NCBI GenBank assembly: GCA_034926675.1
Contig: JAYFQW010000036.1
Span: 1 to 35,860 of the forward strand
Length of the DNA: 35,860 nt
Source: Clostridia bacterium
GTDB taxonomy: Bacteria; Bacillota; DTU025
Reading direction: 5' to 3'
Position 1 is the first letter of the stretch. Each line of letters starts with the position of its first letter. The notes under the pieces were generated by a model. The model was not told the origin of the DNA, did not search any database, and saw only the letters and a program-made list of their open reading frames with translations. Both the position numbers and the translations under genes were made by a program. Positions 1 to 35,860 of the stretch are shown here, piece by piece.

Positions 1-66
1 GTCTCGCAGGTCGTTTATAGCCGCTGATGAGGCTCCGTGGTTCTCAAGATTCTGGTCCCGCAGGCT

Positions 67-710
67 GTCAGTGTCGGCCAAACCAGCATTGTCGCGCGAT
101 CAATGCGACTCAAATGGACATTGACCATCGGGTCAGTGTCCATTTGGTCGACATTGACGGTCCGACTCCCGCGGTCGAGGTTCGCGCAGGTCCCATAGCG
201 CGCGCGGGCGATTTCCGAAAACGCGTCTAGCTGCAAGTCAGCCTCGCCACATTATGCCATGATCCCGCCCTCTCGCGCGCAGTGTCGCCAATCTCGCCGG
301 AACGCGCGTTTGGAGGGTCTCAATGCTGGTTTCATCGACATGATCGACGTTTCAGTGTCGATTTCATCGACATTGACCTCCACACTCCGGGGTTCAAAGG
401 GTTGAAGGTTTTTTCAGCCGATTAGCAGGCCTGCAAATGGAGATTGCTTCCGTTACGGCCTGAATTAGTCGGATAAGGTCTGGAACGGGCAAGTGATCGA
501 GCAACTGGTAAGTCAACTCACCGACAATCTGACGGAACTGGTGTGCGTGGCCGATCCGGCTAGCGGGCAAATAAGCCTTTAGCTGGTCATTCCCCAAATG
601 CCTGGTTGCCATATGTTACATGCGGAACGTGAGCTCGATTGCGGGAGTCGTACCGTTAATGTCGAATTGAGCAGCATTGAGCGCGCGACAATGCCGGTTT
701 GATCGACAAG
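67..710. mobile_element. MITE-like element with long complex inverted ends
   Basis: The two ends of this stretch are imperfect inverted repeats. The left end (67-185) reads through a CAAACC-GCATTGTCGCGCG core (about 80-98), a TCAATGC block, then TCGACATTgACGGT and CGACTCCCGC blocks (148-175). The reverse complement of 625-710 contains the same blocks in the same order. The left copy carries about 37 extra bases that look like an internal duplication. Further related copies lie inside: TCAGTGTCSATTT-type repeats at 133-158 and 352-377, and CAATGCYGGTTTSATCGACA at 321-340 and 689-708. Multiple short repeats at both ends recall IS21-type termini, but no transposase is present. The only internal open frame is a 72-codon minus-strand ORF (394-612) that I do not recognise and do not call. 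The element ends just before bioY. Confidence 0.5.
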
Positions 711-773
711 GAAGGTGAACGCTGGTCGGTGTTGAAGTATATTGTGTACACTCGTGACTCTAGGGGTGATCAA

Positions 774-1373
774 TTGAGCACTCGACGCATGGTGTTGGCG
801 GCTGTTTTTGCTGCAACGATTGCAGTATCGGCCTTTGTTGTGATTCCGATTCCGGGAAGCCCTGTTCCATTCACAATGCAGGTGCTAGTGGTGCTGCTCG
901 CTTCGGCGGTGCTCGGATCGAAGACTGGATTTGCATCAGTGCTCGCCTACCTGGCAATCGGTGCACTGGGGGTTCCGGTCTTCTCTGGCGGCAGAGCAGG
1001 GATCGCAGTCCTGGCTGGACCGACCGGCGGGTATCTGTGGGGGTTCCTCCTGGCGTCAGCCGTCGTGGGTCGGATCGCTTCTGGCACTGGCTCTGTGGCT
1101 GACTTTGGCGCCGGTGCTGGCTCCGATGCTGCTTGCAGTGCGAACTCTGACCGTTGGCGCATGTTGCTGGCTATGTCCGCGGGGATTGCCGTCATCTACG
1201 TCTTCGGCTGGGTGCAGCTGGCCATAGTCGCAAACATCGGGTTTGCGAGGGCATTTACAGTGGGAGTTCTGCCGTTCATACCCTTGGATCTTGCCAAGGC
1301 GGCTGCAGCAGGGTCTATTGCACTGAGGGTTCGTAGGGTCACTGAATCCGCGAGAGCGTCTATGTCGCTGTGA
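774..1373 (+). CDS. bioY: BioY family biotin transporter (S component)
   Basis: This is a small integral membrane protein of about 199 residues that binds biotin and imports it, alone or with the ECF energising module. The sequence shows the family's N-terminal helix followed by an IPIPGSPVPFTMQVLVVLL stretch, the LGSKTG and YLAIGALGVPVFSGG motifs, the GPTGGYLWGF motif, and a C-terminal FIPLDLAKAAAA segment; all are typical of BioY. I chose the TTG at 774 because AGGGGTGAT lies a few bases upstream; the longer open frame back to 699 has no ribosome site. No ecfA/ecfT genes are nearby, so it would work alone or with a shared ECF module encoded elsewhere. Its location next to a biotin-dependent decarboxylase module is a sensible functional pairing. 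A GTGTACAC palindrome lies just upstream (about 744-751). Confidence 0.9.
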   Translation: MSTRRMVLAAVFAATIAVSAFVVIPIPGSPVPFTMQVLVVLLASAVLGSKTGFASVLAYLAIGALGVPVFSGGRAGIAVLAGPTGGYLWGFLLASAVVGRIASGTGSVADFGAGAGSDAACSANSDRWRMLLAMSAGIAVIYVFGWVQLAIVANIGFARAFTVGVLPFIPLDLAKAAAAGSIALRVRRVTESARASMSL

Positions 1374-1403
1374 CGACTGAATGAGCATGCCAACGTTGGG
1401 GGG

Positions 1404-3080
1404 ATGGCTGAATTGCAGAAAGAGGATCTCAAGATCGCGCACAGTCGGTGGAGAGGCGTGACCTACACCAAAGTGGTCTCCAAGTTTCCCGAGCGGAAGG
1501 CGAGGTTCGAGGGCAGCTCTGGTATTGAGGTTGAGCCTCTGTACACCCCTTTCGATACTGAGAACACTGATTATCTGGAGAACATAGGCTACCCCGGGGA
1601 GTTCCCGTTTACCCGCGGTGTGCAGCCTACGATGTATCGCGGGCGCTTCTGGACCATGCGGCAGTACGCGGGGTTCGCGACTGCAGAGGAGTCGAACCGG
1701 CGGTATAAGTACCTTTTGGATCAGGGCCAGACAGGGCTGTCCGTTGCATTCGACCTTCCCACCCAGATAGGGTACGATTCCGATAATGCGCTGTCCTTGG
1801 GAGAGGTCGGAAAGGTGGGGGTCGCCATCGACTCCCTAGCAGACATGGAGATCTTGTTCGGTGGGATACCGCTTGACAAAGTATCCACGTCGATGACCAT
1901 CAACGCTCCAGCCTCTGTCCTGCTGGCAATGTACATAGCTGTGGCGGAGAAGCAGGGAGTAACTGCGGACCAGCTTGACGGCACGATCCAGAACGACATT
2001 CTGAAGGAATACGCGGCGCGGGGCACCTACATATTCCCGCCGAAGCCATCGATGCGGCTCATCACGAACATCTTCGAATATTGCTCCAAGAGCGTTCCGA
2101 AGTGGAACACCATCAGCATCAGCGGCTACCACATAAGAGAAGCCGGCGCCACCGCTGTGCAGGAAGTGGCGTTCACCCTGGCTGATGGCATCGCCTACGT
2201 GCAGGCTGCGGTGGATGCGGGTCTGGCGGTGGACGATTTCGCACCCAGGCTGTCTTTCTTCTTCAACGCCCACAATGACCTGTTTGAGGAGGTCGCTAAG
2301 TTCAGGGCGGCCAGAAGGCTGTGGGCCAAGGTCATGCGCGATAGATTTGGGGCCAAGAACCCCAAGTCGATGATGCTGAGGTTCCACACTCAGACCGCAG
2401 GCTGCACCCTCACTGCTCAGCAGCCAGACAACAACGTCGTGAGAGTTGCTATGCAGGCGCTTGCGGCAGTTCTCGGCGGAACTCAGTCGCTGCACACCAA
2501 CTCTCGGGACGAGGCACTGGCTCTCCCAAGCCAGGATTCGGTTAGGATCGCCCTGCGGACCCAGCAGATCATCGCCTACGAGAGCGGTGTGGCGGATACC
2601 GTTGACCCGATGGCAGGCTCCTACTATGTTGAGTCACTCACCGACAAGATCGAGGCCGCTGCTGCCGGCTACATCAAGCGCATCGACGAGATGGGAGGAG
2701 CTGCCGCAGCCATAGAGCGGGGCTTCATCCAGAACGAGATCGAGGAGAGCGCCTACAAGTACCAGATGGAACTGGAGTCTTCCGACCGTGTGGTGGTGGG
2801 CCTGAACAAGTTCCAGATCACAGAGGCGCCTCCCAAGGGCCTCCTCAAGGTCGACCCGGCAGTTGGGGAGCAGCAGCGGGCGAAGCTTGCCGCGCTGCGC
2901 GGGAGGCGTGATGGGGCAGCAGTCGGCGTGGCGCTTGACGCCCTGCGCCAGGCAGCGAGTGGTTCGGATAACCTCATGCCGTACATCATAGATGCCGTGA
3001 AGGCGTACGCTACACTGGGCGAAATATGTGACACGCTGCGCGGGGTCTTTGGAGAGTATAAGCCCCAGGCGGCCTACTAG
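1404..3080 (+). CDS. mcmA1: Methylmalonyl-CoA mutase, large (catalytic) subunit
   Basis: This is the TIM-barrel subunit of adenosylcobalamin-dependent methylmalonyl-CoA mutase, which interconverts succinyl-CoA and (R)-methylmalonyl-CoA. At 558 residues it is the split form lacking the B12-binding domain, which is encoded by the next gene. Visible family signatures are [19 protein letters not shown] and the [11 protein letters not shown] segment near residues 60-95, [17 protein letters not shown], the [12 protein letters not shown] motif containing the conserved active-site histidine, and [15 protein letters not shown]. The ATG at 1404 is preceded directly by a run of G; the start is supported by the N-terminus aligning with the usual family length. 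It heads a tight operon with the small subunit (20-bp gap), meaB, epimerase and an exported protein. Confidence 0.96.
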
Positions 3081-3100
3081 GAAGGGGGAGCGGGCGAGAC

Positions 3101-3496
3101 ATGGACAAGAAGATCAGAGTTCTCGTGGCCAAGCCCGGCCTGGACGGCCACGATAGGGGCGCGAAGGTAGTGGCGCGTGCCCTGCGTGATGCGGGCATGG
3201 AGGTCATCTACACAGGACTCAGGCAGACTCCGGATCAGATTGTGGCCACGGCCATTCAGGAGGATGTGGACGCGATCGCTATGTCGATCCTATCCGGCGC
3301 TCACGGTTATCTCTTCCCGCGGGTGATGGAGCTTCTTGCGGAGCGTGGGGTGGACGATATCCTGGTAATAGGGGGCGGGATTATCCCTGAGGAGGATATC
3401 CCTGCGCTTAAGGAATGCGGCATTGCTGAGATATTTGGCCCGGGCACACTCACATCCGACACGGTCAGGTTCATCCGCGAGAACGTCAAGAAGTAG
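3101..3496 (+). CDS. mcmA2: Methylmalonyl-CoA mutase, small (B12-binding) subunit
   Basis: This 131-residue protein is a stand-alone cobalamin-binding Rossmann-like domain. It carries the DxHxxG signature as D15, H17 and G20; H17 is expected to be the lower axial ligand of cobalt. The later SILSGAH and VIGGGIIP segments are also typical of the fold. It pairs with the large subunit encoded 20 bp upstream, giving the two-gene mutase seen in archaea and many anaerobic bacteria. A purine-rich ribosome site (GGAAGGGGGAG) precedes the ATG. Length and sequence agree with the family and there is no sign of damage. Confidence 0.95.
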
Positions 3497-3511
3497 GGGC
3501 GGTTTTCATCT

Positions 3512-4564
3512 ATGAGCCACATCGATCTCGCGCGCCGCGCCATATGCCGCGACATCAGAGCGGTGTCGCGCCTGATGACGGTCTTCGAAAACAAGGCAGA
3601 GGGCTTCGAGGAGGCTTACGCCACCGTATATCCCTACACTGGCCGCGCTCACGTGATCGGCGTGACGGGCCCGCCAGGCTCTGGTAAGAGCACCCTCGTA
3701 GACAAGATCGTCGGGGGGTTCAGAGAACGGGGCAGATTGGTGGGAATCGTCGCAGTGGATCCTACCAGCCCTTTCACTGGAGGGGCGCTTCTCGGTGACC
3801 GCGTACGCATGCAGCGCCACTCCACCGATGACGGTGTGTTTATCCGAAGCATGGGCACAAGAGGGCACCTGGGCGGGGTATCCCGCGCAACCTCGGGAGC
3901 GGTCGATGTGCTAGATGCCGCGGGCTACGATTACGTGATAATCGAGACGGTCGGCGTCGGCCAGTCAGAGGTGGAGATTGCCTCCATTGCCGATACCGTG
4001 GTTTTGGTGCAGGTGCCCGGGCTCGGCGATGATATTCAGGTGATCAAAGCTGGCGTGATGGAGATTGGCGACATCTTCGTCGTCAACAAGAAGGACCGAC
4101 CAGGTGTCGAGAGAACTGTGGCGGAGATCCGGGTCGCTCTCGAGCTCGGCGGCGACGGGCGCGCCGGCGGGCGCGGATCGGGAGGACATCACGGTTCAGC
4201 GGGATCCGCAACTAAGTCGAAAGCGGGGCCGGAAGGGGAGTCCGCGTCCGCGTCGGGCAGTGCGCCGGGTTGGCGCCCTCCGATTCTTCAGACAATGGCA
4301 GAGACGGGCGAGGGTGTGCCTGAGTTGTGCGCCCAGTGTGATGCGCACTTCAATGCCATGGAGAGTTCCGGGGCCCTAGCGGAGCGACGGTACCGGCGGG
4401 CGCGCACAGAGACCATGCAGATCACTTCGGAGCGTATATGGAGAGGCCTCGAAGACGATCCACATGCGCTTCAGGCTGCGGAGGACCTAGCGTGGAGCGT
4501 GGCGCGGCGGGCTACTGATCCGTACGGAGCTGCGGAGGCACTCTACAGGATGCTTGTGGGATAG
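3512..4564 (+). CDS. meaB: MeaB/ArgK-type G-protein chaperone of methylmalonyl-CoA mutase
   Basis: This is a GTPase that protects and reloads adenosylcobalamin on methylmalonyl-CoA mutase. The Walker A motif GPPGSGKST lies at residues 53-61, the AVDPTSPFTGGALLGDR segment follows, ETVGVGQSE is the G3 region, and NKKD (residues 192-195) is the G4 specificity motif. The C-terminal part has the expected helical dimerisation region after WRPPI. Unusually, about 40 residues rich in Gly, Ser and Ala (about 211-252) sit between the G domain and the WRPPI segment. This is longer than I expect for the family and looks like a GC-rich linker expansion. The gene follows mcmA2 by 15 bp and precedes the epimerase by 12 bp, which matches its role. 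Confidence 0.93.
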   Translation: MSHIDLARRAICRDIRAVSRLMTVFENKAEGFEEAYATVYPYTGRAHVIGVTGPPGSGKSTLVDKIVGGFRERGRLVGIVAVDPTSPFTGGALLGDRVRMQRHSTDDGVFIRSMGTRGHLGGVSRATSGAVDVLDAAGYDYVIIETVGVGQSEVEIASIADTVVLVQVPGLGDDIQVIKAGVMEIGDIFVVNKKDRPGVERTVAEIRVALELGGDGRAGGRGSGGHHGSAGSATKSKAGPEGESASASGSAPGWRPPILQTMAETGEGVPELCAQCDAHFNAMESSGALAERRYRRARTETMQITSERIWRGLEDDPHALQAAEDLAWSVARRATDPYGAAEALYRMLVG

Positions 4565-4576
4565 GAGGGACATGAT

Positions 4577-4990
4577 TTGATCAAGTCGGTTGACCATATC
4601 GGGATTGCAGTCTCCGATCTCGACGCGGCCATAAGGGTGTACACCGATACCCTAGGCATTGCACTGAACGGCGCCGAGACTGTGCCGGAGCAGAAAGTGA
4701 GAGTGGCTTTTCTCCCAGCGGGAGAGACTGAGATCGAGCTTCTCGAATCGACAGATCCTGAGGGCCCCATCGCCAAGTTCATCGAGAAGAAGGGAGAGGG
4801 CATCCAGCACATCGCCTTCAGGGTGGATGACATAGATGCTGCTCTTGAAGAGATGAAGGCCAAAGGCGTGCGTCTTATCGATGAGAAGCCTAGATACGGG
4901 GCTGGAGGTGCGCGAATCGCGTTCCTGCATCCTAAGTCCACTGGTGGAGTCCTCATCGAGCTATGCGAGAGGGAAGGGGAGAAGAAGTAG
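4577..4990 (+). CDS. mce: Methylmalonyl-CoA epimerase
   Basis: This is a 137-residue vicinal-oxygen-chelate (glyoxalase fold) enzyme that interconverts (R)- and (S)-methylmalonyl-CoA. Both halves of the fold are visible. Likely metal ligands are H7 in VDHIGIAV, H78 in IQHIAFRVDD and E128 in VLIEL, with further family signatures in ETEIELLE. The start is TTG at 4577, with AGGAGG about eight bases upstream. It links the mutase, which makes the R isomer, to the convergent decarboxylase operon, which uses the S isomer, so it belongs functionally to both operons. No anomalies are visible. Confidence 0.94.
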   Translation: MIKSVDHIGIAVSDLDAAIRVYTDTLGIALNGAETVPEQKVRVAFLPAGETEIELLESTDPEGPIAKFIEKKGEGIQHIAFRVDDIDAALEEMKAKGVRLIDEKPRYGAGGARIAFLHPKSTGGVLIELCEREGEKK

Positions 4991-4991
4991 C

Positions 4992-5699
4992 ATGATGAGA
5001 AATGGAAAACTGATCACCGCCGCTATTGCGGCGACCTTGGCCCTACTCGTGTTTGCCGGGGCGTGTTCTGCCCAGGTAGGCGCGATGTCCGGCAACTCCG
5101 TGGGATGGGTCTTCCTGAAGACTGACGAGCTGAACGGGCAGCTCACGGATCATGGGTTTGCCGAGATGCCCAAGGGCATGTTCATCTGGGGCGGATATGG
5201 AATAGGCGATATTCCTGGCGGAAAGTGGTCCATCGGCGGATGGGGCGCCGGTGGCAATGCCAAGTCGGTTTCCGGCTCTGGAGCCTCTGCGAAAACCGCG
5301 ACGCTCGCGCTTTCCATGGGCGGCATCATGGCGCAGTACAACATCAGCGTGTCCGAGAAAGTCAGGTTTGGGCTCGGTGCGGTGCTCGGCGGCGGAGCTG
5401 CGACGCTAACCGCAACCTCAGGGCAGGTGGGTGGTTTCGAAGATCTGCTTGGCCCCGGGCATTCCTCGTCCGCATGGCGACCCTATCTGCTGGCGCAGCC
5501 TCAGGCATCACTGGCGTTCCCAGTGTCGCAGATGATCGACGCTAGGATCTCGGGAGGCTATACGTTTATGTATGCCCCCGTGGGCTGGATTGAAGGATCA
5601 AGGTTCCGCGAGCATTTCCAGGGCCCGCTCAAGACGATTGGTGTTCCATTCATCGAGCTGGGCATATCATTTGGCGGCCCGATGGGGGCATCTGACTAA
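4992..5699 (+). CDS. Exported Gly-rich protein, possibly a beta-barrel, unknown function
   Basis: This is a protein of about 235 residues with an N-terminal signal peptide (basic MMRNGK, then a hydrophobic stretch ending near CSAQV). I do not recognise the family. The mature part alternates short Gly-rich segments with amphipathic strands such as RFGLGAVLGGGAATLT and ends in a FIELGISFGG strand. That pattern resembles outer-membrane beta-barrels and, if real, would imply a diderm host. The FAGAC segment is a poor match to a lipobox, so cleavage by signal peptidase I is more likely. The ATG at 4992 starts 1 bp after the epimerase stop and has an AAGGGGAGAAG ribosome site inside the epimerase gene, so the two are co-transcribed. 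Why it sits in a methylmalonyl-CoA operon is unclear. Confidence 0.6.
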   Translation: MMRNGKLITAAIAATLALLVFAGACSAQVGAMSGNSVGWVFLKTDELNGQLTDHGFAEMPKGMFIWGGYGIGDIPGGKWSIGGWGAGGNAKSVSGSGASAKTATLALSMGGIMAQYNISVSEKVRFGLGAVLGGGAATLTATSGQVGGFEDLLGPGHSSSAWRPYLLAQPQASLAFPVSQMIDARISGGYTFMYAPVGWIEGSRFREHFQGPLKTIGVPFIELGISFGGPMGASD

Positions 5700-5739
5700 C
5701 TGATCCGGCGCCAAGCGCGGCACAGGCAGGCCACTGGAA

Positions 5740-5787
5740 GAGCCCCAGACTCGCGCGGCGTGCCGCTCGGAGCCTGGGGCTCGTTTT
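5740..5787. terminator. Intrinsic terminator between convergent operons
   Basis: A perfect 9-bp stem, GAGCCCCAG (5740-5748) with CTGGGGCTC (5774-5782), is followed by GTTTTC on the plus strand. The loop contains a second small stem, GCGGC/GCCGC. It lies between the plus-strand mcm operon and the minus-strand mmd operon. On the minus strand only scattered T residues follow, so termination is clearest for the plus strand. Confidence 0.8.
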
Positions 5788-5825
5788 CATTTGCGCATTG
5801 CTTACGGGGAATCCCAAGAAATCGA

Positions 5826-6962
5826 CTAGAGCCCTCCAAACCGCGACAACAGTACGCCCGCAACTATGGCCGAGCCTATTACCCCCGCCACATTCGGACC
5901 CATAGCATGCATCAGCAGGAAGTTGCCGGGCTTCTCCTCCTGCGCCACTACCTGCACCACTCGAGCGGCCATGGGAACGGCCGACACTCCAGCGGAGCCG
6001 ATAAGCGGGTTAACCTTTCTCTTGGAGAGCCAGCACATCAGGTCGCCGAGGAGTACTCCGCCTGCAGTGCCTCCTGAGAACGCGATGAGCCCCAGGATGA
6101 TGATGCTTATGGTTTTCCAGTTAAGGAAGCTGGCGGCGTTCGCGGTTGCGCCCACCGTGGTGCCTAAGAAGATCGTTATGATGTTGATGAGTTCGTTCTG
6201 CGCCGTTTTCGAAAGCCGGTCCACGACTGCCGATTCGCGGAGCAGGTTGCCCATCATCAGAGAGGCTACCAGGGCTGCAGCTGATGGCAGCATTAGTCCA
6301 ACAACCAGTGTGACGATTATTGGGAACAGGATTCGCTCAGTCTTCGACACGGGACGAAGCTGCTCCATCACGATCTCGCGGTCCGTCTTCCTTGTCAGCG
6401 CCCTCATAATCGGGGGCTGGATGATAGGAACCAACGCCATGTAGGAGTAGGCCGCGATGGCAATGGGCCCGAGCAAGTGTGGCGCCAGTCTGGTGGTCAC
6501 GTAGATCGCCGTCGGTCCGTCGGCGCCTCCGATTATGCCGATGGAGCCTGCCTCAGCCGGCGTGAAGCCAAGCAGAAGAGCGCCGATGAACGTGATGAAT
6601 ATCCCAAATTGAGCTGCCGCCCCGAGGAGGATGGTGGATGGATTCGCGATGAGAGGACCGAAGTCGGTCATCGCTCCGACGCCCAGGAAGATGAGCGGCG
6701 GGTATATGCCGAGCTTAACCCCTTGATACAGATAGTAGAGGAGCCCGCCGATCACGCCGTCCTTCGGGCCATCCATGAGCCCTGCAAGAGGCAGGTTCGC
6801 GAGCAGCATTCCGAATGATATGGGCAGGAGAAGCAGGGGCTCGAATTTCCGGACAATCGCCAGGTACATGAGTATGCCTGAGATTGCGAACATGATGATC
6901 TCTTTGTAGGTTATGGCCGCGAAGCCTGTGGACCGAAGAAAGCCAACCATAGCATCGGCCAA
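5826..6962 (-). CDS. mmdB: Sodium-pumping methylmalonyl-CoA decarboxylase, beta subunit
   Basis: This is the integral-membrane subunit (378 residues) that decarboxylates carboxybiotin and exports Na+ in the OadB/GcdB/MmdB family. The sequence is strongly hydrophobic with about ten membrane segments. It carries the conserved [19 protein letters not shown] motif, containing the key aspartate of the family, and [14 protein letters not shown], plus the late [13 protein letters not shown] motif. It is the last gene of a four-gene minus-strand operon (mmdA, D, C, B). The predicted TTG start has an AAAGGGG sequence about nine bases upstream; an internal ATG four codons later is an alternative. Specificity for methylmalonyl-CoA over oxaloacetate or glutaconyl-CoA comes from context: the mutase and epimerase are adjacent. 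Confidence 0.93.
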
Positions 6963-6983
6963 GGAAAGTCGCCCCTTTCTCCG

Positions 6984-7379
6984 TTAAGCGGGGTCGATCG
7001 TCAGAAGAGCGTCTCCAGTGTTCACCGACGCGCCCTTCTCGACCGCAATACCCCTGACGACTCCAATGCGTCCAGCGAAGATCTCATTCTCCATCTTCAT
7101 GGCTTCGAGCATCATCACAACTGTCCTGGGCTCGACCTTGTCGCCGGCTTTCACCTTGATATCGATAATAGTGCCTGGCATCGGGGCCTTCACTGCGTTA
7201 GCTTTGCCCGAGCCGGATGGCTTGGATGGTGCGGCCGGCTTGGCCGGCGCCGCCTGGGCAGTCGGGACAGCGGGAGCAGTCGGCGCGACTGGCGCATGGG
7301 TCACTGCAGAAGGCACGCCAACCTCATCGACTTCAACATCGTATGCATTTCCGTTGACACGGACGCGGAACTTTCTCAC
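6984..7379 (-). CDS. mmdC: Biotin carrier subunit of methylmalonyl-CoA decarboxylase
   Basis: This 131-residue biotinyl carrier protein has a short N-terminal beta region (MRKFRVRVNG), an Ala/Pro-rich flexible linker at about residues 28-60, and a C-terminal biotinyl domain. Lys95 in EAMKMEN is the biotinylation site. The carrier shuttles CO2 between the carboxyltransferase MmdA and the membrane pump MmdB. A GTG start is used, with AGGAGG upstream. The gene lies between mmdD and mmdB, as in known methylmalonyl-CoA decarboxylase operons. The Ala/Pro linker is what allows the long swing of the biotin arm. Confidence 0.95.
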   Translation of the reverse strand: MRKFRVRVNGNAYDVEVDEVGVPSAVTHAPVAPTAPAVPTAQAAPAKPAAPSKPSGSGKANAVKAPMPGTIIDIKVKAGDKVEPRTVVMMLEAMKMENEIFAGRIGVVRGIAVEKGASVNTGDALLTIDPA

Positions 7380-7406
7380 TTCACCGTTCCTCCTTGATAT
7401 CGAATG

Positions 7407-7871
7407 CTATTGCCTCATGGCTCGCTGCCGGCCGGCCATGTTATCGCGCCTTCCAGCTAGACCCCACAGGTTAGCCTGGGCAGGATACGCGCGCGCGGAT
7501 GCCCCGGCAGCATCTGGGCGGGTCTGTTCACCAGTGATGATCGCCATCACAGCTGCGATAGCTGCTATCTCTTCCTCAGCACGAGCGGACGGCTGCCCTG
7601 CATGGTCTGCCGCTGGTGCAGCAATCGCGTCCGGCTCGGGTTCTGGCGCTAGGTCAGTCTCTTCACCTGTGTGAGATTCCTCTTCATCCTCGCCATCATC
7701 TTGGCTTCCACCGGCTCCAGCTCTGGCAGTGCCATGTTTGCCATTGGACATCTTCGCCATCATCAGCATCACGCCCTGAAGGATGGCAAGGCCCACGAAG
7801 GTGACTGCCATTCCCATTAGGGTCGTCTGCAGCCCCAGGCCGAGCTTGCCAAGTAGTGTCATCTGCTCCAT
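7407..7871 (-). CDS. mmdD: OadG-family small membrane subunit (delta/gamma)
   Basis: This is a 154-residue protein with one N-terminal membrane helix (GLGLQTTLMGMAVTFVGLAI, about residues 10-40) typical of the sodium-pump decarboxylase gamma/delta subunit, which stabilises the complex and anchors the carboxyltransferase. The rest is an acidic, then Ala/Pro-rich, low-complexity tail, longer than I would expect, with no enzymatic motif. The ATG start has a GGGGAGG site upstream. It lies 15 bp downstream of mmdA and 27 bp upstream of mmdC. The assignment rests on the helix signature plus operon position, since tail sequences in this family are poorly conserved. Confidence 0.85.
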   Translation of the reverse strand: MEQMTLLGKLGLGLQTTLMGMAVTFVGLAILQGVMLMMAKMSNGKHGTARAGAGGSQDDGEDEEESHTGEETDLAPEPEPDAIAAPAADHAGQPSARAEEEIAAIAAVMAIITGEQTRPDAAGASARAYPAQANLWGLAGRRDNMAGRQRAMRQ

Positions 7872-7886
7872 TTGTATCGCCTCCCC

Positions 7887-9437
7887 TTACACCGGGATGT
7901 TCCCGTGTTTCTTAGGCGGTCGGTTCTCGCGCTTGGACGATAGCACGTCGAGAGACGCGATGATCTTAGCGCGCGTCTCAGCCGGGTCGATGACGTCATC
8001 GATGTAGCCACGGGATGCTGCGACGTACGGGTTGGCGAACTTCGTCCTGTAATCGTCTATTTTATCAGCCCGCGCGGCCTCTGGATTCTTGGCTTCTTCG
8101 ATGTCTCTCCGGAATATTATGTTCGCTGCGCCATCTGGCCCCATCACTGCTATCTCAGCTCCTGGCCAGGCCAGCACCGTATCAGCGCCAAGATCTCTGC
8201 TGCACATGGCCAGATACGCGCCTCCGTAGGCCTTCCGAACAATCACCGTCACCTTCGGGACTGTCGCCTCTGAGTATGCGTAGAGCAGCTTGGCGCCGTG
8301 CCTGATTATCCCGCCGGTCTCCTGGTTCACGCCGGGCAGGAACCCGGGCACATCCACTAGGTTCAGCACTGCCACATTGAATGCATCGCAGAACCGGATG
8401 AACCTCGCTGCCTTGTCGGACGCGTTGATGTCAAGGCAGCCTGCGGCGATCTTCGGTTGGTTGGCGATGATGCCGACGGGATAGCCGCCCACGCGTGCGA
8501 ACCCCACGATGATGTTGGCAGCGTAGTGCTCGTGCACCTCTAGAAAATCGCCGCCGTCGATTATCTTGTTGATCACGGCGTGCATGTCATACGGTCTGTT
8601 GGATTCAGGAGGAATGATGTTTCGCAGCTCGGCGACTATCGTCGATGCCGCCTCGCCCGCTGCTGAGCCAGCCGGAGCGTCTTCAAGGTTGTTTGACGGA
8701 AGGAACGACAGAAGCTTGCGGATCGTGAGGAAACACTCGTCCTCAGAGTCATGCATGAAGTGAGCCACGCCGCTGACGCGGTTATGCGTGCCGGCGCCGC
8801 CCAACTCCTCAGCGGTGACCTCTTCCTTAGTGACTGCCTTTATCACCTGAGGGCCTGTAATGAACATATTGGCGCCCTGAACCATGAAGACGAAGTCGGT
8901 GATGGCGGGGGAGTACACGGCGCCGCCTGCGCACGGCCCGAGAATCACCGAGATCTGTGGGATGACTCCCGACGCTATGGTATTCCTGTAGAAGATCTGG
9001 CCGTACCCGGAGAGAGCATCGACGCCCTCCTGAATACGTGCTCCGCCTGAATCGTTGATTCCAATGAGGGGGGCGCCGACCTTCATGGCCATGTCCATGA
9101 CCTTGCATATCTTCTTCGCGTGCATCTCGCCCAAGGAACCGCCCATTACGGTGAAGTCTTGGGAGAAAACGAACACCTTGCGCCCGTTCACGGCGCCATA
9201 TCCGGTTACGACTCCTTCGCCTGGCAGATCCTGCTCAGGCATCCCGAAATCCTGGCATCTGTGCTCTACGAACATGTCGAGTTCAGTGAAGGTCCCCGGG
9301 TCCAGCAACTTCTCAATCCGCTCTCTCGCAGTGAGTTTCCCGCTCTGATGCTGCTTCTCGATCCTCTTTGCTCCGCCTCCCTGGAGGACTTTCTCTCTCC
9401 GGGCGGCCAGATTCTGCAGCTTGTCATTGTCGCCCAA
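7887..9437 (-). CDS. mmdA: Methylmalonyl-CoA decarboxylase alpha subunit (carboxyltransferase)
   Basis: This 516-residue cytoplasmic subunit of the acyl-CoA carboxyltransferase family moves the carboxyl group of (S)-methylmalonyl-CoA to biotin on MmdC. Two crotonase-like halves are visible. The first has [39 protein letters not shown] and [17 protein letters not shown] with the oxyanion-forming glycines. The second has [13 protein letters not shown] and [12 protein letters not shown] with the [13 protein letters not shown] segment. The TTG start is supported by an AGGTGAG site a few bases upstream. It heads the operon mmdA-mmdD-mmdC-mmdB. It could be named propionyl-CoA carboxylase beta on similarity alone, but the membrane pump subunits decide the function. 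Confidence 0.95.
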
Positions 9438-9535
9438 ATATGCTCACCTCGCATCTATGGTCCGGCAGGCCACTACTATATGGGGTCTGCCCCGCCTGCA
9501 CACCTGTGCGCCTCCTCGCCGAGCGCGGTACGTCT

Positions 9536-9571
9536 GTGTACATTATACACTTTTCGGATACTTCCTGCCAT
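9536..9571 (-). promoter_or_regulatory. Predicted mmd operon promoter overlapping a palindrome
   Basis: On the minus strand a perfect TATAAT (9547-9542) is preceded, with an 18-bp spacer, by ATGGCA (9571-9566), a four-of-six match to the -35 consensus. It lies about 105 bp upstream of the mmdA start. The -10 box is embedded in an inverted repeat, GTGTA-CATTA-TACAC (9536-9550), which could be an operator. No sigma factor or regulator can be named. Confidence 0.5.
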
Positions 9572-9714
9572 ATGAGAGGAACGGGGGCAAGAGTGGATTC
9601 TGCTGCCATCGACCCATTCATTATTGTCCCCGAAAACTGGAGGAATGGAGGCTGAATTGTAGTATCACTGTACAGCGATCTGGCAAGTCGATGAACGTTA
9701 TGAGGTGGCGCACT

Positions 9715-10758
9715 ATGGATTTCGTGGAGCTTAGGAGCGACACATGCACTCTTCCCACCGAAGAGATGCGGGAGGCAATGCGCAACGCCGAGGTGGGAGA
9801 CGATGTTCTCGGAGAAGACCCAACGGTTGCACGGCTTGAGGCCATGGCTGCCTCGAAGGTTGGCAAGGAGGCGGCGCTGTTCTGCCCATCTGGAACCATG
9901 GGAAATCTGGTGGCGATCATGACTCATTGTGGCCGCGGCGATGAAGCCATAATGGAATCAGAGTGCCACATCTACTACTACGAGGTCGGTGGAATGTCGG
10001 CTATCGCTGGTGTTGTGCCCAGGCTTGTAAGAGGCATGAACGGGGTCCTAGATCCCGCCGATGTGAAGGCCGCCATCAGGGAGAAGAACATCCACTACGC
10101 GCCCGCTGCCTGTCTATGCATAGAGAACACTCACAACAGGGGCGGCGGAACGGTCACCGATATCGCGACGATGACCGCTTTGGGCGCCGTGGCCCGTGAG
10201 AATGGACTCGCAGTCCATATGGATGGGGCCAGGATCTTCAACGCGTCCATAGCTCTCGATGTGGACCCGGCGGATCTGGCGCGTCCGGCGGATTCGGTGA
10301 TGTTCTGTCTCTCCAAAGGACTTTCCGCCCCTGTAGGTTCAATGCTGGCAGGATCCGCTGAGTTCATAGCGCGCGCCAGGAAGAATCGGAAAATAGTTGG
10401 CGGCGGTATGAGGCAGGCGGGTGTGCTTGCAGCAGCGGGCATCGTGGCGCTGGAGAAGATGATCGGCAGGCTTGCAGAGGATCACGCGAACGCCAGGGCC
10501 TTCGCTGAGGGGCTTTCGCAGATACCGGGCATATCGATCAACACCAGCACTGTACAGACGAATATCGTGGTGTTCGACATATCCGCGCTGGGAATCGGTT
10601 CCAGCAGATTCGCTTCTGAGCTTGAAGCCCTGGGGGTTAAGGTGAGCACGAGGCCTCCCGAAGGTATCCGCGCGGTCGCCAACAGGCACTTCACTGCGAA
10701 AGACGTGAACCGAGCGCTGGATGCAGTAATGGAGATAAGCCAAAGGCGCCTCAGGTAA
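9715..10758 (+). CDS. ltaE: Low-specificity threonine aldolase (PLP enzyme)
   Basis: This 347-residue fold-type I PLP enzyme of the threonine aldolase/GLY1 family cleaves L-threonine or allo-threonine to glycine and acetaldehyde. Motifs seen are ELRSDTCTLPTEEMREAM at the N-terminus, GDDVLGEDPTVARLE, FCPSGTMGNLVA, the HMDGARIFNA segment with the cofactor-binding aspartate, and the SKGLSAPVGS motif in which K201 should bind PLP. I set the start at ATG 9715, because GAGGTGG lies six bases upstream and the family's N-terminus begins there. Open frame continues upstream to 9421 without support. It faces away from the mmd operon and precedes a DUF4392 gene by 37 bp, probably in the same transcript. 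Confidence 0.93.
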   Translation: MDFVELRSDTCTLPTEEMREAMRNAEVGDDVLGEDPTVARLEAMAASKVGKEAALFCPSGTMGNLVAIMTHCGRGDEAIMESECHIYYYEVGGMSAIAGVVPRLVRGMNGVLDPADVKAAIREKNIHYAPAACLCIENTHNRGGGTVTDIATMTALGAVARENGLAVHMDGARIFNASIALDVDPADLARPADSVMFCLSKGLSAPVGSMLAGSAEFIARARKNRKIVGGGMRQAGVLAAAGIVALEKMIGRLAEDHANARAFAEGLSQIPGISINTSTVQTNIVVFDISALGIGSSRFASELEALGVKVSTRPPEGIRAVANRHFTAKDVNRALDAVMEISQRRLR

Positions 10759-10795
10759 CTAGCTGCGATGGCGACGGAGAAGGGGGACTGGCCAC

Positions 10796-11923
10796 GTGAG
10801 CACGGCATGCGCTGCAGCACAGATCATCGCCGAGAACGTAGACAGCTTAGTCACCATCGATTTCCACGCCCGCGGGATTGTTGAACCCATCTACAGGGCA
10901 GCCAGAGCCAGGCAGGGTGGGCAACCTCTGGCGTATCGCGCGGCGTTGGCGCTCGCAGGGGCGTGTGCGCCCAGCGAGGGCGGGATTTACGCTAGGCCGA
11001 CTGTGATCATCGGGACCGGATTCATGATCCGAGCTGCAGGCGCTCCTGAGACAGACGGAATCACAGGGGCTGCGCTTCTCGCTAGGGGCCTTACCATGGC
11101 GCACAGGGCCATTCCTTTGATTGTGTCGGAAGAAGCTGCAATCGACGTTCTGCAGGCTGCATGCTCTGCGGCTGGGTTGGCGCCTGCTATTGTACGCAAC
11201 GGAGCAGGCGATGAGATGCAGGTTGCATCAGCGGTGGAGGCTTTTAGGTGTGGCGCTGACGTGGGTGTGCCGCCGGTTGTTCTGGTCTCGTTCCCCCTGG
11301 ATCGCAATAAGGCCCTAGCTGCTGCGCAGTCCATGGCGAGCGCAATAGCTCCTCAGGCCATGATCTCGATTGAGAGGCCGGGCCTGAACAGGAGAGGCGT
11401 GCACCACAACTCATGGGGGCGGTCGATATCGGATATCACTGCATGCGTCGACGAACTCTTCCTGGAGCTGCGAAGGCGCGGCACTCTCACGGTGGCCATA
11501 GGTGATCTCGGAAACGAACTGGGGATGGGGTGCATTTCCGATACCGTGGAGTGGATGACGCCATTCGGCAGGGAATGCTCCTGTCCGTGCGGGGGCGGCA
11601 TGGCCTGTTCCATTGAGTCAGACGTGACAGTCGTCGGTTCCGTATCCGACGACGTTGCCTACGGCATACTCGCATGCATGGCCCACCTGAGCGGGCAGCC
11701 TGAGGTGCTTCCCAGCCCAGAACTGGGCCTCGCGGTGCTCGACGCTGCGGTAGCCGCCGGCGCTGTCGACGGGCTGACTGGAGAGAGATCCGCCTCCATC
11801 GACATGCTTGACGCGTATGTACATTCATCCATCCTTCAGCTGCTCAAGGCGATCCTGGATTACGCCGACCGTCATACATCTCTTCGGCCTGAGTTCCTAA
11901 CGCATCTGGCTTCGTTTCAATAG
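10796..11923 (+). CDS. DUF4392 (D-glutamate cyclase C-terminal-like) protein
   Basis: This 375-residue soluble protein is recognised as DUF4392, the domain that forms the C-terminal part of mitochondrial D-glutamate cyclase. In bacteria it is often encoded alone. Signatures are GTGFMIRAAGAPETDGITGAA near the N-terminus, SIERPGLNRRGVHHNSWG, AIGDLGNELGMG, and a Cys-rich patch ECSCPCGGGMACSIESD that looks suited to bind metal or form a thiol site. The GTG start has a GAGAAGGGGG site upstream. Its neighbour is gamma-glutamyltransferase, suggesting a link to gamma-glutamyl or D-glutamyl compounds. That link is inference, and the actual reaction of stand-alone DUF4392 proteins cannot be read from sequence. 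Confidence 0.75.
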   Translation: MSTACAAAQIIAENVDSLVTIDFHARGIVEPIYRAARARQGGQPLAYRAALALAGACAPSEGGIYARPTVIIGTGFMIRAAGAPETDGITGAALLARGLTMAHRAIPLIVSEEAAIDVLQAACSAAGLAPAIVRNGAGDEMQVASAVEAFRCGADVGVPPVVLVSFPLDRNKALAAAQSMASAIAPQAMISIERPGLNRRGVHHNSWGRSISDITACVDELFLELRRRGTLTVAIGDLGNELGMGCISDTVEWMTPFGRECSCPCGGGMACSIESDVTVVGSVSDDVAYGILACMAHLSGQPEVLPSPELGLAVLDAAVAAGAVDGLTGERSASIDMLDAYVHSSILQLLKAILDYADRHTSLRPEFLTHLASFQ

Positions 11924-12068
11924 TGCGACGCCCGCGGCAGGACTGAGTCTTCTAGCGTCGTATTCAGTACCCAAGCGCAATCGTGAGGGCAATGCGGATT
12001 TCTGGGATGGCATGTCAGTACGGTTGCGCTGTTGGGTTCAATTGGCCAGAATAAAGGAGGACTGCCGA

Positions 12069-13769
12069 ATGCGAAGGTACTGGATCGCTGCAATGTGCTG
12101 CCTACTCGTGGGTATCATGGTTGGAACGCCGGTGCTGTGCGCACAAGTGGATGCGCACGCCCCGAAAGACACTGTCGCGGAGCACGGCATGGTAGCAGCC
12201 GCTCATCCTCTTGCCTCGATGGCGGGGGTCGAGATCTTAAGATCAGGCGGAAATGCAATCGATGCTGCAGTAGCTGCTGCACTCGCGCTCAACGCGGTTG
12301 AACCGAACGCGTCCGGCCTCGGGGGCGGCGGTTTCATGGTGATCCGTTTCGCCAAGACTGGCGAGGTGGCAGTAATCGACTACAGAGAGAAAGCGCCGGC
12401 ATCGTCCACGAAGGACATGTACGCTTCCGACCAGGCCAAGAAGGAGCGATGGACCGTACTTGGCGGGAAGTCGGTTGGCGTTCCAGGCGCCGCTAAAGGC
12501 CTGGAAACCGCGCTTCAGAAATTCGGCACGATGACCTTCGGGCAGGCAGCTGCTCCCGCGATCAAACTCGCGGAAGAAGGATTCGTGGTGTCGCCGATGC
12601 TCAGCGGGCTGATCAAAGACAACTACGACAAGATCGTTCAGTACAACAATCCTGATGATGTTCCGTATCTCCGGGATGGCCTTGCGCTGGAGCCAGGCGA
12701 TATCCTCAAGAACCCCGAGCTTGGACAGACCCTGAGGCTTATCGCAGAGAAGGGCTCTGATGCGATATACCACGGTCCGATAGGCGAGAAGATGGTTGCG
12801 GCGGTGAACCGAAACGGCGGGAACATGACGATGCAGGATTTTGCCGACTATACTGCCGTCATGAGGGAGCCGGTGCGCGGCAACTATAGGGGATATGAAA
12901 TCATCTCCATGCCTCCGCCGAGCTCTGGCGGCACTCACTTGATTCAGATATTGAACGTGATGGAGAACTTCGACGTGAAGGCCATGGGTCACAACTCACC
13001 TCAGTACATACACACCCTGGCTGAGACGCTCAAGATGGTTTTCGCCGACAGAGGCGCTTTCATGGCGGACACCGATTTCGTGAAGGTCCCAGTTAAGGGT
13101 CTGGCATCGAAGGAATACGCAAAGACCCAGGCGGACCAGATCAAGCCGGACAAGGCGATGGCCGAGTTCAGGCCGGGCGAACCCCAGAAGTACGAGCATG
13201 AGAGCACTACTCACCTTACAGTCATTGATCAGCAGGGGAACATCGTGGCCCTGACCCAGACAATCAACTACTTCTTCGGGTCTGGCGTAATGGCCACGGG
13301 AACGGGACTCATGATGAACGATGAGATGGACGACTTCTCAACCAATCCGGCGTCGGTCTCGGCGCCTGAGCCTGGCAAGAGGCCCCTCTCCAGCATGAGC
13401 CCTACAATCATTCTGAAGGACGGAAAGCCTTTCATGGCTCTCGGAACCCCCGGCGCCACCAGGATCTTCCCGAGCCTCGCCCAGATCATCATGAACGTGA
13501 TCGATTTCGGAATGGGGCTGGATGAGGCAATCGAGGTTCCCCGCGTGTGGAGTTCTAGTTCTGCGGGGAAGCCGGGGGCGGTGGCGGTGGAGAGCAGGAT
13601 CCCTGTGGAGACCCGCGAGGCGCTTCAGGCTCTCGGCCACAAGGTGGACGTTAAGGGCGACTGGGACTCCTACTACGGCGCATGCCAGGCAATCATGCTC
13701 GATCAGTCCACAGGTCTGATATACGGAGCAGCGGACTCAAGGCGGCTTGGAGAGGCGATCGGGTTCTAG
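12069..13769 (+). CDS. ggt: Gamma-glutamyltransferase / glutathione hydrolase, secreted
   Basis: This 566-residue N-terminal-nucleophile enzyme is made as a precursor with a signal peptide (basic start, hydrophobic to about residue 24). It hydrolyses or transfers gamma-glutamyl groups outside the cytoplasm. Motifs are the EHGMVAAAHPLAS region, NAVEPNASGLGGGGFMV, VIDYREKAP and the autocleavage site in HESTTHLTV, where T380 is the predicted nucleophile and new N-terminus of the small subunit. PLSSMSPTI is the later substrate and oxyanion segment. ATG 12069 is chosen because AAGGAGGA precedes it by six bases; the open frame upstream lacks a signal. It is likely co-transcribed with the DUF6305-like gene 28 bp downstream. 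Confidence 0.94.
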   Translation: MRRYWIAAMCCLLVGIMVGTPVLCAQVDAHAPKDTVAEHGMVAAAHPLASMAGVEILRSGGNAIDAAVAAALALNAVEPNASGLGGGGFMVIRFAKTGEVAVIDYREKAPASSTKDMYASDQAKKERWTVLGGKSVGVPGAAKGLETALQKFGTMTFGQAAAPAIKLAEEGFVVSPMLSGLIKDNYDKIVQYNNPDDVPYLRDGLALEPGDILKNPELGQTLRLIAEKGSDAIYHGPIGEKMVAAVNRNGGNMTMQDFADYTAVMREPVRGNYRGYEIISMPPPSSGGTHLIQILNVMENFDVKAMGHNSPQYIHTLAETLKMVFADRGAFMADTDFVKVPVKGLASKEYAKTQADQIKPDKAMAEFRPGEPQKYEHESTTHLTVIDQQGNIVALTQTINYFFGSGVMATGTGLMMNDEMDDFSTNPASVSAPEPGKRPLSSMSPTIILKDGKPFMALGTPGATRIFPSLAQIIMNVIDFGMGLDEAIEVPRVWSSSSAGKPGAVAVESRIPVETREALQALGHKVDVKGDWDSYYGACQAIMLDQSTGLIYGAADSRRLGEAIGF

Positions 13770-13797
13770 TTGTGTGAACACGCATGAGAGGAGCCTA

Positions 13798-14379
13798 ATG
13801 ATGAGGCAGGTTGTCCTGAGAACCACAGCTGTACTGGCTGCTCTGATCCTGGTGGCGGTCATCGGCGCGGGGGGCTCGATCGCGGCTGCGAAACCCGCTT
13901 TGATCACCTCCATCGGGCAGAGTGCCGAGGCGGCAATGATCAAGCAGATATGCATACAGAACAAGATCCCGTATGAACTCGATGCCCTGGCAAGGGTGGA
14001 CGCGCTGACTGGCGCGGATAAGCAGGCCCGGCACTCGGCTCTTGTGGTCGCGGTCGGCGGGAGCGCCAAAGGGCTTGGAGCAGCGGGAATCAACAAGGAA
14101 CAGGAACTCGAAAGGGCAGTCGCCCTACTTGAGGCGGCTAAGCGGTTGAAGATGAACATCGTCGTGATGCATGTGGGCGGCGAAGAGCGTCGCGGCGATC
14201 TATCCGATGCGTTCATCCGCGCCGTGTTGCCATACGCGAGCTCCGTTGTCATAGTTGAAGGCGGAGACAAAGACGGCCTGTTCGAGGCGGTTCTCAAAGG
14301 GAAGAACGTGCCGATTACGAAGGTCGGAAAGATCCGCGATACCGGCTTGCCGCTCAAGAAGGCCCTCGGATTGAGCTAG
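13798..14379 (+). CDS. DUF6305-like exported protein
   Basis: This is a 193-residue protein with an N-terminal signal peptide or anchor (MMRQVVLRTT, then a hydrophobic segment ending near AAAKPA). The mature part begins ALITSIGQSAEAAMIK and contains a VAVGGSAKGLGAAGI loop, a VMHVGGEERRGDLSD motif and an ITKVGKI end. This alternating strand-loop pattern suggests a Rossmann-like domain. I associate it with DUF6305, whose function is unknown. The ATG (13798 or 13801) follows a GAGAGGAG site. It sits between ggt and a TRAP-like permease, so a role as a periplasmic or cell-surface partner of that transporter is possible. That is inference, and it does not resemble the usual DctP binding protein. 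Confidence 0.6.
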   Translation: MMRQVVLRTTAVLAALILVAVIGAGGSIAAAKPALITSIGQSAEAAMIKQICIQNKIPYELDALARVDALTGADKQARHSALVVAVGGSAKGLGAAGINKEQELERAVALLEAAKRLKMNIVVMHVGGEERRGDLSDAFIRAVLPYASSVVIVEGGDKDGLFEAVLKGKNVPITKVGKIRDTGLPLKKALGLS

Positions 14380-14419
14380 TAGATAGTGGAGGCCGGAGGC
14401 CCGGAGACGGTCAACTGAT

Positions 14420-14449
14420 GCCCGATAGTTCATACATTCTCGATCGGGC
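14420..14449. promoter_or_regulatory. Stem-loop upstream of the DctM-like gene
   Basis: GCCCGAT (14420-14426) pairs perfectly with ATCGGGC (14443-14449) across a 16-base loop in the 150-bp gap before the DctM-like gene. No T-run follows, so it is not a standard terminator. It could be an mRNA processing or attenuation structure, or chance in a GC-rich gap. The same gap also holds GGGCCGGCCC (14461-14470). Confidence 0.25.
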
Positions 14450-14529
14450 CAGAGGATGATGGGCCGGCCCGGGCCTCAGCCATTTCCCGCCTGCTCCTCC
14501 TGTATGGAAGACCGTGGTGGGCGGGGCAT

Positions 14530-15828
14530 GTGGAGGTGATGTTGTTGCTGTCTGAGGGCGTAGTATTCCTAATAATGGTTGGAGTGTTCATGGGCGCTGC
14601 TTTCGCGTTTGGCCTGCCCATTGGCATATGCCTTGCCATATCCTCCCTAGCTGGTATGCTCGCTGGAGGCGCTGGTTTCGCAGTGAGGCATCTTGTGGAG
14701 GGGGCTTTCGGCTACCTGAACACTATCCTCGTCATTGCCACGGCGATGATGTTCATGAAAGGAATCCAGAAATCAGGCCTGCTGGACACTGTTGCACGGT
14801 GGCTTATTGAGACGTTTCACAGATCCCGCGCGTTGCTCCTCATCGGGCTCACGCTTCTCGTGATGTTTCCGGGCATGATCACTGGATCATCAACAGCGTG
14901 TGTGCTCACCACTGGCGCTCTTGTTGCTCCAGTCTTGATGCACATGGGAGTGCCGAAGATCCGGACCGCTGCAATAATCGCGATGGCGGCGATATACGGG
15001 ATGCTCGCTCCTCCTGTGAACATCCCGGCGATGATCATCGGGGGCGGCATCGACATGCCGTACGTGGGGTTCACAAAACCGCTTCTCCTCGCCACGATTC
15101 CCCTTGCCATCATCGTCAGTCTGTTCCTTGGGCTGCCCTACATGGGCAAGTCCAAATCTCTCGACGACATGAGATCTAGTCTGCCGAAGAGCTATGCCAG
15201 GAAGTACGGGTTCAAGCTGTATCTGCCATTCATCATCCTCGTTGTGCTGATGGCTGGGCCCAACCTCGCGCCTGGCAGGTTCCCCGACCTGGGCATGCCA
15301 CTAGTTTTCCTCATCTCCGCCGTCATCGCCGTGGTCACTGGGAAGCCCGTGCGGATGTGGAGTGTCGCCCGAGAGGCGATCCACGATGCCCTGCCTGTGA
15401 TGGGGATACTGATGGGCGTCGGCATGTTCATCCAGGTGATGACGCTTACCGGGGTGAGAGGCTGGGTTGTGGTTGGGGCGCTGTCGCTTCCTAAGGCCTT
15501 TCTGTATCTGGCGATGGCCATCTCCGTGCCTGCCTTCGGGGCGGTGTCGGCCTTCGGTTCGTCGTCGGTGCTCGGCGTTCCATTTCTTCTCGCACTTCTC
15601 GGAACAACCAACGAGATCGTGGCCGCGTCGGGCCTGACTCTTCTGGCAGGCCTGGGCGATCTTGTCCCTCCCACGGCCCTGGCAGGGATGTTTGCGGCGC
15701 AGATCGTTGATGAGGACAACTACTGGCTGGTTTTGAAGGACTGTCTTATCCCGGCGATTGCAACGGCTGCATGGGGTGTCGTGATGATCCGCTGGGCCGC
15801 GCCGATCGCAAAGTGGATTCTGAAGTAG
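14530..15828 (+). CDS. TRAP transporter large permease-like protein (DctM family)
   Basis: This is a polytopic membrane protein of about 430 residues with roughly twelve hydrophobic segments, in the DctM/ion-transporter superfamily that imports organic acids using a Na+ gradient. Typical segments are PIGICLAISSLAGML, VMFPGMITGSSTACVLTTGA, AIIAMAAIYGMLAPPVNIP and GLGDLVPPTALAGM, forming the paired re-entrant loops. No gene for DctQ (four-helix small permease) or DctP (binding protein) is adjacent. Instead there is a 48-codon membrane protein 12 bp downstream and a DUF6305-like exported protein upstream. The start is ambiguous: GTG 14530 and ATG 14539 are possible, but a GGAGGTG site at 14532-14538 best serves a TTG at 14542 or 14545. 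The substrate is unknown. Confidence 0.8.
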   Translation: MEVMLLLSEGVVFLIMVGVFMGAAFAFGLPIGICLAISSLAGMLAGGAGFAVRHLVEGAFGYLNTILVIATAMMFMKGIQKSGLLDTVARWLIETFHRSRALLLIGLTLLVMFPGMITGSSTACVLTTGALVAPVLMHMGVPKIRTAAIIAMAAIYGMLAPPVNIPAMIIGGGIDMPYVGFTKPLLLATIPLAIIVSLFLGLPYMGKSKSLDDMRSSLPKSYARKYGFKLYLPFIILVVLMAGPNLAPGRFPDLGMPLVFLISAVIAVVTGKPVRMWSVAREAIHDALPVMGILMGVGMFIQVMTLTGVRGWVVVGALSLPKAFLYLAMAISVPAFGAVSAFGSSSVLGVPFLLALLGTTNEIVAASGLTLLAGLGDLVPPTALAGMFAAQIVDEDNYWLVLKDCLIPAIATAAWGVVMIRWAAPIAKWILK

Positions 15829-15840
15829 GAGGTGAGTGCC

Positions 15841-15987
15841 GTGATGGCCTGGGTCTACTGGGGGCTCTGCGTGTTCCTGTTCATTGCTGTGGCATACGAA
15901 CTCGCCACGGAGCGGGATTTCTGGCGGCAGGCCACTGCTGCCTTGGTGCTCATCCCTCTCCTGCTGCGAATCCTCTTGTGGAAGTGA
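15841..15987 (+). CDS. 48-codon two-helix membrane microprotein
   Basis: This tiny gene starts at GTG 15841 or ATG 15844 and stops with TGA at 15985-15987. A strong AGGAGGTGAG site overlaps the stop of the preceding DctM-like gene, showing translational coupling. The product begins MAWVYWGLCVFLFIAVAY, followed by a charged turn (ELATERDFWRQ) and a second hydrophobic segment ending LLLRILLWK, so two membrane helices are predicted. I do not recognise a family. Its position, exactly where a DctQ subunit could be expected, suggests a minimal partner of the permease, though this is inference. It is followed by the deacylase gene after 9 bp. Confidence 0.7.
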   Translation: MMAWVYWGLCVFLFIAVAYELATERDFWRQATAALVLIPLLLRILLWK

Positions 15988-15996
15988 GGGTGGTGC

Positions 15997-17145
15997 ATGG
16001 TGTCGAAGATTGATGCGAGGCTGCGCGCCGCGGCCCTGGCGGTCCTGGTTGTGCTGGCCGTGCTGGTTACAGGGGCTCAGTTCCGCGCGATGTGGAAGGA
16101 CGATCTGATCGTTCCAGGCCCCGGTGTGACGGCGACGAAGATGCTATCGGATTACTTCCCCGGCCTGGCGGGAACTGCCGGTGACACAGAGGTGTTCATT
16201 CTCGAGGGGAAGGCGCCCGGCGCCACATGCTTCATACTCGGCGGCACTCATCCGAACGAGCCGTCGGGGTGCCTCACTGCGATGCTCCTTGTTGAGCGGG
16301 CGCAGGTGAGCAAGGGCAGGCTCGTGGTGGCGCCGAGGGGGAACCGGTCAGGGTTCACCTGCAACGACCCACAGGAGGGTTCGCCGCAGTGGATTCACTT
16401 CACCCTCGCGGACGGGTCCGTGAGGGCATTCAGGTTCGGTTCGCGCGGGACCAATCCCCTGCACCAGTGGCCGGACCCGGATATCTACATCAACCCATCC
16501 GGACAGAGGCTATCCGGGAGTGAGAACAGGAACCTGAACCGCGCCTACCCCGGACGGCCCGAGGGGACGCTCACGGAGAAAGCAGCATACGGCATAATGG
16601 AGGTCATACGGCAGGAGAAGGCGGACATCTCCGTGGATCTGCACGAGGCTTCGCCTGAATATCCTGTGATCCATGCCATAGTTGCCCATGAGCGATCCGA
16701 GGATCTTGCCGCGATGGCGGTGATGGACCTGGATTTCGACGGCATCAGGATGAGGCTTGAGAAGTCGCCGCCCACATTCTACGGCCTGAGCCATAGGGCG
16801 TGGGGCGATTATTCTGAAACCATGGCGCTGCTGATGGAAACGGCCAATCCGAGCCAAGGACGGCTCAGAGGGCGGACGGACGAGCATCTGGTCCTCACCG
16901 GGCAGGACAGATTTTACGTGAAAGCCGCTGAACTCGGAAGGCTCTACGTGCCATTCGACTCGCATGGCCATCCCATAGAAGAGCGAGTGGGCCGACATAT
17001 GAGCGCACTCGCGGCTATCTGGAGGAACGCTGAATTCGTAGGCAGTATGCTCCCTATCGAGGTAGAGGGCCTGCCCGACTTCGCGGAGATCATGGAGGAA
17101 GGATATGGGCATTTCCTCAACCCTGCGCCGGCGGGAGCAGTGTAA
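15997..17145 (+). CDS. Membrane-anchored AstE/AspA-like zinc deacylase (M14 clan)
   Basis: This is a 382-residue protein with an N-terminal membrane helix (about residues 10-28, AAALAVLVVLAVLVTGA), so the catalytic domain is probably outside the cytoplasm. Zinc ligands appear as H85 and E88 in GGTHPNEPSG and H216 in SVDLHEAS; the E in METAN late in the chain is a candidate catalytic glutamate. RNLNRAYPG is another typical segment. The family removes acyl groups from amino acids (succinylglutamate desuccinylase, aspartoacylase) or trims peptides. It lies 9 bp after the microprotein, ending the transporter operon, which suggests the substrate is deacylated near the transporter. The exact substrate is not readable from sequence. 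Confidence 0.78.
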   Translation: MVSKIDARLRAAALAVLVVLAVLVTGAQFRAMWKDDLIVPGPGVTATKMLSDYFPGLAGTAGDTEVFILEGKAPGATCFILGGTHPNEPSGCLTAMLLVERAQVSKGRLVVAPRGNRSGFTCNDPQEGSPQWIHFTLADGSVRAFRFGSRGTNPLHQWPDPDIYINPSGQRLSGSENRNLNRAYPGRPEGTLTEKAAYGIMEVIRQEKADISVDLHEASPEYPVIHAIVAHERSEDLAAMAVMDLDFDGIRMRLEKSPPTFYGLSHRAWGDYSETMALLMETANPSQGRLRGRTDEHLVLTGQDRFYVKAAELGRLYVPFDSHGHPIEERVGRHMSALAAIWRNAEFVGSMLPIEVEGLPDFAEIMEEGYGHFLNPAPAGAV

Positions 17146-17148
17146 CTC

Positions 17149-17172
17149 GAGGCCGCGTTCGCAAGCGGCCTC
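17149..17172. promoter_or_regulatory. Strong stem-loop between deacylase and iolB
   Basis: GAGGCCGC (17149-17156) pairs with GCGGCCTC (17165-17172) across the loop GTTCGCAA, four bases after the deacylase stop codon. The position suits a transcript 3' end, but no T-run follows, so it may only stabilise or attenuate the message before iolB. Confidence 0.45.
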
Positions 17173-17195
17173 TCGGGCGGAGGTGGAAGGATAGA

Positions 17196-18095
17196 GTGTC
17201 GCTCAAGGTTCCTTTGCCACAGCGCAGTTGCAGCGTTACACGGATAAAGGAGATCGTAAGCCCCGTCGATTCAAAGCTCGGACTCGCCCACATCCATTTC
17301 GGGCTGGTCAGCGTGGAATCCGGACGGAAAAGGGCGTTCGACTTTGGTCCAATGGAGACTGTTGTTGTCGTACTAGGCGGCGTCGCGGACATTGGGTGGG
17401 AAGCGCCTGAGGCGCATGAGAGGCGAGAACGGGTCGGCGGCAGGCGGGATGTGTTCGATGGCCCTGCATGGGCCATGTACGTGGCGCCGTTCACCACGTT
17501 TTCGATCACAGGTGTATCGCCTGTTGTGGAGGTGGCTCTGGTTCGGGCAGACCCGATAGAGCTCTCCGGCGCAGGTTCCGGCGCGAAATCCGGCGCTGAG
17601 CCTGTCGCTGGCGCGGGGTGCGATGCGCCGGTCTGTGGCGTACACATCGTAAGCCCGGACATGGTGACGATTCGCGAGGCCGGCGCTGGCGCCTGGCAGA
17701 GGCAAGTGCATGAGATAACAGCGAACGGCTGCGGGCCTCAGACGAGCAAGCTCATGGTAGGCGAGGTGTTCAACCCCGCAGGCAACTGGTCAAGCTATCC
17801 TCCCCACAAGCACGATGAGAACGCGGGCATGGAGGAGGCAAAGCTTGAAGAGGTGTGCCATTTCCGAATGAAACCTGAGTCGGGGTTTGCGTTCGCCAGA
17901 GTCTATTCCCCATCCCGAGGATTCGACGAGGCATATGTTGTGCAGAATGAGGACACTCTGGCGATCCCATTCGGTTACCACTCCATGGCCGCCGCTCCCG
18001 GATACGCTCTGTACTACCTGTGGGCTCTGGCCGGAGACAGAAGGCAGCGGCTTGCCACCTATGATCGGCAGCATGCCTGGCTGAAGAACGATTGA
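17196..18095 (+). CDS. iolB: 5-deoxy-glucuronate isomerase (IolB)
   Basis: This 299-residue bicupin enzyme of the myo-inositol pathway converts 5-deoxy-glucuronate to 5-dehydro-2-deoxy-gluconate. The second cupin carries the family's metal motif GNWSSYPPHKHD, followed by EEVCHFRMKPE and later IPFGYHSMAAAPGYALYYLW. The N-terminal cupin has RKRAFDFGPMETVVVVLGG. A Gly/Ala/Ser-rich insert (about residues 125-145) separates the two halves. The GTG start has GGAGGTGGAAGG upstream. No other iol gene is in the window, so it is isolated from its usual pathway partners. Confidence 0.92.
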   Translation: MSLKVPLPQRSCSVTRIKEIVSPVDSKLGLAHIHFGLVSVESGRKRAFDFGPMETVVVVLGGVADIGWEAPEAHERRERVGGRRDVFDGPAWAMYVAPFTTFSITGVSPVVEVALVRADPIELSGAGSGAKSGAEPVAGAGCDAPVCGVHIVSPDMVTIREAGAGAWQRQVHEITANGCGPQTSKLMVGEVFNPAGNWSSYPPHKHDENAGMEEAKLEEVCHFRMKPESGFAFARVYSPSRGFDEAYVVQNEDTLAIPFGYHSMAAAPGYALYYLWALAGDRRQRLATYDRQHAWLKND

Positions 18096-18098
18096 CGC

Positions 18099-18704
18099 TT
18101 GGCGCCACACTCAGCCAACTTCGCTGCCATCTACACACCTGAGCGGGGCGCGCGCACAGGCGCTTTGGGGGGAGTGTCTGTCGTCGTGCGCGGAGGGGTG
18201 GTGCAGGAGGTATCGGGAGGCGAGAAGCAGATCCCGCCTGACGGCTACGTCATCAACTTCCAGGGGCAGGAGGCTTCCCTGGCGCAGAGGTTCAAGGCAG
18301 GCGACCGAGTGGATTACAGCATCGTCTGCGCAGATGGAAGTCCACTCGATGGCTTCTGGGCGAGGGCTGTGGAGGGCTTCGGTGCAGGGCCCAAGCTCGT
18401 CGAGGATGGCCGGGTGGTCTACTCAGTGGCCCGCGCAAGGGATGAAGGGTTCACCGAGGCGAAGATCCTGACTGAGTCGGGGGCGAGGAGTGGACTCGGC
18501 GCGACGCCCGACGGACGCCTGCTCATGGTCACGGTGGGCTCGGCCACAGTTGCAGAACTCGCCCAGATTATGAAGGAGATCGGTGCGCACGAGGCCATGA
18601 ACCTAGATGGCGGAGCATCGAGCGGACTCGTGTTCAACGGGAGGTACATAACTAGGACTGGCAGGCGTATCAGCAACGCCCTGCTGATACAGGTGGGAAT
18701 GTGA
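18099..18704 (+). CDS. Phosphodiester glycosidase (NAGPA) domain, N-terminally incomplete
   Basis: The 201 residues match the C-terminal two thirds of the NAGPA-type phosphodiester glycosidase domain. They start at the conserved N.....IYTPERG strand and run through GPKLVEDGRVVYS, ARSGLGATPDGRLLMVTV and the signature AMNLDGGASSGL, then RRISNALLIQV. The usual beginning of the domain, with a GINGGFF-type motif and a signal peptide, is missing. The TTG start is 4 bases after the iolB stop with no clear ribosome site, so translation would rely on coupling. It may be a truncated remnant left by a deletion that brought iolB next to it, or a short variant; I favour truncation. Confidence 0.65.
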   Translation: MAPHSANFAAIYTPERGARTGALGGVSVVVRGGVVQEVSGGEKQIPPDGYVINFQGQEASLAQRFKAGDRVDYSIVCADGSPLDGFWARAVEGFGAGPKLVEDGRVVYSVARARDEGFTEAKILTESGARSGLGATPDGRLLMVTVGSATVAELAQIMKEIGAHEAMNLDGGASSGLVFNGRYITRTGRRISNALLIQVGM

Positions 18705-18730
18705 ACCGAGCGTCCTCATCCGTCTCCGGT

Positions 18731-19768
18731 CTATCTTCCGGCCTCTTTGAGCACTCGCACAGCGATGTCGGTGAAATCGGTGAATAGTCCATCCACGCCG
18801 ATATCGAAGTAGAAGTGGCGGAGCATCTCCTCAAAGCTACTAAAGCAGCTGGGCATGGAGTCTTTCCTGAATGTATATGGGTGGACGGCCAGCCCTCGCT
18901 GGTGCGCCCCGCTGACCAGGGAATAGTTGTCCACCGGCCTGCCCTTCGAATCCTCGATTCTGGTGGTGACGGGGCCTATCCCGTTCGCGTACGTGGCGAT
19001 ATCATCGAGCCCGGCGGGGGTGACCAAGGCATTGAACTCGGCGCTGCCGGATATGAGCTGGATGAGAGGCAGCGTGCAGCCCATCGCGCGGAGACGCTTC
19101 AAGCAGGCGGGCTCGAAGGACTGGATGAACACCTTGGACTCTGGAGATATGTATCCATACTTGGCTAGCACATCGAGAACTATCTGTTCGATATCGAAGC
19201 CCTGCTGATGATGAAACCCAGAACCCTTGATCTCAGGGTATATGCCCACGTTCCGTCCCGTGCTCACGTTGAGCCCCTGGATCAGCTCGATCTCCTCGGC
19301 CAAAGTCGGCACTTCGAACTTCGACGCGCCCAGGGGGAACCTTCCACTGAAGGCCGGCGCGTTGGTCTTCAGATCGATTCGTTCGCAAGCCCTCAGGGAC
19401 TTCACCTCAGCGAGCGTGAAGTCGCATGGGTAGTACTTGCCATCCAGTCGGCCTCTGTTCGGAAACACCTGGCGAACATCGGTAGTGGCCTCGAGATAGA
19501 TATCGTGGACGACGATGGGAACCCCGTCTCGGGTCAGCACGACATCCTGCTCGATGTAGTCGGCGCCGAGAGCATATGCCATCGCAACTGCTGGAAGTGT
19601 GTGCTCTGGAAGATATCCAGAGGCAGATCTGTGGGCGATGACGATCTTGGCGGAGATGGGTGCAGTCGATCCCGGCATCGAAGGCGCCGCGGATGCCCAT
19701 CCAAGTGACAACAGGACGAGGACCGGTGTGAGAGCCAGGAGTAGTCGCACATGAGGAAGCCTTCTCAT
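18731..19768 (-). CDS. glpQ: Secreted glycerophosphodiester phosphodiesterase
   Basis: This 345-residue protein has a signal peptide (residues 1 to about 27) and a GDPD TIM-barrel that hydrolyses glycerophosphodiesters to glycerol-3-phosphate and an alcohol. Active-site signatures are IAHRSASGYLPEHT (H46, R47 and E56 region), ADYIEQDVVLTRDG with metal-binding acidic residues, VVHD (H88) and YPEIKG. It also has the FIQSFEP and GVDGLFTDFTD segments expected in the C-terminal half. Overall length and the residues between the motifs fit the GlpQ-type periplasmic branch. The ATG has a GAGGGGG site upstream. It is convergent with the glycosidase-domain gene and divergent from the RND transporter. 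Confidence 0.93.
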   Translation of the reverse strand: MRRLPHVRLLLALTPVLVLLSLGWASAAPSMPGSTAPISAKIVIAHRSASGYLPEHTLPAVAMAYALGADYIEQDVVLTRDGVPIVVHDIYLEATTDVRQVFPNRGRLDGKYYPCDFTLAEVKSLRACERIDLKTNAPAFSGRFPLGASKFEVPTLAEEIELIQGLNVSTGRNVGIYPEIKGSGFHHQQGFDIEQIVLDVLAKYGYISPESKVFIQSFEPACLKRLRAMGCTLPLIQLISGSAEFNALVTPAGLDDIATYANGIGPVTTRIEDSKGRPVDNYSLVSGAHQRGLAVHPYTFRKDSMPSCFSSFEEMLRHFYFDIGVDGLFTDFTDIAVRVLKEAGR

Positions 19769-19967
19769 AGTATCCCCCTCCCTCTTCGCGTAAGGTGGTG
19801 AGGGATTCTCCGCCGGAGGGAGTTCTCCTTCGCGTGCAGGGTGAAGGCGAGGCGCGTAAGCTTACCTTGAACGGAGCCAGCCGCTCATAACCCCTCTCCC
19901 CAAGCGCATAGCTATAGTGACTGGCTGGTCATTGGGCGCCAGGCAGCGACTGAAGGGACGTGAACTC

Positions 19968-22259
19968 ATGTTGGGCGGCCTGTGGTCGAGAATTGCACTC
20001 CGACATCCGCGGCTGGTGATTGCCATCACTCTGGCTCTGTCAGTTCTGTTTGCCTACGGCGCTGCTAAGGTGAGGATCGACTCCGGCCAGAGGGGGTACT
20101 TCCCCGAAAACGACCCAGGCCTGGCCAGGCTTGATCAGGTTGAAGACGCCTTCGGAGGTTCGAACACGATCATGGCCGCTGCGCTGACCGCGCAGGTCTT
20201 CACTCCGGAGGGCCTTCGCGCTTTGGATCGCCTTACTCAGGAACTGCGGGAGGCGCCGGGCGTCGTCTCAGTACAGTCGGTGACTAACATAGCTGAGGTG
20301 ACGGGAGAGCCGTGGGGCATCGATGTGCGGCGGATTCTGGAGGAATTGCCTGAATCGCAGGACGAGGCGGCCTCCTTCCACCGCAGGCTCCAGAGGGATC
20401 TGCAGGCGGCTCGGCTTCTGCTTTCCGATGACGGAAGCCTTGTGATGACCCTCGTTCATCTTTCCGCGGGCGTCGATTCGAGCCGCGTTGCCGCGGGAGT
20501 GAGAGCCCTCCTGAGCTCGGCTGCGCCTGTGCTCACCATATACGCCACTGGCGGGCCAGTGCTCATCTCTGCAGCAGACGACTACCTTCGTAAGGATCTC
20601 CAACGCCTGTTTCCCATAGTCGCAGTAGTCATTGTGGGGCTCCTTGTTGGGAGCTTCCGCCGGTGGCAGGGGGCGCTCCTTCCAATGATTACGGTCGGGC
20701 TGAGCACCCTGTACACTGTTGGCCTCATGGGCTTCATGGGCACGCCATTGAGTCAGATCACAGTGGCGCTCACTGTGATCCTCCTGTCGGTCGGCAGTGC
20801 TTACGGAATACACATGATGCACCGGCTGTACGAAGAGCAGTCACAAGGCCGCTACGGCAGGCACGCCATGGAGGTCGCGTTCGATGCAGTTACACTGCCG
20901 ATCATACTTGCAGGTGCGACCACAATCGCAGGATTCGGCGCCAACGCATTTAGCAGTATCGTACGGATACGCGAGTTTGGCCTGCTCGCAGCATTTGGAG
21001 TGGCGTGTGCGCTTCTGCTGGCTCTGATGTTCATCCCCGCAGCGGTGGCCGTGTTTGGCGGAATGAGGCCTTCGCATGGTGAAGGGATCACTGCGTGTGT
21101 GCCACAAGCACAGGATCATTGTACTCGTGATGGGCTGTTCCAACGCTTGGCTGGGTGCGTGACACAGAGACCCGCGACAATATGGCTTATTACAGCCATT
21201 GTGGCTGTTTGGTCGGTCGCTGGGTTGCCCCGAATCAAGGTCGACACCAACTTCGTGAGCTTCTTTCCCAGTTCGAGCCAGGCCAGACGCGACTTCGATC
21301 TGGTGAGGAGCAAGTTCGGCGGGGCGAGCACCATTCATGTGATGATCGAGGGGGATGTTATCGGCCCTGAGGTGCTTGAGGCCATGGAGGCAGCACAGCG
21401 GGAGTTTGAGGCGGCCCCGGGGTTCGGGAAATCCGTGTCAGTCGTGGACCTGGTGAAACAGGTGTCCCGCGCAATGCATGGAGATGATCCGTCATTCGCG
21501 CGGATACCAGAGTCGAGAGGGGAGGTCGCCCAGTATCTGCTGATCGCGTCGATGTCGGGAGATATCGGAATCGAGCGCCTGCTAACCATGGATAATCAGA
21601 AAGCTCGCATCGAGGTAGTGGCAGACGCCGTCGACTCTTCAAGCAGGGCGACCGTGGTGCGGCGGGCAACGGAGATAGTGGAGAGGCATTTCGGGCCTGC
21701 CTCGGGATTGGGAGTATCCAACGCCTTCGCAGCAGGAATGCTGTTTCTGGACGATGGAATGTCGAACCTGATAACTCGCTCCCAAACACAGAGCCTGTTT
21801 CTTGCAGTGATCTCGGTGTTTGTCATAGTCTATCTGGCATTAGGGCGGTCTCTGGATTCGGCGTTGTGCATCGTCCCCATTCTGCTGACGATCCTCGTGA
21901 ACTTCGCCGTAATGGGTTGGGCAGGCATTCCTTTCGATGTCGTGACAGCCGTGGTCAGCTCCGTGGCAGTGGGAATAGGCATCGACTACAGCATTCACAT
22001 CTACTCCCGATTTCGGGAGGCCAGCCTGCGCGGGAAAAGCCCCTCGGATGCGCTGCGCGAGACAATTGCGACTACAGGACGTGCAGTAGTGCTGAATGCG
22101 GGAGCAGTGGCGGCGGGGTTCGTGGTCCTGATGCTATCTTCGTTTCCGCCTCTTCGGAACTTCGGCGGGCTCATAGCGCTCACAATGGCAACCTCATCCA
22201 TTGGGGCGCTGACCCTGCTCCCAGCGCTGTTGCTTGCAGCCAGGCGGAGAGACGCGTGA
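19968..22259 (+). CDS. RND/MMPL superfamily exporter (HAE3-like)
   Basis: This is a membrane protein of about 763 residues with the duplicated RND architecture: one helix, a large extracytoplasmic loop (about residues 40-215), a five-helix bundle, then the same pattern again. The early IDSGQRGYFPENDPGLARL segment and its second-half counterpart VDTNFVSFFPSSSQARRD mark the starts of the two outer loops. LSVGSAYGIHMMHRLYEE and AVGIGIDYSIHIYSRFRE are the conserved helix-4 motifs that contain the proton-relay aspartate in the second half. ATG 19968 is preferred to GTG 19917 since the helix begins directly after it and an AGGGACG site lies upstream. HAE3-type proteins move hydrophobic or lipid-like molecules; the substrate is unknown here. 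It ends directly at the boundary of the RHS region. Confidence 0.85.
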   Translation: MLGGLWSRIALRHPRLVIAITLALSVLFAYGAAKVRIDSGQRGYFPENDPGLARLDQVEDAFGGSNTIMAAALTAQVFTPEGLRALDRLTQELREAPGVVSVQSVTNIAEVTGEPWGIDVRRILEELPESQDEAASFHRRLQRDLQAARLLLSDDGSLVMTLVHLSAGVDSSRVAAGVRALLSSAAPVLTIYATGGPVLISAADDYLRKDLQRLFPIVAVVIVGLLVGSFRRWQGALLPMITVGLSTLYTVGLMGFMGTPLSQITVALTVILLSVGSAYGIHMMHRLYEEQSQGRYGRHAMEVAFDAVTLPIILAGATTIAGFGANAFSSIVRIREFGLLAAFGVACALLLALMFIPAAVAVFGGMRPSHGEGITACVPQAQDHCTRDGLFQRLAGCVTQRPATIWLITAIVAVWSVAGLPRIKVDTNFVSFFPSSSQARRDFDLVRSKFGGASTIHVMIEGDVIGPEVLEAMEAAQREFEAAPGFGKSVSVVDLVKQVSRAMHGDDPSFARIPESRGEVAQYLLIASMSGDIGIERLLTMDNQKARIEVVADAVDSSSRATVVRRATEIVERHFGPASGLGVSNAFAAGMLFLDDGMSNLITRSQTQSLFLAVISVFVIVYLALGRSLDSALCIVPILLTILVNFAVMGWAGIPFDVVTAVVSSVAVGIGIDYSIHIYSRFREASLRGKSPSDALRETIATTGRAVVLNAGAVAAGFVVLMLSSFPPLRNFGGLIALTMATSSIGALTLLPALLLAARRRDA

Positions 22260-22261
22260 GA

Positions 22262-22728
22262 GGAAGCCCTGATCAACACGATGGACGAATTCCTCATTGT
22301 CGTACCGATAGGTTGTTATGGACTCTTCTCCTGAGCTCCCGAAGCCAAGGATTGAACTGCGAATCGGAAGGGGCTTGTAGGTCTGGTCGTACTGCAGCGC
22401 TTGTTTGGACATGTCCACTGTTCTTCGACCGCCTTCTTGTCCGAGTCGAGCTTGTTTTCGAGGACTCTCGCAGCCCTAGATCCGTCGGGAGCGGTCGTCT
22501 CCTCGGCGCACATAGTCAGCAGGGCGTACCTATCATCGTACCAGCTTTCGGTTTTTCTTCCTGCCGGGTCGATCGTCGTGACGAGGTTGCCGCGACCGTC
22601 CCACGTGTACTTAGTGGTCTCTTGACGAGAAGGCGAGGTCCCCACCTTGATAGTCTTGACGTCCCGCATTGGCAGCTTCCCGTCGTCTCACACGTAGCTG
22701 TACGCTGTCGTAACTACTTCAGTCTGAT
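22262..22728 (-). pseudogene. RHS/YD-repeat fragment, frameshifted
   Basis: Two overlapping minus-strand frames encode RHS-like wall repeats. The upstream part (22690-22400) contains KYTWDGRGNLVTTIDPAGR and TESWYDDRYALLTM, typical YD repeats; the downstream part (about 22418-22262) has ITTYRYDNEEFVHRVDQ in another frame. There is also an in-frame TGA at 22690-22688. It is therefore a decayed internal piece of an rhs gene, truncated at the left against the RND transporter stop and at the right against the IS1634 remnant. No start codon or toxin domain remains. It marks the left end of the RHS array. Confidence 0.7.
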
Positions 22729-23895
22729 TGCGATCAGAACCGCTCTGGATCCTCCGTCGCATACCTGCAACTCGCCCATAATGAGCGGGATCCCAGGACA
22801 GGTCATCCCGTAGCTAAGATCATCTGGAACTTCGGCCGCGAGGACTCAGTGGACAAGGAGGCCCTGAGAAGGCTTATGCAGAGCATCGCTAGGGTGCTCT
22901 CGCCTGAGGAACACGCTGCGGCGCAGGCGGGCTTGGATATTGGATCGGTTCACATCAACTCCGACTAGGAGCTGGGAGGAGCGTGGGTTCTGGATCAGCT
23001 CTGGGAGAAGCTCGGCATACGGTTGGCCCTGAAGAGACTGCTCGCCGATAGGCAGTTTGCGGCGCCGGTAGAGAGGGCCATCTTCGCCATGGTCGCGGAC
23101 CGGGCCCTTGCGCCCAGCAGCAAGCTGGCGATCGAGGACTGGGTCGAAAACGACGTCGTCATCGAGGGCTTGCCGCAGGCGCCGGTTCATCAGCTGTACC
23201 GTGCTGTGGACTTCCTCATTGAGAATGACGAGCAGATCCAGGAGTCGGTGTTCTTCTCCACGGCAAACCTCTTCAACCTGGAAGTGAACCTCATCTACTT
23301 CGATACTGGCTCAACCTACTTCGAGGTTGAGCCAGACGCCGAGGACGAGGAGGAACTGCGCCGGCTCGGGCATAGCAAAGACCACCGCCCCGACCTGCTC
23401 CAGGTCGTGATTGGCCTTGCGGTCACGAGAGACGGGATACCGGTCAGATGCTGGGTTTGGCCGGGGAACACCAACGACATGGAGGTTGTGGCCCAGGTCA
23501 AGAAGGACATGTGCGGATGGAAGCTTGGCCGTGTGATCACTGTGGTGGATCGAGGTTTCTCCTCCGCCGATAATCTGCGGCATCTGCAGAGAGCCGGCGG
23601 CCACTACATCGCTGGAGAACGCATGCGGTCCGGAATGGAGTCCGTGGAGGAAGCGTTGTCTCGTCAAGGCCGGTACAGGACCGTCAAGGAGAACCTGGAG
23701 ATCAAGGAGATCGTGGTCGGCGATGGGGAGGCACGGACACGTTACGTGCTGGCAAGAAACCCCTTGGAGGCCGAACGCGACAGGCGCAACCGCGAGTGTA
23801 TGCTCGATATCCTCAAGGAGAGGCTCCGGGATCTCAAATGCACGGAGGGAGAGCATCATTCGAAGGCCGTATGCGAACTCATGGCAAGCCGCAGG
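22729..23895 (+). pseudogene. IS1634-family transposase, decayed
   Basis: The frame begins near 22729 with GSSVAYLQLAHNERDPRTGH and continues KIIWNFGRED and ALRRLMQSIARVL, the normal N-terminus of IS1634-type (IS4 superfamily) DDE transposases, but the first residues and the start codon are lost. An in-frame TAG at 22966-22968 interrupts it before ELGGAWVLDQLWEKLGI. The middle contains the first catalytic aspartate in LIYFDTGSTYFE and the second in ITVVDRGFSS. After SKAVCELMASRRFG (23895) similarity stops, so the C-terminal part with the catalytic glutamate region is gone. The open frame runs on to 24018 into unrelated sequence. The element cannot be active. Confidence 0.8.
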
Positions 23896-24217
23896 TTCGG
23901 GGGCCTCGCGTCTCCAATGGCCGATCTATCTGCTGCTACGCGCATTGTTTGCCTACGCGGTGTCGAAGACGGACAGTCCACATTGCACATAAGATCAAGC
24001 TTATGGGAGAGTCCATGAGAAAGGCTCTCGCCAGCGCCCAACACGAGAAGCTAGACAACGCATGATTCTCACTGCCCCAGCACCAAGGGCTCCCTCGGAG
24101 CACACCTCCTCTGGACACCCTTTACGTCCCATTGCTGGAAGTGCTACGTTGGAGATGTCTTCGTCGCTTCGCTCCGATACTAGGATGCAGAACATCGGTA
24201 ATAGTAGCTCGAGCGCG
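23896..24217. other. Gap with no recognisable gene
   Basis: These 322 bases between the broken transposase and the S41 protease gene contain only short open frames. One ends AHKIKLMGESMRKALASA before a stop near 24063, which could be the tail of another lost gene, but nothing here can be assigned. No terminal inverted repeat for the IS1634 remnant could be seen. Confidence 0.4.
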
Positions 24218-25822
24218 TCAGGCTACCAGCCGAATGGTTTCGTAACGGGTGGCCGCATACTGCCGGAATCCCCGCCCGAGTGCGTCGAAGTACGCAGGCT
24301 GGCCGGAATCATCAGAAACCAGATGCTTCTGGAGGAATCTCATTACCCGACCCAGAGCATCATCTGGATCGACCCAGAAATCTGGCAGCAGTCCCAATCC
24401 ATCTCTGTTTGTCATATCTTCGTAGCGGTTCAGAGCCACTGGCGCCACCATAGTCACCCCAGATATCGGCAGATGGCAGAGACCCACAGCACCAGCGGAT
24501 AGCAGGCCGCCAGTATTCCCACCGATAAACACCACATTGTCCATATAGCGAAGGCTGAGTATGAATGTTTCGGCCGCTGACGCAACAAATGAATCGATGA
24601 TAACCGCGACGAATGGTCCGCCGCTGGAGGCCACGCCCGCACCGTGATGTATACTGCTCCAGCCCGGGCGAGATTCATGGGCGTTCTGTCTGAGGAATGC
24701 AGCTGCATCTTTGGGCAACTGCGCTGCGGTGGGATAACGTTGAAGCAGATTATCGAGCAAAGCGATGGCGGTATCTGTTGTTAGGTTGGCAGTAACCTGC
24801 TGTGGTCTAGGCTGCTGGTAAGTGAGACGCCACAGCCAGGCCATAGCATACTGCGAACTACCTCCACAGTTCGAACGAATGTCTATGATTATCACGGGTT
24901 CATTGCGAAGACGGCCTGCATCATCAATGAATGCGTTCAGCGCCTCAATACTGGCGTCGGTTGGCTCGAAGCTCCTGCATTTCAGCAATGGCATGCCGCT
25001 CAGCATGCCTCGTTCATATGCAGGTCCCCGTTGCGCAACTGAGGCCATAGGGGTCAAACGAATTGAGTCAGAGAGTCCACTCTGGTACTCTAGTCCAATC
25101 GAGAATGCTGCACTGGCCTTCTCGCAGACAGTACCCAAGACGTACACGATGTCTCCATCCTCGTTGATAGAAGGCTTGAGGTAGCTGGACGGGTTATCGT
25201 TTTCGATTGATACTACTCTTCGGATTTCCCCGTTTTCTATCATGAAGAACCCGGCGGCGTCTCTCTGGAATTCGCGCTCTGGATTCCAGAACAACACATA
25301 GGAATTGCATAGCCTAGTTCGTCCTATGCTGAGGTGTCCATCCTGGATGAAATCCATATGGCCACAGACGAGAGCTTCGTACTCGTCAAGACTCAATCCG
25401 TCAGACCGTGTACCTAGCTCCTTCAGAATGCAATCCTTCGCGGTATCGAACGCCCCATCACCGCCGAAGAACTGGTAACCAGCGTACCCGTATTTTAGCA
25501 CCCGAAAGACATAGTCAATCTCCCGCATGGCGTCTTGGGGGCTGATTGCGGACGGCCCATCAGGGCGACTGACTGCCAGCTCCTCCAGTTCGTCTTGGTC
25601 TAGTTCGCATCTGAAGTCGCTGTATGGGAATAGCAGGTCAGAGAAGGCCACGGACATCGCCACATCGTACATCTGAGACGTATCGGGTCTGTTGGCCTCA
25701 ACAATGGCCCGCGCAGTTGGCCCAAGAACAAAACGCTCAGCCTGCGCCCGTGAATGGCTCGCGAGAACAGATGTGATGATCACGAAGACCCCCAGCGCCA
25801 AACAGACTCGATTAGCATTCAC
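24218..25822 (-). CDS. Secreted S41-family serine protease
   Basis: This 534-residue protein has a signal peptide (first about 27 residues, hydrophobic VCLALGVFVIITSVLA). It ends in a C-terminal-processing-protease type catalytic domain. DIRSNCGGSSQYA near residues 312-324 is the conserved strand-loop of S41, and VASAAETF contains the predicted nucleophile S415. GGNTGGLLSAG is the later oxyanion loop. I see no clear PDZ domain; the N-terminal 200 residues form a helical region like that of TSPc proteins. The GTG at 25822 is chosen over the longer frame because AGGGGAGGGG lies six bases before it. It follows the membrane-SPASM gene on the same strand after 204 bp. Base composition is visibly less GC-rich than that of the metabolic genes. 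Confidence 0.82.
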   Translation of the reverse strand: MNANRVCLALGVFVIITSVLASHSRAQAERFVLGPTARAIVEANRPDTSQMYDVAMSVAFSDLLFPYSDFRCELDQDELEELAVSRPDGPSAISPQDAMREIDYVFRVLKYGYAGYQFFGGDGAFDTAKDCILKELGTRSDGLSLDEYEALVCGHMDFIQDGHLSIGRTRLCNSYVLFWNPEREFQRDAAGFFMIENGEIRRVVSIENDNPSSYLKPSINEDGDIVYVLGTVCEKASAAFSIGLEYQSGLSDSIRLTPMASVAQRGPAYERGMLSGMPLLKCRSFEPTDASIEALNAFIDDAGRLRNEPVIIIDIRSNCGGSSQYAMAWLWRLTYQQPRPQQVTANLTTDTAIALLDNLLQRYPTAAQLPKDAAAFLRQNAHESRPGWSSIHHGAGVASSGGPFVAVIIDSFVASAAETFILSLRYMDNVVFIGGNTGGLLSAGAVGLCHLPISGVTMVAPVALNRYEDMTNRDGLGLLPDFWVDPDDALGRVMRFLQKHLVSDDSGQPAYFDALGRGFRQYAATRYETIRLVA

Positions 25823-26026
25823 TGCGACCCCTCCCCTGACCGCATTGCGCAATTTGGGATGGCAAGTGGATCCTTCGAACCGCTACGCACACCACAAGAA
25901 CTGTACAGACTGAACCACTATAGCGTTCGGCGAAACTGATGAGTGTCGATGCGCGTCTTCGGCGAAGAACGAAATCCCCGAACGCCTAGGCATAGACACT
26001 AGGCATCCCACCAAAGAGTTGCGTGC

Positions 26027-26776
26027 CTAGGTGCTCGTGCCGCCAGAGAGCATAGCTGCGTGACGGAGGTAATAATCTTTCAGTACTCTCTCCAGCGATA
26101 TCACGTCAGACGGGCAACATGGTCTCTGCCGAGCCATCCACCTCCGAGGACATCCTCCCAAACATGAGGAAAGCATGCTGCAATCGCGGCACTGCGTCTC
26201 CCTAAACGGGTCCAACTTCAGCCATCGTTGAAGCGAGGACGATATGGCTACTCCCCGGCAGTTGACGGAGCCTACCGCATAGTCGTCCAACCCTAGCGTC
26301 TCAAGGCACTTATGTAGGTAACCTTCACTTAGTCTGCCTGCTATGTCGTATCCTCGATAAGTGGGGCGCTGCTCTGTCTCCGACGCCTTTCTCGCGGCGC
26401 TATCCTTTTCGCACCTGACGGCGCTTACGTTCCATGCCTCAGAGAATGCACGGTCACGCTTGGTCACGTTCGCTTCCTCGCCCTCAACGCTTCCGTATAT
26501 GGCCTGTCGCCAGTTGTCCAGCCCTCCGAAGACAGCGAGGTTGACTACAAGGCTAAGTGCTTCAGCCACTAATGGCAACACAAGCACTTTCCATGCAGGC
26601 TTCAGTCCCAGCAAAGCGCCTGCCAGGCCGATGATTAACCCCGCTGCTAGTGCGCCGATGTATATTGGACTCCATCCTACCAAGACCAAACGCATCGGCC
26701 CATATACTACATGGTATATCGGGTAGTACAGAACTGCGAGAATGAGCACAAACACGATCTCTCTCCCTATGGCCAC
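26027..26776 (-). CDS. Membrane protein with C-terminal SPASM-like cysteine domain
   Basis: The first 85 residues form three hydrophobic segments (about 6-26, 34-58 and 62-85); a polar, charged region follows (95-148). The C-terminal 100 residues match a SPASM iron-sulfur domain: C157-x11-G169-x3-C173, then C196-x2-C199-x5-C205-x3-C209 and C220/C221, within EGYLHKCLETLG, CRDCSMLSSCLGGCP and SLERVLKDYYLRH. SPASM domains normally follow a radical SAM core, but no radical SAM CxxxCxxC motif is present here. The GTG start has GGAGGTGA six bases upstream. The gene is 41 bp after the NlpC/P60 toxin-like frame, in the position of an immunity gene. It may be an immunity gene fused by recombination to the tail of a peptide-maturase gene. 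Confidence 0.65.
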   Translation of the reverse strand: MAIGREIVFVLILAVLYYPIYHVVYGPMRLVLVGWSPIYIGALAAGLIIGLAGALLGLKPAWKVLVLPLVAEALSLVVNLAVFGGLDNWRQAIYGSVEGEEANVTKRDRAFSEAWNVSAVRCEKDSAARKASETEQRPTYRGYDIAGRLSEGYLHKCLETLGLDDYAVGSVNCRGVAISSSLQRWLKLDPFRETQCRDCSMLSSCLGGCPRRWMARQRPCCPSDVISLERVLKDYYLRHAAMLSGGTST

Positions 26777-26817
26777 CCCTCGTCACCTCCATTTGATGCT
26801 TCTCCGACTCAGCCGTC

Positions 26818-27228
26818 TCATGGCCTGAGGCGATATATGCACTCGAAGCTCAATCTGTAGTGTGCCGAACGGGCCGGATTGGAGAGGGCCGCTTCGATTA
26901 CCTGCCAGTTTGCGAGATACTCTCCCGGGTTCTTCGAGTCAACGCGGATCACCCTGCCCACCTCTTTTGCGCTTGATGCCCATACCCATTTGCCGTCGCC
27001 TACGTGAATTGCTGCATGATTGGGTTTTCCATCTCCATCCCAATCCAGGATAGCAACATCATCTGGTTTGTAGTCGCCAGTGACACGGACGAAGAAGGGG
27101 CTGTCGGCAATACTCACCGTGCTCAGCGACCCCGGAATCGGAATGCCTGCCCGGCGACCGGCTACTATCACCAACCTGGTGCAGTCGACACCGCCCCTTG
27201 ACCAAGGTATCAGCGAGACTACCGTGTT
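26818..27228 (-). pseudogene. NlpC/P60-like C-terminal domain, separated from RHS core by stops
   Basis: Read in the same frame as the RHS core gene upstream, this stretch encodes SLIPWSRGGVDCTRLVIVA, where the Cys (about residue 16) matches the NlpC/P60 catalytic cysteine motif. NHAAIHVGDGKWVWAS follows, with candidate catalytic histidines at about residues 71 and 75. Two in-frame stops, TAA (27264-27262) and TGA (27231-27229), lie between it and the RHS core, with VYGAGHPGTL between them; that piece resembles the start of an NlpC/P60 domain. No good start codon or ribosome site precedes the domain apart from TTG 27174, which would lose the catalytic Cys. It is most simply a dead cell-wall-hydrolase effector tail of an RHS protein. 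Confidence 0.7.
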
Positions 27229-27261
27229 TCACAGCGTGCCGGGATGCCCAGCGCCGTAAAC

Positions 27262-28398
27262 TTACCGAACTCCACTCTCTGCCATGTCAAGCGCCGCGTT
27301 CACGAATGCGCCCGTAACCTGGGATGCAAGTCTCTCCTGCTGACGCAGTTCCCTTTCCTCACGTAAGTCAGCGCCCATGGCCTCGCGCAATCCGTCATGA
27401 TCCACGTGCGCAATGGGATTCATGCTTACGTACGCATACCAGTTCAGCTCCTGCCGCACCGGGTCTCTGCTGATGAACCTCCCGACCCTAGGGTCGTAGT
27501 GCCTCGCCCCGAAGTAGTAGAGTTCCGTAGCGCCGTCCTCGGGCTTGCCGGTGAACCTGTGCGCCCCGGAAGCCATTGGGCCGGTCGACATAGCCAGCAA
27601 TCCGAACGGCTCGTACTCGAACCGAGCCACGACCTGGCCCGCAGAGTCGGTTATCGCTCTTATGGAGCCCACCATGTCGGTGTGCAGGAAGTAGGTCTGA
27701 GCAGGATCCGAGTTTTCCTGTACCATCTTGGCCAGGTATTTTCCGTTCAGGACGAGATAGCATGTGACAGTCCTGTCATACTCCGGCGCAGGCGGAGGCG
27801 GGGGAGGAGGCGGTTTCGGAGGGTTCGGAGGCAACGGAGTCGGCGGATCGCCTGGATCGGGTTCTGGAACCACTATCTCTCCTGGAGGGATGCCGGGTCC
27901 GCCCACGGCCATAGTCCCGACATCGCCACGCTGCGCCTGCTCCTGCCGGCGGGCCTTCCGAACCTCGTACACTATGTCGTTTCCGGAGTGCAAGGTCACG
28001 ACTGTCGTTTCGCCCTCGACCGCCTTCACCCTTCGGCCGAGCGCGTCGTACTGGTAATTCGCTGCAGTCGCTCCGCCCACCTTCGCCGCATTCATCAGGC
28101 GCTGGGCGCTGTACTCGTAGTTTATCGTCGCCGCCACGTCGGTCTTGGAGATCAGCTGCCCATATGGCCCCCAGGCGTAGGTTGCCGCTCCCCGGGTCCG
28201 CAGGTAGTTGCCAGGTAAGTAATGGCATTGCACGGCCCCGGAATCGGACCAGATCTCTGTCAGCCTGTTTCCTGCTCCGTCGTACTGGTGGGCGACAGTG
28301 GCTATTCCCGCGGGCTTCGGAACCTGGGCGGAAGTCAGCCTGCTGATCCAGTCGTATCCGTAGTTAAGTTGGAACGGCGAGCCCTCGTTAGCTCCGGA
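27262..28398 (-). pseudogene. RHS core C-terminal part, 5' truncated
   Basis: The frame is open from 28398 (TAG at 28401-28399) and has no natural start. It carries YD-repeat motifs (HQYDGAGNRLTEIW, YQYDALGRRVKAVEG), a long Pro-rich linker at about residues 176-205, and the conserved end of the RHS core: FLHTDMVGSIRAITDSAGQ, ARFEYEPFG, FTGKPEDGATELYYFGARHYDP, GRFISRDPVRQELNWYAYVS and the closing DHDGL. Downstream comes an EARL-rich helical segment and a TAA stop. The 5' side abuts a plus-strand transposase fragment, so the gene was cut there. The last 300 bp are nearly identical to the copies at 30.9-31.2 and 35.5-35.9 kb. Confidence 0.8.
27469..27777 (-). repeat. RHS core-end repeat, copy 1
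   Basis: This segment aligns without gaps to 35552-35860 (offset 8083) with only scattered substitutions, and to 30891-31186 (offset 3422) with more substitutions. It encodes the end of the RHS core in all three cases. Conservation of this block next to unrelated downstream sequence is what permits recombination between cassettes. Confidence 0.85.
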
Positions 28399-28401
28399 CT
28401 A

Positions 28402-28647
28402 GGAGAAAAGACTCGCAAAGTCCTGTACATCAACCCATCCTTGGAAACAGGACGACCACGAGGCCTGAAAGCTGCGATGGAAACGCGCAAAGTTGTCGAG
28501 AGGGTATTTGGAGATGCAAAGAAGTGGCACGGAATGGGCAGGGCGCGGTACCGAGGCCAGGCAAAAGTTGCGATACAGGTGATCATGACGATGATGGTTG
28601 TGAACGCCAAGAGGTTCGCGTGCGGAGCATGCCTTGCCGCAGGGTGA
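28402..28647 (+). pseudogene. C-terminal fragment of a DDE transposase (IS1182/IS5-like)
   Basis: About 80 residues in one frame end with METRKVVERVFGDAKKWHGM, then ARYRGQAKVAIQVIMTMMVV and NAKRF. This is the glutamate-containing C-terminus of DDE transposases of the IS1182/IS5 type (E in VVERVFGDAK). The upstream catalytic part is missing, replaced by the truncated RHS gene on the other strand. Its left junction at about 28400 coincides with the 5' break of that RHS gene, so the insertion or a later deletion made both ends. Confidence 0.65.
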
Positions 28648-28733
28648 AGTGCGCCCTCTGGACCCAAGTTCCCCCCAAGAACGAAGGGACATGGCAACAG
28701 ACCCGCTCTCGACCACAGGCAAACTGTCTGCTA

Positions 28734-29722
28734 TAGGTAAGCAACCCGGCAGTGAACAGTCTCCTGCTCCCATAGGCCTATTCAGCTGGTATAATGATCA
28801 ACAGCTGAATGGAGAGATTGCCGATGCCAATGCCAAGGATGCGAGTAACGAATACGAACGGACTCGAAATCGACGAGATTGCGAAGCTTGCGGCGCATGC
28901 TGAGACGTCATATACCCGTCAAACGCTCACCTCAGTAGTCATGACGCTTCAGGGTATTCCTGCGGAAACCATAGCCCGGACGCTTGGATGTTCCCGCGTC
29001 TCCGTCTGGAGGTACGTGAACCGGTGGAACGGACAAGACGTGGAGGCTGCAGCGGATCATAGAGGCGGCAGCCAGAGTTCGTTCACCGAGGAGATGCTTC
29101 AAGACATAGACGACGCGGTCAGGAATCGTAGCCCCAGGGATCATGGATACAGTAAGAACCGTTGGGATACCCGGGTTCTTCAAAAGTACGTCTTTGATGC
29201 CTACGGGAAGAAGCACTCATATGAGTGGATCCGGCAGATACTGCACAAGCTCGGCCATTCCCACAAGAGGAGCGCCAAGCGTCCCACAAGGGCTAACAAG
29301 GAGGCCCAGGAGTCCTTCAAAAAGGGGCTGCTGCGCTGCGGGAAGGCATGAAGTCGCAGCATGTAGGCCGGTTTGTCGACAAGTTGATGCGCATAAACCG
29401 CGATAGGGAAGTCTAGGTGATTCTGGACACCTACCGGCCCCATAGATCCATAGCGCCTGGGTACGAGAGCAAATACCAGGGCAGGCTTCATTTCATGTTT
29501 CTGCCTCCGTATTCTCCAGAGCTGAACCCGCAGGAGAATGTCTGGGCATGGCTCAAGGACTACTGCGCCCGAGACAGTGCGTATTCGGCTGACAAAGAAC
29601 TACCCCAGAGGATACGTAAGTTCTTCGTGTACGCCTACAACACACCGCGGAACGTGAGGAGGCGCGTGGATGCCGAGCCGAACTTCAAGACAGCATGATT
29701 TCACTTTGGGGTTGCCTACCTA
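28734..29722 (+). mobile_element. IS630-family element with internal deletion
   Basis: The ends are inverted repeats: TAGGTAAGCAACCCGG at the left (28734 onward) and TAGGTAGGCAACCCC as the reverse complement of the right end (29722 backward), with a further matching AGTGAA block a few bases inside each. Both are flanked by TA (28732-28733 and 29723-29724), the target duplication expected for IS630. The transposase inside is deleted in the middle. A TATAAT (28790-28795) lies shortly upstream of its start. Confidence 0.85.
28824..29698 (+). pseudogene. IS630 transposase, internal deletion
   Basis: The N-terminal part (28824-29340) has a helix-turn-helix region (SVVMTLQGIPAETIARTLGC, VSVWRYVNRW) and the SYEWIRQILHKLGHSHKR segment. 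The C-terminal part (about 29417-29698) has the IS630 signature LPPYSPELNPQENVWAWLKD with the final catalytic glutamate. The piece between, which should hold the first two catalytic aspartates (about 120-150 residues), is missing, and stops at 29349 and 29414 interrupt the joined frame. The start is set at ATG 28824, with GGAGAG upstream; ATG 28809 lacks one. The protein cannot catalyse transposition, though the intact ends could be moved by a related transposase. Confidence 0.85.
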
Positions 29723-29997
29723 TAGGCACGTCCATGGTAGGCACACGCGAATTACTATGACATGGCAGCCCTCATCCACCCAGCTAAACCCCAACGAATC
29801 AGGTCTTTTGGAGATCTCTGTCTGACATCCTTTACACCCTCCCGATTGACTCCATTCTAGCAACTGTTCTGGGTGTCCATCAAATAGGGGTAGAATCAAC
29901 ACGAGGTTACCGCGCGATGCGTTCGTCTCCTGAGGCATCGAACACCTCAGCAAGCGAGCTCAAGGAATACTCCACTCTCCAACTGGTGAGGCGGAGT

Positions 29998-30255
29998 TCA
30001 TCGAAATCTGAGTGTTCCACGCGCCAGAGATACTAGGGCGCCAATACCCGCTGCAATCCACAACACGCCAATGACGTAATTGAAGGGGCGCAATACCTCC
30101 GGGCCGAATATCATCTTGACGATTGACTGAAGCGAGAGCCGACTCCATTCGTCGGGTGGATCAGTGAAGACTCTCCAGCCCAGAATCGACCCGACGATAT
30201 GAAGCACACCTACTAGAATGCTCACGATGCCGAACAGCAATGCCAGCAATCTCAA
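29998..30255 (-). CDS. Small membrane protein, candidate immunity protein
   Basis: This is an 85-residue protein starting at TTG 30255, preceded by AAAGGAG. It has a first hydrophobic segment (about residues 2-24, LLALLFGIVSILVGVLHIVG) and a second one near the C-terminus (NYVIGVLWIAAGIGALVSLA), joined by a polar loop FTDPPDEWSRLS, so two membrane helices are predicted. I do not recognise a family. It begins 23 bp after the RHS toxin-like gene, on the same strand, in the position of an immunity gene. The longer open frame that extends upstream into the RHS gene is not supported by a ribosome site. Confidence 0.55.
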   Translation of the reverse strand: MRLLALLFGIVSILVGVLHIVGSILGWRVFTDPPDEWSRLSLQSIVKMIFGPEVLRPFNYVIGVLWIAAGIGALVSLARGTLRFR

Positions 30256-30278
30256 CTTATGCCAACTCCTTTTCGCGT

Positions 30279-31223
30279 CTAGAGGCTGCCAGCGAACGGG
30301 GGGGCGTGTTTCGGTATCGGGATCGTCAGGTTGATGGGCAGGCCATAGCCTAATCCCCCATGCAGTGCCAAGCCTGCCCATGAAGTCCCGCCACCTTCGT
30401 TCAAGTCCCACAGAGAACCAACGCTCATGTGCTTGTTTGCACCCACGGCTAACTCTACTCTAGGGTCCGCAACAGATAGCTTCCTGCTCAATTCCACATC
30501 TATGCTGACACCCCAAAGCTGTTGAGCCGACAGTGTCTTGCCGAAACCCCACTCGCCGGTGCTTGTATCTACCTGTGACGCGACTCCGTATGGCCAGATG
30601 GATACGCTGGCTCCCAGCTTCAACGACCATTTAGGAAACACCCTCGCTCGTTCTTCAGGATGTTCCTGCAACCAAGCGAAGAACTGAGTGTGAAAAGGAG
30701 CTTGATTGCGGGAGCCCCAGATGAACCCTGGATAGTCCTCCTGCGTTTCTACGATGAGCAGCTCTGCTTCGGACTGTATGACCCCTGAGCCTGTTCCAGG
30801 CTCTTCCCGTAATCCGTTAGGGTCATAGTACGCGAGAGGGCTAGAGCTACAATATGAGTACCAGTTTGACCCATAGTATATTGGGTCCCTGGATAGGAAT
30901 CTTCCGACGCCGGAGTCGTAGTGCCTCGCCCCGAAGTAGTAGAGTCCCGTAGCGCCGTCCTCGGGCTTGCCGGTGAACCCGGGCGCCCCTGCGGCCATAG
31001 GGCCGGTGGACATGGTAAGCAAGCCGAATGGTTCGTAGCCGAACCTTGCGACTACCTCGCCCGCGGAGTCCGTGATCGCTCTGATCGAGCCGACCATGTC
31101 GGCATGCAGGAAATACGTCTGGGACGGATTCGAGTCCTCCCGTACTATCTTGGCCAGGTATTTTCCGTTCAGTGCGAGATAGCATGGGCCGTACCATGTT
31201 CCGGTATAGGCCGCATCTCGCAC
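30279..31223 (-). CDS. Orphan RHS core end plus unknown C-terminal domain
   Basis: The first 135 residues repeat the end of the RHS core (FLHADMVGSIRAITDSAGE, ARFGYEPFG, PEDGATGLYYFGARHYDSG, GRFLSRDPIYYGSNWYSYCS, DPNGL). The following 180 residues are unrelated to the other cassettes. They start at VIQSEAELLIVETQEDYPGF and contain alternating strand segments (KLGASVSIWPYG, WGVSIDVELSRKLS, GLALHGGLGYGLPI) that look like an all-beta or barrel domain. I do not recognise it. A further RHS piece (VRVIESGAGAITLRSRDDIV) lies upstream in another frame (about 31290-31210), so the 5' side is frameshifted and truncated. Without a normal start it is probably a silent cassette awaiting recombination. A small membrane protein follows 23 bp downstream. 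Confidence 0.65.
   Translation of the reverse strand: MRDAAYTGTWYGPCYLALNGKYLAKIVREDSNPSQTYFLHADMVGSIRAITDSAGEVVARFGYEPFGLLTMSTGPMAAGAPGFTGKPEDGATGLYYFGARHYDSGVGRFLSRDPIYYGSNWYSYCSSSPLAYYDPNGLREEPGTGSGVIQSEAELLIVETQEDYPGFIWGSRNQAPFHTQFFAWLQEHPEERARVFPKWSLKLGASVSIWPYGVASQVDTSTGEWGFGKTLSAQQLWGVSIDVELSRKLSVADPRVELAVGANKHMSVGSLWDLNEGGGTSWAGLALHGGLGYGLPINLTIPIPKHAPPFAGSL
30891..31186 (-). repeat. RHS core-end repeat, copy 2
   Basis: This block aligns without gaps to 27469-27764 and to the right-hand copy at 35552-35847, but is the most diverged of the three. Similarity stops right after the AGATAGCATG block at its upstream side and after the DPxGL codons at its downstream side. Confidence 0.8.
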
Positions 31224-31348
31224 ACTATGTCATCTCTGGAGCGCAGGGTTATCGCGCCAGCGCCGCTTTCGATCACCCTAACCCTTCGGTAGAAAATGCC
31301 AACAAGGCATCGCCTTTTGGATCTCCCGGTCTGAAGCGGCAGCGTGGC

Positions 31349-32335
31349 CTAGTCTCGGTGTATCTCCTGGATTGCTTCCTGTGCGAGCCGCTTGTTGCGA
31401 GGGGCTTCGTGCGTCAGTTCAAGAACCTGCTCTAGCAGCGGTATAGCAGATTCAGCCCCCATTTCCCCAAGCGCCACTATGGCCTCCTGCCTGACGTCAA
31501 TGTCGCGGTCGAACACATATCCACATGCGAACGGCACGTCTTCGGTTGAGCCGATCATGCCAAGAGCCCTGATGCTAGCCGTCTGAACAAACCGGTCTGG
31601 GAACCGCTCCGCGATGCGCCTAAGCACTTCTCGGCTACGTTCTATCTTCATTGACCCCAGGCTGCGAATCACCGCGTGGAAGTGCATCTCCTCAAGAGGC
31701 CCCATTCCCGTTTCAGCCGCCGCCGCGAGTTTGGCCAGCTCTTCGTCGACTTCTTCAGGTTGCAGGGTGTGCTTCTGCATGGGCGATTGGGGTTGGCTCC
31801 AGAGCCTCAGCGCCTCCCTTATGGCCTCGCCTTTGGGCTTCCAGTACGGATCTTGAGACATCTCCTCCAGAACCCGGCGCGCCGGTTCGGTCTCAAGCAG
31901 CCCAATTGCCCATATCGCAAGATCCGACACTCGATGCCCCTTGGCTTCAACTTCCTGCACAAGAACGGGCAGCGCGTCATCTCCGTACAAGCGCATGCTG
32001 TACATGACATTCTGCCTGAACGCCTGATAGTACTCCGACCCATCCCAGAATTGCCGCCACCAATGGCCGTAGTAAAGCTGATCGACCATGTACCGCAGGC
32101 TCGACGGATCCAGTATCTTCTCTATGGCGTAAAGGGCGCGTTCCTTCGCGCTCCACTCCAAGTCGGACACGAGAACCAGGTGAATCCAGCCCAGGCATTC
32201 GATGCCCCTGTTCTCCCAATCTTCGATCCTTTTCTCCGCGGCAATCGATAGTACGTACCACGCAGGCAGTGATACACATGCCACAAGAAGCATCGCCAAG
32301 AGCGCCATGATTATGTGGGCAAATGAGATTCTCAT
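31349..32335 (-). CDS. Membrane-anchored HEAT-repeat protein, candidate immunity protein
   Basis: This is a 328-residue protein with one N-terminal membrane helix (residues 5-32, with VACVSLPAWYVLSIA) and then a series of about 30-residue helical hairpins. Examples are SWAKERALYAIEKIL-like helices, SDLAIWAIGLLETEPARRVL, TASIRALGMIGSTEDVPFA and DVRQEAIVALGEMGAESAIPLLEQVL, typical of HEAT/PBS-lyase repeats. No enzymatic residues are evident, so it probably binds another protein at the membrane. It starts 6 bp after the stop of the lytic-transglycosylase-like gene on the same strand, so the two form a unit. In the RHS array this is the immunity position. The ATG start has only a weak GGAG site. 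Confidence 0.75.
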   Translation of the reverse strand: MRISFAHIIMALLAMLLVACVSLPAWYVLSIAAEKRIEDWENRGIECLGWIHLVLVSDLEWSAKERALYAIEKILDPSSLRYMVDQLYYGHWWRQFWDGSEYYQAFRQNVMYSMRLYGDDALPVLVQEVEAKGHRVSDLAIWAIGLLETEPARRVLEEMSQDPYWKPKGEAIREALRLWSQPQSPMQKHTLQPEEVDEELAKLAAAAETGMGPLEEMHFHAVIRSLGSMKIERSREVLRRIAERFPDRFVQTASIRALGMIGSTEDVPFACGYVFDRDIDVRQEAIVALGEMGAESAIPLLEQVLELTHEAPRNKRLAQEAIQEIHRD

Positions 32336-32341
32336 GGGTTT

Positions 32342-32695
32342 CTACTCCGCCTCAAACCCGTAACGGCGCGCGACCTTCCTGTACTGCTCGCCGTATGCTG
32401 TCGGGTCTGTGTATTCTGACAGCCCCCGATTGTAATCGGAAAGCCACAACTCTGGGGATTCGTACTCCTTAGCTTCGGCGAGAAACGCCAGGTGTCTGGC
32501 AGCGTAATCCATGCAAGTCACAGGATCCTCTGCAAATCTCTTCGGAGGGTATCCGAAGTCAAGCATCAAAGCCGTAGAGAACTTAACCTGACATATCCCA
32601 ATCGACGCATCGTGGCCTTCCATAATGAGGCCAAAAATGGCTGCCTCGCCCTTGAGCTCGGATAAGTATGAGCGCCGAACGTTCTCAGCGTACAC
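32342..32695 (-). pseudogene. Lytic-transglycosylase-like domain, 5' truncated
   Basis: The 117 residues resemble the SLT/lysozyme-like fold: a KGEAAIFG segment with a candidate catalytic glutamate (E17), ASIGICQVKFSTALMLDFGY as the conserved GICQ/TA block, AEDPVTCMDYAARHLAFLAE, and the late LSDYNRGLSEY block equivalent to the family's AYNxG. The frame opens right at the end of the broken IS1182 transposase, and only GTG 32695 could start it, so upstream domains (perhaps an RHS core) were probably lost when the IS inserted. Enough of the fold may remain for activity, but this is uncertain. It is tightly coupled to the HEAT-repeat gene downstream. Confidence 0.65.
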
Positions 32696-32699
32696 AACG

Positions 32700-34011
32700 C
32701 CTAGTCAAGTGGCTTATGCACCTTTCGGCCGCGGATCGCTGAGCGTAGAATTCCTTGAACTCCGTAGTAGCCTGCTTCTTCCGCTCCGCCGCTATCTCTG
32801 GTTCATAAGGGTGAATCGATATTGTGCGTCCCGTTCTGGCTTGGGTGCACTCATTCCTGGACGGACACGCCGCACAGTCGGAAAAGCATACGACCGTCCC
32901 CTTACGCGATTCGATCACCGACGGATCGAATCGCGCCTCCGAGCCTTCGGGACAGCGCACAACCCCGGCCAGCGTATCGATGTCGAACATGCTCTTGGGA
33001 TACCTTCCGTCCACTCTCGCCTCGACGGAACCTTCGCGATGAGCTCAATCCCATCGTGAGCCATGCTCTCTTTGGTCGGCCAGATGCAGTGGGCGCTATC
33101 GCCCACAACCTGCGCGGGCTTCATTTCATTAGCTTCGCACTGCTTCAGCACTTCGGGCAACGGCTCGGCATCAGCCTTGTTAGCCGCGGTTACCACGACG
33201 GAAGCGATGAAGTTCCCATCGGTGGAAATGTGCGCCTTGAAACCGTTCGCTTTGGCCGACGACGTCTTGCGGCCATGACGCATGTCCGGGTCGGTAACTG
33301 ATATCACTCTGTCCTTGGCGACACCCTTCTTCATCCTTATCTGACCGTCGATATCATCCACATCCTGGTTTGCTATGCGCTCAAGCAGGTCGCATGCGTC
33401 ACTCAGATCCTTGGGCAAGGGGCGCGAAGCGCGGGCGGTGGCAACAAGATTGCGCGCGTCGATTACGTAAGATTCCAGGAGCCGTCGTTTCTCCTCTGGA
33501 TCGTCCCAGCTGATCTTGGGTTTCGCATCGGTTGCGTAGTCTTGACGCGAGAGAACCGGTTCAAGCTTGGAGCGAAGCTCGTGAAACTCGGCAACCCTGA
33601 GCAAACGAACGATGCCCTTGCGCAGCAGGGTGTAAGTGTCCTGAACGGCGCCTGCTCCTCGTCGGATTGCATGAACCTAGCTCGATGGTCGCAGAGAGTC
33701 ACCGCGTCGATTCCGGGGAAGTCTCGGCTGACTCCCAGCGCGTACTTGCATCGCTCGTCGAACCGGGATTCCCCTTCGAACTCCCGGTCGGACCAGCCTT
33801 TCTCAAGCTGAATCAGCAGCGCGCCGAAGGTACGCACAGGCGATACCAAGGGACGCCCGACACGAGAGAAAAGAGAGCTGAACACCGAATCGTCCATTCG
33901 CGCCAGATACTGGCGCATCCTCGACCAGTAGGAGTCCTCGGGGATTCTGTTGGTCCATAACGCATCAGAGAACGTAGTCTGCTCATCGCGCCTGCCTTGC
34001 ATGAGGGTCAA
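32700..34011 (-). pseudogene. IS1182-family transposase, two frameshifts and truncated end
   Basis: Three successive minus-strand frames make one transposase. The first (34011 to about 33610) has the N-terminus FGALLIQLEKGWSDREFEGE and FPGIDAVTLCDHRARF. The second (about 33610-33010) has TDPDMRHGRKTSSAKANGFK, the HISTDGNFIASVVVTAANK region and VVGDSAH with catalytic aspartates. The third (about 33014-32700) has VCFSDCAACPSRNEC and FKEFYAQRSAAERCISHL with the final glutamate. It stops short of the normal RGxxKVxxQ tail. Frameshifts lie near 33605 and 33015, so the protein cannot be made intact. A TATAAT lies upstream of the start on the minus strand. The lytic-transglycosylase fragment begins directly at its broken end. 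Confidence 0.85.
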
Positions 34012-34225
34012 CCTCCAACTGCGTATTACAATGCTATTATACTATAATTGGCATGCAAAGTGGAGTACAATGTAACGAAATCCAGAGATACTCTTGTTAT
34101 CAAATCGGCTTACACGGATTTCCGTTGCCGATACACGACCGGTTTGCGAGGGCTTTCGAGCAGATTCCTAGGGCCCGACAGCAACCGACCTTGCGAAGCC
34201 CCTTCGGGCCACCGTTCCTGCCCGC

Positions 34226-34816
34226 TCAAGGCACGAGATAGGACATGAGCAGGCCCATGAGAATAACCATGACTCCCGACGCTCGGAACCAGAACAGCAT
34301 GTACCTCTGCCGCCAGACGCTTCCTTCGGGCGTGAGCTGGATTATGGCGGCGGAGTTGAGAACTGCGAGTACGCCGATCATCATGGCTAGGTGAGCGATA
34401 AGCTGGCCTCCAGTGATTGCGCGTAGCGAGGATAACAGCCCTTTTCGAACAGCTATTGTGGACAACGCACCTCCAATGATTGCCACGAGTCCTATGAGCC
34501 TCGCTCCGCCTACAGCGTGCCGCCACCACACCATATAGCGATCAACTTGCCTGGCATCCATGTGAAAATACGGCAGTAGTGCATCCCGATACTCGTCAAA
34601 TAGGCTTACCACGTAACGAGCTTGGTGCAATTGACATATGCCGAATGCAATTGCCAATACACCCCATATGTCCGACATTCCCATACTCACGCACAAGGCT
34701 GTGCCGACCCAGAGGAGTGTTCCCCACCTGGCGGCATACGCTATGCTCTTTCTTCCTACTTTCCACATGCGACGGAATTGAGACATGAACTCCTGCAATA
34801 CTCTTCGCAAGAGCAT
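34226..34816 (-). CDS. Four-helix membrane protein, candidate immunity protein
   Basis: This is a protein of about 196 residues with a basic N-terminus (RRVLQEFMSQFRRMWKVGRK) and four to five hydrophobic segments. They include WGTLLWVGTALCVSMGM, WGVLAIAFGICQLH, ARLIGLVAIIGGALSTIAV, LIAHLAMMIGVLAVLNSA and GVMVILMGLLMSYLV. I do not recognise a family. The start is uncertain: GTG 34828, ATG 34816 and TTG 34810 are all possible around an AGGAGG site at about 34819-34824. It lies about 100 bp downstream of the RHS gene with a distinct C-terminal domain, on the same strand, in the immunity position. No catalytic motif was seen. Confidence 0.6.
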   Translation of the reverse strand: MLLRRVLQEFMSQFRRMWKVGRKSIAYAARWGTLLWVGTALCVSMGMSDIWGVLAIAFGICQLHQARYVVSLFDEYRDALLPYFHMDARQVDRYMVWWRHAVGGARLIGLVAIIGGALSTIAVRKGLLSSLRAITGGQLIAHLAMMIGVLAVLNSAAIIQLTPEGSVWRQRYMLFWFRASGVMVILMGLLMSYLVP

Positions 34817-34918
34817 TCCCTCCTGCACAAAGGCCGGTCCTTAGGCATTAAGACCAGGTATGCGACCTTCCGTCCAGCGTTGCATTATCTATGGCCGAGG
34901 CAAAATTCGGCTACACGG

Positions 34919-35860
34919 CTACACGGCACAGTACGTGACCCCGCTCGAAGCGCCGCCGGCTGGTTTTTGGTAATCCGGTCTGTCACTGCTCATCCCCCCG
35001 AAGGCCCGGGCGGGAATACCCAGTTCATCCATGATGATCCTCTTTGCCGGATCAGGCAGATGCTGCATCTGCCGAAGCATCCAGGGAACGATGCGATCCT
35101 CGACAAACCGCCGCACCCATCCGGTTACTCCGAGGACCTGACAGCCGCCAATGGTTCCATGCCCTTCTGCTGGAAGCACTGAAACGCCCCAAGTGACCGT
35201 AACTCCGATGCACTGATCCGAACGCGTTACCTCAAGTCCCAATGGTCCTGCACTGCCCCCCGCCGCGCATCCGATTCCCCGCAAGTCGAATATCGTATCT
35301 GCTCCAGTAAATGTGAACGCGCCAGCCGCCCCGATATTTGGCGTTCCTCCTCCGAAATCCGCAGCGACAAGGATTCCCACATTCCCGTACCCGTCTATCA
35401 CTACCTGGCCTGTTAACCCCACCTTCAGAAGAAACGCCGCCATAGCATTGCCGCCAGCGGCAAACGTCCATCGACCATCGGGGTCGATGTACATGAGCGG
35501 GTTGTTGAGGCAATGCACGTACCAGTTCATTCCCTGCCGCGCCGGATCCTCGCTTATGAACCTCCCGACCTCGGGGTCGTAGTATCTTGCGCCGAAGTAG
35601 TAGAGCTCCGTAGCGCCGTCCTCGGGCTTGCCGGTGAACCTGTGCGCCCCGGAAGCCATCGGGCCGGTGGACATCGTAAGCAGACCGAACGGCTCGTACT
35701 CGAATCGAGCCACGACCTCGCCCGCGGAGTCGGTGATCGCTCTTATGGAGCCCACCATGTCGGTGTGCAGGAAGTAGGTCTGAGCAGGATCCGAGTTCTC
35801 CTGTACCATCTTGGCCAGGTATTTTCCGTTCAGGACGAGATAGCATGTGACAGTCCTGTC
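34919..35860 (-). CDS. RHS protein 3' part with unknown C-terminal domain (runs off window)
   Basis: The frame is open to the end of the window, so the gene continues upstream and this may be the main full-length rhs gene. The RHS core end is intact: CYLVLNGKYLAKMVQENSDP, FLHTDMVGSIRAIT, PEDGATELYYFGARYYDPEV, GRFISEDPARQGMNWYVHCL and the DPDG end point. The C-terminal domain that follows (about 185 residues) starts RWTFAAGGNAMAAFLLKVGL. It has a Gly-rich beta-like part (GILVAADFGGGTPNIGAAGA, TWGVSVLPAEGHGTIGG) and ends with a helical part (WVRRFVEDRIVPWMLRQMQH, DPAKRIIMDELG). I do not recognise it. The four-helix membrane protein gene follows downstream. Confidence 0.75.
   Translation of the reverse strand, partial: DRTVTCYLVLNGKYLAKMVQENSDPAQTYFLHTDMVGSIRAITDSAGEVVARFEYEPFGLLTMSTGPMASGAHRFTGKPEDGATELYYFGARYYDPEVGRFISEDPARQGMNWYVHCLNNPLMYIDPDGRWTFAAGGNAMAAFLLKVGLTGQVVIDGYGNVGILVAADFGGGTPNIGAAGAFTFTGADTIFDLRGIGCAAGGSAGPLGLEVTRSDQCIGVTVTWGVSVLPAEGHGTIGGCQVLGVTGWVRRFVEDRIVPWMLRQMQHLPDPAKRIIMDELGIPARAFGGMSSDRPDYQKPAGGASSGVTYCAV
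35552..35860 (-). repeat. RHS core-end repeat, copy 3
   Basis: This copy is nearly identical to 27469-27777 up to the last base of the window, so the repeat continues outside. It is the one most likely to belong to an intact rhs gene, since no stop or frameshift is seen in it. Confidence 0.85.

What the first reader, a model, noticed from the sequence alone, without database searches (positions are those of the whole stretch)
10796..17145. Glutamate-themed cluster with a DctM-like permease that lacks DctP and DctQ
DUF4392 (D-glutamate cyclase-like), secreted gamma-glutamyltransferase, a DUF6305-like exported protein, a DctM-like permease, a two-helix microprotein and an AstE/AspA-like deacylase with a membrane anchor lie in one direction with short gaps. 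Three of them suggest glutamyl or N-acyl-glutamate chemistry. The transporter has no normal partners, so the exported DUF6305-like protein and the microprotein may replace them. This could be an unreported uptake and breakdown route for gamma-glutamyl or acyl-amino-acid compounds.
Basis: inference. Interest (0 to 1): 0.62.

Follow-up and report, generated by a model that had tools for sequence, protein, structure and literature searches.

The report
Poly-glutamate breakdown and uptake gene cassette
The window holds one copy of an apparently undescribed, widely conserved bacterial gene cassette that probably cuts a glutamate polymer (poly-gamma-glutamate) or related compounds outside the cell and brings the pieces in through an unusual transporter; in the genomes sampled it is nearly always found together with the genes that make that polymer.

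Summary
The genes are real and correctly named. The "DctM without DctP/DctQ" is no local oddity. It belongs to a conserved core, DUF6305 – DctM-like permease – ~50-aa two-helix protein – membrane-anchored AstE/AspA-like enzyme, found in Bacillota, Synergistota, Fusobacteriota, Spirochaetota, Calditrichota and others. Of 106 permeases with room downstream, 102 have the microprotein and 101 the enzyme. The cassette is tied to poly-gamma-glutamate (PGA) synthesis: in Bacillota 19/19 permease genomes carry the PGA-system marker TIGR04332; in Synergistota 53/58. The window's genome has pgsB-pgsC-TIGR04332 on another contig; a close relative has them beside the same cassette. The partner hydrolase is an exported GGT or an exported C69 dipeptidase, and permease, DUF6305 and deacylase trees each split by partner with a single change. 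DUF6305 is a lipoprotein in monoderms and has a plain signal peptide in diderms, like binding proteins, but is one small Rossmann-like domain, not a DctP fold. Best reading: extracellular gamma-glutamyl hydrolysis coupled to secondary uptake of D/L-glutamate or gamma-glutamyl fragments; the cytoplasmic D-glutamate cyclase fits. Substrate, direction and complex formation are inferred, not shown.

The parts
10796..11923 (+). D-glutamate cyclase-like protein (GLUCM-like_C); no hydrophobic segment, so cytoplasmic; local addition to the cassette
   Evidence: PF14336 210 bits; no TM or signal; also beside the cassette in L072, L075, L097, L102, L140
12012..13769 (+). exported gamma-glutamyltransferase (GGT) of lid-loop-less type; the likely start is Met20 at 12069
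   Evidence: PF01019 560 bits, TIGR00066 550 bits; signal segment; solved small-subunit chains align from residue 399, the catalytic Thr; motif spacing 15 against 25 in 2e0w
13798..14379 (+). DUF6305: exported single-domain Rossmann-like protein, candidate ligand-capture subunit
   Evidence: PF19823 156 bits; AF2 pLDDT 92; conserved cationic residues; lipobox pattern by phylum
14530..15828 (+). DctM-like permease, IT-superfamily fold
   Evidence: PF06808 36 bits; AF2 pLDDT 95; best fold match TRAP SiaQM, TM 0.70
15832..15987 (+). conserved ~50-aa two-helix membrane microprotein with invariant Tyr, Pro and Arg
   Evidence: 36-sequence alignment A5; found near 102 of 106 permeases
15997..17145 (+). 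membrane-anchored AstE/AspA-like zinc enzyme, predicted to face outward
   Evidence: PF24827 31 bits; invariant H85, E88, H216, E281, R182; charge asymmetry around the anchor
17196..18095 (+). KduI/IolB family protein; local neighbour, also next to the cassette in L072
   Evidence: PF04962 226 bits

Best explanation
The cassette is the breakdown-and-uptake arm of a poly-gamma-glutamate (PGA) system. Exported lid-loop-less GGT and the membrane-anchored AstE-like zinc enzyme hydrolyse gamma-glutamyl bonds of PGA or gamma-glutamyl oligomers outside the cytoplasmic membrane. DUF6305, a lipoprotein in monoderms and a periplasmic protein in diderms, captures the released acidic product at a cationic site. 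The DctM-like permease, with the two-helix microprotein as its constant small partner, imports D/L-glutamate or a short gamma-glutamyl fragment by cation symport. In this genome a cytoplasmic D-glutamate cyclase then handles D-glutamate. Paralogous cassettes with exported C69 dipeptidases in place of GGT follow the same plan with another peptide or amino-acid substrate. Shown: conserved gene sets, genome co-occurrence with pgsB/pgsC/TIGR04332, intact catalytic residues, export signals, co-partitioned trees, permease fold. Inferred: substrate, transport direction, coupling ion, DUF6305 as binding protein, microprotein as transporter subunit.
For: Core order conserved across at least eight phyla. 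Co-occurrence with TIGR04332: 19/19 permease genomes in Bacillota, 53/58 in Synergistota, 39/44 across phyla. pgsB-pgsC-TIGR04332 beside the cassette in 46 of 80 permease-fetched loci carrying at least one pgs gene, beside the close relative's cassette L069, and in the window's own genome on C46. Lid-loop-less GGT, a type reviewed as PGA-degrading with an open pocket (PMC8062742). Intact metal-site residues in the anchored enzyme. A carboxypeptidase-related zinc enzyme, PghP, is known to cut PGA (PMC4497714). Cytoplasmic D-glutamate cyclase beside the cassette in six separate loci including the window. Permease, DUF6305 and deacylase trees each split GGT from C69 partners with one change. DUF6305 lipobox in 17/24 Bacillota, 2/31 Synergistota.
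Against: The window cassette is not next to the pgs genes in this genome. Paralogous cassettes with C69 dipeptidases show that PGA cannot be the only substrate of the architecture. Five Synergistota genomes have the permease without TIGR04332 and five the reverse. DUF6305 is not a two-lobed binding protein. No sequence link between the anchored enzyme and PghP. Direction of transport and every substrate are untested. Fisher p-values ignore shared ancestry.
Confidence: 0.55

Rival explanations
1. Gamma-glutamyl carrier cycle. PGA or gamma-glutamyl oligomers made by PgsBC act as donor; exported GGT (or C69) transfers onto amino acids or peptides, and the conjugates are imported or cleaved by the AstE-like enzyme. 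The cassettes are amino-acid or peptide uptake systems and PGA is a currency rather than the nutrient.
For: Usually one pgs set but several cassettes with different Ntn-hydrolase partners in one genome; GGTs are transpeptidases as well as hydrolases.
Against: Lid-loop-less GGTs favour hydrolysis (PMC8062742, PMC9073855). C69 dipeptidases are not known as gamma-glutamyl transferases (own knowledge). No donor role of PGA is known.
Confidence: 0.15
2. Capsule assembly. The cassette helps make, trim or anchor a PGA capsule, like CapD in Bacillus anthracis; the permease supplies glutamate or moves a precursor, and the enzymes set chain length or attach the polymer.
For: Linkage with pgsB, pgsC, TIGR04332 and a two-component system. 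PGA systems are abundant in Synergistetes and Fusobacteria (PMC5542703).
Against: Multiple paralogous cassettes with dipeptidases and one pgs set. GGT is closer to hydrolytic GGTs than to CapD: 431 bits to 2e0w against 136 to CapD 3g9k_L. A cytoplasmic D-glutamate cyclase points to catabolism.
Confidence: 0.15
3. N-acyl-amino-acid uptake and deacylation unrelated to PGA, as the family name AstE/AspA would suggest.
For: PF24827 membership; best solved relatives are AstE-like proteins and DoeB deacetylase.
Against: Near-perfect co-occurrence with PGA genes, frequent GGT partner, no AstE, AspA or DoeB equivalog cut-off reached.
Confidence: 0.08

Closest known systems
Bacterial PGA systems: PgsBCA/CapBCA with GGT, PgdS or CapD; NCBIfam TIGR04012, TIGR04011, TIGR04332
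   Same: PgsB, PgsC and TIGR04332 occur in the same genomes and often the same locus; GGT partner.
   Different: No uptake permease, DUF6305, microprotein or anchored AstE-like enzyme appears in the PGA-system descriptions I read or found by searching.
TRAP transporters (DctP-DctQ-DctM; SiaPQM)
   Same: Permease hits PF06808 above cut-off and its model matches SiaQM best, TM 0.70; exported partner and small membrane partner encoded alongside.
   Different: No DctQ or DctP homologue; a two-helix microprotein and a one-domain DUF6305 instead; matches DASS/INDY carriers nearly as well.
Bacillus GGT / PgdS / PghP PGA degradation
   Same: Lid-loop-less exported GGT; a zinc enzyme related to carboxypeptidase A can cut gamma-glutamyl bonds (PghP).
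   Different: The zinc enzyme here is a membrane-anchored AstE/AspA-family protein with no sequence match to PghP among PDB chains, and it is genetically fixed to a transporter.
AstE / AspA / DoeB deacylases
   Same: Catalytic-domain family PF24827 and conserved metal-site residues.
   Different: N-terminal membrane anchor, extracytoplasmic prediction, below every equivalog cut-off.

Membership tests
TRAP transporter | DctM-type large permease | tested here: met
   PF06808 36.2 bits against cut-off 23.8; SiaQM TM 0.70
TRAP transporter | DctQ small subunit (four helices), separate or fused | tested here: not met
   No DctQ in the locus; both DctQ hits of the genome sit beside other DctMs; the conserved partner has two helices
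TRAP transporter | DctP or TAXI periplasmic binding protein | tested here: not met
   All DctP hits sit beside other DctMs; DUF6305 is one Rossmann-like domain. TAXI proteins were not searched genome-wide
TRAP transporter | sodium-driven, binding-protein-dependent uptake | not testable with these tools
   needs transport assays
PGA (Pgs) system | PgsB ligase and PgsC membrane protein in the genome | tested here: met
   L199 (contig C46): TIGR04012 380 bits, TIGR04011 135 bits, TIGR04332 326 bits
PGA (Pgs) system | cassette linked to the pgs genes | tested here: inconclusive
   Not adjacent in the window's genome; at least one pgs gene present in 46 of 80 permease-fetched loci, and beside the cassette in close relative L069
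PGA (Pgs) system | production of PGA | not testable with these tools
   uncultured genome
PGA-degrading GGT | GGT family with catalytic Thr of the small subunit | tested here: met
   TIGR00066 550 bits; small chains align from residue 399
PGA-degrading GGT | no lid loop over the active site | tested here: met
   motif spacing 15 in all 64 GGTs that fit the pattern (33 did not fit) against 25 in 2e0w; the window protein shows the same shortened segment
AstE/AspA zinc deacylase | HxxE and distal His metal site, catalytic Glu | tested here: met
   H85, E88, H216, E281 invariant in 23 of 23; role assignment from family knowledge
AstE/AspA zinc deacylase | known substrate class (equivalog assignment) | tested here: not met
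   no equivalog cut-off reached

The most novel reading that the evidence does not exclude
A new class of binding-protein-dependent secondary transporter: a DctM-type permease with a two-helix microprotein as its only small subunit and a single-domain Rossmann-like (lipo)protein, DUF6305, as substrate-capture subunit, coupled to dedicated cell-surface hydrolases, with DUF6305 also serving as the ligand subunit of two-component sensors elsewhere.
Probability: 0.35. Interest if true: 0.8.

Novelty: new variant of a known kind. Interest (0 to 1): 0.64.

Why it matters
It gives a testable function to DUF6305, to a conserved ~50-aa membrane protein and to a family of anchored AstE-like enzymes, and it supplies a candidate uptake arm for poly-gamma-glutamate systems in anaerobes of gut, digester and subsurface communities. 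If true, it explains how Synergistota, Fusobacteriota and Clostridia reuse their own or others' polyglutamate, and it adds a transporter architecture that resembles TRAP but is built from other parts.

Tried and rejected
Orphan DctP/DctQ elsewhere in the genome: rejected, all canonical ones sit beside another DctM. DUF6305 as a DctP-like two-lobed binding protein: rejected on fold. A weak dihydropteroate-synthase resemblance of DUF6305 is below significance and was not pursued. Gene order unique to this genome: rejected. KduI and NAGPA as core parts: rejected, rare elsewhere. Microprotein as a shortened DctQ: only looked at by eye, no claim made. Phylum searches centred on locus ids failed until genome handles existed. 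The genus search in Fusobacterium returned three genomes, one with both markers, so it says nothing about F. nucleatum. Paper searches for DUF6305, and for PGA with TRAP and gamma-glutamyltransferase together, returned nothing. The test holding C69 permeases as one clade against all rows is uninformative because unlabelled and mixed rows lie among them; the one-change count among GGT- and C69-labelled rows is the relevant result.

Full report
Observation. The DUF6305 frame is listed from TTG 13747 inside the GGT gene; ATG 13798 is the likely start. KduI/IolB and NAGPA genes follow.

The permease has no TRAP partners. The genome has eight DctM hits; the window's is the weakest at 37 bits. All three DctP hits and both DctQ hits lie beside other DctMs on C2, C3 and C76.

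Conservation. A DUF6305 search of 300 genomes of the phylum found 39 carriers, with up to nine copies in one genome. Regions around the hits show the order DUF6305 – permease – microprotein – deacylase in dozens of loci. An independent scan of named genomes with the permease alignment found 511 relatives; the best 80 come from Synergistota, Bacillota, Fusobacteriota, Calditrichota, Bipolaricaulota, Spirochaetota, Thermodesulfobacteriota and Ignavibacteriota, plus records without a phylum label such as KSB1. Over 122 permeases, 102 of 106 with room downstream have the microprotein nearby and 101 the deacylase; 112 of 119 with room upstream have DUF6305 within 8 kb. Many of those regions were fetched through DUF6305, so the unbiased set is the 80 permease-fetched loci, where microprotein and deacylase are seen in 74 each despite contig ends. 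In some groups (KSB1, Calditrichota) DUF6305 lies after the deacylase instead of before the permease.

What system it belongs to. In many loci three genes lie beside the cassette that score above their NCBIfam cut-offs: PgsB (374/223 bits), PgsC (136/96) and TIGR04332 'poly-gamma-glutamate system protein' (335/100), often followed by a sensor kinase and a response regulator. In the 300-genome Bacillota sample all 19 genomes with the true permease family (over 100 bits) carry TIGR04332, out of 21 TIGR04332 genomes; the two others have their pgs genes at contig edges. In 151 Synergistota genomes 58 have the permease, 58 have TIGR04332 and 53 have both. Across phyla it is 39 of 44. The Fisher p-values (about 1e-28) ignore shared ancestry, but the association spans several phyla. 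The window's own genome has pgsB-pgsC-TIGR04332 on contig C46. L069, from the same family and with a 74%-identical permease, has them divergently adjacent to the same kind of cassette.

Partner enzymes and co-specialisation. The window cassette uses GGT. The two other complete cassettes of the same genome (L076, L077) use Peptidase_C69 enzymes, whose signal-like segment ends just before the conserved Cys-Thr-Ser. On the permease tree, rows with GGT and rows with C69 are separated by exactly one change; the same holds for DUF6305 and for the deacylase (lowest of 50 shuffles 14 and 13). The unit evolves together with its hydrolase, as expected if the hydrolase makes what the unit handles.

Enzymes. 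The GGT is of the lid-loop-less type: the spacing between two flanking motifs is 15 in all 64 cassette-locus GGTs that fit the pattern (33 did not fit it), against 25 in the lid-loop-positive chain 2e0w. A review describes lid-loop-less GGTs as having an open pocket suited to PGA, releasing D- and L-glutamate (PMC8062742), and B. subtilis ggt takes part in PGA degradation (PMC5751247). The deacylase has invariant H85, E88, H216 and E281 and a charge asymmetry around its anchor that places it outside. A carboxypeptidase-related zinc peptidase, PghP, is known to cut gamma-PGA (PMC4497714), so the chemistry is plausible, but no sequence link to PghP was found. The D-glutamate cyclase has no signal or TM segment, so its substrate must be made or brought inside.

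DUF6305. AlphaFold2 gives a confident single alpha/beta domain (pLDDT 92) with no significant PDB match. Its invariant or nearly invariant residues, several of them cationic (K108, R123, H142, R148, R149), lie mostly at or just after strand ends, which suggests one anion site; that is inference. It has a lipobox in 17 of 24 Bacillota but 2 of 31 Synergistota and none of 5 Fusobacteriota, the localisation habit of binding proteins. In other genomes DUF6305 stands without the permease, before a histidine kinase, a response regulator and often an oligopeptide ABC transporter, and three genomes fuse it to an AstE-like domain. A ligand-binding role in transport and sensing fits all of this.

Permease. 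The model (pLDDT 95) matches TRAP SiaQM best (TM 0.70) and DASS/INDY carriers nearly as well. It is an IT-superfamily carrier that may work like a TRAP transporter but fails the membership test for one.

Mechanism and confidence. Best reading (0.55): extracellular gamma-glutamyl hydrolysis coupled to uptake of glutamate or short gamma-glutamyl fragments, with D-glutamate passed to the cytoplasmic cyclase. Co-occurrence, gene sets, export signals, catalytic residues and tree partition are shown. Substrate, direction, coupling ion and complex are inferred. Rivals: a gamma-glutamyl carrier cycle (0.15), capsule assembly (0.15), N-acyl-amino-acid uptake (0.08).

Known and new. PGA systems in Synergistetes and Fusobacteria were noted before (PMC5542703), and PGA production by F. 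nucleatum is reported (cited in PMC3815933). No held paper mentions DUF6305 or joins PGA, TRAP transporter and gamma-glutamyltransferase. The library lacks most subscription journals, so 'undescribed' is limited to it. I rate this a new variant of a known kind, with a real chance that the transporter architecture is a class of its own.

Noticed in passing
L048:5878-12209; similar in L039, L042, L047, L050, L066, L073, L093-L095, L098: In genomes without the permease, DUF6305 stands directly before a histidine kinase and response regulator, often followed by oligopeptide ABC ATPases and an SBP_bac_5 protein: DUF6305 may be a sensor ligand subunit.
   Followed up: partly
L041:8350-9558, L043:8350-9558, L045:8350-9552: Natural fusion of DUF6305 with an AstE/AspA-like domain, between TIGR04332 and a histidine kinase.
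   Followed up: partly
L076:9307-12545; L077:1-3290 and 6873-8480: Paralogous cassettes of the window's genome carry exported Peptidase_C69 enzymes; the signal-like segment ends right before the conserved Cys-Thr-Ser, so signal cleavage could expose the N-terminal nucleophile.
   Followed up: partly
genome G078: L052, L053, L068, L070, L072, L080, L081: One genome carries about eight paralogous cassettes but one TIGR04332 gene, hinting at substrate diversification.
   Followed up: no
window 1404-9437: Methylmalonyl-CoA mutase, B12-binding protein, MeaB, sodium-pumping decarboxylase beta subunit and carboxyl transferase upstream: a propionate / methylmalonyl-CoA cluster.
   Followed up: no
window 23023-24018, 28809-29351, 32915-34011; 27262-28233, 34919-35809: Transposase and HTH remnants and RHS-repeat fragments downstream: a mobile or decayed region.
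   Followed up: no
L170:1316-13885, L142: In Ignavibacteriota/Calditrichota the cassette lies with TonB receptor, PorV-like and T9SS-sorted proteins, so outer-membrane import may feed it.
   Followed up: no
L089:5902-11187: A divergent DUF6305 lies with a hydantoinase/oxoprolinase-like protein, a histone-deacetylase-domain protein and DUF1538.
   Followed up: no
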